The position numbers and the translations under genes were made by a program. Of a stretch of DNA of 64,000 bases, positions 1 to 64,000 are shown one piece after another. The notes below the pieces were generated by a model, which worked only from the letters and a program-made list of their open reading frames with translations, was not told where the DNA came from and did not search any database. Location of the stretch: the NCBI GenBank assembly GCA_025362975.1, contig JANYES010000013.1, positions 1 to 64,000 of the forward strand, written 5' to 3'. Position 1 is the first letter of the stretch, and every line of letters starts with the position of its first letter. This DNA is from Alphaproteobacteria bacterium (GTDB lineage Bacteria; Pseudomonadota; Alphaproteobacteria; Rickettsiales; SXRF01).

Positions 1-132
1 GTTAGACATCGGGGAAGCATTGGTTACCGAAGATGCAAAAGCGAGCTGCGGCAACGAAACAACAACCACGCTGAGCATGACCATCAAGCAGATCTGCCAG
101 GCGAGGCTAAGTTCTTTAGTTTGGGTTTTCAT
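1..132 (-). CDS. VirB2/TrbC-like pilin, second tandem copy (partial, runs off the left window edge)
   Basis: Bases 1-132 match 687-818 at 131/132 positions; encodes MKTQTKELSLAWQICLMVMLSVVVVSLPQLAFASSVTNASPMSN, the same N-terminus as the 456..818 ORF. Confidence 0.8.
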   Translation of the reverse strand, partial: MKTQTKELSLAWQICLMVMLSVVVVSLPQLAFASSVTNASPMSN

Positions 133-400
133 AAAAATACCTTTTAACAAACTATGAGAAAATGCAGGGGATGCACAATGCATAACTCCCTGCGGTCCAA
201 AATATCTGAAGGTGAGTACCCTTGACCTTGCAAGGGTTGCCGACAGATAAGTTTATCATACCTTAAATTGAGTCCCAGACAAAGAGAGGTTTTATGACAA
301 TTTTGTGATTAATTTAGCTAAAATTGTATCTTTTTCAACGGATCCACGCGTCGCGCAGCCAACTTAAACCTTGAACTTTATACAAAAAGACTCGGAATAC

Positions 401-436
401 AAAAAAGGCCCGCCAATTGCTTGGCGAGCCCTTTTC
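401..436 (-). terminator. Rho-independent terminator downstream of the VirB2-like gene
   Basis: On the minus strand, gaaaagggctcgccaagcaattggcgggccttttttg: GC stem followed by a T run. Confidence 0.75.
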
Positions 437-455
437 GTCCAAATATCCGAAGATA

Positions 456-818
456 TTAGGTGCAGTTCGTGTTACCGGTGCCTGCGGAAGCCGACGAAGC
501 GGTACCGCCGAGCAGTGCAACGATAGCGGTCGAACCGAAGACGATGGCAACGCCAACACCCACGATCATCGCCATACCCCAGGAAACTTTACCGAGGAGG
601 GCGCCGATACCGATGATGGTAATACCTATGGTAGCGATACCGCGACCAGTGTTACCCGTGATCCAGGTAGCAGCGATACACAGAGCGTTAGACATCGGGG
701 AAGCATTGGTTACCGAAGATGCAAAAGCGAGCTGCGGCAACGAAACAACAACCACGCTGAGCATGACCATCAAGCAGATCTGCCAGGCGAGGCTAAGTTC
801 TTTAGTTTGGGTCTTCAT
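456..818 (-). CDS. VirB2/TrbC family type IV secretion pilin-like protein
   Basis: 120 aa; N-terminal signal/TM segment, then two hydrophobic glycine-rich helices (GRGIATIGITIIGIGALLGKVSWGMAMIVGVGVAIVFG), typical of VirB2/TrbC pilins. Confidence 0.75.
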   Translation of the reverse strand: MKTQTKELSLAWQICLMVMLSVVVVSLPQLAFASSVTNASPMSNALCIAATWITGNTGRGIATIGITIIGIGALLGKVSWGMAMIVGVGVAIVFGSTAIVALLGGTASSASAGTGNTNCT

Positions 819-1071
819 AGGATTATACCCTTTACGAACTAATTGTTAAAAGCACATCTAGTGTCTAGTGTGCGAACCAAAAATATCTGATAGGCAAAGC
901 TAACAGATAAGCCATAGTACCGCGTCTTGACCTAAGAAAATAGCGCCTTTTTGTGACAAATTGATTTATTTTTGTCATAAAAGTTCCTTAAAATTCAATA
1001 TACAGAACTATTTTTATGGCGTTGTTTCAGCGCTTTGCAAGATTGAAAAAAGTTAATTTTGACATTAATTT

Positions 1072-1974
1072 TTAGGAGTGTTTCGTTAATTTTTCCTGGA
1101 AGGCAATCCACCCCTCGCGCCCCGGCTGCACGTATGGCAGCATATTTTCCTCACCTATTGCACCTATTAGTTGTGGCAGCTCCCCGAGCGGCATAAACGC
1201 GACATCCTGCGCCTTCGCCTGCTGCAAAAGCTGTTCGAACATCGCAATCTGTCCGCAACCCTCCGCTTCCGCATGAATCGTGTACACATTAAGCTGCCCC
1301 GGCTTGCACAGCGACAGGATGTGATCGTTGTAATTATCGTGGTTCACGCCGTTAGCGCCTATAATTTCATCGTAGGTCGGCAGCGTCACCGGAATCTGCA
1401 CGGTCAGTGTTTTGCCATCCACCACGGGTTTAAAGATCTCGACTCCCCGGCAATCGCTGTTATAGCGAAACCCATACCTTTCTTTCACCAAAAGCGCGCG
1501 ATTATCGCAGCGCCACCCGGCAGCCGCCGAGCACACCGGCGCTTCGCCCAAGATTTCGTACAGCTTATCGTACCCAAGCTTCACTTGGCGTGCAAGCTTC
1601 GCATCCGACATCGTATCGATTTTCGCCTGCCACGTATAATGGTCCCACGCATGCAGCCCCATCTCATGCCCCGCTTCCCTAGGCATGCGTATAATCTCCG
1701 GCAGGCGGTCGCCGATCATCGGCCCCGGCCACGCCGTACCGCGCAGTAAAATATCGTAGCCATACAAGCTCGCCGCGTTCGAGCGCAGCATCTTGATCAG
1801 GAATTGCGGCTTCAGCAACCGCCAGAAATGCCGCCCCATATTATCCGGCCCCACGCTCATGAAAAACGTAGCTTTCACACCGTATTTCGCAAGCAATTCC
1901 ACCAGTGCGGGAACCCCCGCTCGCGTGCCGCGCAACGTATCGACATCAATGCGTAAACCAACGGGAATGGTCAT
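1072..1974 (-). CDS. arnD: Polysaccharide deacetylase family protein, ArnD-like
   Basis: GLRIDVDTLRG...GVKATFFMSVGPDNMGRHFWRLLKPQFLIKMLRS...HEMGLHAWDHYTWQ; ATG at 1974 is preceded by GGAGGA, so the ORF-track start at 2001 is probably too far upstream. Confidence 0.75.
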   Translation of the reverse strand: MTIPVGLRIDVDTLRGTRAGVPALVELLAKYGVKATFFMSVGPDNMGRHFWRLLKPQFLIKMLRSNAASLYGYDILLRGTAWPGPMIGDRLPEIIRMPREAGHEMGLHAWDHYTWQAKIDTMSDAKLARQVKLGYDKLYEILGEAPVCSAAAGWRCDNRALLVKERYGFRYNSDCRGVEIFKPVVDGKTLTVQIPVTLPTYDEIIGANGVNHDNYNDHILSLCKPGQLNVYTIHAEAEGCGQIAMFEQLLQQAKAQDVAFMPLGELPQLIGAIGEENMLPYVQPGREGWIAFQEKLTKHS

Positions 1975-2110
1975 GGTTTCATCCTCCTTTGCCACGAGCA
2001 ATAAACGATTCGCTCATCCTGAACCAGAAAAAACCCAAACTTTAAATAAACATTGCGCCAAGGCGCCATTGCACTAAATTCCATCCCGACCTCAAACGTT
2101 GGTATTTTCC

Positions 2111-3058
2111 ATGAGCATGCGCTACCCCATCGCCACCCTCGCCCTAAGCATCGTCATCCCCGTCTACAACGAGGAAAAAAGCCTGCCCCTGCTGGAAGAA
2201 CGCCTCTTCCCAGCGCTTGACAAACTGCAAAAAAGCTACGAGGTGATCTTCGTCAACGACGGCAGCAAAGACCGCTCGCAGGACGTGCTTGCCGAGCTGT
2301 TCGAACGCCACCGCAAACACGTACGCGTTGTCAACCTCCGTCGCAACGCCGGCCAGCACCCCGCCATCATCGCCGCTTTCCAGCAGACGCGCGGCGAGAT
2401 CATCGTCACCTTGGATTGCGATTTGCAGAACCCGCCCGAAGACATCGGCAAACTCGTCGATTTAGTCGAAAAAGGCCACGATATCGCCGGTGGCATCCGC
2501 GCCATCCGTCAGGACAAAAGCTGGCGCAAAACCGTCTCTATGCTCGCCAATAAAATCCGAGAGCGCATCACCAATATTCGCATGATCGACCAGGGCTCCA
2601 TGCTGCGCGCCTACCGCCGCTACATCGTGGAACAAATCGTAGCCACCGCCGGTTCCAGCCCGTACATCCCCGCCATCGCCCACTATCTGGCCTCCAACCC
2701 CATCGAAATCCCCGTAGGCCACGAAGAGCGCGCCGCCGGCGTTTCGCAGTACACCGTTTACAAGCTGTTACGCCTGAATTTCGACCTGATCACCAGCTTC
2801 TCCATCGTGCCGTTGCAAATCTTCACGATGGTCGGCATGGCCCTGTCGGGTTTAAGCACGTTGCTGGTCATTTACATGGGACTGCGCCGCCTGATTGTAG
2901 GGCCCGAAGTCGAAGGCGTGTTTACGCTGTTTGCGATTTTGTTCTTGCTGATCAGCGTCACCATGACCGGCTTAGGCCTCATTGGCGAATATATCGGCCG
3001 CATCTACATGGAAGTGCGCCAGCGTCCGCCGGTCGTCATCAAGGAATTGCTGGAGTAG
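2111..3058 (+). CDS. arnC: GT2 glycosyltransferase with C-terminal TM segments, ArnC-like undecaprenyl-phosphate sugar transferase
   Basis: LSIVIPVYNEEKSLPLLEERL...VIFVNDGSKDRS...VTLDCDLQNPPEDI...DQGSMLRAYRR; two C-terminal TM helices; divergent from the ArnD-like gene. Confidence 0.75.
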   Translation: MSMRYPIATLALSIVIPVYNEEKSLPLLEERLFPALDKLQKSYEVIFVNDGSKDRSQDVLAELFERHRKHVRVVNLRRNAGQHPAIIAAFQQTRGEIIVTLDCDLQNPPEDIGKLVDLVEKGHDIAGGIRAIRQDKSWRKTVSMLANKIRERITNIRMIDQGSMLRAYRRYIVEQIVATAGSSPYIPAIAHYLASNPIEIPVGHEERAAGVSQYTVYKLLRLNFDLITSFSIVPLQIFTMVGMALSGLSTLLVIYMGLRRLIVGPEVEGVFTLFAILFLLISVTMTGLGLIGEYIGRIYMEVRQRPPVVIKELLE

Positions 3059-3238
3059 TCTTGCCGCTGGTCCGGCATAGAAATCCAAAACTTGCTTTTC
3101 TTATTAACATTCAACTGCAAACGCCGAAGCAGGGAATGTTTTTGAAGGCGCCCGCTGGAATTCCTTAGCTCATTGCATTTCCCGCCAAAAGAGGGTAGAT
3201 CATAACCCCTCATTCATTCGAAAACGACCGGAAACAAC

Positions 3239-5080
3239 ATGCATAGCTACCGCACCCATACCTGCGCCGCCCTCACCGCAAAAGACGTCGACCAAACCGT
3301 AAAACTCTCCGGCTGGGTCCACCGCAAGCGCGACCACGGCAATTTGCTGTTCATCGATGTGCGCGACCATTACGGCATCACCCAGCTCGTCTCCACCGAA
3401 GGCGGCAAGCACCACGCGGCGCTGACCGACGTGAAATCCGAAAGCGTCATCACCATCTCCGGCAAAGTCGTCGCCCGCAGCGGCGAAACGATCAACAAAG
3501 ACTTGGCCACCGGCGCCATCGAAGTTCAGGTCGAAGACTACCACCTCGAATCCGCCGCCGAGCCGCTCCCCCTGCAAGTCAACTCCGATCGCGAACAGCC
3601 GGAAGAAACCCGCCTTAAATACCGCTTTCTTGATTTGCGCCGCGAGAAGCTGCACAAAAACATTATGCTGCGCAGCCAGGTCATCGCGAGCTTGCGCAAA
3701 CGCATGATCGACCAGGGCTTCAACGAATTCCAGACACCCATCCTGACCGCTTCCTCCCCCGAAGGCGCACGCGATTATCTCGTCCCCAGCCGCATCCACC
3801 CCGGCAAGTTCTACGCCCTGCCGCAAGCCCCCCAGCAGTTCAAGCAGTTGCTCATGGTGTCCGGCTTCGATAAATACTTCCAGATCGCCCCCTGCTTCCG
3901 CGACGAAGATGGCCGCGCCGACCGTTCCCCCGGGGAATTCTACCAGCTCGACATCGAGATGAGCTTTGTCACACAAGATGACGTATTCGCCGCCATCGAG
4001 CCAGTCCTTCACGGCGTGTTCAAGGAATTCGGCAGCAAAAAGCTCGTGCCTGAAACCCTCGACAAAGGCTTCCCGAAAATCACCTACAAAGAAGCCATGC
4101 TCAAATACGGCTCGGACAAGCCCGACCTGCGCAACCCGATCCTGATCGCCGATGTCACCGAAATCTGGCGCGGCAGCGGCTTCGGCATCTTCAATAAGGT
4201 GATTGATACACACGGATTTATTCGCGCTATTCCGGCCCCCGGCTGTGCTGATAAGCCGCGTAGTTTCTTCGATAACATGATCGAATTTGCCAAATTGCAA
4301 GGCGCTCAAGGCTTAGCTTACATCACCTATAAAGGCGGCGCAGAGATTGTACCAGAAGCTTTCGGCGGTCCCTTGGTAAAATTCTTATCTGTTGAAAAAT
4401 TGGTCCAGCTTGTCGATATCTGTAAACTAAAACCGGGCGATGCTGTGTTTTTCTCCTCGGGCACTGAACTCGCTGCGGCGAAACTTGCCGGGCAGGTGCG
4501 CACGCATCTGGGGAATGAATTGGGGCTGTTAGAGCTAGGGGTGTTTAAATTCCTGTGGGTTATCGACTTCCCGTATTTCGAATACGACGAGGACGAAAAG
4601 AAAATCATCTTCTCGCATAACCCATTTTCGATGCCGCAAGGGGGGATGGAAGCGCTGGAAAGCAAAAACCCGCTGGATATCCTCGCCTACCAGTACGACA
4701 TCGTCTGCAACGGTGTGGAGCTATCCTCGGGGGCGATTCGTAACCATAAGCCCGATATGATGTACAAGGCTTTCGAAATCGCCGGTTACGGGCCGGAAGT
4801 GGTGGATTCGCGCTTCGGAGGGATGATTACGGCATTTAAATTCGGCGCGCCGCCGCATGGCGGCTTAGCCCCGGGGGTGGACCGCATGGTGATGTTGTTG
4901 GCCGACGAGCCGAATATCCGTGAGGTGATCGCGTTCCCAATGAACCAGAAAGCCGAGGATTTACTGATGCAGGCACCTTCGCCCGCCGACGACAAACAGC
5001 TGCGCGAACTGCATTTGCAGCTCTCGCCGAAGGCCAAGCAGATCTTAAGCGAAGAGCAGGAAAAGCCCAAGGTCGCTTAA
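3239..5080 (+). CDS. aspS: Aspartyl-tRNA synthetase
   Basis: 613 aa; N-terminal OB-fold ([25 protein letters not shown]), class II motifs ([38 protein letters not shown]). Confidence 0.97.
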
Positions 5081-5097
5081 TCGAAATGGAAGTGAAA

Positions 5098-5136
5098 GAG
5101 GCCCTTTCCCGCATGCGAGACGGGGCCTTTTTTTAT
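5098..5136 (+). terminator. Rho-independent terminator after aspS
   Basis: gaggccctttcccgcatgcgagacggggcctttttttat. Confidence 0.75.
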
Positions 5137-5460
5137 GGATGGTGAGCGGTTCGTTTAATGTCGTTTTTCCTCGTATTTCTTTGAATAAAAAAGATGGGCG
5201 CGCCCATGCAGCGTTGCTTGCCTTGATGAAAGCGTACGTGAGGTGCGTGCCGGATAAAGGCTCTCGCCCACGGGTTCCCTGGTACAGTTTCCCCGTGTTT
5301 TTGTATCCGACCCCGCTTGGCACTATCATCCAAACGTGTCGCCGAGACTTTCATGCCGCTCTTGGGGACTACGACCCGCAAACGGTCTGGGTGTCATGCA
5401 TGACAAGCACAGTGGAACACGCCTGAACATGGACCGGAAGGGCAAAAGTAGCCGCAAACA

Positions 5461-5491
5461 AAAAAACCACCCGGCGAGGGGTGGCTTGTTT
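5461..5491 (-). terminator. Rho-independent terminator of the 5502..5903 gene
   Basis: Minus strand: aagccacccctcgccgggtggtttttt. Confidence 0.65.
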
Positions 5492-5501
5492 GGCCTGAGG
5501 T

Positions 5502-5903
5502 TTAGTTCCTCTTACGGACTTGCACGGACTCGACGATCTTGCCATCCTTCTGCCGGGGCAGGCGGAGGGTCTTGACTTCGAGGGGGAGCACTTCGAGCTC
5601 CCATTCCGCCAGCTTCGTGCCGACGTTGTCCTTCTCGACCCGGCTCACCAGCAGCACGATTCGGCCGCTGGTCAGGTTGGTCAACTGGGCCTGATTGGCT
5701 TTATCCAGATCACAGCCCTCAGCGGTTAACGTGATGACGTCTTCCTGGACGTCCTTGATCTCGCACTTAACCAACACGGTGTCGGCGAAGGCGTAAGCGT
5801 TTTTCGGGACGAAAAAGATCTTCCATCCCAGCCAGAGGATCAGCACCACGGGCAGTGCGAACAGCGCGACGCGGGTTAAGCGTCTCAACCATTTCTTTTT
5901 CAT
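5502..5903 (-). CDS. Hypothetical single-TM membrane-anchored protein
   Basis: 133 aa; basic N-terminus plus TM (RVALFALPVVLILWLGWKIFF); own terminator downstream. Confidence 0.65.
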   Translation of the reverse strand: MKKKWLRRLTRVALFALPVVLILWLGWKIFFVPKNAYAFADTVLVKCEIKDVQEDVITLTAEGCDLDKANQAQLTNLTSGRIVLLVSRVEKDNVGTKLAEWELEVLPLEVKTLRLPRQKDGKIVESVQVRKRN

Positions 5904-6163
5904 GGGGTTCCTTGTGAATCAGCCGCTCTCGCCAGCATGCTGATATAGACCTAGAATATCAAAGGCCAAACAAAATGGAGTATAGCTATATCGAAGTAAT
6001 TCACAAGATTTTATGGGTGAAGCAAGGTTACTTATTGGAATATATGTTGATTTTTGTGAGTTTGATCGATGTCCCAGCCCAGCCCCGTTTCCACCTTATT
6101 GCTTGAAAATAGCGGCAAAATCGTTAGTATTGCCGCCTATTTAACAAAGCTGGGGAACGCGCG

Positions 6164-7018
6164 TTGAGCCTTTCTTTCCAACAATTGATCCTGAACCTGC
6201 AGCAATTCTGGGCGAGCCACGGCTGTGTCGTGCTCCAGCCCTACGACATGGAAGTGGGCGCGGGGACGTTCCATCCCGCAACGGCGCTGCGCGCGCTCGG
6301 TCCGAAGCACTGGAACGCGGCTTACGTGCAGCCTTCGCGCCGCCCGAAGGACGGGCGCTACGGCGAAAACCCCAACCGCTTGCAGCATTATTACCAGTTT
6401 CAGGTGATTTTGAAACCATCGCCAGCGAACATCCAGGAACTCTACCTCGAAAGCCTGAAAATGCTGGGCATCGACCCGATGAAACACGATATCCGTTTCG
6501 TCGAAGACGACTGGGAATCGCCGACACTGGGCGCATGGGGCCTTGGCTGGGAAGTCTGGTGCGACGGCATGGAAGTCACGCAGTTTACCTATTTCCAGCA
6601 GGTCGGGGGCATTGAGTGCCGCCCGGTAGCTGGGGAAATCACCTACGGGCTGGAGCGCCTCGCCATGTACATTCAAGGCGTGGAAAACGTCTATGATTTG
6701 AAATTCAACGACGCCGGCACAACCTACGGCGAAGTGTTCCTGCAAAACGAAAAAGAATTCTCTGCCTACAACCTCGAATTCGCCGACACCGAACAGCTTT
6801 TACGCCAGTTCACCGACGCGGAAACCGAATGTCAGGCATTGCTGGCGAAAAAACTCGCCCTGCCCGCCTACGACCAGTGCATTAAGGCGTCGCACCGCTT
6901 CAACCTGCTCGACGCGCGCGGCGTCATTTCGGTGACAGAACGCGCCGCTTATATCGGCCGTGTGCGCGCTCTTGCCAAAGCCGTCTGTGAAACCTACATC
7001 GCGAGGGAGGCTGCATAA
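6164..7018 (+). CDS. glyQ: Glycyl-tRNA synthetase alpha subunit
   Basis: [88 protein letters not shown] start. Confidence 0.97.
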
Positions 7019-7515
7019 TGCATACGGTCACGATTGCCCCGTACCATGATGAGTTGAAGGATGAAGTCATCGCGCTGGTGACCTCCGTGCAGCAGGAATT
7101 TGGCGTGCCCGTGACAATTGCCGACCAGCCGGATTTGCAGGATATCCCGAACGTGTACCAGCAAGGCGCGGGCAACTTTTGGGTGGCGATGCATGAAGGC
7201 ATGGTGATCGGCTGCATCGCGCTGATCGACTGCGGCCAGCATACCGGCATCATCCGCAAAATGTTCCTGCATCCCAGCTATCGCGGCAAGGACAAAGGTA
7301 TCAGCCACGCGCTGCTGTTGACGCTGACCGCATGGGCCACCGATAACAATATCCGCGATTTGTTCCTCGGCACCGTCGATAAGCTGCCCGCCGCCTCGCG
7401 CTTTTACGAAAAAAACGGCTTCCATTTGATCGATGAATCGGCGCTGCCGCCGCATGTGTCCTCCGTGCGCATGAAAGTGGATAACAGGCATTACTACAAG
7501 GAGCTTGCCGCATGA
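7018..7515 (+). CDS. GNAT family N-acetyltransferase
   Basis: GNAT-like core: GVMIGCIALIDCG...IIRKMFLHPSYRGKDKGISHALL...FYEKNGFHLID; start overlaps the glyQ stop. Confidence 0.85.
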   Translation: MHTVTIAPYHDELKDEVIALVTSVQQEFGVPVTIADQPDLQDIPNVYQQGAGNFWVAMHEGMVIGCIALIDCGQHTGIIRKMFLHPSYRGKDKGISHALLLTLTAWATDNNIRDLFLGTVDKLPAASRFYEKNGFHLIDESALPPHVSSVRMKVDNRHYYKELAA

Positions 7516-8351
7516 TCGACCAGATTTCCGATATGTGGATTATCGATGCTTTTACCGAGCATGCCTTCCGCGGCAATGCTGCCGGGGTATGCCTGATTGC
7601 CAAATTCCTGTCAGATGCTGAAATGCAGAAAATCGCAGCTCTGATGAATCTATCGGAAACCGCTTTCGTCATTAAAACCGGCCAGCTTGCGTATAATTTG
7701 CGTTGGTTCACGCCGGAGACCGAAGTCAATCTCTGCGGCCACGCCACGCTTGCCGCTACCCATGTGCTGGTGCAGGCCGGGCAGGCCAAGCAAGACGACG
7801 TCGTGCGTTACAGCACATTATCGGGCGAGCTGAAAGCCACCGTGCTTGTCAAAGGCATCGAGCTGAATCTCCCGACGCTCGCGGGCGAAACCGCCAAACC
7901 GCCCGTGGCGCTTAAAGCGCTCGGCGTCGACATCGTGGCGTGCGAAACCAATCGTGATAACTACCTCGTCGAAGTGAAGGATTACCCGGCATTGCTGGCG
8001 TGCACGCCTAGTTTCAAGCGACTTGCCAAAATGGATAAGCAGGGTGTAATCGTCACCACTGCGTCGGGCGTGCCCGCCGGGTTCGACTTCGCCTCGCGTT
8101 ATTTCTGCCCCGGCCTCGGCATCAACGAAGATCCCGTTACCGGCTCCGCCCATTGTTTCCTTGCCCCGTACTGGGCGAAGAAACTCGGCAAAATCAAGTT
8201 CCACGCGTTCCAGGCCTCCAAAGGCAAGGGCATCCTCGACGTCACGCTGGCAGGCGAACGGACGCTGATCGCCGGAACGTGCGTCACCACCCTCAAAGGC
8301 ACCATGCCCGGCGCGAAACCGGCTGCCAAACCCAAGGAAATCGCATGCTGA
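7512..8351 (+). CDS. PhzF family (phenazine biosynthesis-like) isomerase/epimerase
   Basis: IDAFTEHAFRGNAAGVCLI...LSETAFV...RWFTPETEVNLCGHATLAATHVL...EDPVTGSAHCFLAPYW. Confidence 0.93.
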   Translation: MIDQISDMWIIDAFTEHAFRGNAAGVCLIAKFLSDAEMQKIAALMNLSETAFVIKTGQLAYNLRWFTPETEVNLCGHATLAATHVLVQAGQAKQDDVVRYSTLSGELKATVLVKGIELNLPTLAGETAKPPVALKALGVDIVACETNRDNYLVEVKDYPALLACTPSFKRLAKMDKQGVIVTTASGVPAGFDFASRYFCPGLGINEDPVTGSAHCFLAPYWAKKLGKIKFHAFQASKGKGILDVTLAGERTLIAGTCVTTLKGTMPGAKPAAKPKEIAC

Positions 8352-8719
8352 TTACGATGTTACACTCTAAATTCCACCGCGCCCGCGTTACCCACACGGA
8401 GCTGCATTACAACGGCTCGATGGGCGCCGACCTCGACTATATCGACGAAGCGGGCATGCTTGTCGGCCAGCAGATCGACGTGCTCAACGTCGATAACGGC
8501 GAACGTTTTACCACCTATTTGATTCCAGAGCCGCGCGGCTCGAAACGCTTCGGCATTTACGGCGCGGCAGCGCATCTGGTCGATCCGGGCGACACCGTGA
8601 TCGTTATCGCCTACGCGCAGATGGAACAGGCCGAAGCCAAAAAATACCAGCCGAACGTGCTTATCTTCGACGAGAACAACGAGCTGGTCAAAGAGCTGCA
8701 TAAGGACATCGTGGAATAA
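8345..8719 (+). CDS. panD: Aspartate 1-decarboxylase (pyruvoyl-dependent)
   Basis: MLITMLHSKFHRARVTHTELHYNGSMGADLDY...RGSKRFGIYGAAAHLVDPGDTVIVIAYAQM; Gly-Ser self-cleavage site at the expected place; true start is internal to the listed 8153..8719 ORF. Confidence 0.93.
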   Translation: MLITMLHSKFHRARVTHTELHYNGSMGADLDYIDEAGMLVGQQIDVLNVDNGERFTTYLIPEPRGSKRFGIYGAAAHLVDPGDTVIVIAYAQMEQAEAKKYQPNVLIFDENNELVKELHKDIVE

Positions 8720-8721
8720 TC

Positions 8722-10902
8722 ATGGCTGACCTCCTGCTGGAACTGTTTTCCGAAGAAATCCCCGCCCGCATGCAGCTAGATGCGCAAGACCATCTTGCCG
8801 CGACACTGGAAGCAAAGCTCAAGGATATTTCGCCGAAGCTGAGCCTCGTCGCGTTTTCCACGCCGAGGCGCATCGCCGTCTGGGTCAAGGATTTACCCGT
8901 CGAGCAAGCTGCCAGCGAAACCGAAATCAAAGGCCCGAAGCTCGGCGCGCCGGACGCAGCCATACAGGGGTTCCTCAAGAAAAATAATCTCGTGCAAGCC
9001 GACCTTACCGAACGCGACGGCGTCTATTTCGCCGTGCTGAAAAAAGAAGGCCGCCAGACCGCCGATGCGCTGAAAACTATCATCGAAGACATGCTACACG
9101 CTTTCCCGTGGCCGAAATCCATGCGCTGGGGGTCGGGCGAACAGGCATGGGTGCGCCCGCTGCATTCCATTCTCTGCCTGTTCGATGGCAAGGTGATTCC
9201 GGTGAGCTTCGCGGGTATCAAAGCTGGCAATATCACGCGCGGCCACCGCTTCTTAGCCCCCGTCGCCCTTACCGTCAGCAACGCTGGCGACTACGAAGCC
9301 ACACTCGAAAAAACCCGCGTGTACCCCAACCGCGAGAAGCGCAAAGCCAACATCCTTGAGCAGCTGCAAAAGGCCGCCGATAGCGCCAAGCTCGTGCTGA
9401 AAAAAGACGATGGGCTGCTTTCCGAAGTCACCGGGCTAGTCGAATGGCCCGTCGTGCTCACCGGCTCGATTGATGCGAAATACATGGATTTGCCCAAGGA
9501 AGTGCTCGTCACCGAAATGCGCGCGCATCAGAAGTACTTCGCGCTCGAAAACGCCGACGGCACGCTATCGGACAAATTCCTTATCACCTCCAACATGGTA
9601 AGTACTGACCAGGGGCAGGCCATCATCGCCGGTAACGAACGCGTGCTTCGCGCGCGCCTCGCCGACGGCCGCTTCTTCTGGGACATGGACCGTAAAAAAC
9701 CGCTCACCGAATGGGCGCAAGGCCTGAAGGCCGTGACCTTCCACGCCAAGCTCGGCACGGTAGCCGATAAAGTAGATCGCATTGAAAAACGAGCACTCCA
9801 ACTCGCGCCTTACGCTAAGGCGGATACCAAACTCGTCGCCCAAGCCGCACGGCTTTGTAAGGCGGATTTAGTGACCGGCATGGTCGGCGAATTCCCAGAG
9901 CTTCAAGGTGTCATGGGGCGCTACTACGCAAAGGCACAAGGTGAAAATGAATCCGTTTATGATGCGATTCGCGATCATTATAAGCCGCAGGGGCCGACGG
10001 ATTCCGTGCCGACCAATGCAGTTTCAGCCTGCGTGGCCTTGGCCGATAAGCTCGATACGCTGGTATCGATGTTCGCCATCGGCGAAAAACCCACCGGCAG
10101 CAAAGACCCCTTCGCGCTGCGCCGCGCGGCGCTTGGCATCATCCGCATCATCCTTGATAACGAGCTGCGCCTGCCGCTTAAAACCCTGTTCGTCGTGCAG
10201 AACGCGCCCAGTATCGCGCTGCATAAGGCGCATGATAAGCTGGCCAAGCAAACGGAAGCCAGCCTTAAGGAAAAGCATCAGGTCGGTAAATATGTGGTGG
10301 TCAATGAATCAGCGAGTGAAGATATTTGCGATGTGGTACCAGAGAATCTGGCCGAAATTTTATATGATTTCTTCGTGGACCGTTTGAAAGTCCAGCTCAA
10401 GGAAAAGGGCATTCGCCACGATGTGATCAACGCAGTAATCGCCAATGGCGACGATGATTTTGTGCGCGTTGTGAAACGCGCGAAAGCCTTGCAAAACTTC
10501 CTTGGTAGCGAAGATGGAGCAAATCTTTTAACAGGCTATAAACGTGCTTCCAATATTCTAGTTATCGAAGAAAAAAAAGACAATCAGCGTTACCCAGGAG
10601 GCGTTGAACTTCTTCTCCTTCAAGAGATAGCAGAAAAAGCATTATTTGAAAAAATGTGTGATTTAGATATCCCTCTGGAAAAAGCACTGCAAAATGAAAT
10701 TTATGATCAAGCGGGCACATTACTTGCGACATTGCGACCTTATGTAGATCATTTTTTTGATTCGATTCTGGTAAATGCAGAAAACCGTGAAGTACGAAGC
10801 AATCGCCTTAATCTTTTAGCTCAAATCAAAAGACGATTAGATAGTATCGCCAATTTCGCCCTGATCGAAGGCGAAAGCAAAGAACATAAAAAAGCAGCCT
10901 GA
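8722..10902 (+). CDS. glyS: Glycyl-tRNA synthetase beta subunit
   Basis: LLLELFSEEIPARMQLDAQ...GLVEWPVVLTG...EMRAHQKYFAL...FWDMDRK; C-terminal DALR-like region. Confidence 0.97.
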   Translation: MADLLLELFSEEIPARMQLDAQDHLAATLEAKLKDISPKLSLVAFSTPRRIAVWVKDLPVEQAASETEIKGPKLGAPDAAIQGFLKKNNLVQADLTERDGVYFAVLKKEGRQTADALKTIIEDMLHAFPWPKSMRWGSGEQAWVRPLHSILCLFDGKVIPVSFAGIKAGNITRGHRFLAPVALTVSNAGDYEATLEKTRVYPNREKRKANILEQLQKAADSAKLVLKKDDGLLSEVTGLVEWPVVLTGSIDAKYMDLPKEVLVTEMRAHQKYFALENADGTLSDKFLITSNMVSTDQGQAIIAGNERVLRARLADGRFFWDMDRKKPLTEWAQGLKAVTFHAKLGTVADKVDRIEKRALQLAPYAKADTKLVAQAARLCKADLVTGMVGEFPELQGVMGRYYAKAQGENESVYDAIRDHYKPQGPTDSVPTNAVSACVALADKLDTLVSMFAIGEKPTGSKDPFALRRAALGIIRIILDNELRLPLKTLFVVQNAPSIALHKAHDKLAKQTEASLKEKHQVGKYVVVNESASEDICDVVPENLAEILYDFFVDRLKVQLKEKGIRHDVINAVIANGDDDFVRVVKRAKALQNFLGSEDGANLLTGYKRASNILVIEEKKDNQRYPGGVELLLLQEIAEKALFEKMCDLDIPLEKALQNEIYDQAGTLLATLRPYVDHFFDSILVNAENREVRSNRLNLLAQIKRRLDSIANFALIEGESKEHKKAA

Positions 10903-10923
10903 AAAAACTTAAACGAGGACAAC

Positions 10924-13581
10924 ATGACCAAGACCAACGCGCAACCTAAAGCCAGTATCAGCGACAAGCTCGTCTACACGTTTGGCGACGGCGCGGCTGA
11001 AGGCAAGGCTGACATGAAAAACTTGCTCGGCGGCAAGGGCGCGAATCTTGCGGAGATGTGCTCGCTGGGCCTGCCGGTGCCTCCGGGATTTACGATTACG
11101 ACGGATGTCTGCGTGTCTTACTACGCGAATGGCAAGCAATTGCCGGAACTGCTCACTAACCAGATCGAAGACGCCATCGCCTATATCGAAAGCAAGACCG
11201 GTGCGAAATTCGGCGACGGCAGCAACCCGTTGCTGGTGTCGGTGCGCTCGGGCGCGCGGGCGTCTATGCCGGGGATGATGGATACGGTGTTGAATCTGGG
11301 CCTCAACGACACGACGGTGCAGGCGCTGGCGAAAAAGACCGGCAATGAACGTTTTGCATATGATTCCTACCGCCGCTTTATCCAGATGTATTCAGACGTG
11401 GTGCTTGAACTCGACCATTACCATTTCGAAGAAATGCTGGAAGAAAAAAAACGCGACCGCGATATCGAACTCGATACCGATTTGAACGCGGAAGATTTGA
11501 AAGACCTCATCACCCAGTACAAGGACAAGGTGAAGCAGGAACTCGGCAAACCCTTCCCGGAATCGGTGCATGAACAGCTTTGGGGCGCGGTGATGGCGGT
11601 GTTCAATAGCTGGATGAACGACCGCGCGATTTATTATCGCCGCCTGCATGATATCCCGGAATCCTGGGGTACGGCGGTGACGGTGCAGTCGATGGTGTTC
11701 GGCAACATGGGCGACGATTGCGCGACCGGCGTGGCGTTTACCCGCAACCCGTCGACCGGCGAACATAAATATTACGGCGAATTCCTGATCAACGCACAAG
11801 GCGAAGACGTGGTGGCGGGTATTCGTACCCCACTGCCGCTCGACGATATGCCCAAATCCATGCCGGTGGTGTACAAGCAACTGACGGCGGTGTTCGATAA
11901 ACTCGAAGCGCATTACAAGGACATACAGGATATTGAATTCACCATCCAGAACGAAAAACTCTGGATGCTGCAAACCCGCAATGGCAAGCGCACCGCGGCG
12001 GCCGCGATTAAAATCGCCGTCGACATGGTAGGCGAAAAACTGATCGATAAAAAAGCGGCGATCAAACGCATCGACCCGCTGTCGCTCGACCAGCTGCTGC
12101 ATCCGACGCTCGACCCGAAAGCGCCGAAAACGATTTTGACCACGGGCCTTCCGGCGTCGCCGGGTGCGGCTTCGGGCAAAGTCGTGTTCACGGCGGAAGA
12201 CGCGGAAACGATGGCGCTGACGCATAAGGAAAAAGTCATCCTCGTTCGTATCGAAACCTCGCCGGAAGATATTCACGGCATGCACGCGGCGCAAGGCATT
12301 CTGACCGCACGAGGCGGCATGACCAGCCACGCGGCGGTGGTGGCTCGCGGCATGGGCAAGCCATGCGTGTCGGGCGCGGGCGAACTGCGCATCGATTATG
12401 CGGCCAAGACGCTGAAAGTCGGCGGTCATACGGTCAAGGAAGGCGACATCATGACCATCAACGGCTCAACCGGCGAAGTGATGCTCGGCGAAATCCCGAC
12501 CGTCCAGCCGAAGCTTTCGGACGATTTCGAAACGCTGATGGGATGGGCCGACGAAGTGCGCAAACTCAACGTGCGCGCCAATGCCGAAACCCCGCTGGAT
12601 GCGGCCGTGGCGCGCAAATTCGGCGCCGAAGGTATCGGGCTGTGCCGCACCGAACATATGTTCTTCGACGCGGAACGCATCATCGCCATGCGCGAAATGA
12701 TCGTCGCGGAAAAGGTTGAGGGCCGCAAAGCGGCGCTGGCCAAGCTGCTGCCGATGCAGCGCAACGATTTCATCGAGCTGTTCCGCATCATGTCGGGCCT
12801 GCCGGTGACCATCCGCCTGCTCGACCCGCCGCTGCATGAATTCCTGCCGCATACGGAAGAAGACATCAAACAGGTGGCCAAGGCCGCCGGGGTGAGCGTC
12901 GACGCGGTGCGCCACCGTGCGCATGAGTTGAAGGAACAGAACCCGATGTTAGGCCATCGCGGCTGCCGTCTGGGCATCACCTATCCGGAAATCTACGAGA
13001 TGCAGGCTCAGGCGATCTTCGAAGCCGCCGCTGCTATCATCAAAGAAGGCAAAGAAAACGTGATTCCTGAAATCATGGTGCCGCTGGTGATGATGCCTAA
13101 GGAGCTGGATATTTTAAAAGCCCTGATCGACAAAACCGCCGCTGACGTCATGAAGAAATCCGGTGTGACCATCACCTATAAGGTAGGTACGATGATCGAA
13201 TTGCCGCGCGCGGCTCTTCGCGCCAGTGAAATTGCAGAGTCGGCAGAATTCTTCAGTTTCGGCACCAACGATTTGACACAGACCACGCTCGGCATCTCGC
13301 GCGACGACTCCGCCTCGTTCATCGAGGTGTACAAGCAGCGCGGCATCGTGGAGCAGGACCCGTTCGTATCGCTCGATGTCATCGGCGTCGGCGAGCTGAT
13401 CCACATCGCCACCAAGCGTGGCCGCGCTACCCGCGCCGACCTTAAAATCGGCATTTGCGGCGAGCATGGCGGCGACCCGGCATCGATCCGTTTCTGCCAT
13501 GAGGCAGGACTGGATTACGTGTCGTGCTCCCCGTACCGCGTGCCGGTGGCACGTTTAGCGGCAGCTCAGGCGGCGATTTAA
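10924..13581 (+). CDS. ppdK: Pyruvate, phosphate dikinase
   Basis: 885 aa; LLGGKGANLAEMCSLGLPVPPGFTITT; catalytic His loop GGMTSHAAVVARGMGKPCVSG; C-terminal PEP-utiliser domain FGTNDLTQTTLG. Confidence 0.97.
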   Translation: MTKTNAQPKASISDKLVYTFGDGAAEGKADMKNLLGGKGANLAEMCSLGLPVPPGFTITTDVCVSYYANGKQLPELLTNQIEDAIAYIESKTGAKFGDGSNPLLVSVRSGARASMPGMMDTVLNLGLNDTTVQALAKKTGNERFAYDSYRRFIQMYSDVVLELDHYHFEEMLEEKKRDRDIELDTDLNAEDLKDLITQYKDKVKQELGKPFPESVHEQLWGAVMAVFNSWMNDRAIYYRRLHDIPESWGTAVTVQSMVFGNMGDDCATGVAFTRNPSTGEHKYYGEFLINAQGEDVVAGIRTPLPLDDMPKSMPVVYKQLTAVFDKLEAHYKDIQDIEFTIQNEKLWMLQTRNGKRTAAAAIKIAVDMVGEKLIDKKAAIKRIDPLSLDQLLHPTLDPKAPKTILTTGLPASPGAASGKVVFTAEDAETMALTHKEKVILVRIETSPEDIHGMHAAQGILTARGGMTSHAAVVARGMGKPCVSGAGELRIDYAAKTLKVGGHTVKEGDIMTINGSTGEVMLGEIPTVQPKLSDDFETLMGWADEVRKLNVRANAETPLDAAVARKFGAEGIGLCRTEHMFFDAERIIAMREMIVAEKVEGRKAALAKLLPMQRNDFIELFRIMSGLPVTIRLLDPPLHEFLPHTEEDIKQVAKAAGVSVDAVRHRAHELKEQNPMLGHRGCRLGITYPEIYEMQAQAIFEAAAAIIKEGKENVIPEIMVPLVMMPKELDILKALIDKTAADVMKKSGVTITYKVGTMIELPRAALRASEIAESAEFFSFGTNDLTQTTLGISRDDSASFIEVYKQRGIVEQDPFVSLDVIGVGELIHIATKRGRATRADLKIGICGEHGGDPASIRFCHEAGLDYVSCSPYRVPVARLAAAQAAI

Positions 13582-13714
13582 ACGATTATTTTTAAACCCC
13601 ACGGTTTCCGCCGATTGCGGCCTCTTGCCTGAAATCTTAATTTCGGTTATGATGGTGCTTGCGTATAAACGTTAATAGTTAATTTCTAACGCCAATAGGT
13701 AATTGGGAGATATT

Positions 13715-13906
13715 ATGCTTGATAAACAGTTTTTTAAAGGCGTTGTTGCACAGCTCGGCACCCTCAGCAAGGATGAGCGCGATAAACGAGTAGATAATTT
13801 AAAGAAACATCTGGATACGGAAATGAAGAAGCGCAACCTGAAGCCAAAAAAAAGCCATAACATACCCCTCACACCCATAAAGGATTTGCATTTGTTAACC
13901 ATTTGA
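13715..13906 (+). CDS. Small hypothetical protein
   Basis: MLDKQFFKGVVAQLGTLSKDERDKRVDNLKKHLDTEMKKRNLKPKK...; GGGAGA upstream of the ATG at 13715; no family recognised. Confidence 0.45.
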   Translation: MLDKQFFKGVVAQLGTLSKDERDKRVDNLKKHLDTEMKKRNLKPKKSHNIPLTPIKDLHLLTI

Positions 13907-13946
13907 CTCACTCTGGGCGTCCTTTAAGCGATAGGACCGCGCGCCC

Positions 13947-16900
13947 ATGATGGATGACGAAAACCTCAGAGAACCACCAGCCACGAAGGCCCCTAAAGCC
14001 TGGCCCGAAGGCATGCCGGACGGCCCGTTGAAGGACATGCTGGTCAAAGGCATCGCCAAAACGCTCGCCGCAGGCAAGATCAAGGACCGCGCGGAGCTGG
14101 ACGAAGTCATCGCGCGCATGGGCGTATTGATCGCTCCGGAAAAAAAACGAGGCTTCCGCGAGAAACCCGCTCCCAAGCCTAAGCTTACGCTTGAAACATG
14201 GAACGAAGGCCGCCCCGGTATGTACCCGGTTGACGCGTATGCTGTCGGCATCCTGCTCGGCTATGGAAGCAATGAGCTGGCCGATTTCTTAAAGCTCGCC
14301 GTCAATGATTATTCCCGCCGCGCGACCACCACCTACAACAACCGCTACACGCCGCAGGAACTCCCCACCGAACGCGGCATGCGCGACACGGTGAACGGCG
14401 CGCTCGTCTTCGTCAAAATGGAAAACCGCCAGCACGGCGATGCCGCGTTTGAAGTGGAAGATGACGACGATCTGCGCCCAACGCGCTATACAAAAAAAAC
14501 TACACCGCCCGCGACGCAAGCCTCCGTCGAAGAGGTGATGAAACCGCGCCGCACCCCGCTGCCGTTCCAGGAACTACCATCCCCTGTTCAGGAGCAGCCC
14601 AAACCCGTTAAACCGAAAGCGCCGCCCGTACCGCGTGCGCCCAAAAGCGCGCCGCTGGCCAATATCCCGCCAGTCATCCGCGAAGTGCGGCCCCCGGCGG
14701 CGCCGGATTACGATACTACCAAACCGTGGGCCTATGAATCCGTCACCACGCGCCAGCGGGTGCTCGACGAACTGGAACAAGCCCGCGAGAGCCTGCAAGC
14801 CGCCCATGACGACCAGAAAAGCGCACGCTCCTTCGCCTTCAAAAATGATTACGCCCAGAGCCTGATCCGAGAGATGGAAGTCCGCTACCGCGCCGTGCCG
14901 CCGGTCGTAGAAGCATTGCAGCTGCTGCGCCACAGGCAAGGCGCTGGGTACAACATCCAGATTCGCCGTATCAAGGATGAATACGATTATATCGCCCCGC
15001 CGCCGGAATCCGTCAAACCCGCGACCCGCGCTGTCGAAATTGGCACCAGATGGAGCTATGACGACGTCATGCCGCGCGAGCTGGTCGTTTACCAGCTTGA
15101 ATACGCTTACGACAAAGTTCAGGCGGCCATCATCGCCGAAAACAATGCCTCCAGCGGCGATTACGCCATCCGTAAAGCCAACGAAGAAGCCATTGGTTTT
15201 ATCTTGCAGGTCGAAACCAACGCTCGCCCTATCCCGAAGGTAATGGAAGCGCTGCAATCGCTGCGTCAACGCCATTTCGGGCAATTTACCGCCCTCCTCG
15301 CCGAAATTCGCGGCGATAAGCAAACCGTGATTAGCCCGCCTGAACCGGAAGCGCCGGTGACATATCAAGCGGAAGCCGTGCTTGCTACAGCCGAAGCTGC
15401 TGGCATGCACGCACCTGCCGCTATTGTTGAAGCGCAAACACCGGCTGCAACTGCCGTGTATGAGTCGGAAGCTGCACTGCATGTCGTTGAAACGCCTGCG
15501 GTGGTGTCTACCTTGCGGGTGAGCGATGAAACGGGCATGGAAAAACCTGCGGCTGACATCGAAGCAGCACCGGTGCATGCGTCCGCCGATGAAGAAACGA
15601 TAGCAGCGGAAGCAACCGTGTTCAAAGTAGCGCCGAGGGTGCGCAAACCTAAAGCACAGACTGTTGAACCTGCACATGATGATACGCCTAACCTGACCAT
15701 CACCCCGCCGGTGGCGGTTGATCTGGTAGCGGCGACGTCGCAGATCAAGCCGGCACGTGTCAACAAGCGCAAAGCACACGGGATTGAACCGGCCGTGGTT
15801 TCGCCGCAGACGAAAGCGGCGCTCGACCATTGTTTCGCCGACGAAAATCCAAGCATCGACACGGGCGCGATGGAAGTGGAACGCGCTGTCGAAGTCGGCA
15901 AATTCTTCAAGGCGCTGCGTGTCGCGCGCGGGCAAGACAGCTATATCGAACTGGCCCGCACCCTTGCGCAGCATAATGCCGGCTATGCGTCCGAGGAATT
16001 CGACAATCTCATCAGCGCCATGAGCATCAGCGAACGCGAACTCGGCGAACCGCTGAGCGACGCCGCGCGCAACCGCACCTACCGCAAGCACACCAACCCC
16101 GAACTAGCCCAGGCCATCGCCGATTATGCCTACCCGCCCGAAGCCGAACAACGTTCCGGCGCCAACAAACGCTGCGTTGAATTCCTGAGCTCGAAAATTT
16201 ACGTGACACGCAAAGCGAAATACCGCTCTAACATGGTGCGTGAATCCGAAGGTGAGGAAATCGGCGTCAACGCCAGCGGTTTCAAGCCCGCTGCGATTGG
16301 CAAATTCCGTAAACCCGGTGGTGTGGCCGACCTACTCGCCGATGCGTACACCGCGCGCGACGCCATGAACGGTTTCGACCCGGCGCAGGCCGAGAAAATC
16401 AGCATCGACCTGTACAAAGCGCTGACCGTGCAACTGAGCAACGGCGACCTCGAACGCGCCTCCGTCGGCACGCTTAACGGCGAAGAAACCTCCCTGAATA
16501 GCGCCACTATTTCGCGCTGGCGCACAGGCCGTAAGGAAGGCGATGTCAAAATCCTCGTTGAAGTCGACCATGACAAGCTGCTGACGGTGTGCGACGCGCT
16601 GGCGCATTCCATCGCGCCCGATGCGGCGACGGCGGAAAAACTAGCCAACCTCATGGCGGGCGTGCCGTGGGAAGGCAAAAAAACCAACGCGCAGATCGTC
16701 GATTATGCAGTTGAACATAAACTGGATGGCGCGGCACTGCTCCAGCTCCAGCGCCGCCAGCTGCGCATGAAAAACTCCGAGCATAGCAAATATCTGGGCA
16801 TCGACGCCACGCGCTATTACGAAATCATCAATCCCGATTCTAAAAAAACCGCCAAAACCTTATCTATCGGTGATTTCGAACGGCTGGTCGAGCGGCAGGG

Positions 16901-17402
16901 CCTGAACGACGAAACCAATGCCGCGCTGCCGGATCTGAAGCGCCATGCGCAGTACCGCAAACTGATCCTGCATAAGCCGATAGACGATTTCGATGCCGGG
17001 CAGCAAGAACTTATAAGCTACTGCAAGCAGGCAGCCACGCTACCGCCAACGCAACTGCTCACCGGCCTGCTCAAAAAACTCCATGAACTGCACGGCACGC
17101 GCAACGCCGACGATCTCGCCGAAGCCATCGGCAGCTATGAAGAACAGCGCAATGGTGCGCGCGCCCCCCATCAGCAGCGCCAGCTTAAGCTCGATATTCG
17201 CAAGGCGATCGACGGTGAGCCGGTCATAATCCATGACGATTTGCTGGCGTGGGTCGCCGGTTTCGCCCTGCCCGGGCGCGAGCACGAAACGGCCCGCCAG
17301 CCATTGCTCAAAGCGCTCACCGGGCGGCACAGCGCGGTATCAAAAACCGGCGCGTACACCGACCTTGTAGCCAAAAAATCCGCCGCTTCCAGCCTAGCTT
17401 GA
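13947..17402 (+). CDS. Large hypothetical protein with an internal duplicated domain, a low-complexity linker and HTH-like C-terminal segments
   Basis: 1151-aa uninterrupted ORF with GC-rich core-like codon usage; two ~90-aa repeats; Pro/Ala/Glu/Val-rich linker; ATISRWRTGRKEGD resembles an XRE/Cro recognition helix. Confidence 0.85.
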   Translation: MMDDENLREPPATKAPKAWPEGMPDGPLKDMLVKGIAKTLAAGKIKDRAELDEVIARMGVLIAPEKKRGFREKPAPKPKLTLETWNEGRPGMYPVDAYAVGILLGYGSNELADFLKLAVNDYSRRATTTYNNRYTPQELPTERGMRDTVNGALVFVKMENRQHGDAAFEVEDDDDLRPTRYTKKTTPPATQASVEEVMKPRRTPLPFQELPSPVQEQPKPVKPKAPPVPRAPKSAPLANIPPVIREVRPPAAPDYDTTKPWAYESVTTRQRVLDELEQARESLQAAHDDQKSARSFAFKNDYAQSLIREMEVRYRAVPPVVEALQLLRHRQGAGYNIQIRRIKDEYDYIAPPPESVKPATRAVEIGTRWSYDDVMPRELVVYQLEYAYDKVQAAIIAENNASSGDYAIRKANEEAIGFILQVETNARPIPKVMEALQSLRQRHFGQFTALLAEIRGDKQTVISPPEPEAPVTYQAEAVLATAEAAGMHAPAAIVEAQTPAATAVYESEAALHVVETPAVVSTLRVSDETGMEKPAADIEAAPVHASADEETIAAEATVFKVAPRVRKPKAQTVEPAHDDTPNLTITPPVAVDLVAATSQIKPARVNKRKAHGIEPAVVSPQTKAALDHCFADENPSIDTGAMEVERAVEVGKFFKALRVARGQDSYIELARTLAQHNAGYASEEFDNLISAMSISERELGEPLSDAARNRTYRKHTNPELAQAIADYAYPPEAEQRSGANKRCVEFLSSKIYVTRKAKYRSNMVRESEGEEIGVNASGFKPAAIGKFRKPGGVADLLADAYTARDAMNGFDPAQAEKISIDLYKALTVQLSNGDLERASVGTLNGEETSLNSATISRWRTGRKEGDVKILVEVDHDKLLTVCDALAHSIAPDAATAEKLANLMAGVPWEGKKTNAQIVDYAVEHKLDGAALLQLQRRQLRMKNSEHSKYLGIDATRYYEIINPDSKKTAKTLSIGDFERLVERQGLNDETNAALPDLKRHAQYRKLILHKPIDDFDAGQQELISYCKQAATLPPTQLLTGLLKKLHELHGTRNADDLAEAIGSYEEQRNGARAPHQQRQLKLDIRKAIDGEPVIIHDDLLAWVAGFALPGREHETARQPLLKALTGRHSAVSKTGAYTDLVAKKSAASSLA
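14721..15317 (+). repeat. Duplicated ~90-aa coding domain inside the 1151-aa protein
   Basis: Unit 1 (14721-14981) KPWAYESVTTRQRVLDELEQARESLQAA...VPPVVEALQLLRHRQ...RRIKDE; unit 2 (15045-15317) TRWSYDDVMPRELVVYQLEYAYDKVQAA...IPKVMEALQSLRQRH...LAEIRGD. Confidence 0.75.
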
Positions 17403-17475
17403 TATTTTTTTCAACCTATACTTTTGCCCCCGGAACCGATATGCAGGAGTGACATATCATCAGGGCAGGGAGTTC

Positions 17476-19890
17476 ATGTTTACAACCGATATTCGCAAGA
17501 ATCTTGAAGGCTACATCACCGTGGCCTGCATCGCAGCGGCTACTATCGGGCTTGAGCTGGTTCAGACCCGCATCCTTTCCGCGCTATATTACAATCATAT
17601 CGTGTACCTCACCGTCACCATCGCGCTGATGGGGTTTGGCATCGCGGGCGTGGCCGTGAGCTTGTTATCGAACTGCATTACCGACTGGCAAAAGCCGCTG
17701 GCGATTTGCAGCGGGGCATTTGCGGGCTCGATTGTGCTTAGCATCTACATCGTCAGCCGCCTCCCGATGTGGTATCCGAACGCGCCGATTACCACCAAGC
17801 TGGTGTATTCCTACCTGTTGCTGATGCTGCCGTTTTTATGCAGTGGCACGGTTCTGGGGTTGATTTTCATGCGCAACGGTGCGGATATTTTCCGGTTTTA
17901 CTGTGCCGATTTGATGGCGTCCGCCCTGGCGTGCGGGGCGTTTGTGTTGCTGCTCAATCCGCTCGGGGCGAGCGGATTTGTGTGGGTGTGCGTGGCGCTT
18001 GCATGCGCGGCGTTTGTCCTGCTGGCACGCGCGGCGAAATTGCCGAGCCTTGATGTGTACGGCTTCCTGATCGCGGCTTTTGCGCTGTATATGCTGTGCG
18101 GCACGCATCTGGTCAACAACCAGCCCGAGCCGTATAAAACACTGGCCGCTAAAATGCGCATTCCCGGTGCGCATATCGAAGCGACGGAATGGACGCCGAT
18201 TACCCGCCTCGACGTAATCAATATGCCAGGCCGCGGCCTCGATTTGAGTCAGGATTCCGATGCGCATACGCCGTTTATCCACAGCGGGGTCGTCAACGGG
18301 ATCATCAACGGCGCGAGCCACGGACAAAACACGCGCGGTTCGGTGACGCTGGGGTATTTCATGCATGCACCGCATCCCGACCAGTCGCTGGTAATCGGTG
18401 TGGGTGGCGGTATCGATCTTGTGGCATCCCACGCGTACGGGGCGGTGCATACCACCGGTGTAGAAATCAACGGCGTCACGGCGCGCCTGACCAATGGCAG
18501 CTACGCCAATTACCTCGTCTGGCCACACTGGCCGGATGTGAAAGAAGTGGTGGAAGAGGGCCGCCACTACGTCCGTTCACACCCGCATGCCTATGATACC
18601 ATCACCATGAGCGGCATCGACACGTTTTCGGCGCTGAACTCCGGCGCCTACGTGCTGTCTGAAAACTACCTTTACACCACCGAAGCGTTTGAGGATTACC
18701 TGCGGGGCCTGCGCGCGAACGGCATCATGACCATCAACCGCTGGTTCGAGGCCATCCCGCCGCGTGAAAGCTTACGCCTGGCGAGCCTGCATGTCGAAGC
18801 CTCGAAACGACTGGGGATTGAACATCCCGAAAAGAACATCTTCGTCGTGGTCGATAACGACTGGGCGTCCACCTTCATCAAGGCCGAACCGTTCACACCG
18901 GAAGAAATCCATCGCGCTTTCGAGAAGATTGAAAAAACCCGCCTGCGCGTCGTCTACCTGCCGAAGATCTTCCCGCCGGAAGAACAGGCGGCGATTGAAA
19001 AGGGCCTCGCGGCGGGCCGCAACGCCGGGCTGAACGTGGCCAATGATGCTTATGAGCATGTCATCAATCCGCAATCACCGGAAGCGGAAGCGAAATTCCT
19101 CGACGACTACCCGCTTGACGTATCGCCTGTGTTCGACGACCGGCCATTCTTCTTCGAATACCACAAGGGCCTGTCGATCTTTAACTGGAGTCACGATGAC
19201 AACCGCATCCGCAAAAACGTGAAGAACAATCTGTACATCCTGCTGCTGGTGTGTCTCGTGGTTTCCGCCTGCGCCATTGTCGGGCCGCTGATGATCTTCA
19301 ACCGGCAGGGGCTGAAAACGCAAGGCGCGCCCTCGCTGCTACTGTATTTCGCGTGTCTGGGGCTTGGCTTCATGATGGTGGAAATCGGCATGATGCAGCG
19401 TCTGTCGCTGTATCTGGGCGACCCAATGCATTCGATGCTGGTGGTGCTGTCGGGCCTGCTGTTGTTTGCAGGCGCCGGCACGTATTTAAGCGGGCAGCTA
19501 AACGTGACGCGCCAACATCGCTTCCTGCTCGGCACCTGCGGTTCGGCAGTTGCGGTGCTGGGATGGATTATAGTAATGCCTACCGTCATCTGGCTGACGC
19601 AGGAATGGTATTTCGGCTTGCGTGTCATTATCACGCTGCTGAGCATGCTGCCGGTAGGCCTCGTGCTGGGTATACCGTTTGCCACAGGCCTTGAGTATCT
19701 GTCGGGCTATTGCCCGCGGTTTATTCCTTGGGCATGGGGCATCAACGGGCTGACCAGCGTGCTGGCGTCGATCCTTGCCATCATCATCGCCATGCAGGTC
19801 GGGTTTACCATCGTGCTGGTGATCGGTGCTGGAATTTATGCGCTGGGCCTGTTTGCCATCCGTGCACATGTCCGCAACGCGGCACATTGA
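17476..19890 (+). CDS. Polytopic membrane protein with an embedded spermidine synthase-like (SAM-binding fold) domain
   Basis: N-terminal and C-terminal TM bundles around SLVIGVGGGIDLVASHAYGAVHTTGVEINGVTARL...YDTITMSGIDTFSALNSGAYVLSENYLYTTEAFEDYL. Confidence 0.8.
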   Translation: MFTTDIRKNLEGYITVACIAAATIGLELVQTRILSALYYNHIVYLTVTIALMGFGIAGVAVSLLSNCITDWQKPLAICSGAFAGSIVLSIYIVSRLPMWYPNAPITTKLVYSYLLLMLPFLCSGTVLGLIFMRNGADIFRFYCADLMASALACGAFVLLLNPLGASGFVWVCVALACAAFVLLARAAKLPSLDVYGFLIAAFALYMLCGTHLVNNQPEPYKTLAAKMRIPGAHIEATEWTPITRLDVINMPGRGLDLSQDSDAHTPFIHSGVVNGIINGASHGQNTRGSVTLGYFMHAPHPDQSLVIGVGGGIDLVASHAYGAVHTTGVEINGVTARLTNGSYANYLVWPHWPDVKEVVEEGRHYVRSHPHAYDTITMSGIDTFSALNSGAYVLSENYLYTTEAFEDYLRGLRANGIMTINRWFEAIPPRESLRLASLHVEASKRLGIEHPEKNIFVVVDNDWASTFIKAEPFTPEEIHRAFEKIEKTRLRVVYLPKIFPPEEQAAIEKGLAAGRNAGLNVANDAYEHVINPQSPEAEAKFLDDYPLDVSPVFDDRPFFFEYHKGLSIFNWSHDDNRIRKNVKNNLYILLLVCLVVSACAIVGPLMIFNRQGLKTQGAPSLLLYFACLGLGFMMVEIGMMQRLSLYLGDPMHSMLVVLSGLLLFAGAGTYLSGQLNVTRQHRFLLGTCGSAVAVLGWIIVMPTVIWLTQEWYFGLRVIITLLSMLPVGLVLGIPFATGLEYLSGYCPRFIPWAWGINGLTSVLASILAIIIAMQVGFTIVLVIGAGIYALGLFAIRAHVRNAAH

Positions 19891-19925
19891 TATCAGTCAG
19901 ATTTGATTACGCTAAAGATTTAGTA

Positions 19926-20045
19926 GCCCATAAGTGCTCCCGCAGCGCAGACCCTCTCGCAGCAATCTGAGATGCTAAGCGTGCAGGTTACATCCTTCCT
20001 AAGCAGCATCCGCGCCTAATCGCGGGCCGCGATGGGCATTTTTTT
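19926..20045 (+). ncRNA. Candidate structured small RNA with intrinsic terminator (class unknown)
   Basis: Nested complementary arms by eye: GCCCAT(19926-19931)/ATGGGC(20032-20037), CCCGC(19939-19943)/GCGGG(20022-20026), GCGC(19945-19948)/GCGC(20012-20015), GATGCT(19971-19976)/AGCATC(20005-20010), followed by a T run. Confidence 0.35.
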
Positions 20046-20171
20046 AAACTTTGTTCCTTAAAGTCAGCTTGATGCTGGTTAACAGTTTTTCTGTATTTAT
20101 TAAGAAATTAATATTTAACCCAGCCTCGTTTTTGTTTAAGCTGTAGGTCACTCAAACAAACGAGAGAACCC

Positions 20172-20348
20172 ATGTCCTTCGACCAAGCACCAATGCGTTC
20201 CGGAATCGATTTCGAACGCCTGAAAATGGCCCACCGCGTGATGAGGGATATGGCCGAACCCACCGAGCACATGTATCACATGCTCAAAAGCCTCGTGGAT
20301 GACCGCGAACGCTTAGGGCTTAAATTCCCCGAGCATTTTCTCGCTTGA
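20172..20348 (+). CDS. Small hypothetical protein (58 aa) directly upstream of the double-AAA+ gene
   Basis: MSFDQAPMRSGIDFERLKMAHRVMRDMAEPTEHMYHMLKSLVDDRERLGLKFPEHFLA*; below the ORF-track length cutoff; cgagagaaccc upstream. Confidence 0.6.
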   Translation: MSFDQAPMRSGIDFERLKMAHRVMRDMAEPTEHMYHMLKSLVDDRERLGLKFPEHFLA

Positions 20349-20367
20349 GCCTAAACCGCACCCGGGC

Positions 20368-22386
20368 ATGCCTGCGCCGAAAAAAGACGACAAGGTCCCC
20401 GCGTCCGAAAAAGAAGAAAACTTCGAAACTAAGCTGATCAAAAAAGATGCGGTCGCGCTGCAATACCTCGACAAATGCATCGGCGATATGTTCGGCATCG
20501 TCGGCCAGAAAATCATGGACGTGGAAGATGCTCTGCGCGCCAACCCCAACGCCATTCCCAAAACCGACCTCGAAACTAACGTCGACCGCTTAACCGAAGC
20601 GCTCAAATTCAAACCAGTCCAGAAAAAACTGGTGAGTTTCTTCACCTGCTCCGAACGCGGCAATTTCGATGTCATCTTGAAAGCCGCCTGCCGCGACGAC
20701 AAGGTGTCGTCGGCGTATTACGCCAAAAGCCTCGCCGTACTGCTCGATGAGAAAAAACCCGACGTGATCGAAAAAGCGCTGGACCGCAACCAGACGCTGG
20801 TGGGCATGAACTTCATCGGCATGGATAACGAAACCGGCATGTACCATGTCGAAGAATCGCTCGATGTGCTTTTGAGCAGTCGCTACAAGGACCGCGACGA
20901 ATTGTTGTCCAACCTCATCGGCCCGAAACCGACCACGGCGCTTACCCCGCGCGATTACGAATACATGGCCAAAGATTTCCAGGCCATGACCGAAACCATC
21001 CACGGGTATTTAGCTTCCCCAGCCAAGTCCGACGGGCAGGCGGACCCTAAAAACCTGCTGATTTACGGCCCCCCGGGCACCGGCAAAACCGAAATCACGG
21101 CGGCACTTTCGCAGAAACTGAACATGCCCGCCTTCCTCGTGGGCGTTGCTAAAAAAAGCGACGACGGCAATGCCGCCATGACCGAACCCAAACGCGAAGA
21201 TCGCCTGAAAGCACTCGAGCGCGCCGCCTTCATCCTTCGCACTTCGGGCATCAAGGGTTTCCTCGTCATTGACGAATCCGAAGACATCCTGCGCAGCGCC
21301 GGGCAGAACCCGACGGGCAGCAAGGAATACGTCAATCGCCTGCTCAACCACCTCGCCGTGCCGGTGGTGTATATCTCCAACCAGCACTCTTACGACCCTT
21401 CCAACATCCGCCGCATCAGCCCTTGCTTCAGCATGGACTACATGCCGATTTCCGCCAAGGCCAAGGTGATCGCCACGCAGGCGGAAAGCCTAGGTAAAGT
21501 AACGCTCACGCGGGAAGAATCTATCGATCTTGCCGCCAAGGCGGTCGATCTGTCGGTGGCCGATGTCGCTAAATCCATTCGCACCATCTCGCAGCAGTTT
21601 TCGTTCAGCAAAAATCCGCAGAAAGACCATTTCGTCCAGAATATGGAAATCGAAATCGAGCGGGCGCTGCGCATCAAGAACAACGGCGTACCGCCCTCGC
21701 CAAAGCCCACGCCGCTGAATGAAAAGAACTTCCATGCCGAACTGGTTTCCACCAACGCCACCTCGTTTACGGCGCTGCGAAAAAACCCGGCGAAACTGAC
21801 CGGCAAACCGACACTGGTGTTCGGCTGGCCCGGAACCGGCAAAACCTCGCTCGCGCAGGCCATCGTCGGCAAGGCGGGCAAAGACACGCAGATTCCCCCG
21901 CGCGTCATCAACTGGAGCACGATGAAGGACGACAGCGCCTTTGCCATGCAACTCGAATACGCCAAGCGCGATGGTGTGGCCGTGATTATCGACGATATCG
22001 ATCTCAAGACCTTCCAGAAGGAGGCGAACACGATGGAGCGCATTCATGAACACCCGTATCCAGTGATTTTCGTGGGCCGCCTGAACCGTAGCATGTCGCA
22101 AGAAGAAATCGCCGACGCCGTGGACGGGTTCATCCCGCTTTCCACCGATAATTTGACCAAAGAACAGACCGTCGCGGCAGCTAAAAAAATCCTGAATGTC
22201 GATGTGGCGGAGAGTGAGCTGAGTACGGTCGAAAACCTCAACATCCAGTCGATCGTCACCATCCGCGACCATATCGACGCCATCGGCGTACTGGGTGATA
22301 AAAAACTGACGATGGAGTTGATGAAAGAACAAGCCAAGCTGCGTAGCCCCGTATCCGACCCGAGCAAGCGCATAGGGCGGTCATAG
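20368..22386 (+). CDS. Tandem (double) AAA+ ATPase
   Basis: 672 aa; Walker A LLIYGPPGTGKTE with Walker B FLVIDESED, and Walker A LVFGWPGTGKTS with Walker B-like VAVIIDDID. Confidence 0.85.
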   Translation: MPAPKKDDKVPASEKEENFETKLIKKDAVALQYLDKCIGDMFGIVGQKIMDVEDALRANPNAIPKTDLETNVDRLTEALKFKPVQKKLVSFFTCSERGNFDVILKAACRDDKVSSAYYAKSLAVLLDEKKPDVIEKALDRNQTLVGMNFIGMDNETGMYHVEESLDVLLSSRYKDRDELLSNLIGPKPTTALTPRDYEYMAKDFQAMTETIHGYLASPAKSDGQADPKNLLIYGPPGTGKTEITAALSQKLNMPAFLVGVAKKSDDGNAAMTEPKREDRLKALERAAFILRTSGIKGFLVIDESEDILRSAGQNPTGSKEYVNRLLNHLAVPVVYISNQHSYDPSNIRRISPCFSMDYMPISAKAKVIATQAESLGKVTLTREESIDLAAKAVDLSVADVAKSIRTISQQFSFSKNPQKDHFVQNMEIEIERALRIKNNGVPPSPKPTPLNEKNFHAELVSTNATSFTALRKNPAKLTGKPTLVFGWPGTGKTSLAQAIVGKAGKDTQIPPRVINWSTMKDDSAFAMQLEYAKRDGVAVIIDDIDLKTFQKEANTMERIHEHPYPVIFVGRLNRSMSQEEIADAVDGFIPLSTDNLTKEQTVAAAKKILNVDVAESELSTVENLNIQSIVTIRDHIDAIGVLGDKKLTMELMKEQAKLRSPVSDPSKRIGRS

Positions 22387-22574
22387 GTTCAATATCAAAA
22401 GATATCGATAACTTTACGCCGGGAGCAAAGCCGCTGCCGGAAGCGGTAGTGTTGCCGTTCGTGCAGACCGATGCCCTTGTAAAACACACGGCCCGCCTTC
22501 ACGAGGAAGGCGAGCGCGAAGCGTCTTTAGGATATCCATTATGTTCATGAACAGGCGAAGCTGGCTGTGGGGCA

Positions 22575-22856
22575 TTGGAAGAAGTGAGCTTTCAGGAATT
22601 TTGTCTATTCCCTATTTTCAATTACCTCATAAGTAGCTTTCATTCACCCGTGTTGCCGAATGGAAACGCTGGGTACAATATGCCGTTGGTGAAATATGAA
22701 TCCGACCTTTTACAGGATATGATTACGATTCATAATAAATGCACAGGTTTTGCTGACAACGAACCTGCCGAAGCCGCCTATGACCTAGGCGAAGGAATAA
22801 CCGATGACAGCCAATATTTCCTAAACTTGATACCGATTGGTAATGCATTATTATGA
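22575..22856 (+). CDS. Hypothetical small ORF
   Basis: 93-aa ORF in an AT-rich region; no recognised family. Confidence 0.2.
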   Translation: MEEVSFQEFCLFPIFNYLISSFHSPVLPNGNAGYNMPLVKYESDLLQDMITIHNKCTGFADNEPAEAAYDLGEGITDDSQYFLNLIPIGNALL

Positions 22857-22980
22857 GAGGATTCTTCTGGTAAAACTGCACTCTTGTCATCTGTCGCCAA
22901 ATATCAATAATTCAACTATTTATAGCTGAAACATTAACCACTATAAAGAGCTTTCCTGTAATTTGCCTGTTTTTAACATA

Positions 22981-23688
22981 CTATATTACATGACTAAAAT
23001 CAGTGAATATCATCTTTAATGACGTCGCTCCATTTAATTTCACCCTAACTTTTTCAGGCTGCTCAATGGCAAGATGCTCTGTGAATCGGTAGAGCAACGT
23101 TGAATAGCGACATGATTTACGCGTATCGAAGTATAATAACTCCGCTGGCAGCGCATCTTTTGCATCGTATTTGAATGGGGGATAATCACAGGAAATAAGG
23201 CCTAGACGCTTATATAGCTTACTATATGTGCCTATTTCCGCTGTCGTGTAGGCAATAGGAGCCATAGAAAACGCGTAATCAAATGCAGTACGCAGCAATG
23301 CCAGCAAGATAGTTTGCTTGCCTCGCCATTCATAGGCAAAGGCAAGACGGTTTAACTCACTTGCCAGCGCACAGGTAATCACGTCCGGCAAGAGGATGTA
23401 ATGCTCTAATTCTGAAAACGGTTGTAGGAGAACGCGGAAACACCCAATGACGCAGCCATGATGCACTGCACCGAACCATGCCGCTTTTTGGGCTAATGCA
23501 TCGTAGAGATAAGCGCCTTGCTTATCTTTCTTGATTCGCAATCCTGATTTATTGTCTGTCGGGGGAAGCCAGCCTTTCTCAATGACATACACTTCGTGTA
23601 GCAACCGGAGCGCTTCGATAATTTCATCGCCATGCAACTGTCGTATCTCAACGCCTTCAACCATTACGGCAGTGCAGATAGACTTCAT
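22981..23688 (-). CDS. N-acyl amino acid synthase / LuxI-like acyltransferase (FeeM-like, GNAT fold)
   Basis: LLHEVYVIEKGWLPPT...AAWFGAVHHGCVIGCFRVLLQ...ELNRLAFAYEWRGKQTILLALLRTAFDYAF...YKRLGL; adjacent to a LuxR-type gene. Confidence 0.5.
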   Translation of the reverse strand: MKSICTAVMVEGVEIRQLHGDEIIEALRLLHEVYVIEKGWLPPTDNKSGLRIKKDKQGAYLYDALAQKAAWFGAVHHGCVIGCFRVLLQPFSELEHYILLPDVITCALASELNRLAFAYEWRGKQTILLALLRTAFDYAFSMAPIAYTTAEIGTYSKLYKRLGLISCDYPPFKYDAKDALPAELLYFDTRKSCRYSTLLYRFTEHLAIEQPEKVRVKLNGATSLKMIFTDFSHVI

Positions 23689-23761
23689 AAAGACCTCAAA
23701 GCATTATATGTGAACCAAGAAATTCGTTGGGTCGTAGCTTACGAGGTGCAATGAAGTCGCG

Positions 23762-23781
23762 CATACCCCAAACGAGGTATG
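23762..23781. promoter_or_regulatory. 20-bp dyad, candidate LuxR-type operator upstream of the FeeM-like gene
   Basis: CATACCCCAAACGAGGTATG: 8-bp arms with 7/8 complementarity, 20 bp in total, lying between the regulator and synthase genes. Confidence 0.35.
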
Positions 23782-23793
23782 AATAGCGTTATA

Positions 23794-24931
23794 TCAGGAA
23801 TGGCATAAAAGCGGATTGTTGAGAATAGCGCGTATCAAATCGCTTTGGCGGCTGGTGCCAGTCTTTGAAAAAATGGTTTTAAGCTGAGTTTTAGCAGTAT
23901 GCAGGCTGATTTCGACACGCTCAGCATAGTCCTGCAAACGCTCACCCTCTACCAATGCAGCCGTTAAACGCGCCTCCGCAGGAGTAAGTCCATAATGCTG
24001 GTTTAGTAGTGAAGGATTGATAGCACGTTTTTGATTAGGGTTAGTGATGAAAATAACAGCTTTTGGGTGATGCCGTTCAGACTCTGCATGTTCAGGCCTT
24101 AAAGGGCTTATTAAAATGGTTGAGGGAGCACCATGACGGTTAGGTAATGTCATATGACCCCCAGCATGAATACAGCGGCCTACACCTGCAAGGGCTGCGT
24201 CTTTGATTAACTTTAATAGTACAGGATTACGCGTAACTTCTTCTGTATAAAGCCGCCCCGAACGTACACTCAGCCCCATTTTTGATGCCAGTGCCTGCTC
24301 ACCGATACCGTTGCAGAATAGAATCTTTGCAGCAGCATCAACGACAATTATGCCGATATTGGCGTTTACTAATCCTTCTAACGCCGCATTTTGTTGGAAA
24401 GAGAGAGCGTTCAGCCGATTTGAAAGACGAATGGCTTGCGTTAAATGCGGAATAACAAAATTGCAGGAGCGTTTTATCTTTTTCGCCAAACTCCTTTTCC
24501 CCTTCAGCCCGATGCACTCCGAACACGCCGCGAAGATTCTGGCTGAGAGGCAATATGGTTCCCATGACATCGGCGATGCCAATTTGTTTGACCCAATCAT
24601 TGTAGAACTCCGTGCCCGTCAACTCCCGCCGTGCTATCACATCGTCGCTGACGAAAATTTTCCCGAATCCATCCAAAGGAATACTCTGCGCCCATAAATC
24701 CGTTTTATAGTAATGCGCCTCATAGCTGACAACCATGTCTGGAGTATAATTAGTGGTAAAGCCGAGAGGTATAGCTTGCCCTGCATCAGTATCCAACAAT
24801 GCCAAAGCACAACTGTGAGAATCAAACGCTTTGGCAATTAAGCCAACCATACCATCCCACCCGCGCTGCTCGATTGGCGTTGCGTAAATGTCTTCAATCA
24901 GTCTGGAAAGTTTTGCGAAGTCTTTTGACAT
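23794..24931 (-). pseudogene. LuxR-family regulator with C-terminal HTH, split by a 1-nt frameshift
   Basis: N-part ORF 24338..24931 (...GEKEFGEKDKTLLQF) and C-part ORF 23794..24600 (VIPHLTQAIRLSNRLNALSFQQNAALEGL...YGLTPAEARLTAALVEGERLQDYAERVEISLHTAKTQLKTIFSKTGTSRQSDLIRAI) join if one T is removed from CAATTTTGTT (plus strand ~24457-24462). Confidence 0.75.
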
Positions 24932-25193
24932 GATAAACCCTATGCAACAGAACTTGGAGCCTGCTTGAAGGCAAGCAAATTCTTACCATTTGATTTTACA
25001 GGTGTAAACAGTATCTGCTCAATTTTGATTATTTGCCGCCAAGCATGGAGTCACTATAGAATAGACTGACTATATCACGCAGGGCTATTTTGTATGCTTC
25101 TAATGCCCGTAGCGTATACTTACGATTAAAACTCAAAGAAGCATGTTTCCTTTGTTCCTTAAAAGCGGAACAAAGTGAATAATTTTGGATGCT

Positions 25194-25299
25194 CTTGCTT
25201 ACGGGCTATTTACCTCGATCACCTGAAGTGGTCAAGCTATTGAAAAAAATGGCGTATCTGAGATGATTCGAACGTCCGATCTTTGCCTTCGGGAGGCAA
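25194..25299. repeat. Left direct repeat: tRNA-Arg 3'-half remnant plus its 3' flank
   Basis: cttgcttacgggctatt...gtggtcaagctattgaaaaaaatggcgtatctgagatgattcgaacgtccgatctttgccttcgggaggcaa aligns along its length with 33888-33994. Confidence 0.8.
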
Positions 25300-25326
25300 G
25301 ATAAATTCTATGTTGGCATATCTCTG

Positions 25327-27561
25327 TTAAATAGGGTTCAGATCAATATCTAGCACCATTACTTCACATTGAAATGCACGATATCGGAAGAAACGATCTT
25401 TTTTTTCATCGTCTATCTCGTTTGCCGTTAATGTGTGATGGCCGCGCTCCACCGGCCATAGGAAGCTCCCTCCTTCGGTGGTGGTAACGGGCTTCCCGTT
25501 AAGTACCCACACTACCTTGCGGCCAGCGGCGATACCACCTGCGACAAATTCAAATGCCTGGCGGTCGGAAGGAATACGAGGATCATAGGCAATCTGTAAT
25601 CCTTCGGTTGGCCGTATCAGTGTAAGACCGCGCGGTGGATCAGTGCGCTTTTCACCACTTGGTTCAGTGCCGGGGATAAAATATTCCGTGCGTGAGAAGC
25701 AATCTTTTTTCCCGGCACCTTCATCATAGTTGGTGCATATTTCTTTCTGTACCAGCTTCGGACTTAAGTAGAGCGCATGGGCTGTGCCAAGTTCGGCAAG
25801 GTCGGCAAATATTCCGCGCAATATAAGTGCTGGTCCTACAGAGCCTGTAATGCCGTCCATAGGTGTTTGGTCTAAATTGCCGAGCCACACACCCACCGTA
25901 TAGCGCGAATCAAAGCCAAGCACCCAGGCATCCCGGTAATCCGTAGAGGTGCCTGTCTTGACGGCGGTTTGTACTGGAAGATTGAGCACGCTTCCTGCTC
26001 CGAATTCGCGCCTGCGGGCGAATGGATCGGAGAGAATATTAGCAATTAACGAAGTTGCTTCCGGCGAATAGATACGGACGTTTTCACGGGTAAATGGTGG
26101 TTGAGGCAAGGGCGTCAGCGGGCGGAATACGCCACGATTTGCCAAGGCACTATATCCCTGAACCATTTCAAATAATGTCACCTCTCCATTACCCAGCGCG
26201 AGTCCTTCTTTATAAAATTCCACTGGCTGTGTAAGGCTCGAAAAGCCAAGCGCGTGCAACGTGTCAAGATAACGGGATGGCGTTATGAATGTAATTGTTT
26301 CCAACGCCGGGATATTGAGAGAATTGCCTAACGCTTCCCGAAGTGAAATTTTACCGTAAAATGTATGGCTGTAATTATGGAAATCATGCAACCCAGAGCC
26401 GATAGCCTCAGCCATAGGTGCATCATCCAATTCTGTTGCTGGCGACCAGCCAGAATCAAGCGCCATTGCGTATAAGAACGGTTTCATTGATGATCCGGGT
26501 TGACGCGGCGAGCGCACGGTATCGATGTCATGTCCCGGCGTTTCTGTCTTCAATTCTTCATTTCCGGCGCCGCCTACCGCCCAGGCAAGAATTTCGCCTG
26601 TGGTATGATCGACTACCAGCAGTGCGCCATTATGCACCTGCTTGCGTTTTAATGCCTTGATTCGCTCATCTAGCAAACTTTGTGCTGTATGCTGCAATTC
26701 GCCATCCAAAGTCGTAAGTAATGCGCCATTCTCGCTTAAACGATAGGGGATCGTTTCACGAATATAATTAATGAAATGTGTTGTGCTTAGTGGTGGTGAA
26801 GGCAGTTCAAGGGTGATGGTTTCAGCAAGTAATTGTTTATTTTCCTGCTCTGTTAATTCCTTGCGCTCGATCATACTCTGGGCAAGTCTTGCAACGGCGG
26901 ATTCTATCGCATCGGGATTTTTATACAAATCGAGTGCCGATGGTGCGCGGGGCAATATAGTTAGTGCCAGCATTTCCTTATGCGTCAGCGTATCCATATC
27001 ACGGTTGAAATAATAACGGGCCGCTTGCGCTACGCCACGGCGGTTGGCTGCATACGGCACCTGATTAAGGTAAAATTCGAGGATTTCACCTTTGCTTGCA
27101 TGCATTTCCAATAAGGTTGCCTCAAATCCTTCAACCCAACGCGACCATAAATTGCGCGGGCGTGGGTGAATAATCCGCACTACTTGCTCGGTAATCGTGC
27201 TGGCGCCACGCACCGATTTGCGTGCGTGAATATTCTGCCATAAGGCGCTGGCGCGGGCTTTCCAATCCACACCGTGATGCTCAAAAAAATGTCGATCTTC
27301 CGAAGTAACGAATGCCTGACGCAGTAATTCAGGCATTTCGTGCAATGGCACAATATCTACCGTATTGAAACGGTTCTGATAGGAAATACCGAGCGGTTTG
27401 CCCCGGCGGTCTAACACTTGGAAACGTTGGGCATCGTTTGTCGCGGCACGCAAAGAGAGCGTTGGTGTTTGCACGTCCCATGCGGTTTTGAAGGCAATAA
27501 CAGCAACAAGTGCTATTGTCCCGCGAAACGCTATTTTCCCATATCGTTTGTATTTTGACAT
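25327..27561 (-). CDS. pbpC: Penicillin-binding protein 1C
   Basis: Transglycosylase ATSEDRHFFEHHGVDWKA...GASTITEQ; transpeptidase PGSSMKPF, NSLN, KTGTS; PBP1C-type C-terminus; adjacent to A2M. Confidence 0.93.
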   Translation of the reverse strand: MSKYKRYGKIAFRGTIALVAVIAFKTAWDVQTPTLSLRAATNDAQRFQVLDRRGKPLGISYQNRFNTVDIVPLHEMPELLRQAFVTSEDRHFFEHHGVDWKARASALWQNIHARKSVRGASTITEQVVRIIHPRPRNLWSRWVEGFEATLLEMHASKGEILEFYLNQVPYAANRRGVAQAARYYFNRDMDTLTHKEMLALTILPRAPSALDLYKNPDAIESAVARLAQSMIERKELTEQENKQLLAETITLELPSPPLSTTHFINYIRETIPYRLSENGALLTTLDGELQHTAQSLLDERIKALKRKQVHNGALLVVDHTTGEILAWAVGGAGNEELKTETPGHDIDTVRSPRQPGSSMKPFLYAMALDSGWSPATELDDAPMAEAIGSGLHDFHNYSHTFYGKISLREALGNSLNIPALETITFITPSRYLDTLHALGFSSLTQPVEFYKEGLALGNGEVTLFEMVQGYSALANRGVFRPLTPLPQPPFTRENVRIYSPEATSLIANILSDPFARRREFGAGSVLNLPVQTAVKTGTSTDYRDAWVLGFDSRYTVGVWLGNLDQTPMDGITGSVGPALILRGIFADLAELGTAHALYLSPKLVQKEICTNYDEGAGKKDCFSRTEYFIPGTEPSGEKRTDPPRGLTLIRPTEGLQIAYDPRIPSDRQAFEFVAGGIAAGRKVVWVLNGKPVTTTEGGSFLWPVERGHHTLTANEIDDEKKDRFFRYRAFQCEVMVLDIDLNPI

Positions 27562-27571
27562 GGCTTAAGCC

Positions 27572-30500
27572 TCAAGGCTTTGCCGCCGGTGCCGTTTCCT
27601 GCTCACCAACTTTTAGATTTAACCCCTCAGTTTTGCCATATACGTCAGGATCGTACATTTCCTCAGCCATGCTAGGCAAGGCACTGAACGTGCCGGTGGC
27701 GATAGCTTGTGCAGCATAGGACAGGTGATAATTTCCTGCTGGCAAATAATCGGAATAGAAGCGCACCGAATCATGCCGAATTTCTTGATGGTAGAAGCTC
27801 CAGCGGCTCACTCCAAAATCAATCCAGTCGGAGAACTTAAACCAGAACGAACCACCCGCCGCGCTAAAATCACCTTTTCTGGCATCGACTTCGGATGCGG
27901 TTGCGAGATCACGATTGACTGGCTCCAACCCACCCGGCACCGAATCATCTACTACTACGAAATTGCGGGCGGCGGGAACGGATAGATATAAGTCAACGCG
28001 CACCAATTCGCCGCGCTTAATTTGTGCGGGCGATTGTAGCAATTCCCATTTTCCACCGCGTTCAACACTATATTCGCGGTGTATTTCTATACCGGCATTG
28101 GCAGGTTTGCTCATTTCAACTGGCAATGCGTAAGCCAGCCGTGTTGCGTAATAGAGCCGTCCCGTACCGCTACGCTCGATTTGGACAGTTGCTTTACGGC
28201 CAGCATCGCCATCTTTAATTGGACGTTCTAAGCTCGCTGCTGGATCGCGTACGTCTTTGAAGGCCGCTTTGCCAAAGGTTTCACCATCCATGCTCGCTTT
28301 AACGGCCATGTTCGGTTTATCTTTCTCATAAACACGCGCAAAATCTATCAGCGCATTCATGCAGAACATATTTTCCTGCGTATTTTCCCAATGGTCACGG
28401 TTTTTGCGATCCTGAGTGATGGCACGCACCAGTTTGAACAGCACATCACCAACCAGTTTCTTGCCATCTTCACGTTCACCATAAGCCGTGAATGCATCAA
28501 GCACCGCACAATTTTCACGCAGCGGTGAGGCAAGAATACGGGTATAGCTATCATCCCATGTTTCGCTGAATACAAACTTGCCGCCAGTTTCATTAGAGGT
28601 GGCCAATATCATCTTCGCTACATCGGGCGCATATTTCTCTCCGCCTTTAATCGCCAATGCCGCTTGCATGAAATAGCTTTTGCCGAACAGCGACATTTTC
28701 TTCACATGCGGTTGATAGCGCTCCAAATCAGCTATGTCGGTTTTACCGCGCTCAGCCAATGCAGCCAACGCCACCGCACGCACGGTAGAAGTCATGCCTT
28801 CGGAATAGAAATCCGGCACGGCATCGTTCTTAAGTAGATTGCTCAAATAGGTATGCAGTTTATTTTCTACTTGCTCAGGAACGGTATAACCGCTTTTACG
28901 CAGCCAGTTGAAGGCAATGGCCGTATAAGCGCTTAAGTACGGATCGACATACTGATCCTGCGCCAGGAAATAGGTCATACCGCCATTTGGCGCTTGGAAA
29001 CTTGCCGCCTGATCGAGCGTGGATTGTGGCAACGCATCACTGCCTTCCCATTTTAGGCCATCAGGTAAATAGGCTTTCAGGTTCTTATAGTGCGCCGCCA
29101 TGACGCCTTTGCTCAATTTCTGCTCCCAACACATATATGGATAATCACGCATATACTTAAATGCGCCCGAAACATTTCCGATAACGGTCGGTGAGGCAAT
29201 AACGCTAACGCTGCCAATATCCGGTAATATATCTTTCGGGAACTGGATAGGTTCTTCGATTTTATCTTGTGTGGTGGTGCCATAATTAGCAGCAACGTTA
29301 AGGCTGCGGCGCTTGTTTACCGGCACATTATGCACCATGCCATCACGATCAAGCTCATCACCCGCCATGACAGTAAAACGTAACTCTCCAGCTTCTACAT
29401 CGCGCGAAAGCGCTATCGCTGTGGTTTGAATCGGCATCAACACGGTTGTGCGTTTATAAGGAGCCAGTGTAACCGTTTTCGTCAAGTCGGCAGGGGTTTT
29501 AGCCGCATCGAGATTACCCTCGGTATGAACGGTAACATTAAGTGTGCGTTCCTTGTCAGTGCGATTCATCACACTGAATCCGGCATCGAATGTATCACCT
29601 TCCATAACCTGATTTGGCATCACGGGGCGCACTTCCGTAGGGCGATTAACTTTAAAATTAGCATCACCCAACCCGAAACGGTCAGTTGGCGTGGTGGCAA
29701 TGGCCAGAATACGCCAACCAGTCAGATTGTCCGGCGCATCAAAGGTTGCGGTTGCGTTACCGTCCTTATCGGTTTTAAGTTCAGCATTCCAATAACTCAC
29801 GAATTTGAACAAGGAACGCATGCTCAAATCTGCGCCGCCATCGCCGCCGGGATTCGCGCCTTTTTTCTCAAATCTTTGGCGACCGAGAAGCCGGGTAAGT
29901 AGGCTGTAGTTCCGTAAATCGAGGCTATCTAACTTATAAAAGCCAGCGTATGGATCAAAATAGCTTTTGCCACCAGCAATCAAGTCGAATACCGATTCGT
30001 CAAGTACGGCAACCGTGAGTTCGATAGGCTCCTTTTTATCCTTCATGCGCGGCTCGGCATGTAGCGTTACCGTTACTTTATCACGCGGCTTGTAAACCGG
30101 TTGGGCGGTTTTAGCAGTGATCACCATTTCCTTGTAAGGGTCTTTCACTGGCACCGTGACATAACCCATACGGTAGGTAGGCTTACCTAAATCCACTTGG
30201 CCTTCGCCTAACGGTTTTTCGACACGCGGTGAAACGATAACGACCGAAAGATAGAATCCCGGCAGGTAGTCAGGTTTGATTTTGAATTCGACTACAGGCG
30301 TAGAGCTATCGAACGTTTGCACGAAATGATCGATGACGCCGTAGCGCTCGATGGTGATCAATGCTTTAGCGCCCGGATAGGGATTTTTTACCAAATAGCG
30401 TGCGGTATCGCCTACTTTATAGTTAGTGCTTTCGGGAACAATGGTCAGGCTGCTATCGCTGCCATTATCCCACATAACAAAATCATGGCCGACCGCATAG

Positions 30501-32080
30501 GTGCTGAGGGTCGTGGAATGGTCATTGCCCTTAGTATCCTTGATTTTGGCTATTGCACGATAAACACCGGCTTTATCGGGTGTAAATGTGCAGGTAAGTG
30601 GTGCATCTTCCGATGCTCCTTTGCATCTGCCCACTGCCTCCCATTCACTATGATATTCCGTCAGGTAAGCATTGCCCGCGCCTTTAACGCGTGCCGCCTT
30701 GGTGGTTTGATGTTCCAGCGCAATATTTACCGGCGTGCCTTTAACTGGATTGCCGTGATCATCCACGACGATATATTGAATCGCAGCTGGTTTTCCTACG
30801 TTGTAGAGCCATTCGGTAGCATGAAGGCCGACCAAGCGATCAACGCCCACATAATCGGCATGCGATTGACCAGTAATATATTTACCCCGATCATCGGCAA
30901 CGGCGCTTTCTACCAGTAGCTTCCCATAAACCACTTTGGGAGTGCCGGTCGAAAAATTCAGCGCAAGTTCGCCTTTATCATTCACCTTATCGATTTTCTG
31001 GAAAATCTGCTGCGAAGGCGTTTCGTATTGGTAGCTATCGAACTGGAAATTTTTAGCCAACGGATGCTTGGACATGAATGGCGCACTATCAAGCATTGCA
31101 GTAATGCGCGTCGCGGCATCCGTATATGCACCGCCAGAGTGCAATTCGGCGTGGGTTGCTACATCCACTTGCTCGTCGGCATGAAATAGATCGCCGTTCA
31201 GCTGGTTGCCTACATGGGAAGAGGAAGGCGTAAAATCGCTGACCAGCACCCGCATGGGAATCCATGATTTCTTAGTGGCGCTATATCTGTCATTATCAGC
31301 GTCATTATTTCTACCATCGGCACCGCTGTCAGGCTGTTCTTCGGCGTTTTCATCCTCATTATCATCAGATTTAGCAGCAAAATCGGCAATCAATTTGAAT
31401 TGATACCAACCCACCGCGCCTTCTTTAGGCACGATAAATTCGCCGCTTGTTCCGCCGAAGGGTGATAGCTTGACGTCTTTAACATCTTCCACCACCTTAC
31501 CCATAGGATCGAGGATTTTTAACCGGTAGCCTTTGGCTGGCCCAGGTATGAAACCATTATTGTCCTGATTGCGGACGTAGATTTTATACTGGATTGTATC
31601 CCCGGCACGGTAAATCCCTTGTGCGGTAGTACCCCAAGTACGCATATGCCCATAGCGCTGCTTATTGGAAGGATAAACCGATTCGCTACCCGAAGCGCGG
31701 TAAGCATCTATGATAAACGATTGCGCTATCGGCAATAGCGCCATGTCATCACCTTTTTCCACGCGCAGGAAATAACGCGTATCTTCATCACGATATTTGT
31801 TTGTAATCGAAAGATCAGGGTCGAGCGTATCCGTTCCCGGCAGGAACGCTATACCGGAAACATCGGTTGTGGCTTGCGCCGTATTATCTTTAACCGTGTG
31901 CAGCGTTGTGAATGCATCTTGATATATACTAACTTTAGCGCCAGCGACCGGAGCGCCACTAACCATATCCGTTACCCAGGCGATCGTATTAAAATGACCA
32001 AGTTTAAGATGCACCTGATAAGGTGCTACCTGTGCAAATAGACGAGGGTAATATTTTCCGACAACTGGATCGGTTTGCAA
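27572..32080 (-). CDS. Bacterial alpha-2-macroglobulin, central and C-terminal part (thioester-containing)
   Basis: MG domains, LTGWRILAIATTPTDRFG, thioester motif CWEQ (29120-29131), C-terminal receptor-binding-like region; N-terminal part is in the overlapping ORF 32026..33660. Confidence 0.9.
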   Translation of the reverse strand: MQTDPVVGKYYPRLFAQVAPYQVHLKLGHFNTIAWVTDMVSGAPVAGAKVSIYQDAFTTLHTVKDNTAQATTDVSGIAFLPGTDTLDPDLSITNKYRDEDTRYFLRVEKGDDMALLPIAQSFIIDAYRASGSESVYPSNKQRYGHMRTWGTTAQGIYRAGDTIQYKIYVRNQDNNGFIPGPAKGYRLKILDPMGKVVEDVKDVKLSPFGGTSGEFIVPKEGAVGWYQFKLIADFAAKSDDNEDENAEEQPDSGADGRNNDADNDRYSATKKSWIPMRVLVSDFTPSSSHVGNQLNGDLFHADEQVDVATHAELHSGGAYTDAATRITAMLDSAPFMSKHPLAKNFQFDSYQYETPSQQIFQKIDKVNDKGELALNFSTGTPKVVYGKLLVESAVADDRGKYITGQSHADYVGVDRLVGLHATEWLYNVGKPAAIQYIVVDDHGNPVKGTPVNIALEHQTTKAARVKGAGNAYLTEYHSEWEAVGRCKGASEDAPLTCTFTPDKAGVYRAIAKIKDTKGNDHSTTLSTYAVGHDFVMWDNGSDSSLTIVPESTNYKVGDTARYLVKNPYPGAKALITIERYGVIDHFVQTFDSSTPVVEFKIKPDYLPGFYLSVVIVSPRVEKPLGEGQVDLGKPTYRMGYVTVPVKDPYKEMVITAKTAQPVYKPRDKVTVTLHAEPRMKDKKEPIELTVAVLDESVFDLIAGGKSYFDPYAGFYKLDSLDLRNYSLLTRLLGRQRFEKKGANPGGDGGADLSMRSLFKFVSYWNAELKTDKDGNATATFDAPDNLTGWRILAIATTPTDRFGLGDANFKVNRPTEVRPVMPNQVMEGDTFDAGFSVMNRTDKERTLNVTVHTEGNLDAAKTPADLTKTVTLAPYKRTTVLMPIQTTAIALSRDVEAGELRFTVMAGDELDRDGMVHNVPVNKRRSLNVAANYGTTTQDKIEEPIQFPKDILPDIGSVSVIASPTVIGNVSGAFKYMRDYPYMCWEQKLSKGVMAAHYKNLKAYLPDGLKWEGSDALPQSTLDQAASFQAPNGGMTYFLAQDQYVDPYLSAYTAIAFNWLRKSGYTVPEQVENKLHTYLSNLLKNDAVPDFYSEGMTSTVRAVALAALAERGKTDIADLERYQPHVKKMSLFGKSYFMQAALAIKGGEKYAPDVAKMILATSNETGGKFVFSETWDDSYTRILASPLRENCAVLDAFTAYGEREDGKKLVGDVLFKLVRAITQDRKNRDHWENTQENMFCMNALIDFARVYEKDKPNMAVKASMDGETFGKAAFKDVRDPAASLERPIKDGDAGRKATVQIERSGTGRLYYATRLAYALPVEMSKPANAGIEIHREYSVERGGKWELLQSPAQIKRGELVRVDLYLSVPAARNFVVVDDSVPGGLEPVNRDLATASEVDARKGDFSAAGGSFWFKFSDWIDFGVSRWSFYHQEIRHDSVRFYSDYLPAGNYHLSYAAQAIATGTFSALPSMAEEMYDPDVYGKTEGLNLKVGEQETAPAAKP

Positions 32081-33660
32081 AGAACCAAATACCGCGCCTG
32101 TTTTTCATCCAACATATCGCGCACGCCGAAGGGAACGGCAAATTGCACATCCTTCACACCCGGAACGTCTTTATGGAATGTCTGCCCGTCATCGCTGCTT
32201 TTGGCAGTCAAGCGGCGATAGTTGAATGTGTAATTATTCAGGTTATTAACAAAGAACGGCACTTCACTATCAACTCCCTTCTCCAATACTGCATCGCTGT
32301 AATCCAACACAAAGTTAGGATTGCGATGGTCGGTCGCAAAGGTAGAGGAAATAGAATGCCGCATCTCCCGACCGAACATATCCTGCACTTCGATAGGGTC
32401 TTGATGTTTGAACCATGACTTGATCCAATGCCATAGCCACTCGAAAATATTCATCGTCTGTGAGCGCGATTGCACCGTATATTCTTGTGCGGCTTTCAGG
32501 CCACCAGGGAGCCATACTTCATACGTTTTCCCTTTGCTATGTGGCTGGCGGAATTGATAGCCAACCTCAGCGCCACCTTCGGCATTATCCGTTGTTTCCG
32601 CTTCTTGTGTCTCCTCATCTGATTCCTTCCAGCCGCCGACCGGAGGGGTGAATTTTACCATCTTACCCATTTTGTCGCGCTCTACCGGCGTAGTGAACGA
32701 GAGCTGTACGCCCTGCATCGGATTGCACTTCCCAGTGGGCGACGTGTCAGCCGGAACCAGCAATTCTTTGCCATCATTCATGGTGCATTTAACGCCAACG
32801 AAGGTGAATTCCGGGTAGGTATCGAATTGCACGATTTCGTTGGAAGTAATACTAGCCTCAGGGCCAAGCGCAGAGATCAGCCCTGGCTCAGTTTTCAACA
32901 CTATATGCGTATCCAGCGGCAATTCCCTCACCGGCTCGATCAACCATATCCTGCGTGCTTCTTTTCCTGATTTTTTACGAAGATCATCATCGCTTTTTTG
33001 CGATGGTGCTTTTTTAAAGAGCAGCGCGTACCTCTCTCCCGGAACGGGGATGAATTGTGGTTGCTCATGATCCGTTGGGTCAGGCTTAACCTTAAGTGCG
33101 ACACGTTTATTATCATCGCCTACATTCAGGAACACATGCTGCGCCACCGATTCCTTATCCACCGGCTGATTGAACACCAATCGCATAATTGGATATCCCG
33201 GCGATTTCCACAGGCGGAATTCCTTATAGCGAATATCGGAACGCTGGGTAATGAAGCTGTGGTGATAGGTATCGGGAATGGTTACGTCATCTTCCGCTTT
33301 AATTCCTGGCTTGATTTCCAGGGTGTAATGCGTCGCTTCCCTGAGCGGCTCCTTGTCCGGCAGATTACACGCAAGTGCCGATGTATTTATCCACCGCCAT
33401 TCGCAAGGAATAGCCGGAGTAATGATTACAGGAATTTCGGAAGACGGACGCTCCATTTTCCCGATAGGCACCACGGGACGATTAAATTGGATGACAATCT
33501 GCTTACCGGTAGGTACATCCTCACCGTCCGGCGTAACTCTTATAATTTCTAGAGTTTTAAGTTTGGCTGCTTCAGCGGAATCAAAAGCAGCATAGGTAGT
33601 AAAAGGCGATAATAATACTATCGCGGCAGTAACAAGAAATAAGAAACGATTTGGAAGCAT
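32026..33660 (-). CDS. Bacterial alpha-2-macroglobulin, N-terminal part (signal peptide), frameshifted from the downstream part
   Basis: MLPNRFLFLVTAAIVLLSPFTTYA signal peptide; ends ...GVRDMLDEKQ; adding one A to the A5 tract (plus-strand T5 at 32101-32105) gives MLDEKTGAVFGSLQTDPVVGKYYPRLFA in one frame. Confidence 0.85.
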   Translation of the reverse strand: MLPNRFLFLVTAAIVLLSPFTTYAAFDSAEAAKLKTLEIIRVTPDGEDVPTGKQIVIQFNRPVVPIGKMERPSSEIPVIITPAIPCEWRWINTSALACNLPDKEPLREATHYTLEIKPGIKAEDDVTIPDTYHHSFITQRSDIRYKEFRLWKSPGYPIMRLVFNQPVDKESVAQHVFLNVGDDNKRVALKVKPDPTDHEQPQFIPVPGERYALLFKKAPSQKSDDDLRKKSGKEARRIWLIEPVRELPLDTHIVLKTEPGLISALGPEASITSNEIVQFDTYPEFTFVGVKCTMNDGKELLVPADTSPTGKCNPMQGVQLSFTTPVERDKMGKMVKFTPPVGGWKESDEETQEAETTDNAEGGAEVGYQFRQPHSKGKTYEVWLPGGLKAAQEYTVQSRSQTMNIFEWLWHWIKSWFKHQDPIEVQDMFGREMRHSISSTFATDHRNPNFVLDYSDAVLEKGVDSEVPFFVNNLNNYTFNYRRLTAKSSDDGQTFHKDVPGVKDVQFAVPFGVRDMLDEKQARYLVLCKPIQLSENITLVYLHR

Positions 33661-33763
33661 TTAATACCGCGCGCGATGGGACGAGCGGATCATAAATTAT
33701 TTATATTCAAATGCTACTGATTTAGTGAAACGTTAGAAATTGTGCGCATGCGCAATGGCGAAT

Positions 33764-33834
33764 TGGCGGCCTCGATACGAATCTAACGTGCGGCCTGGTC
33801 TTTCGGAGGGGCGCTTTATCTAGTTGAACCGTAC
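33764..33834 (-). pseudogene. Decayed tRNA-Arg copy
   Basis: tggcggcctcgatacgaatctaacgtgcggcctggtctttcggaggggcgctttatctagttgaaccgtac aligns along its length with the intact tRNA-Arg at 33946-34022, with substitutions and small indels. Confidence 0.7.
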
Positions 33835-33887
33835 AAAATAATACCCTATTGCTTGCTTTCATTCATTCCATTTATGCAAGTTCTTAT

Positions 33888-33994
33888 CTTGCTTACGAGC
33901 TATATTCTGTACGGTCACTTGATGTGGTCAAGCTATTGAAAGTATTGGCGCACCCGAGACGATTCGAACGTCCGACCTTTGCCTTCGGAGGGCA
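33888..33994. repeat. Right direct repeat: 3' flank plus 3' half of the intact tRNA-Arg
   Basis: Partner of 25194-25299. Confidence 0.8.
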
Positions 33995-34022
33995 ACGCTC
34001 TATCCAGCTGAGCTACGGGTGC
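33946..34022 (-). tRNA. tRNA-Arg (anticodon CCG), CCA encoded
   Basis: GCACCCGTAGCTCAGCTGGATAGAGCGTTGCCCTCCGAAGGCAAAGGTCGGACGTTCGAATCGTCTCGGGTGCGCCA; acceptor GCACCCG/CGGGTGC; anticodon loop CTCCGAA. Confidence 0.96.
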
Positions 34023-34151
34023 GTATGTGCTACCCGGGATTAGTGATGGGGGATTGGGGATTAGTAAAGCGAAAAATCATGCCGCACCCGGCGTAATAAG
34101 TTGTTAATGGTCGTGCTGTAGTATTAACACATCTTAACAGCAGGGGGATCT

Positions 34152-35168
34152 ATGGCTCGCATCACATTAAATCCTGAATTCGAAGATGGCCTGCGGGCAA
34201 AACTAGCTGAATACCAGGAACGCTTACAGGATCAGAAGGAAGCTAACTCACATGCCGCCCCGGAACTGGTAGGGCTTAGCACCCGCGCCAAAATCGAAGC
34301 GACGAAAGCGCTGCTGGAAAGCCCCGACGGCATCGACACCGCCGAGCTGGCCTTAAAACTCAACGCCAAATACGGTTCGGAAGCCGGAAATAAAGCCCTT
34401 GATGTGGTCACCGGATATAATCGAAACGGCGGGAAATCGCTATTCGCTGGAACCGGGCTTAAAAAACCGGAGAAAAAGAAACCTGTCGCCGCGCTTGTCA
34501 AAACCGGCAGCTTCACCGAAGCGCTCGCCGCGCAAGGCAAACCCGAAGCCATGTCGCAGGAAGAGTTCCAGCAACGCTATAATATCGACAACTATGCCCA
34601 CGGCGAAGATAAATTTGCCACGTTCGACTATCAGGGCATGGTGCACACGCGCGACGGCGACGTTATCTTCAAAGACGTGATGGCCACCAACGGCCTGCTG
34701 AAATCCGACGGCAACGACGGCATTCATGTCGGCACCGATGGCATCGTCGGTTATAGCGCACTCTCCGAAAACCATCGGATGAAAGGCCCGCAGGACGTCG
34801 GCGAATACGATATGTACATCAAAATCCCGGCCGCTATCCAGCAAGCGACCAATTCCTACACCCAGTACGACCAGTGCTTCGCCGCCAGCGAATTCGACGG
34901 CACGCCGCAGGAATTGCGCGAAATGCGCGAAAACGAAAATTACGTCGTCATCCGTACCAATCTCAACCCGCATGAAGACTCACTGGCGCGTCAGAAAATG
35001 CGCATTATCCATGAGGGCGTCATCACCCATATCGACAACGGCGGCAAGCTGGAGCAGATATCCGAACTCGTGTCCGCTATGGAAAGCCGTCTCGACCAGA
35101 TCGCCAGTCAAAGCCCGGCCGCGCTTAACCGCGTGAATGTCAGCTCCGGCAAGCTGATGCTAGATTAA
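34152..35168 (+). CDS. Hypothetical protein (338 aa)
   Basis: Long ORF with core-like codon usage, AGCAGGGGG upstream; no family recognised. Confidence 0.75.
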   Translation: MARITLNPEFEDGLRAKLAEYQERLQDQKEANSHAAPELVGLSTRAKIEATKALLESPDGIDTAELALKLNAKYGSEAGNKALDVVTGYNRNGGKSLFAGTGLKKPEKKKPVAALVKTGSFTEALAAQGKPEAMSQEEFQQRYNIDNYAHGEDKFATFDYQGMVHTRDGDVIFKDVMATNGLLKSDGNDGIHVGTDGIVGYSALSENHRMKGPQDVGEYDMYIKIPAAIQQATNSYTQYDQCFAASEFDGTPQELREMRENENYVVIRTNLNPHEDSLARQKMRIIHEGVITHIDNGGKLEQISELVSAMESRLDQIASQSPAALNRVNVSSGKLMLD

Positions 35169-35226
35169 TAGGGTTCGATTTCGGACACGGAATCGCTAAG
35201 GCTTATCCTCATTACACCATAAAGCA

Positions 35227-35298
35227 TTGTCACCCCGTCACATAGCGGGGTACGTCTATCAACGCTATCACAGACCCTCCTATGCAGCAGGATGACAG
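35227..35298. repeat. Palindromic intergenic element with TGTCAYCC-type ends (possible RPE/REP-like unit)
   Basis: TTGTCACCCCG...TGCAGCAGGATGACAG: ends are inverted repeats (TGTCACCC versus TGTCATCC in reverse complement). Confidence 0.35.
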
Positions 35299-35374
35299 GC
35301 GGATGGACAACAGGGAATACGGGGGAGAGCCGGGATAAGGAGACAGCCCGCGATGATAGGGGAATAGTAGCCGC

Positions 35375-36304
35375 TCAGGCCCGCGGGTGGGCGTTCTTGT
35401 AGGCCTGCATCAGTCGGGTCTTATCGACATGAGTGTAGCGCTGGGTGGTGGAAAGGCTGACATGCCCCAATAGCTCCTGAATGGAGCGTAAATCCCCGCC
35501 CGCCGAGAGCAAATGGGTGGCAAAGCTGTGGCGGAACGCATGCGGCGTCGTTGATTCAGGCAAGTTGAGGGCGGCGCGCAGCTTGCGCAGTTGCAGCTGG
35601 AAAATGCCGGGGTCGAGCGCCATGCCGCGCTTACCCAGAAACAAAGGCGCCTTGGCGCTGAACGGGTACGGACAGGCGCTCACATAATCGGCAATCGCGG
35701 ATTTGACCACCCGCAGCACCGGCACGTGGCGCTGCTTGTTGCCCTTGCCAATGATGCTGAGCGTGTCGCCCGAGGGGATGTCCTTGTAGCATAACGATAG
35801 CGCTTCGCTGATACGCAGGCCACAGCCATAGATCAGAATGAGCAACGCAAGATCGCGCTTGTTGATCCAATCCTCGTCATGCTGAGTGCCGATGACTTCC
35901 AACGCGGCTTGCGCCTGCTCGACGCCCAGCGCCTTCGGTAGCGCCTTTTTCAGCTTGGGCCCGCGAATGTGGAAAATCGCCGAATGGCTGATCGTGCCGT
36001 GCTTTTCTAAATAACGGTAAAAATTTTTGACCGTGGAAAGCGCGCGTGCCGTGGACGACGGCTTGAACTCTCGCAACCGGCTGGCAAGCCATGCGCGGAT
36101 ATCGCGGGTTTCCAATGCTTCGATCTGCTTTAGTGTTACCTGGCCGCCTAGATGCTGGCCAAGGAAGAGGCAAAACTGCGACAGATCGGTGGTATACGAC
36201 ACCACTGTATGCTGCGAACTGCGCCGCACATGGCGCAGCCATTCCTGCCATTGGGTGATGGTTTCGGCGAATTCAGGGGAAACGGGAAGATGGTCGCAGG
36301 TCAT
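35375..36304 (-). CDS. xerC: Tyrosine recombinase XerC
   Basis: LLILIYGCGLRISEAL...GKGNKQRHVPV...TPHAFRHSFATHLLSAGGDLRSIQELLGHVSLSTTQRYTHVD; near a DUF484 gene. Confidence 0.92.
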   Translation of the reverse strand: MTCDHLPVSPEFAETITQWQEWLRHVRRSSQHTVVSYTTDLSQFCLFLGQHLGGQVTLKQIEALETRDIRAWLASRLREFKPSSTARALSTVKNFYRYLEKHGTISHSAIFHIRGPKLKKALPKALGVEQAQAALEVIGTQHDEDWINKRDLALLILIYGCGLRISEALSLCYKDIPSGDTLSIIGKGNKQRHVPVLRVVKSAIADYVSACPYPFSAKAPLFLGKRGMALDPGIFQLQLRKLRAALNLPESTTPHAFRHSFATHLLSAGGDLRSIQELLGHVSLSTTQRYTHVDKTRLMQAYKNAHPRA

Positions 36305-36338
36305 GGCGCATCATACCATGAAACCCCGAAAAATAAAC

Positions 36339-36713
36339 TTACAAGCTGACGCCCGTGTCTTTGGAATTGTCTTTGAGCATCGGCAGCACCGGAGCAATCA
36401 GGGCGCCAAGCGAGCCGGCGAGTTCATTTTGCAATAACTTGCCGCTGGCGGCACTTTCCATCGAGGCAGCCGCTGAGACTTGCGCTTCCGCGTCGGCTGC
36501 GGTGCGTACACTGCCACCAACGGTCGGGGACAGGCCCGCCGTGTCAATGCCTTTGGCTTGAAGCTGGGCGATGACGGAGCGCACCTGCGCGTTGATATTG
36601 TCGCGATCCCCGGCTAGCTTGGCAGAGAGTTCTGCGTCGTTATTTTCTTCCTCACGCTTGCGGACGATATTCTTGCCAGAAACCAGTTTCTTGACCTTGT
36701 CCATTAATGCCAT
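36339..36713 (-). CDS. Hypothetical protein (124 aa)
   Basis: MALMDKVKKLVSGKNIVRKREEENND...; GTGACG-type upstream region; no family recognised. Confidence 0.6.
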   Translation of the reverse strand: MALMDKVKKLVSGKNIVRKREEENNDAELSAKLAGDRDNINAQVRSVIAQLQAKGIDTAGLSPTVGGSVRTAADAEAQVSAAASMESAASGKLLQNELAGSLGALIAPVLPMLKDNSKDTGVSL

Positions 36714-36810
36714 AACGTCACCTTTGTTGCTTTAGATCAGTATAATCGTTAACGCGTTAACCTTCAAATGACGTTTGCGTGACAACGTGAAAACAACTGT
36801 AAGCAATTGT

Positions 36811-37188
36811 TTATAAAGACTTACCCGGAGAGGGGAAGAGGGCGTCGAGGGCGTTTCTGATCTGCTGGTTGAGGTCGCCTTGCCATAATCCGGTCTTGTC
36901 GAGGTCGAGCAGGTCGAAGGTTTTTTCCGAGGTAAGGAGCTTGTCGCGGACATCCATCTGGCCGTCTTTGACAAGCAGGTACAGCATGGTGCGGTCGCTT
37001 AAAATCGACATCAGCTGGAGGCGTTTGTGCTCATCGGGAATGCGGTCGGTGATTTCTTCGTTAAAGACTGGCATATGGTTGCGGTCGAACCCGCGCAGGA
37101 TGCCGGCTTCGGCGAGCACGTCGTAAGGCGTGGGTTTTTTCTCGGGCCGGCTGAACAAACGCTTGGTGTAGTCGCCGGTGGTGGTCAT
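36811..37188 (-). CDS. Hypothetical protein (125 aa)
   Basis: MTTTGDYTKRLFSRPEKKPTPYDVLAEAGILRGFDRNHMPVF...; immediately downstream of the DUF484 gene. Confidence 0.65.
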   Translation of the reverse strand: MTTTGDYTKRLFSRPEKKPTPYDVLAEAGILRGFDRNHMPVFNEEITDRIPDEHKRLQLMSILSDRTMLYLLVKDGQMDVRDKLLTSEKTFDLLDLDKTGLWQGDLNQQIRNALDALFPSPGKSL

Positions 37189-37190
37189 GG

Positions 37191-37937
37191 CTAAATCGTC
37201 AAATCGTGCAGGTACGTATCCATCTGGTGCGCGACAATCTGGGCGAGGAAATGCAGCAACTCAATCCCCTGACCCGAATGGAACCGGTCCTTGTAGCGTA
37301 CGCCGAAGGCCAGCAGGATATTTTTGCCCACTGTATCCAACTCAAGCCGAAGCAGCGCACAGGAGGCGATCATATCGTTGCAATCGGCGAAAATCTGGTC
37401 GAAACCGGCGGGCATGTTGGCGGCGCAGTCTTCCACCAGCAGCACGTTTTTAGTGGCGCCCAGCGCGTCGTCGACGGTGCCCGGCTCGATGAAGATGATG
37501 CCGGAATAGTTTTCTTCGCCGTAGGAGGTGTCGAGCTTGGTGTCAGATTCCATCGCCATGCGCACCACGTCCACGTCGAACAGGCTGACGAGGTCGATGG
37601 TGATGACTTCGAGCAGTTGCTCAAGGCTTTTGGTGCGGATGAGCTTGAGTGCCGCCGCGTGAACGAGGCTTTGCACCGACATGTTGTCGCGGCAGAAATC
37701 CACCAGCATCTGGTAGCGGCTTTTAAGCAGCTTGGTATCTTTTTGCAGGTTTTTGACCATATAATGCTGGAAGTCGATCACCGCGTCGCCCAGCTCACGC
37801 TCCGGCGGCTGCGATTCGCCGACGACGTCGAGATTCTTCATCAGGAAGTCGGGATTGAGCTTTAAAAACTCGCGCACCTGCTCGGCGGTAGGGGCGGCGG
37901 TTTCGCTCACTGGGGGCTCAGGGCGTTTGGCACCCAT
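37191..37937 (-). CDS. DUF484 family protein
   Basis: EQVREFLKLNPDFLMKNLDVV...FQHYMVKNLQKDTKLLKSRYQMLVDFCRDN; conserved DUF484 N-terminus. Confidence 0.85.
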   Translation of the reverse strand: MGAKRPEPPVSETAAPTAEQVREFLKLNPDFLMKNLDVVGESQPPERELGDAVIDFQHYMVKNLQKDTKLLKSRYQMLVDFCRDNMSVQSLVHAAALKLIRTKSLEQLLEVITIDLVSLFDVDVVRMAMESDTKLDTSYGEENYSGIIFIEPGTVDDALGATKNVLLVEDCAANMPAGFDQIFADCNDMIASCALLRLELDTVGKNILLAFGVRYKDRFHSGQGIELLHFLAQIVAHQMDTYLHDLTI

Positions 37938-38594
37938 CTAAGCAATTTTCTGGCCGGTTTTCTTCCAGTCGGACAGGAAGACTTCGAGACCCTTGTCGGT
38001 CAGCGGATGCTGCACGAGCTGGCGCAGGACCGATGGCGGAATGGTCGCCACATGCGCGCCCATCATCGCCGCGTCCGTGATGTGCACCGGGTTGCGGATG
38101 GAGGCGACGAGCACTTCGGTTTTGAAATAATCGTACTGGCGGTACATGGTCACGATGTCGCTGATGAGTTGCATGCCGTCCTGTCCGATATCGTCGAGGC
38201 GGCCCACGAACGGCGAGATGAAAGTGGCGCCCGCTTTAGCGGCAAGCAACGCCTGCGCCGCCGAGAAGCACAGCGTGACGTTGACCATCGTGCCGTTGGA
38301 GGTGAAGTGTTTGCAGGCTTTGAGGCCTTCCCACGTGAGCGGCACTTTGATGGTAATGTTTTTGGCGATTTTGACCAGTTTTTCGCCCTCGGCGATCATG
38401 CCCGGCGCGTCGGTCGCGGTCACTTCCGCCGAAATGGGACCGGGAACGACAGCGCAGATTTCTTTCAGCACATCGAAAAAGTCGCGCCCGGATTTGGCAA
38501 TCAATGTCGGGTTGGTGGTGACGCCGTCGAGCATGCCGGTGGCGGCGAGGTCACGGATTTCCTTGATATCGGCGGTATCGACAAAAAATTTCAT
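37938..38594 (-). CDS. fsa: Fructose-6-phosphate aldolase / small transaldolase
   Basis: [36 protein letters not shown]...[16 protein letters not shown]; the MKFF start at 38594 is more likely than the ORF-track start at 38711. Confidence 0.93.
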
Positions 38595-38649
38595 GGCAGA
38601 GTTCCTGTTTGATGTATGATGGCCGGACGATAACGCACCGCCGCCCAGA

Positions 38650-40695
38650 TTGGAAAGACATTTTTTGACCGCGTTGAAGCAAATTGAGGTCCTCGTCCCC
38701 ACCGCGATCAATCAGGGATTCGACTATCTGGCACCCGCCGGAAGCACCATGTCGGCAGGCGACATCATCACCGTGCCGTTCGGTAAAAAGGAATTGCTTG
38801 GGGTTGTCTGGGGTCAGGGCAACGCGCAGATCGACGCGGGAAAGATGAAAGAAGCTCGCGAACATTTGTCACAATTTCCCCCGCTTTCCGAGCAGTTACG
38901 CAAATTCGTCGACTGGACGTCATGGTACGCCTGCGCCCCCAAAGGGGCTATTTTAAAAATGGTCCTGCCAATGCCCGACATCGCCAAGGAAGGGCGCAAA
39001 TCGACCAGCGCTTTTATCGAAACCGATATCGATTTGAGTAAAATCCACCTCGCCAACCTGTCCGGCATCCAGAAGGAAGCCGCCGACCGGCTGACCGATA
39101 GCATCGGCGGGGGGTTCAGTGTGAGCCTGCTCGACGGGGTCACCGGCTCGGGTAAAACCGAGGTGTATTTTGAAGCCATCGCCAAGGTACTCACCCAGCG
39201 CCAGTCCGACCCGACTCTGCAATGCCTCATCCTGCTACCCGAAATCGCGCTGTCCATCCAGTGGCTGGAACGGTTTGAAAAACGCTTCAGTTTCAAACCC
39301 GTGGTCTGGAACTCGGAAATCACCCCCGCCCGCAAACGCGCCAGCTGGCAGGCGATTGCCAAAGGCGATGCGCCCGTGGTTGTCGGTGCACGCTCGGCGT
39401 TGTTCCTGCCGTACAAAAATCTCGCTTTGCTCATCGCCGATGAAGAGCATGACGGGTCGTATAAGCAAGAAGAAGGTGTGATCTACCATGCCCGCGACTT
39501 TGCCGTCGCCCGCGCCCGGTTTGAAAACATCCCCGCCGTGCTGGTGTCGGCCACGCCTTCGCTGGAAACCTACGCAAATGCCAAGGATGGCAAATACCGC
39601 GAAATTACCCTGTCCGCCCGCCATAACGACGCCGTGATGCCGGATATCACCCTGCTCGACATGCGCAAGGTGGAGCTGGAACGCGGCGCGTTTATCTCGC
39701 GTCCGCTTCGAGATGAGCTGGCCGCATCAATTGCCGACGGGCATCAATGCATGTTGTTCCTGAACCGCCGGGGCTATGCGCCGCTGTTGCTGTGCCGCGC
39801 CTGTGGCCACCGGTTCCAATGCCCGGATTGCTCGGCATGGATGGTGGTGCATAAACGCGCCCCCCGCGCCAGCAAGCATGAGGCGGTCAGCTGCCTTGAG
39901 TGCCACCACTGCAATTACCGGATTCCGGAGCCGAAACAATGCCCGGCCTGCCAAGCCGAAGACAAGCTCGCGGCCTGCGGGCCCGGCGTCGAGCGTTTGA
40001 AGGAGGAAGTGGCTGAATTCTTACCCCAGGCGCGCGTCGCCGTCATGGCCAGCGACAGCATGGCTCCCGGCGAAGTTGCCGAAACCATCACCGCCATGAC
40101 CGATAAAAAAATTGATTTACTTATCGGCACGCAAATGATCGCCAAGGGCCACCATTTCGCCAATCTCGCCGTGGTTGGCGTCGTCGATGCCGATCTGGGA
40201 CTGGCCGGGGGCGACCTTCGCGCCGCCGAGCGCACCTACCAGATGCTCCACCAGCTTTCAGGACGCGCCGGGCGCGAGCAGATTCGCGGGCGGGTGTATA
40301 TGCAAAGCTTCCTGCCCGAACATCCCGTCATCAAAGCGCTGGTGTCCGGCGAGCGAAATGCGTTTATGGCCGCCGAACTGAAAGCCCGAAAAAACGCCCA
40401 TATGCCACCGTTCACAAGACTTGCAGCCATCATCGTCGAAGGCGAAAAGGAAGATCAGGTGATGAACACCGCCCGTAAGCTCGCCAGCTCCTTCCCCGCG
40501 AGCAAAAGCACCCATCTCTATGGCCCCGCCCCCGCTCCGCTCTTCCTGCTGCGCGGCAAATTCCGCTTCCGCCTGCTGGTCAAAGCCGAGCGCGACGTGA
40601 ACCTTCCCAACATCGTGCGCCACTGGGTGGAAACGCAGGAGGCGCCGTCGACGGTACGTATTAAAATCGACATTGACCCGCAGAGTTTTCTATAG
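38650..40695 (+). CDS. priA: Primosomal protein N' (replication restart helicase)
   Basis: [30 protein letters not shown], zinc-binding [14 protein letters not shown]...[17 protein letters not shown]; exact start uncertain (non-ATG). Confidence 0.95.
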
Positions 40696-40764
40696 AAAAT
40701 CAACAATATAACACCGTTAACCATTTTGGGTTAAACTGGTAGCTTCACAACTGACAGCACGCAC

Positions 40765-41328
40765 ATGTCCCATATCGACGAAATCCGCACCGAATTCGAC
40801 AACCTCATCAAAGCCACCGTTCTCGGACTTCAGCGCCCGGAGTATCGCAGCGACTACCACCTCAGGGAGTTCAAAAAACCCGAGCATGTGGGCGTGAGCG
40901 CTATGGAAGGCGGACAGGCTGAACTTAAAATCGATTTCCGCAGCGTCGAAGACACCTCCCTACCCCCGAAAGTCACCGCCGCCATCGCAGAAATGCTTGA
41001 CCAGATATGCGACATCGACCCCAAGCGCATCAGCCAGCATGGCAGCGGCCCGGATATGGATTACGGCATGGCATTTTACACCGGCACGCTTAAAGCCCTC
41101 GTACCCGACACGGCAGAAACTGTGGAAAAACTCAAAGAAGCACAGGCCTATATTGAAACAGGCGGCCTGGGCAAAATGCTCGTCATGAAAGAGTTACGCA
41201 AAACAATGGCCGCCACGATGGAAAAACACGCTCACGACCATCCGCATTTGCCGGTGGACGACAAGGAGCTGGCAGAAATCCTCTCCGAATTGGGCAAAAA
41301 CGGTCTGGACCACGGCCGCAGCCGATAA
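40765..41328 (+). CDS. Hypothetical protein (187 aa)
   Basis: MSHIDEIRTEFDNLIKATVLGLQRPEYRSDYHL...; core-like codon usage. Confidence 0.7.
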   Translation: MSHIDEIRTEFDNLIKATVLGLQRPEYRSDYHLREFKKPEHVGVSAMEGGQAELKIDFRSVEDTSLPPKVTAAIAEMLDQICDIDPKRISQHGSGPDMDYGMAFYTGTLKALVPDTAETVEKLKEAQAYIETGGLGKMLVMKELRKTMAATMEKHAHDHPHLPVDDKELAEILSELGKNGLDHGRSR

Positions 41329-42561
41329 CTATTGGCGATGCGCTTTGCGCCACTGGCTGGCGCGCTGTCTGGCTTCGTCGATCTGCTCATGCGTCATCAA
41401 CGGCTCGATCTCTTTGAGCTGATCCATCGCCTCGGCGTTCATCTTACCCGGCGTCCCGGAGCTTCCCGCCAGAAGCAGCCATTGATATGCCTTCACCCGG
41501 TCGCGCTCCACGGGTCCGCCTTTTAAATAGGTCATGCCGAGCAAATACTGCGCGAGGTCATACCCCGCATCCGCCGATTTTTCCAACTCGTTGAATCCAC
41601 GGCCAGCGGGCTTGCGCGCATCGGTGATCGACGCGGCGCCCGTTTGCTGTTTAGCCAGCCGCATCCACTGCTCAGCCACCACCGGATTTTTTTCCACGCC
41701 CAGCCCATACTGGTAAAACAGCCCAACGGAATACTGCGCCGTCGAATCGCCAAGATCGGCGGCCTTGCGATACCATTTAAGCGCTTCGGCGTAATCCTTG
41801 CCGCTGTAATAATACTTAGCCAGCTGCAACTGCGCCGGTACGAAATCGTTATTGCCCGCGCGCTCCCACCAGTCGATGGCCCGCGCCACATCGGCGTTCA
41901 TCCCGTGCCCTTGAATATAAAGCGCGCCCACCGCAAACTGTGCCCCCGGCAAGCCGACATCGGCGGCAAGCCTGTACCATTTCATCGCCGCAATGTAATC
42001 CTCGGGCACGCCAAAACCGTTATCGTACATCACCCCGATATTGTAAGCGGCGAGGGGCTCAGTCTTAGCGGCCAGCCTGTACCATTTGAGCGCTTCCTTA
42101 TAATCCTGCTTCACGCCCCAGCCGTTCTGGTACATGGCGCCCAGATTATTCTGCGCCATTGTAAACCCGTGATCGGCGGCTTTGTGATACCATTCGAAGG
42201 CCTGTGGATAATCCGCTCCTGCCTCGTAGACGCGCCCTAAACTATTTTCCGCCTCGACATAGCCCTGCGACGCCGCTTTTTGCATCCAGTACAGCGCTTT
42301 GCCAAGATTTCTTTCCACCCCTTTGCCATCTTGATAGGCATGGCCGAGATTATACTGCGACTTGGCATAGCCCAGATTGCCCGCAATCGTCCAGTAACGG
42401 ATCGCGGTTTCGGGAATTTGCGGTTTACCATCGCCGTTGTAATAAGAAAAACCGATATCGTTAAGCTTGTTAAGCGCACATCCGCCCGCGTCGGCCAGCC
42501 CTATAATCATCCCGATGACCAGAAGAGACTTAACCAATGTACGCCATTTTGCAGCCTGCAT
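41329..42561 (-). CDS. Sel1-like repeat (SLR) protein
   Basis: Repeated A..YNLG.MY..G.GV..D...A..WYR.AA units; N-terminal TM/lipoprotein-like segment (ADAGGCALNK). Confidence 0.9.
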   Translation of the reverse strand: MQAAKWRTLVKSLLVIGMIIGLADAGGCALNKLNDIGFSYYNGDGKPQIPETAIRYWTIAGNLGYAKSQYNLGHAYQDGKGVERNLGKALYWMQKAASQGYVEAENSLGRVYEAGADYPQAFEWYHKAADHGFTMAQNNLGAMYQNGWGVKQDYKEALKWYRLAAKTEPLAAYNIGVMYDNGFGVPEDYIAAMKWYRLAADVGLPGAQFAVGALYIQGHGMNADVARAIDWWERAGNNDFVPAQLQLAKYYYSGKDYAEALKWYRKAADLGDSTAQYSVGLFYQYGLGVEKNPVVAEQWMRLAKQQTGAASITDARKPAGRGFNELEKSADAGYDLAQYLLGMTYLKGGPVERDRVKAYQWLLLAGSSGTPGKMNAEAMDQLKEIEPLMTHEQIDEARQRASQWRKAHRQ

Positions 42562-42728
42562 AGATGTCTTTCGGGGAATAAAATAATTAAGTGATACCAG
42601 AATTTTACCTGTTTAGCGGGTCGCGGCTTTGGAGGCAAGTCACCAGAAGCGAATTTTTCGGTTGCCTTTACCACCAATCTTGCTAATTTCCGCGCTCTCA
42701 TAACCCTGTGATAAGATAAAAGCACCCC

Positions 42729-43280
42729 GTGAAAATATCCGGCTCCAAACGCATCGCTGAACGCTACGTCAAAGCATTGTTCGACGTCGCCACCTCTGAA
42801 AACTCACTCGACGCGGTCGAAAAAGACCTGCTGTCACTGGGCAATGCCTACAAGGAAAGCACGGAATTCCGCCATTTCCTCATCAATCCGCTGTTGAGCA
42901 ACGAAACGCGCGCGCAAGCCATGCTTGCCATCCTCGCCAAGCTCAACGTCAACCAACTCACCCGCCAGTTCTTCGGCATGCTGATTCGCCAGAAGCGCCT
43001 CGCCATCCTGCCGGACGTGGTGGAATTATTTGAAAACGCAGCGTCCACCGCGCGCGGCGAACTCAAAGGCGAGCTGATCTCGGCAGCGCCGTTGAAAGAT
43101 AAAGAAGTTCAAATGATTAGCGACCGTCTTAGCAAGGCTTACGGCCGCAAGATGGTGCTTGAACTGAAGCAACAACCCGACCTGCTCGGCGGTGTCGTGG
43201 TCAAGATTGGTAGTCAGCAGCTCGATAGCTCGCTGTCTGGTAAAATTCGCCGCCTGAAGAACGCTCTTCAGGCAGCTTAA
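42729..43280 (+). CDS. atpH: ATP synthase F1 delta subunit
   Basis: RIAERYVKALFDVA...FRHFLINPLLSNETRAQAM...QPDLLGGVVVKIGSQQLDSSLSGKIRRL. Confidence 0.95.
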   Translation: MKISGSKRIAERYVKALFDVATSENSLDAVEKDLLSLGNAYKESTEFRHFLINPLLSNETRAQAMLAILAKLNVNQLTRQFFGMLIRQKRLAILPDVVELFENAASTARGELKGELISAAPLKDKEVQMISDRLSKAYGRKMVLELKQQPDLLGGVVVKIGSQQLDSSLSGKIRRLKNALQAA

Positions 43281-43300
43281 CATCTAGGAGATAGTTACAA

Positions 43301-44833
43301 ATGGATATTCGTCCTTCTGAAATTTCGGACATCTTAAAAAAACAGATCACGCAGTTCAATGCGGATGCAGAATTATCCGAAACCGGACAGGTTGTTTCCG
43401 TCGGCGACGGTATCGCAACCGTGTACGGCCTGGAAAACGTTCAGGCCGGTGAAATGGTCGAGTTTGCCAACGGTATGAAGGGCATGGCCCTCAACCTCGC
43501 ATCCGACAACGTCGGCATCGTTATTTTCGGCGATGACCGCACCGTTAAAGAAGGCGACACCGTAAAACGCACCAACACCATTATGGACACGCCGATCGGC
43601 AAAGGCCTCTTGGGGCGCGTCGTAGACGGCCTCGGCAATCCGATTGACGGCAAAGGCCCGCTCAAAGACGTGACCCGCTCGCGCGTTGAAGTCAAAGCCC
43701 CGGGCATTATCGCCCGTAAATCGGTTCACGAACCGATGGCAACCGGCATTAAAGCCATCGACGCCCTGATCCCGATTGGCCGTGGCCAGCGCGAACTGAT
43801 CATCGGTGACCGCCAGACCGGCAAAACCGCTATCGCCATCGACGCCATCCTCAACCAGAAAGCCGCCAACCAAGGCACCGACGAAAGCAAAAAGCTCTAT
43901 TGCATCTACGTTTGTATCGGCCAGAAACGCTCGACCGTGGCGCAAGTTGTGAAGAAACTCGAAGAAGCCGGCGCGCTGCAATACACCATCGTCGTAGCCG
44001 CAACTGCTTCCGAAGCCGCTCCGCTCCAGTATCTCGCGCCATACACCGGTGCCGCGATGGGCGAATTCTTCCGTAATAACGGCATGCACGCCCTGATCAT
44101 CTATGATGATCTGTCCAAACAGGCCGTGGCTTACCGCCAGATGTCGCTGCTGTTGCGTCGTCCGCCGGGCCGCGAAGCCTATCCGGGTGACGTATTCTAC
44201 ATTCACTCTCGCCTGCTCGAACGCGCTGCTAAAATGTCCGACGCCGAAGGCGCTGGCTCCATGACCGCGCTGCCGATCATCGAAACGCAGGCTGGCGACG
44301 TATCCGCTTACATCCCGACCAACGTTATTTCGATCACCGACGGCCAGATATTCCTTGAAACCGAACTCTTCTACAAAGGCGTACGCCCCGCAGTTAACGT
44401 GGGTCTGTCCGTATCGCGCGTAGGTTCGGCCGCACAGATCAAAGCGATGAAACAGGTCGCCGGTTCGATCAAGCTTGAGCTTGCCCAGTACCGCGAAATG
44501 GAATCCTTCGCGCAGTTCGGCTCCGACCTTGACCCATCTACCCAGAAGCTGCTCGCTCGCGGCCAGCGCCTGACCGAGTTGCTGAAACAAGCCCAGTACT
44601 CGCCGCTGCTCACCTCCGAGCAGGTCTGCGTGATCTACGCAGGTGTGAGAGGCTATCTCGACAAGATCAACACCAAGGACGTCGGTAAATTTGAAGCCTC
44701 CCTGCTGCAGGATCTGCGCACCGGCTCAAAAGACATTCTCGATTCGATCAACACTAAATCGCAGCTCGACGCCGACACCGAAACCAAGCTCAAAACGGTT
44801 CTTGATTCGGTCGTCAAAAGGTTTGCTGCGTGA
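43301..44833 (+). CDS. atpA: ATP synthase F1 alpha subunit
   Basis: [13 protein letters not shown]...[27 protein letters not shown]; 510 aa. Confidence 0.98.
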
Positions 44834-45333
44834 TGCATCGTTTTGTTAAACGTCTCTGTACCGTCGTTTTCGTTGCGCTTTCGGGCGTAGCGCTTTCGGC
44901 CTGCGCTACCAGCGGCCCGCTGTACAAGGATGCTAAATCCGGCTACACGGTGCTTAACAAGGACACGGCACGACTCTACGTTTACCGCAACGTCAACGTC
45001 TTCGGCGATGCCATCCAGCCGTCCGTCCTGCTAGACGGCCAGAAAATCGGCGATGCCCGCCCGGGCGGTTTCATGACTAAGGATATCGCCCCCGGCAAGC
45101 ACATGCTCAACGTATCGGTGGAAACTACCAAGACGTATGAATTCACTGCCAAGCCACAGGAAGAAATTTACGTTCGCCTGTCGCCAGGTATGGGCTGGGT
45201 TGCCGCACGCGTCCATATCGAACCGGTATCGGCGCAGGAAGCGGCTCCCGAAATCGCTGAGTTGCACCAGCAAACCAGCTTCGCGCCCTACGATTCCGAC
45301 ACCAAGCCCTCAACCGATAAAAACGGACACTGA
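44833..45333 (+). CDS. DUF2846-like lipoprotein inserted between atpA and atpG
   Basis: Lipobox LSACATS; ARLYVYRNVNVFGDAIQPSVLLDGQKIGDARPGGFMTKDIAPGKHML; ATG overlaps the atpA stop. Confidence 0.8.
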   Translation: MHRFVKRLCTVVFVALSGVALSACATSGPLYKDAKSGYTVLNKDTARLYVYRNVNVFGDAIQPSVLLDGQKIGDARPGGFMTKDIAPGKHMLNVSVETTKTYEFTAKPQEEIYVRLSPGMGWVAARVHIEPVSAQEAAPEIAELHQQTSFAPYDSDTKPSTDKNGH

Positions 45334-45339
45334 CACACC

Positions 45340-46212
45340 ATGCCGTCATTAAAAGACCTTAAAAACCGCATCAAAAGCGTTAAATCGACGCAGAAGATCA
45401 CCAAAGCCATGAAGATGGTGGCTGCCGCCAAACTGCGCCGCGCCCGTGAAGCCGCCGAAGCCTCCCGCCCCTACACGGAAGCGATGGAACGCATGCTGAC
45501 CTCACTCGCCGGTGCCGTCCCTGAAGGCTCCGCCGGGCCAAAACTACTATCGGGCACTGGCAAAGATCAGACGCACCTGATCATCGTCGCCACCTCCGAC
45601 CGTGGCTTGTGCGGTGCGTTCAACTCATCCATAGTGCGCGCCACCCGCCGCAAAATCCGTGAATTGCAAACCGCCGGCAAAACCGTAAAACTGTTCTTCG
45701 TCGGCCGCAAAGGCTATGAACAACTCAACACCGAATTCGGCAAGCTCAGCATCGGCAAAATCGAAATCAAATCGCGCCGTCTGAACTACCACGACGCCGA
45801 AGGCGTTGCTGCCGCCGTCACCAAAGCTTTCAACGAAGGCGAATTCGACGTGGCCCACATCGTCTTCAACCAGTTCAAATCCGCCATCAGCCAGACAGTC
45901 ACCTTCCAGCAGCTCATCCCGCTGGCCATTCCGGTGAAAGCCACCACGGAAGCCACCGTGCCCTACGAATATGAGCCGGAAGAAGCCGACATCCTGGCCG
46001 AACTCCTGCCGCGCAACTTAAGCGTCCAGACCTTCCGCGCACTCCTTGAAAATGCCGCCTCCGAACAAGGCGCGCGCATGACTGCGATGGACAACGCCAC
46101 CCGCAACGCTGGCGACATGATCAAGAAGCTGAACCTGAAATACAACCGCACCCGCCAGGCGGCGATCACCAAAGAATTGATCGAAATTATCTCCGGCGCA
46201 GAGGCGGTCTAA
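45340..46212 (+). CDS. atpG: ATP synthase F1 gamma subunit
   Basis: [34 protein letters not shown]...[13 protein letters not shown]. Confidence 0.97.
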
Positions 46213-46782
46213 ATGGGCAAAGCGCGCACACGCAAGGAATGCGTGCTCACGAACGATTTTCTCGATCGTTTTGGCCGTGCGGTTGCCGCTTGCATCGCTG
46301 AAGGTAATGCGAAGGAAGTAAGTAAAGATGACGGCAAACCGATCTACAAAATCGAAGCCGCCGCTTTAGAGCTGGCAATGGATGACAGATTTGCCGGTTA
46401 CAAGCTCGGCGATAAAGTCGCTGACGCTTATGCGAGCAACGACGCCGACAGATTCGATTCCGGCGTCGCATTAACCTACCTGCGCATGCAGGTGCGCGGC
46501 GAGTGCGGCAAGCCGCTGGTGACGGTTAAAGGCGAAGAGCAGGAAGGCACCTTCATGGGCAAGGACTTTTCGAAACTCGGCGCAATCGGCGATACGCTCG
46601 CGCTGGAGCCGAAGGAAGAATTGCGTAAGCCCGACGTGATGGGTGCTTACGTCGAAGAGATCGACACACTGCCAGACGTGCCGCGCACGTACAAGCATGA
46701 AGTCGATTTCGCCATAGTGAATACTGCGGTGCTTGCTGCCATCAAGGCAAAAGCAGCGGAACCGCCGATACAAAGACAGTAA
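46213..46782 (+). CDS. Hypothetical protein inserted between atpG and atpD
   Basis: 189 aa ORF starting directly after the atpG stop and ending 24 bp before atpD; no family recognised. Confidence 0.7.
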   Translation: MGKARTRKECVLTNDFLDRFGRAVAACIAEGNAKEVSKDDGKPIYKIEAAALELAMDDRFAGYKLGDKVADAYASNDADRFDSGVALTYLRMQVRGECGKPLVTVKGEEQEGTFMGKDFSKLGAIGDTLALEPKEELRKPDVMGAYVEEIDTLPDVPRTYKHEVDFAIVNTAVLAAIKAKAAEPPIQRQ

Positions 46783-46797
46783 TTAAAGATTTTTTAG

Positions 46798-48237
<1,440 letters not shown>

Positions 48238-48252
48238 GCACTTAACAAGGAA

Positions 48253-48663
48253 ATGGACATGCAGCTTAATATCATCACCCCGGAAAAAATCCTCTTTTCT
48301 GCTGCCATCCAGATGGTGGTCATTCCCGGTACCGAAGGCGATTTCGGGGTGATGCCCGGCCACATGCCGTTCATTTCGACAATCCGTCCCGGCGTTATCA
48401 CTGTGACGGAAGAAAACGGCGCGGAACGCCAGCTTGCGATTCTCGCGGGCATCGCGGAAGTCGTTCCAAAATCGTGCACCATCCTCGCCGAACTGGCGCT
48501 GGAAGCCGAAGGCATCACCGCCGACCACGTTAAATCGCGCTTCGAAATTGCCCAAAACAAGCTGGAACAATCCGAAGACGAAAAAGCACAGATAGAAGCC
48601 GAAAAGCACATGGCGTTCGCCGAGGCGCTCAAATTTCTGTTGGGCGAGCCGCTCTTCGAATAA
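48253..48663 (+). CDS. atpC: ATP synthase F1 epsilon subunit
   Basis: MQLNIITPEKILFSAAIQMVVIPGTEGDFGVMPGHMPFISTIRPGVI. Confidence 0.95.
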   Translation: MDMQLNIITPEKILFSAAIQMVVIPGTEGDFGVMPGHMPFISTIRPGVITVTEENGAERQLAILAGIAEVVPKSCTILAELALEAEGITADHVKSRFEIAQNKLEQSEDEKAQIEAEKHMAFAEALKFLLGEPLFE

Positions 48664-48708
48664 CGAAGACTCGTTCGCGCCACGGCCAGAATAAAAAATT
48701 CCCATATA

Positions 48709-48738
48709 AATAGCCCCGGATTTCCGGGGCTATTTTAT
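48709..48738 (+). terminator. Rho-independent terminator after the atp operon
   Basis: aatagccccggatttccggggctatttta. Confidence 0.8.
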
Positions 48739-48836
48739 TTACAGGCCCGATGGCACACGCTATCAGGACCAACGATGATTAACGTGGCACAGCAATTGCT
48801 CTTATCTTCGGAAGCATTCACCAACGGATATCGCAC

Positions 48837-49322
48837 ATGGCCATTATTACCCCGAATTCCCCGTTAAAAATCACCGTCCATCCTCAGGATTCACAGTCCA
48901 GCGCGCAGGCCATCGCCGCGGCCGACGCCAACCCCACCGACAGCAAAAGCTTCTGGAGCAGCGACGGCCCCTCCTTCAAGGACGTGCTCGACACCATCAA
49001 CCCGCTCCAGCATATCCCGATTATTTCAAACATCTATCAGGCCCTGACCGGCGACACCCAGTCGACCGGTTCGAAACTCGCCGGCAGCGCCCTGTTTGGC
49101 GGCCCGATTGGTTTTTTTGCATCCGTATTTGATTCCGTCATCCAAAGTGGCACCGGGGCGAGCATCGGCAGCAACGTCATCGCCGCCGTCAAAGGCGACA
49201 CCGTACCGGCCATGCATACCAACGTTCCCAATAATTTTGCCGACGGCACTCCCACCTTCCAAAGCCCTAACCAGCGGGCTTCTTATAACGCGTATGTCCG
49301 CACCAGCCAGCTGACGGCTTAA
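48837..49322 (+). CDS. Hypothetical protein (161 aa)
   Basis: MAIITPNSPLKITVHPQDSQSSAQAIAAADAN...; glycine-rich hydrophobic middle; core-like codon usage. Confidence 0.65.
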   Translation: MAIITPNSPLKITVHPQDSQSSAQAIAAADANPTDSKSFWSSDGPSFKDVLDTINPLQHIPIISNIYQALTGDTQSTGSKLAGSALFGGPIGFFASVFDSVIQSGTGASIGSNVIAAVKGDTVPAMHTNVPNNFADGTPTFQSPNQRASYNAYVRTSQLTA

Positions 49323-49990
49323 GCTTTCCGGGAATCTTCCCCGAACAGCACCCGGCCAAGCCGCACACAGCTCGACCCCATCCGCACGCCGGTCAGATAA
49401 TCGTCGCTCATCCCCATGCTGAGTTCGCTTAAGCCATTACGAAGGGCGATCTCCCTAAGTAACGCAAAATACGGCCCCGGCGGATGTTCAACCGGCGGCA
49501 CGCACATCAGCCCCGTTACGTTAAGTCCGAGCTTTTGGGTCATTGCGATCAACTCGTCGGCCTCCTCGGGCATCACCCCGGATTTTTGCGGCTCCTTGCC
49601 GATATTTACCTGAATCATGAAACGCCTCTCCTTCGGGGGCAGCTTCGCAATTTCCGATGCGAGTGCCTCAGCCAGCTTCGCCCGGTCGATGGTCTCGATT
49701 ACGTCGAACAGCTCCAGCGCCTGCTTGGCTTTATTCGTTTGCAATGGCCCGATCAGGTGTAACTCCACCTTTGGATACACTTTTAATATCTGCGGCCACT
49801 TCTCTTCCGCTTCCTGTACGCGGTTTTCGCCGAACACAGTTACGCCGCACGCAATTGCCGCACGGATCGCCTCTTCGCCCTGGCCTTTGCTGGCGGCCAG
49901 CAGCGTGACCGCCGGGCTTGCTAACTGGCTGTTATTTCGTATGTTTTCAATTTCCTTTTGAATTTTACAAACAGTCTCGTTCTCGATCAT
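49319..49990 (-). CDS. YggS/PLPBP family pyridoxal phosphate homeostasis protein
   Basis: VTLLAASKGQGEEAIRAAIACGVTVFGENRVQEAEEKW...LHLIGPLQTNKAKQALELFDVIETID...LSMGMSDDYLTGVRMGSSCVRLGRVLFG. Confidence 0.92.
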   Translation of the reverse strand: MIENETVCKIQKEIENIRNNSQLASPAVTLLAASKGQGEEAIRAAIACGVTVFGENRVQEAEEKWPQILKVYPKVELHLIGPLQTNKAKQALELFDVIETIDRAKLAEALASEIAKLPPKERRFMIQVNIGKEPQKSGVMPEEADELIAMTQKLGLNVTGLMCVPPVEHPPGPYFALLREIALRNGLSELSMGMSDDYLTGVRMGSSCVRLGRVLFGEDSRKA

Positions 49991-50246
49991 GGCAAAGCCT
50001 GCTTTCGTAAACAAATCATTAATTTAGCGGCTCCCAAACACCCCAAATGTTGCCATATTGCAACAGACAGGGTGAAAAGCTCCAGTTTTACCGGCTTATC
50101 TGCCGTTACGGCTTGCAAGGCCAATTCGTTTGCTCAATAACTATCCCAGGTAAATGCCCAAGGTAATACATGAGTACTTTACTTTGTGTAACCTAGTGTA
50201 TGTTTCTAGTCACAGATATTTTAAAACTCTAAAGGGAAGAAATAGT

Positions 50247-51554
50247 ATGAAAAAAATTCTCCTCGGTACAACCACCCTCATCGGTGCTGCTACCCTGTTT
50301 GCAGGCGCAGCATTCGCTGAGACGCCGAAAGTTACGGTTGGCGGTTACGCTAACTTTGAAGCTGGTTACATGGATGATGATATCCGCGGCGCCAGCTCTG
50401 CTGGTCACACCCCCACACTCGGCACTGCAGCGCGTCAGCGTCCGCAGGCTTTCCGTTCCGACACTCAGGTAGACGTCAAGATCGACGGCAAAAATGACGC
50501 TGGTCTTGGCTACGGTGGCGAAATCGACCTCCTCGCTGACACCTCGGCTGACGTTCAGAACCGCGGCGTAAACTCCTCCAAAACCTTCATCTACACTGAT
50601 GGCGGTTGGGGTCGTTTCGAACTCGGCTCCAATGTTGGCGCTGACGGCACCATGAAAGTTGACGCTGGCACGATCGCTCGCGCAACCGGTGGCATCAACG
50701 GCGACTGGACCTATTTCGGCAACGCTTCGAGCCAGTTCCTCGCTATGTCCTCGCTTCCGCTCGCTTACGGCTACATCGGTGGCGAAGCTGCCAACGTAAC
50801 TGGCGCAGCTTCGGCAAATAACCTGACCGGCGACCATTCGGAAGAAAACATCAGCAAAGTAACCTACTACACCCCACGCTTCTATGGCGTTCAGGTTGGC
50901 GTAAGCTACCTTCCAGATGAAACCAACCGTGGCCAGGGCCGTGGCTCGTTCGTAGGCGTCGTCCCGAACCCATCTGGTCCGGACCGCACCAACCGGCATG
51001 CTGGCCTCGCCCAGAACATCTGGACCGGTGGTGTTAACTATGACAACAAGTTCGGTGACTTCGGCTTTACCGCTGCAGCTACTGGTGAATGGGGCAATGC
51101 TGAAGTTCAGACCCCAGGCGTCAAGTACGAAAACCTCGCTGCTTGGAACGCAGGCGCGAAGTTGACCTACATGGGCTGGAGCTTTGCTGGTTCGTACGGC
51201 GATTGGGGTAACTCCAACTCCGTTTCGACCGCACAGTCGAAAGACACCTGGTACTGGGACGTGGGCGTAGCTTACGAATACGGTCCATTCGGTGCTTCGG
51301 TTACCTACCTCAACTCACAGTTTGATTGCGGTAAACTTGCTTCTGTGCTCGGCTCAACCGGCAACTGCGGTACTGCAGGCGCGGGCTCGACCGGCAAGAA
51401 CAAGTTCTACAGCGTTTCCGGTGGTGTTGACTACAAACTCGCTCCGGGCCTGACCCCGTATGCTGAGTTCACCTACTACGATCAGAACGCCGCTGTTAGC
51501 GTCAATGACAACAAAGGTTATGTTGGCATCGTCGGTACCCAGCTGAACTTCTAA
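50247..51554 (+). CDS. Gram-negative porin
   Basis: MKKILLGTTTLIGAATLFAGAAFA signal peptide; KVTVGGYANFEAGY...; beta-barrel pattern; ends in aromatic VGTQLNF. Confidence 0.88.
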   Translation: MKKILLGTTTLIGAATLFAGAAFAETPKVTVGGYANFEAGYMDDDIRGASSAGHTPTLGTAARQRPQAFRSDTQVDVKIDGKNDAGLGYGGEIDLLADTSADVQNRGVNSSKTFIYTDGGWGRFELGSNVGADGTMKVDAGTIARATGGINGDWTYFGNASSQFLAMSSLPLAYGYIGGEAANVTGAASANNLTGDHSEENISKVTYYTPRFYGVQVGVSYLPDETNRGQGRGSFVGVVPNPSGPDRTNRHAGLAQNIWTGGVNYDNKFGDFGFTAAATGEWGNAEVQTPGVKYENLAAWNAGAKLTYMGWSFAGSYGDWGNSNSVSTAQSKDTWYWDVGVAYEYGPFGASVTYLNSQFDCGKLASVLGSTGNCGTAGAGSTGKNKFYSVSGGVDYKLAPGLTPYAEFTYYDQNAAVSVNDNKGYVGIVGTQLNF

Positions 51555-51575
51555 TCTTACTAAGTTCGCTAAAAG

Positions 51576-51608
51576 AAAGGGCGGTGCTTCGGCATCGCCC
51601 TTTTTTAT
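51576..51608 (+). terminator. Rho-independent terminator after the porin gene
   Basis: aaagggcggtgcttcggcatcgcccttttttat. Confidence 0.85.
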
Positions 51609-51673
51609 TGTCTACGCTATGGGAATTATATATAGATTGTCCTCCTCAAAACTTTTAAAGGAACGATTGTCCC

Positions 51674-52198
51674 ATGCGTAAGTTACTCCTGCTCTGCTCC
51701 GCCGCACTGCTCCTGGTTTCCGGCTGCTCCTCCGATGAAAAAGACGTGCAGCAGGTGGACAATGAAAACGCTCCTAAATCGCAAATCGAAACGCGCAAGG
51801 TCCGCAACGGTAAAATCACCGGCGAAGATGGCATCACCATCGTCGGTCATGGCAAAAAAGACGAAGGTGGCGGCGCGCTGGGCGTCAATTCCTACCTGTG
51901 GCGCGCCACGCTCGACACGTTGTCCTTCATGCCGCTCGTCTCCGCCGATCCGTTCGGCGGCGTCATCATCACCGACTGGTACGAAGACCCGAAAACCCCG
52001 GGCGAACGTTTCAAAGTCAACGCCCTCATCCTCGACAAATCCTTACGCGCCGACGGCGTAAAACTCACCGTCTTCAAACAGACGATGGAACACGGCATGT
52101 GGCGCGACCAGAAAGCCTCGACCAGAATTGAGCAGCAGCTGGAAGACACCATCCTGACCCGCGCCCGCCAGTTGCGTGTCGCACAGGGAACCAAATAA
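51674..52198 (+). CDS. DUF3576 lipoprotein
   Basis: Lipobox LLVSGCSS; GVNSYLWRATLDTLSFMPLVSADPFGGVIITDWY; upstream of leuS as in many alphaproteobacteria. Confidence 0.88.
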   Translation: MRKLLLLCSAALLLVSGCSSDEKDVQQVDNENAPKSQIETRKVRNGKITGEDGITIVGHGKKDEGGGALGVNSYLWRATLDTLSFMPLVSADPFGGVIITDWYEDPKTPGERFKVNALILDKSLRADGVKLTVFKQTMEHGMWRDQKASTRIEQQLEDTILTRARQLRVAQGTK

Positions 52199-52207
52199 GT
52201 ACAAACC

Positions 52208-54769
52208 ATGACCACCGAAGCACAGCTGCCGCGCTATAACGTCCGCGAAACGGAAGCGCGCCTCCAGGCCGATTGGGATAAAAATAAAACCTTCGCCGCT
52301 ACTGAAGAGCCCGGCAAGCCCAAATACTACGTGCTGGAAATGTTCCCGTACCCGTCGGGCAACATCCACATGGGCCATGTGCGCAATTACACGCTCGGGG
52401 ACGTCATAGCCCGCACGCGACGCATGCAAGGCTTTAACGTGCTCCATCCGATGGGTTGGGACGCCTTCGGACTCCCGGCCGAAAACGCCGCCATCCAGAA
52501 CAATTCCCATCCCGGCGACTGGACGCTCGCCAACATCGAAACGATGCGCGAGCAATTAAAGCTCATCGGCTTGTCCTACGACTGGAGCCGCGAAATCGCC
52601 ACGTGCTTACCCGAATACTACAAGCACGAACAATATTTCTTCCTGCAATTCTTAAAGCACGGCCTCGCCTACCGCAAAGAAGCCGAAGTCAACTGGGACC
52701 CGGTCGATAACACGGTTCTTGCCAACGAACAGGTGATCGAAGGTCGCGGCTGGCGCTCGGGCGCGCTCGTCGAACGCCGCAAGCTCTCCCAGTGGTTCTT
52801 AAAAATTTCCGATTTCGCCGAAGACCTCCTCGCTGGCCTAGACGAACTCAAAGCATGGCCCGACAAAGTCCGCCTCATGCAGGAAAAATGGATCGGCAAA
52901 TCTTACGGTGCCACGCTCAACCTCACCATCAAAGGCCGCGCCGAAAAACTCGATATCTACACGACGCGCCCCGACACGATTTTCGGCATGAGTTTTTGTG
53001 CGTTATCCCCCGGCCATCCGCTGACGGCTGAACTCTCCCAAACCAATCCCAAACTTGTCGAGTTCATCGCCGATTGCCAACGCACCGGCACCTCCGAAGA
53101 AGCCATCGAAAAAGCCGAAAAGAAAGGCTTCGACACCGGCCTCAAAATCATCCACCCGTTCACCAACCATGAAGTCGCCCTTTACGTCGCCAATTTCGTC
53201 TTGATGGATTACGGCACCGGCGCCATCTTCGGCTGCCCCGCCCACGACCAGCGCGATTTCGATTTCGCTAAAAAATACAGTTTGCCTATCCTCCCCGTCG
53301 TCGCCCCTAAAGGCGAAACCACGGTCGATATCTCCAAAGAGCCATTCACCGACGATGGGGTGCTCATCAATTCCGAGTTCTTAAACACCCTGACCGTCCC
53401 CGAAGCCAAGCAGCAAATTGTCGTCGAGATGGAAAAAAAAGGCGTCGCCACCCCCAAGATCAATTACCGCCTCCGCGACTGGGGCGTGTCCCGCCAGCGC
53501 TACTGGGGTTGCCCCATCCCGATCATCTATTGCGACGCTTGCGGCGCCGTCCCGGTCCCTGAGCAAGACCTCCCCGTCGCATTACCGAAGGATATCAGCT
53601 TCGATAAGCCCGGAAACCCCCTCGACCACCACCCAACGTGGAAACACGTCTCCTGCCCCCATTGCAAAGCCAAAGCGCGCCGGGAAACCGATACATTCGA
53701 CACTTTCTTCGAATCCAGCTGGTATTTCGCCCGCTATACCTCCCCCCACGCAAGCATCCCCTTCGACCCCAAAGCCCTCCAATACTGGATGCCCAAAGGC
53801 CAGACCGTCGATTGCTATATCGGCGGCATCGAACACGCCGTGCTTCACCTGCTCTACTCCCGCTTCTTCTCCCGGGCCCTCAACAAATGCGGCCTCGTCG
53901 ATTTCACCGAACCGTTCGTCCGTCTGGAAACGCAGGGCATGATCTGCCACGAAACTTACAAGGATGCAGACGGTAAATGGCTCTCCCCCGATGACATCGC
54001 CGCCAGCGAAGACGGCACGTTCACCGAAATCAAAACTGGCGAGCCGGTCACCGTCGGCCGCTCCGAAAAAATGAGCAAGTCAAAAAAGAACACCGTTGAC
54101 CCGCGCGCCATGATCGAAACCTACGGCGCCGACGCAGCGCGCCTGTTCATGCTTTCCGACTCCCCGCCCGAGCGCGACCTCGAATGGACCGACGCAGGCA
54201 TCGAAGGCGCGTGGCGTTATTTGAACCGCTTGTGGAAACTCGTGCTCACCAACCACGGTAAGGAAAAAACCCTCGCTGACGACGACGCCAAAGCCCTCGT
54301 GCTCAAAAAAATTACCCACAAAACCATCGCCGCCGTCACCGACGACATCGAGCGTTTCCATTTCAACAAAGCCATCGCCCGCATCCGCGAACTCACCAAT
54401 CTGATGGAATCCACCAGCGAGTATTCCACCGCATTCGTCGAAGCCATCGACGCGGCTTTGCAACTGATCAACCCGTTCCTGCCCCATATCAGCGAAGAAC
54501 TCTGGGCCCGCACGGGACACACCGACACACTCGCCAACCACCCGTGGCCGAAGGCCGACGCCTCGCTGCTCGTCGACGACAGCGTCAAGATCGCCGTGCA
54601 GGTCAACGGCAAGCTGCGCGCCACCATCGAGCTGCCCAAAGATATCGACCGCAAGCTCGCCGAAGAAAAAGTATTAGAGTTGCAGACGGTACGCGAAGCG
54701 CTTAAAGATAAAACCATCGACAAGGTCATCGTCGTGCCCAACAGGATCGTGAATGTCGTTGCAAAATAA
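52208..54769 (+). CDS. leuS: Leucyl-tRNA synthetase
   Basis: VLEMFPYPSGNIHMGHVRNYTLGDV; KMSKSKKN. Confidence 0.98.
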   Translation: MTTEAQLPRYNVRETEARLQADWDKNKTFAATEEPGKPKYYVLEMFPYPSGNIHMGHVRNYTLGDVIARTRRMQGFNVLHPMGWDAFGLPAENAAIQNNSHPGDWTLANIETMREQLKLIGLSYDWSREIATCLPEYYKHEQYFFLQFLKHGLAYRKEAEVNWDPVDNTVLANEQVIEGRGWRSGALVERRKLSQWFLKISDFAEDLLAGLDELKAWPDKVRLMQEKWIGKSYGATLNLTIKGRAEKLDIYTTRPDTIFGMSFCALSPGHPLTAELSQTNPKLVEFIADCQRTGTSEEAIEKAEKKGFDTGLKIIHPFTNHEVALYVANFVLMDYGTGAIFGCPAHDQRDFDFAKKYSLPILPVVAPKGETTVDISKEPFTDDGVLINSEFLNTLTVPEAKQQIVVEMEKKGVATPKINYRLRDWGVSRQRYWGCPIPIIYCDACGAVPVPEQDLPVALPKDISFDKPGNPLDHHPTWKHVSCPHCKAKARRETDTFDTFFESSWYFARYTSPHASIPFDPKALQYWMPKGQTVDCYIGGIEHAVLHLLYSRFFSRALNKCGLVDFTEPFVRLETQGMICHETYKDADGKWLSPDDIAASEDGTFTEIKTGEPVTVGRSEKMSKSKKNTVDPRAMIETYGADAARLFMLSDSPPERDLEWTDAGIEGAWRYLNRLWKLVLTNHGKEKTLADDDAKALVLKKITHKTIAAVTDDIERFHFNKAIARIRELTNLMESTSEYSTAFVEAIDAALQLINPFLPHISEELWARTGHTDTLANHPWPKADASLLVDDSVKIAVQVNGKLRATIELPKDIDRKLAEEKVLELQTVREALKDKTIDKVIVVPNRIVNVVAK

Positions 54770-55379
54770 GAAATCGTTCCGCATCCTACTGGCAGCCCTT
54801 GCCCCCCTGCTCCTTGCTGGCTGCGGATTCCAGCCGCTTTATGCGCAGAAGCCCGCAGGCGATGTGTCGAAGATTTTCGCCGGTGTTAAAATCGATTCCA
54901 TCCCGGGCCGCGATGGCCAGCAGATGAAAGCCGCCCTGGAAGACAAGCTAAATCCCGGCGGCGCAATACCGACCAATCCGGCCTACCGTTTAAGCGTCAC
55001 GCTTAAAACCTCGGTCGTGCCCATCGGCGTCGCCCGCGACGGCACCATTTCGCGTTACAACGCCTACCTCACATCGCATTACACGCTCTACCGCAACGCC
55101 GACAGCAAAGCCATCACCGCAGGCGATTTGTCCTACGTCAACAGCTACAACAACCTCACCAACGAATACTATTCCACCTACGTCTCAGAGCAGGACGCAT
55201 ACAAGCGCAACATCGTCGAAATGGCTGAGCTGTACCGCGACCGCCTGACCGCCTATCTCGACGCCGGCGCCCCCGACGAAAACCCGAAAGTCACCACCGA
55301 TACGCACGGCCCCGTCCCCTACACCCCGACGCTCTTCAACGAACTTCCCGGCATCACCACCACCAACCATCCGCGCTGA
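54753..55379 (+). CDS. lptE: LPS-assembly lipoprotein LptE
   Basis: Lipobox LLLAGCGFQPLYA; positioned between leuS and holA. Confidence 0.88.
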   Translation: MSLQNKKSFRILLAALAPLLLAGCGFQPLYAQKPAGDVSKIFAGVKIDSIPGRDGQQMKAALEDKLNPGGAIPTNPAYRLSVTLKTSVVPIGVARDGTISRYNAYLTSHYTLYRNADSKAITAGDLSYVNSYNNLTNEYYSTYVSEQDAYKRNIVEMAELYRDRLTAYLDAGAPDENPKVTTDTHGPVPYTPTLFNELPGITTTNHPR

Positions 55380-55380
55380 T

Positions 55381-56394
55381 ATGAAAATCGCGGCCAAAAT
55401 AGTTGAAGCCTACATTAAAAAACCCGACGCGGACCATCGCGCCGTGCTTCTGTATGGCCCGGATTCCGGGCTTGTGCGCGAACGCTCGAAAAAAATTGCA
55501 GCGGCCTTTTTAGATAATAATAAAGACCCGTTCGCCCTGTCGGAAATCACCGAATCGCGCATCCTCGAAGACAACGCCTTACTGGCCGACGAACTCTCCG
55601 CCATTTCCATGATGGCGCCTAAGCGCGTGGTAATGATTCGCGTCAGCGGAGACAAGCTTTCGCGCGTTATCGAAGAGGCAAGTTCATGCTTCAATAAAGA
55701 CGTGCTCCTCATCATCAGCGCCGACGAGCTTTCCACCCGCTCCGCCATCCGCGTCTGGTTTGAAAAAATCACTAATGGCGCCGCCATCGCCTGCTACCGT
55801 GACGACATCCGCGACGTACAGGACGTGATCCGCAAAACCCTCGACGCCGCCGGTGTGCGCGCCGACCGCGACAGCATCGAATATCTCTCACAGCAACTCG
55901 GCAACGACCGCTACGTGACCTATCACGAACTCGAAAAGCTCATCACCTACGCCGGAGAACGCAAAAGCATCGAGCTGAAAGATGTGCAAGCACTGGTCGA
56001 TTACAACCGCGAAATCAGCTTTGACGACCTTGTAAACGCCGTTGCCGACCGCAACCTTCCCCAGCTCGAAAAAACCCTCACCATCATGCTGCGCGAAGGC
56101 ACCGCCCCGGTGGCGTATCTGCGCGCCCTACAGCGTTATTTCAACCGCCTCTATTCCATCCGCGCGCAGATGGCCAACGGCGCCAGCGCCGATCAGGTGA
56201 TTTCCAATTTGCGCCCCCCGGTGTTTTTTAAACAGGTGCCCATCCTCACCCGCCACGTACAAAGCTGGACTGCACCGAACATCACAAAAGCCCTGAAAAT
56301 GCTGGTCAACGCCGAGCTGGCGTGTAAAATCTCCGACCTTCCGATCGTCCCCGGCAGCAGCCGTTTTTTATTACAGATTACGCAGATTCGCTGA
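55381..56394 (+). CDS. holA: DNA polymerase III delta subunit
   Basis: AVLLYGPDSGLVRERSKKIAAAFL...; synteny leuS-lptE-holA. Confidence 0.9.
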   Translation: MKIAAKIVEAYIKKPDADHRAVLLYGPDSGLVRERSKKIAAAFLDNNKDPFALSEITESRILEDNALLADELSAISMMAPKRVVMIRVSGDKLSRVIEEASSCFNKDVLLIISADELSTRSAIRVWFEKITNGAAIACYRDDIRDVQDVIRKTLDAAGVRADRDSIEYLSQQLGNDRYVTYHELEKLITYAGERKSIELKDVQALVDYNREISFDDLVNAVADRNLPQLEKTLTIMLREGTAPVAYLRALQRYFNRLYSIRAQMANGASADQVISNLRPPVFFKQVPILTRHVQSWTAPNITKALKMLVNAELACKISDLPIVPGSSRFLLQITQIR

Positions 56395-56607
56395 TCAGCG
56401 CGACGCGGCTTTAGAATAAAACAAAGTTCGCTTCAGCTCTTTCCGGTGTCAAGTAATACGCACCCAGACGATCCAACTACTTTCGCGTAGTATTGCTCAA
56501 CGGTGTAACATTCTTATAATGTCTCTAGCTCGGCAAGTGTAGGCTTCATGAGAAATGTAGTGGGCTTCACCGCAGGCGAACTACCGATCATCAGGCAGCG
56601 ACCGATA

Positions 56608-56805
56608 CTATAACACGCGCGTCGGATGCGCCTGTTTCTGGCTTATATCAACTTGATAACCTGCCGAGCCGTAGCCACATAGGGACACAAGGTTTTTGTA
56701 TTCCGAAGGAAGCAACAGAGTCAGCGAAGATAAATACACCTTTTGGAGTGCTGCCATATTCAGCGCGATTCCATCATCGCGATAGCCATTGAACATCTGC
56801 CACAA
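56608..56805 (-). pseudogene. Remnant ORF, possibly DUF2971-like
   Basis: GPVFPKFLWQMFNGYRDDGIALNMAALQKVYLSSL; the frame is open upstream of the ATG as GPVFPKF but no full gene is present; family guess is weak. Confidence 0.3.
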
Positions 56806-56957
56806 AAATTTAGGAAAAACGGGGCCGTATCGTTTTCCTACATGTGGATTGCCAACCTGCTTTTATCTCGCAAACCGTCCAGTTCCGCTTCGACCGTTTT
56901 GCTTCTGGAAAGTATTTTTTTGAGTTTTTTACCTTCCATCAGCTCACCTGTTTTAGC

Positions 56958-57896
56958 TTATAACGTATCTCCCAACCGGCGCAGGATTTCATCGAGCTGC
57001 GACAATGAATCATAAGCAATTACGATATCGCCATTCTGCCCGCGGTCATTGATGCTCACGCGAAGGCCAAGGTTTTCCGAGAGCGTTTCTTCCAGTGCAA
57101 TGATATCAGGGTCCTTGTTAACAGGTGTTTTATAACCCCCGTTTGACTGTTTGGCCGGGCCGCGCGGCCTCTCGCGTTTTTCCACGCCTTGCGCATCGCG
57201 GCTCACCTGTTCAACCTGACGAACATTTAAGCCTTTACGGACGATATCGCGGGCCAGTTCAACGGCATTCGGTACACCGATCAACGCGCGGGCATGGCCC
57301 ATCGAAAGTTCGTTTTTCTCCAGCATATCGCGGATTTCATCCGGCAGGGACAGCAGACGCAGCAGGTTCGAAATATGGCTGCGGCTCTTGCCGATCGTTC
57401 CGGCCAGCTCTTCCTGAGTGTAATCGAATTCTTCGATCAGGCGCTGGTAGCCATTGGCTTCTTCAATTGGCGAAAGGTCCTGACGCTGGATGTTTTCGAC
57501 GATGGCAAGTTCGAGCGCTTGCTTGTCCGGAATTTCACGGATAATTACCGGCACTTCGTTGACGTATGCTAACTGCGCTGCCCTCCAACGGCGTTCGCCG
57601 GCAACGATTTCATACTTGCCTTTATGCTTCGGCGACGAACGCACGATGATTGGCTGCATGATACCGTTCTTGCGGATCGATTCCGATAATTCGCGAAGCC
57701 CTTCTTCGCTGAACTGCGTGCGAGGCTGGTATTTGCCGGAATGCATTTGTTCCACCAGAAGCGTCTGGTAGCCGGTCGCCGGAGCCGCGTCAGCGGATGC
57801 TGCTTTGGACTTCATCGCCGAAATCGGCGCTGGGGCGTTTTCCGAAATTAAAGCAGAAAGGCCTTTGCCGAGGCCGCGTTGGGTAATGGTAGCCAT
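56958..57896 (-). CDS. parB: Chromosome partitioning protein ParB
   Basis: GLGKGLSALI; SGKYQPRTQFSEEGLRELSESIRKNGIMQPIIVR; GERRWRAAQLA; HTH GKSRSHISNLLRLLSLP. Confidence 0.97.
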   Translation of the reverse strand: MATITQRGLGKGLSALISENAPAPISAMKSKAASADAAPATGYQTLLVEQMHSGKYQPRTQFSEEGLRELSESIRKNGIMQPIIVRSSPKHKGKYEIVAGERRWRAAQLAYVNEVPVIIREIPDKQALELAIVENIQRQDLSPIEEANGYQRLIEEFDYTQEELAGTIGKSRSHISNLLRLLSLPDEIRDMLEKNELSMGHARALIGVPNAVELARDIVRKGLNVRQVEQVSRDAQGVEKRERPRGPAKQSNGGYKTPVNKDPDIIALEETLSENLGLRVSINDRGQNGDIVIAYDSLSQLDEILRRLGDTL

Positions 57897-57908
57897 AATC
57901 GTCTCCTG

Positions 57909-58757
57909 TTATGCGGCGGTAAGTTCTTTGTCTTTTTTGAGCTGGCGTTCACGTTTGAGCAATTCGCTGGCCATCTGGATATAGGCTTTCGACCCGGCAC
58001 AATGCATGTCGTAGATCAGGGCGGGCTTGCCATGTGACGGTGCTTCCGACATACGCACGTTCCTCGGAATGACCGATTGATACACGCGTTCCCCGAAATA
58101 CTGGCGGACATCGTTTTCGATCTGTTCAGTGAATTTATTCCGCTTATCATACATGGTAAGTACAATGCCCTGAATGGAAAGTTCAGGATTGAGGTTGGCG
58201 CGAACGAGCTCGACGGTACGCATCAAATGGCTCAACCCTTCGAGGGCATAGAACTCGCATTGTAGGGGAATCAACACCGCGTCAGATGCGACCAGCGCGT
58301 TGAGGGTCAATAAGCCCAGCGACGGTGGGCAATCGATAAGGATATAATCATAGTCGCCGACAGCACCTTCTAAAGCGTCCTTCAAGCGATACTCACGTTT
58401 CATCAAACTGACCATCTCAATTTCGGCCCCCGACAGGTCGATGGTAGCCGGAACGATATACAAGCCCGGGACAGCCGCTGCCTGAGTTGCATCAGCCAGC
58501 GAAACATCATTCAGGATAAGGTCATAGGAGGTAACTTCCCTCTGTGTATTCTCGACACCGACGCCGGTGCTGGCATTGCCTTGCGGATCAAAATCGATGA
58601 TCAATACTTTCTTATTAACGGCAGCCAGGGCAGTCGCTAGATTCACGGTGGTAGTAGTTTTACCCACGCCACCCTTCTGGTTGACGATGGATAAAATTCT
58701 TGGGGTTTTTTCGTTGGATGTGAGGGTTGGAGTTTTTGACTTTTTGGTGGTCGTCAT
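57909..58757 (-). CDS. parA: Chromosome partitioning ATPase ParA
   Basis: RILSIVNQKGGVGKTTTTVNLATALA; DYILIDCPPSLGLLTLNAL. Confidence 0.97.
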   Translation of the reverse strand: MTTTKKSKTPTLTSNEKTPRILSIVNQKGGVGKTTTTVNLATALAAVNKKVLIIDFDPQGNASTGVGVENTQREVTSYDLILNDVSLADATQAAAVPGLYIVPATIDLSGAEIEMVSLMKREYRLKDALEGAVGDYDYILIDCPPSLGLLTLNALVASDAVLIPLQCEFYALEGLSHLMRTVELVRANLNPELSIQGIVLTMYDKRNKFTEQIENDVRQYFGERVYQSVIPRNVRMSEAPSHGKPALIYDMHCAGSKAYIQMASELLKRERQLKKDKELTAA

Positions 58758-58769
58758 ACCGTCTCCTAT

Positions 58770-59378
58770 TCACTTTGGGCTGAGATGCTCCACTTTCACG
58801 AGTGTACCCTGAGCATCGGTAACGCTTGGGTATGAAGTATAGTCAAACAACCAATCACCATTGGCGTCAAGAATTTCTTTCGAATAATTTTTGCCCTTAT
58901 GGAAGTAACAAATGGTTTCACGTGAAACATATGTCGACGCGTAAGAAAATAATTCACTGAGTGAACTACACGCCCGTGAATAAATTATCGACACATTTTG
59001 GATAGAAGCTCGTTCAATACGTTGATGATGAATCGTCACTTTGGTATTAGTAATGCGGGCGACTTCTCTAAGGAACATCACTTTCTTCATATCACTTTCA
59101 ATTAAATGCATGTCCCCTGCCCCCGCAATTGCCAGAACCATCCCCGGGAATCCTGCCCCAGTGCCAAAATCAACGGCACGGGCGTTGAGGTCATTTATAT
59201 AAGGGAGTAATTGCAGCGAATCAATGAAATGCCTGTGCCAAGAATCCGATACCGTGTCCGGTCCGATCAGATTGATTTTAGTTTGCCACTTGAGGAGTAG
59301 ATCTTGATATGCTTTCAATCGTTCGTACGTTTCACGTGAAACACCGGCAACAGTTTGGAGGTCTTTAAACTCGTCCAC
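58770..59378 (-). CDS. rsmG: 16S rRNA (guanine-N7) methyltransferase RsmG/GidB
   Basis: WHRHFIDSLQLLPYI...VDFGTGAGFPGMVLAI; mnmG-rsmG-parA synteny. Confidence 0.94.
   Translation of the reverse strand: MDEFKDLQTVAGVSRETYERLKAYQDLLLKWQTKINLIGPDTVSDSWHRHFIDSLQLLPYINDLNARAVDFGTGAGFPGMVLAIAGAGDMHLIESDMKKVMFLREVARITNTKVTIHHQRIERASIQNVSIIYSRACSSLSELFSYASTYVSRETICYFHKGKNYSKEILDANGDWLFDYTSYPSVTDAQGTLVKVEHLSPK
58914..58929. promoter_or_regulatory. parS-like site 1 (inside rsmG)
   Basis: GGTTTCACGTGAAACA: perfect 14-bp palindrome GTTTCACGTGAAAC. Confidence 0.88.
59328..59343. promoter_or_regulatory. parS-like site 2 (5' end of rsmG)
   Basis: CGTTTCACGTGAAACA: perfect 14-bp palindrome GTTTCACGTGAAAC at 59329-59342. 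Confidence 0.88.
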
Positions 59379-59380
59379 GA

Positions 59381-61243
59381 CTACGCCGATTTCTTATAAT
59401 CGGAACGTTTAATATGGGCCATCAGTGTAATAATCGACGCGGGTGTCACACCCTGAATACGGCTCGCCGCACCGATGGTTGCGGGTTGGATGCGTTTCAA
59501 TTTCGTTTTGATTTCAGTTGATAGCGATGGCAAACGGTCGTAGTCAAGGCCTTCCGGAATAAGCATTTCCTCTTCCTTTTTGAAACTGGCGATGTCCATT
59601 TCCTGCCGTTCTAAATAGCTTGAATAAAGCACCTCTGTCTTAAGATCTTCGACAACTGAAGCTGGGATTGACGCCATCTCGGGCCAGATCTGACAGAGTG
59701 CTTCGAAACGGATACCGCTGTAATTAAGTAGCTCATATGCGGTTCGGCGAATGCCGTCCATGTTGATGGCCAGATTATAGTGTTTGGCTTCGTTCGGGGT
59801 CAGCGATTTTCGTTTGAGTGTTTCACGTGAAACATCGACCAGATGTTTTTTGTCCACAAATACCTTATGGCGTTCAGAGGAAATACATCCGACCGATCTT
59901 CCCTTTTCGGTAAGGCGCATGTCGGCATTGTCGGCTCGCAGACTCAGCCGATATTCTGAACGTGAGGTGAACATACGGTACGGTTCGTTGGCACCGAGGG
60001 TAATTAGATCGTCGATCATCACGCCGATATATCCGTCCGAACGGTCTACAATAAAAGGCTTAGAACCGGCCGCAGAAAGCGCTGCGTTGATGCCCGCGAT
60101 ACATCCCTGCCCACCGGCCTCTTCGTAGCCTGTTGTGCCGTTTATCTGGCCTGCGAAGTAAAGTCCCCTCACCTTCTTTGTCTCCAGTGTCGGCTTAAGT
60201 TCGCGGGGGTCGACATAGTCGTATTCGATGGCATAGCCGGGGCGAATTATGCGGGCATTTTCCAAACCTGGGATGGTAGCTACCAGCGCTAATTGAACGT
60301 CTTCAGGTAGCGAGGTAGAGATGCCATTGGGGTAGACGGTGTCGTCGTCCAGACCCTCGGGTTCAAGGAAAATCTGGTGTTGCAAACGCTGGGCAAAGCG
60401 CACGACCTTGTCTTCGATGGATGGGCAATAACGCGGACCGGTGCTTTCGATCTGACCGGAATACATCGGCGCGCGATGGATATTTTCGCGGATGATATCG
60501 TGGGTTTTCTGGTTGGTGTGGGTGATGTAACAGGAAATCTGTGGCACACTTACCTTGTCGGTCATATAGGAAAACGGGGTAGGCGGATTGTCGCCGGGCT
60601 GGGCTTCGAGTATAGACCAGTCGATGGTTTTACCGTCCATACGCGGAGGGGTTCCGGTCTTCAAACGGCCTACGTTGAAGGCAAGGCGTTTGAGGGTTTT
60701 GGACAGGCCGATGGAAGGTTGTTCGCCCGCCCTGCCCGCCTTGATTTTGATCTCGCCGATATGGATCAGCCCATCGAGGAATGTGCCTGTGGTTAGCACG
60801 ACTTTACCGGCGCGAATGGTCTTGCCGGACTGAGTGGTGACGCCGCGGACTTCGCCGTCTTCGACGATCAAATCCTCGACTGAATCTTCGACGATGCTGA
60901 GATTGGGGTAGTTAAACAGCACATCCTGCATGGCTTCGCGGTAGAGCTTGCGGTCGGCCTGCGCGCGCGGTCCGCGCACCGCGGGGCCTTTGCTGGCGTT
61001 GAGGATACGGTAGTGAATACCGGCGCGGTCGATAATGCGGCCCATAACGCCGTCCAGCGCGTCGATCTCACGCACCAGCGTACCTTTGGCGATGCCGCCG
61101 ATCGCCGGGTTGCACGACAACTCGCCGATGGTGGATGTCTTCTGCGTCACCAGCGCTGTTTTAGCGCCTATGCGCGCAGAACCAGCGGCGGCTTCGCAGC
61201 CTGCGTGCCCACCACCAATCACAATGACGTCGTAATCGAACAT
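59381..61243 (-). CDS. mnmG: tRNA uridine-5-carboxymethylaminomethyl modification enzyme MnmG/GidA
   Basis: [52 protein letters not shown]. Confidence 0.97.
59819..59834. promoter_or_regulatory. parS-like site 3 (inside mnmG)
   Basis: TGTTTCACGTGAAACA, perfect 16-bp palindrome. Confidence 0.92.
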
Positions 61244-61286
61244 AATGCGTAAAACCTGATATTTTGCTTGGGCCTCGCGGGCCTTC

Positions 61287-62594
61287 TTATTTGCCGATAC
61301 AAAAGCGGCTGAAGATGACGTCTAATACATCATCAACCGCGATTTTGCCAGTGATTTTGCCAATGGCGAGGCTGGCCTGGCGGAGTTCTTCGCAGCGCAG
61401 CTCCAACTCAGGTTTAGTATTTGAATTATCAATTGATTTAATGGATTGATGCAATAGCGCACGGTGGCGCTCACGAGTGATAAAGGCCGATTCATGGCCT
61501 GAATAATAAGCAATAATGCGGGTTTCGATGGTTTTCAGCAGTGCGTCCACCCCCTCGCCCGTGAGTGTTGATATGGGCATATTGCCGTCAATGGGCAGTT
61601 TACCGAGATCGGCTTTGTTGGCGACTGCGATGGCCCCCTCGCCCAGCTGCGCAAGGCTTGCGGCATCGGGCGGCACGCTGCTATCGAACACCACGAGTTT
61701 CAGGTAGGCGGACTCGGCCCGCTGCATAGCGCGGCGGATGCCTTCAGCCTCGATCTCGTCGTCGCTGGCGCGCAAACCTGCGGTGTCGATGAATACGACC
61801 GGGTATCCGGCGATGTCGAGATGGATTTCGATCAGGTCGCGCGTGGTCCCTGCGGTGGTTGAGACGATGGCCACGTCGCGGCGCGCGATAAGGTTCAGCA
61901 GGCTCGATTTGCCCGCGTTGGGCGCGCCAAGGATGACAACATTCAACCCATCGCGCAATCGTTCCCCTCGCCCTTCATCGTCGAGCATGCCAAGGATATT
62001 GCCCCGTAAACGCAGTAGATCGGCCTGTAGAGCATTAAGAACGCTCTCGGGTATGTCCTCGTCCGGGAAATCAATATAGGCCTCCAGAAGGCCTAAGCAT
62101 TCTATGATGCCCACACGCAAGGATTCATACCCGGCACTGGCCTGCCCTTGCATCTGGCGCAGGGCTTGTTGCTTTTGCTGGGACGTTTCTGCATTGATAA
62201 GATCGGCCAGACCCTCGGTTTCGAGCAAATCCATCTTGCCGTTCATGAAGGCGCGCCGCGCGAATTCTCCCGCCTCTGCCGGACGCAAACCCTCCATTGC
62301 CGATAGCGTGGCCAGCATCTGGCGCATGACAGCGATGCTGCCGTGCAATTGACATTCGACAACGTCCTCGCCGGTGAAGCTGTGCGGCGCAGGAAAATAC
62401 AGCGCAATACCACGGTCGATAATCTCGCCTTCGGGCGTTGAAAACGCCGCGTAATGCGCATGGCGCGGTATCACCTGCTGCAACCCACTTAAGGCAAATA
62501 ATGCCTGAAGCGCGTGCTGCCCCGACAGGCGCAGCACCGCCACGCCGGACTTTCCCGGCGGTGTAGCCAACGCGTAAATGGTTGTACTGGACAT
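61287..62594 (-). CDS. mnmE: tRNA modification GTPase MnmE/TrmE
   Basis: [56 protein letters not shown]-terminal [15 protein letters not shown] start at 62594 preferred. Confidence 0.96.
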
Positions 62595-62656
62595 CTGAGT
62601 TGCTCGCGCTAATGTTACCGGTCTTATAGTCAAAACCTTCGCAAAGGCAATGCAAT

Positions 62657-63634
62657 ATGGGCCAGATCGTACGAATCCACGCCACCGGCGGACCTGAAGT
62701 ACTGAAAGTCGAGGATGCGCCGATTATCCAGCCGGGTGTCAGTGAAGTGCTGATCCACCAACGCGCCATCGGCGTCAATTACATCGATATTTACCACCGC
62801 ACCGGGCTGTATAAGCTGATGTCCTATCCCATCGGCCTCGGCATGGAAGCCTCCGGCGTCGTGGAAAAGGCAGGCAAATCGGTCACCAACGTGAAGGAAG
62901 GCGACCGCGTGGCCTATTGCGGCGGCCCCGTGGGTGCGTATGCCGAATACCGCACGATTCCCGCACGCCATGTCATCAAGCTGCCCGACACCATCTCGCA
63001 CGAACAGGCAGCCGCCGTGATGCTCAAGGGCCTGACCGCGCATTACCTGACCTACCTGACATTCCGCATCCATCCGGGCGACACCGTGCTGATTCACGCG
63101 GCAGCGGGCGGGGTAGGGCTCATCGCCTGCCAGATGGCCAAACATTTAGGCGCTACAGTGCTTGGCACTGTCAGCACGGAGGAAAAAGCGATACTCGCCC
63201 GCGAAAATGGCTGCGATTATCCGATTCTGTATACGCAGGAAGATCTGGTCGAAAAGGTGCGCGACATTACAGGCGGGAAGGGGGTAGACGTTGTCTATGA
63301 CTCCGTCGGGAAAACCACCTTCAACGCCTCGCTGGATTGTTTGAAACGCTTTGGCATGATCGTCAGTTTCGGGCAGTCTTCCGGGCTGATTCCGGCCTTT
63401 GACCCGCAGATCCTGTCGCAGAAAGGTTCGCTATACCTGACGCGCCCGACGCTGATGCACCATATTGAAAACTACGACGAATATACCGCCAACGCCGAGA
63501 CTTTGTTCGAGCTGATCGCGAAGAAAATTGTCAATGTACGCATCGGCGGGCTATATCATCTGGAAGAAGTCAAACAGGCGCATATCGACCTGGAATCGCG
63601 CAAAACCACGGGTGCCTTGATTCTTCAGGCGTAG
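62657..63634 (+). CDS. qor: NADPH:quinone oxidoreductase (MDR family)
   Basis: YIDIYHRTGLYKLMSYPIGLGMEASGVVEKAG...TVLIHAAAGGVGLIACQMAKHLGATVLGTVSTEEK. Confidence 0.92.
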   Translation: MGQIVRIHATGGPEVLKVEDAPIIQPGVSEVLIHQRAIGVNYIDIYHRTGLYKLMSYPIGLGMEASGVVEKAGKSVTNVKEGDRVAYCGGPVGAYAEYRTIPARHVIKLPDTISHEQAAAVMLKGLTAHYLTYLTFRIHPGDTVLIHAAAGGVGLIACQMAKHLGATVLGTVSTEEKAILARENGCDYPILYTQEDLVEKVRDITGGKGVDVVYDSVGKTTFNASLDCLKRFGMIVSFGQSSGLIPAFDPQILSQKGSLYLTRPTLMHHIENYDEYTANAETLFELIAKKIVNVRIGGLYHLEEVKQAHIDLESRKTTGALILQA

Positions 63635-64000
63635 CGCACACCGATCTGGCTGGTTTTATCCACCAGCTCAGCGGTGGCGTCGCTGATCTGGGCGAAATGG
63701 TATTCTTCAAACTTTTCAATCGCCTCATTGACAAGTGCCGCACCGATCACCAGCCCTTCGACATAGCCGAACGTATCATGGATCCAGTGCTTGGTTTTTC
63801 CGGCGGCGTTATCCTTCCTACGCCCGAAGGCCTGCATCGTGATGTCGGCGGCGCTCGCTGCACCCGTCATGAAACAGATCACGCCCGGCAGGCCCCAGCC
63901 CAACGTATGCAGGAAGTTCTGCGAATCCAGCAGGTTCGGACGGCACATGTAGCTTTTGAAAATCTTCTTTTCGTCGCCGGTAAAGCAATGCGGTAAATCT
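63625..64000 (-). CDS. Hypothetical protein (partial, runs off the right window edge)
   Basis: Reading frame stays open upstream of the listed ATG to the window edge (DLPHCFTGDEKKIFKSYMCRPNLLDSQNFLHTLGWG...). Confidence 0.55.
   Translation of the reverse strand, partial: DLPHCFTGDEKKIFKSYMCRPNLLDSQNFLHTLGWGLPGVICFMTGAASAADITMQAFGRRKDNAAGKTKHWIHDTFGYVEGLVIGAALVNEAIEKFEEYHFAQISDATAELVDKTSQIGVRYA

Follow-up and report, generated by a model that had tools for sequence, protein, structure and literature searches.

The gene pair pbpC and alpha-2-macroglobulin (A2M), a putative cassette for cell-envelope defence, in the 64-kb stretch of DNA analysed here (the window), which comes from an uncultured alphaproteobacterium, is probably the cargo of an old, composite and decayed genomic island, which lies in a tRNA-Arg(CCG) gene and has a layout like that of a cis-mobilizable element (CIME). 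Horizontal spread has been proposed for bacterial A2M that occurs with PBP1c, and to our knowledge the vehicle of this spread is rarely visible. In the window, an acquired cassette sits between decayed copies of tRNA-Arg, and the tRNA gene is therefore the probable entry point of the cassette.

A search with ARAGORN found one tRNA in the window, an intact tRNA-Arg(CCG) whose sequence is identical to that of several family members, and Rfam concurred with this assignment, which the preliminary description of the DNA had already made. When the tRNA plus 66 bp of downstream sequence was used as a BLAST query against the whole genome, the top non-self match was the minus strand at 25193-25299 (82% over 107 nt, E 2.3e-23), and an ungapped comparison gave 85% over 84 nt, the two copies being 8696 bp apart. 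The tRNA-like part of the match (relic 2 in Table 1) extends from the 5' strand of the anticodon stem through to CCA, and the remaining ~57 bp, unbroken with it, corresponds to the sequence immediately downstream of the tRNA itself. The diverged direct repeat of the tRNA 3' half plus ~58 bp of flank that had been proposed was thus borne out by pairwise alignment, at 82-85% identity. Taken alone, the flank had no further match across 344 genomes of the order.

In the interval that separates A2M from the tRNA, local alignment revealed another 3' half of tRNA-Arg, in a more advanced state of decay (relic 1). The tRNA and the repeat described earlier are thus both real, but the attachment copies are decayed and number three, one of which had been missed. 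From the anticodon loop to CCA, relic 1 is identical to the tRNA at 34 of 46 positions without gaps. Its score of 22 exceeded the best obtained with shuffled queries (19) and was equalled by none of 150 shuffles over both strands of the window, and by none of 5000 query shuffles when the short interval alone was searched. The similarity extends into the D-arm (41 of 20000 shuffles did as well). A donor tRNA copy brought from Methylovulum was considered as the source of relic 1 and is unsupported, since the tRNA-Arg(CCG) of the family is closer (34-35/46) and every other tRNA-Arg in the set, including those from Methylovulum, reached at most 30/46. Given the positions of the two relics, the A2M-pbpC pair is bounded by tRNA-Arg remnants on both sides, 103 bp ahead of the A2M start and 27 bp past the pbpC stop.

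Table 1. Coordinates of the tRNA-Arg(CCG) gene, its decayed copies and the neighbouring genes in the window.
Feature	Position	Strand	Evidence or remark
Compositional island, GC 47.6% vs 56.5%	22500..34022	.	GC segmentation
FeeM-like N-acyltransferase, AT-rich extension	22981..23688	-	without homolog in family or class sample
Regulator, weak LuxR-type HTH match, AT-rich extension	23794..24600	-	weak
Downstream flank, second copy, unbroken with relic 2	25193..25249	-	
Relic 2, displaced tRNA-Arg 3' half	25250..25299	-	
pbpC, penicillin-binding protein 1C family, catalytic motifs present	25327..27561	-	
A2M main ORF: MG2, bait region, A2M, bMG10; thioester motif CWEQ ~29131	27572..32080	-	
A2M N-terminal ORF, signal-like start, Big_5 domain	32026..33660	-	
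A2M one-base frameshift site, run of five A	32097..32109	-	
Relic 1, decayed tRNA-Arg(CCG) copy, D-arm through CCA	33764..33827	-	
Flank ("arm"), ~58-60 bp, immediately downstream of tRNA; duplicated at 25193-25249	33886..33945	-	
Intact tRNA-Arg(CCG), attachment gene	33946..34022	-	ARAGORN, Rfam

As the preliminary description had it, pbpC and A2M are the only genes between the 25.2-kb repeat and the tRNA, but A2M is present as two ORFs, split by a one-base deletion at the run of five A. The remaining frame is open, and the frameshift is therefore either recent or a sequencing error. The A2M of G001, a member of the same genus, is likewise frameshifted by one base, at a different place (L118, near 2290), so both genus members having A2M carry a one-base frameshift in it. 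The thioester motif, CWEQ, is that of type I A2M. The pbpC product had the PBP_1c model as its best match at 469.7 bits, slightly below the NCBI cut-off of 494.2, and a PBP1c-type protein thus adjoins a thioester A2M.

To delimit the island by composition, we took the best two-break solution of a GC segmentation over the window, which placed breaks at 22500 and 34250 with 47.6% GC inside and 56.5% outside. Because the first break lies at 22500, the AT-rich stretch overruns the 25.2-kb repeat by ~2.7 kb; the AT-richness reported earlier for the ~8.6-kb segment between the repeats stands, but that interval is not the compositional island, which spans ~22.5-34.0 kb. GC3 of pbpC and A2M is 0.46-0.51, compared with 0.60-0.74 for genes beyond the AT-rich segment. 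The extension has a GC content of 44.2% and the other part 48.8%, and no tRNA fragment was found near 22.5 kb by local alignment; with this difference in GC and no fragment at that end, the island looks composite. A variant of the island explanation moves the boundary, making the whole of ~22.5-34.0 kb a single larger island, to which the FeeM-like and LuxR-type genes also belong and in which the 25.2-kb repeat is an internal scar. The GC break at 22.5 kb agrees with this variant, as does the FeeM-like gene, which has no counterpart elsewhere in the family or the class sample. We consider the variant possible but rather doubtful, given that its outer end has no tRNA fragment and that the GC of the two parts suits two separate arrivals. 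Searches for the FeeM-like gene in the family, in 385 class genomes, in plasmids, in PDB sequences and in two genomes of Methylovulum gave no match; the gene adjoins the weakly LuxR-type gene (22981-24600), and the two are perhaps a signalling pair. The AT-rich part is separated from ppdk by three large genes (13947-22386), two of them without a Pfam match and the third encoding an AAA protein that weakly resembles a family of anti-phage ATPases.

The horizontal origin put forward for the pair agrees with the trees, the AU tests and a PriA control. PbpC of the window is 74-76% identical to that of two Methylovulum MAGs and 62-64% identical to that of G001, which carries the only other close PbpC copy in the genus; for A2M the corresponding values are 81-82% and 63-72%. 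The PbpC tree joins the window with Methylovulum (support 100/100), and a window+G001 grouping was rejected for both PbpC (AU p 8.5e-5) and A2M (AU p 2.6e-4). PriA, in contrast, is 79% identical to that of G002, from the same genus, and 39-40% identical to that of Methylovulum. The longest DNA match to Methylovulum, 25363-33654, covers essentially the two genes only. Judged from these sequence comparisons, the pbpC-A2M pair is horizontally acquired, and its genes are now nearest to Methylovulum (Gammaproteobacteria).

Methylovulum PbpC nests within a clade of copies from the window's own alphaproteobacterial order, so a methanotroph-like lineage possibly first received the pair from alphaproteobacteria and later passed it back. 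The same nesting would suit an ancestral pair in the genus that was passed to Methylovulum, its composition having drifted and the tRNA relics being incidental. This is very unlikely, since pbpC has a GC3 of 0.77 in G001 and 0.46 in the window (0.53-0.57 in the Methylovulum copies), the AU tests reject a clade of G001 and the window, and a close pbpC copy was absent from G002 and from the other family members searched. Close PbpC occurred in 5 of 121 genomes of Methylovulum's family, and the pair is therefore sporadic there as well. No pbpC was found in viral contigs, where the pattern of tRNA end plus flank gave 18 matches, and plasmids held no close pbpC relatives above 60%.

The same site was then compared in G002, which is rated 100% complete and has no PbpC of the window type. 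There, priA, TAL, DUF484 and xer are followed by the tRNA, with ppdk and glyS ~15 kb farther on (the distance from tRNA to ppdk is 20 kb in the window), and the interval holds sugar transferase, acyltransferase and capsule-type genes instead. The DNA behind the tRNA in G002 is thus a variable region and not a clean empty site. The search for an empty site suggested beforehand was answered in part: a sister genome lacks the cassette, but it carries other DNA at the site, and no strictly empty site, with both flanks joined at tRNA-Arg, was found among the relatives' genomes, which are largely draft assemblies. The opposite outcome, in which all sisters carry the pair here with a phylogeny that follows the species tree, is contradicted by G002, which is without the pair, and by the foreign trees.

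Three integrase-bearing islands were found at tRNA-Arg(CCG) in the same family, on contigs 4 and 13 of G002 and in G005, and all three break at CCTCCGAAGG in the anticodon loop, the same place as the break in the window. They are AT-rich, with 40-44% GC between flanks of 49-60%. On contig 4 of G002 (L116) the intact tRNA and the displaced 3' half are 10.6 kb apart and the integrase adjoins the displaced half; on contig 13 of G002 and in G005 the tRNA 5' half is left behind, with the integrase beside it. At least two tyrosine integrase lineages are represented, with 27-28% identity across lineages, and the two of the 5'-half type are 60% alike. The island on contig 13 (L117, 8270-13250) is a mirror image, with its 5' half at 8270 by the integrase and an intact tRNA-Arg at 13174-13250. 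In L119 (G005:C125) the tRNA-Arg(CCG) gene is interrupted by the integrase element, with its 5' half at 6732 and its 3' part at 13640-13704, and the element brings an apparently complete replacement tRNA-Arg(CCG) of different sequence at 13408-13484. L116 (G002:C4) has a second, diverged priA (66% vs 79%), and this contig may be a contaminant from another family member.

The view that the layout results from insertion at a tRNA 3' end is supported by the anatomy of the repeat, the breakpoint in the anticodon arm and the integrase islands of the family. Since the repeat also takes in ~57 bp of sequence beyond the tRNA, the cassette could alternatively have been placed by homologous recombination between repeats. 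If a tRNA-Arg array with a common flank pre-existed, and the cassette entered by homologous recombination or transformation with no integrase, this would explain why the repeat includes the downstream flank and why relic 1 extends into the D-arm, and tRNA-tail repeats do occur at this gene in family members. We regard such a history as unlikely, however, because relic 2 begins in the anticodon arm, as the integrase islands of G002 and G005 break, and the relatives' tail repeats hold just 21 nt of the tRNA, far below the relics. These tail repeats are 80-bp tandem units downstream of tRNA-Arg(CCG) in L126 (10813-10994), L193 and L124 (4206-4306), each with a hairpin and the 21 nt at the 3' end of the tRNA, and those of L126 gave an Rfam match only to the tRNA itself; they may resemble the rtT repeats at E. 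coli tyrT.

As had been stated from the start, there is no integrase inside the cassette, and neither an integrase nor a remnant of one was found at 13.6-34.15 kb of the window. An integrase-family gene at 35375-36304 was rejected as the island integrase, being a conserved XerC-like gene that lies beside DUF484 and priA in the family. The preliminary description had also seen a tRNA-bounded cassette as a concrete route for the pair, a suggestion that did not carry over to other pbpC-A2M loci: those examined have no tRNA repeats at their ends, only an unrelated tRNA-Leu 3.3 kb off in L120, and the window thus records one entry event, not a general route. It is highly improbable that integrases of other islands, acting at the anticodon loop of the same tRNA, move the pair in trans as a tRNA-Arg cassette with no integrase of its own, and that such a cassette is a recurrent vehicle for the pair in the group.

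We return to a decayed tRNA-Arg island, for which the end of Methylovulum homology at the two genes, with the relics 27 and 103 bp outside, has to be set against the missing integrase trace, the missing joined empty site and the AT-rich stretch that continues past the repeat. Under this explanation, an A2M-pbpC element would have integrated through a tyrosine integrase that acts in the anticodon arm. The element would have provided the tRNA with a 3' end, and the former 3' half would have been moved out to 25250-25299. Relic 1, between A2M and the tRNA, would stem from one or more later events at this tRNA, either insertion or partial excision, and the integrase and transfer genes would then have been lost, with the cassette remaining between decayed attachment copies. 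The role of an integrase and this order of events are what we infer from the layout, and the element now looks immobile.

tRNA-integrated islands of the kind catalogued by Islander, whose definition includes an integrase filter (PMC4383910), resemble the window element in having a regenerated tRNA, a 3' fragment that was displaced but keeps the orientation of the tRNA, a crossover in the anticodon region (site A) and a segment of >2 kb. The downstream fragment reaches the 3' end of the tRNA and starts at the known crossover region, but there is no integrase gene within the segment, so Islander's filter would reject it; it also differs in its third relic and in a repeat reaching beyond the tRNA. 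CIMEs (PMC5704250, PMC7563491) likewise have cargo between attachment copies, and the window element is within their size range of 1.2-13 kb and without recombination or transfer genes of its own. Relics 1 and 2, the putative attachment sites that bracket the pair, are both decayed, unlike those of CIMEs, and no parent ICE or IME was found. The gene-free segment of roughly 120-190 bp beside the cassette is like a microCIME, although streptococcal microCIMEs are farthest from the target gene (PMC5704250, PMC7563491) and the short segment of the window is nearest. The pair of pbpC and a type I A2M gene was introduced in PMC5764988, with the hypothesis that A2M traps proteases in the periplasm and PBP1c repairs the wall; the window pair shares the adjacent genes, the thioester CxEQ and the PBP1c family, and differs in that A2M is frameshifted and the pair lies within a tRNA island. 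Islands integrated in tRNA genes, CIMEs and the pbpC-A2M pair are thus already known, and the window element is a further example of a tRNA-Arg island. It allows a probable entry point, tRNA-Arg(CCG), to be named for an A2M/PBP1c pair whose phylogeny is foreign, at a tRNA gene that is a hotspot of integration in the family, and it shows the decay of such islands to bare cargo between attachment scars.
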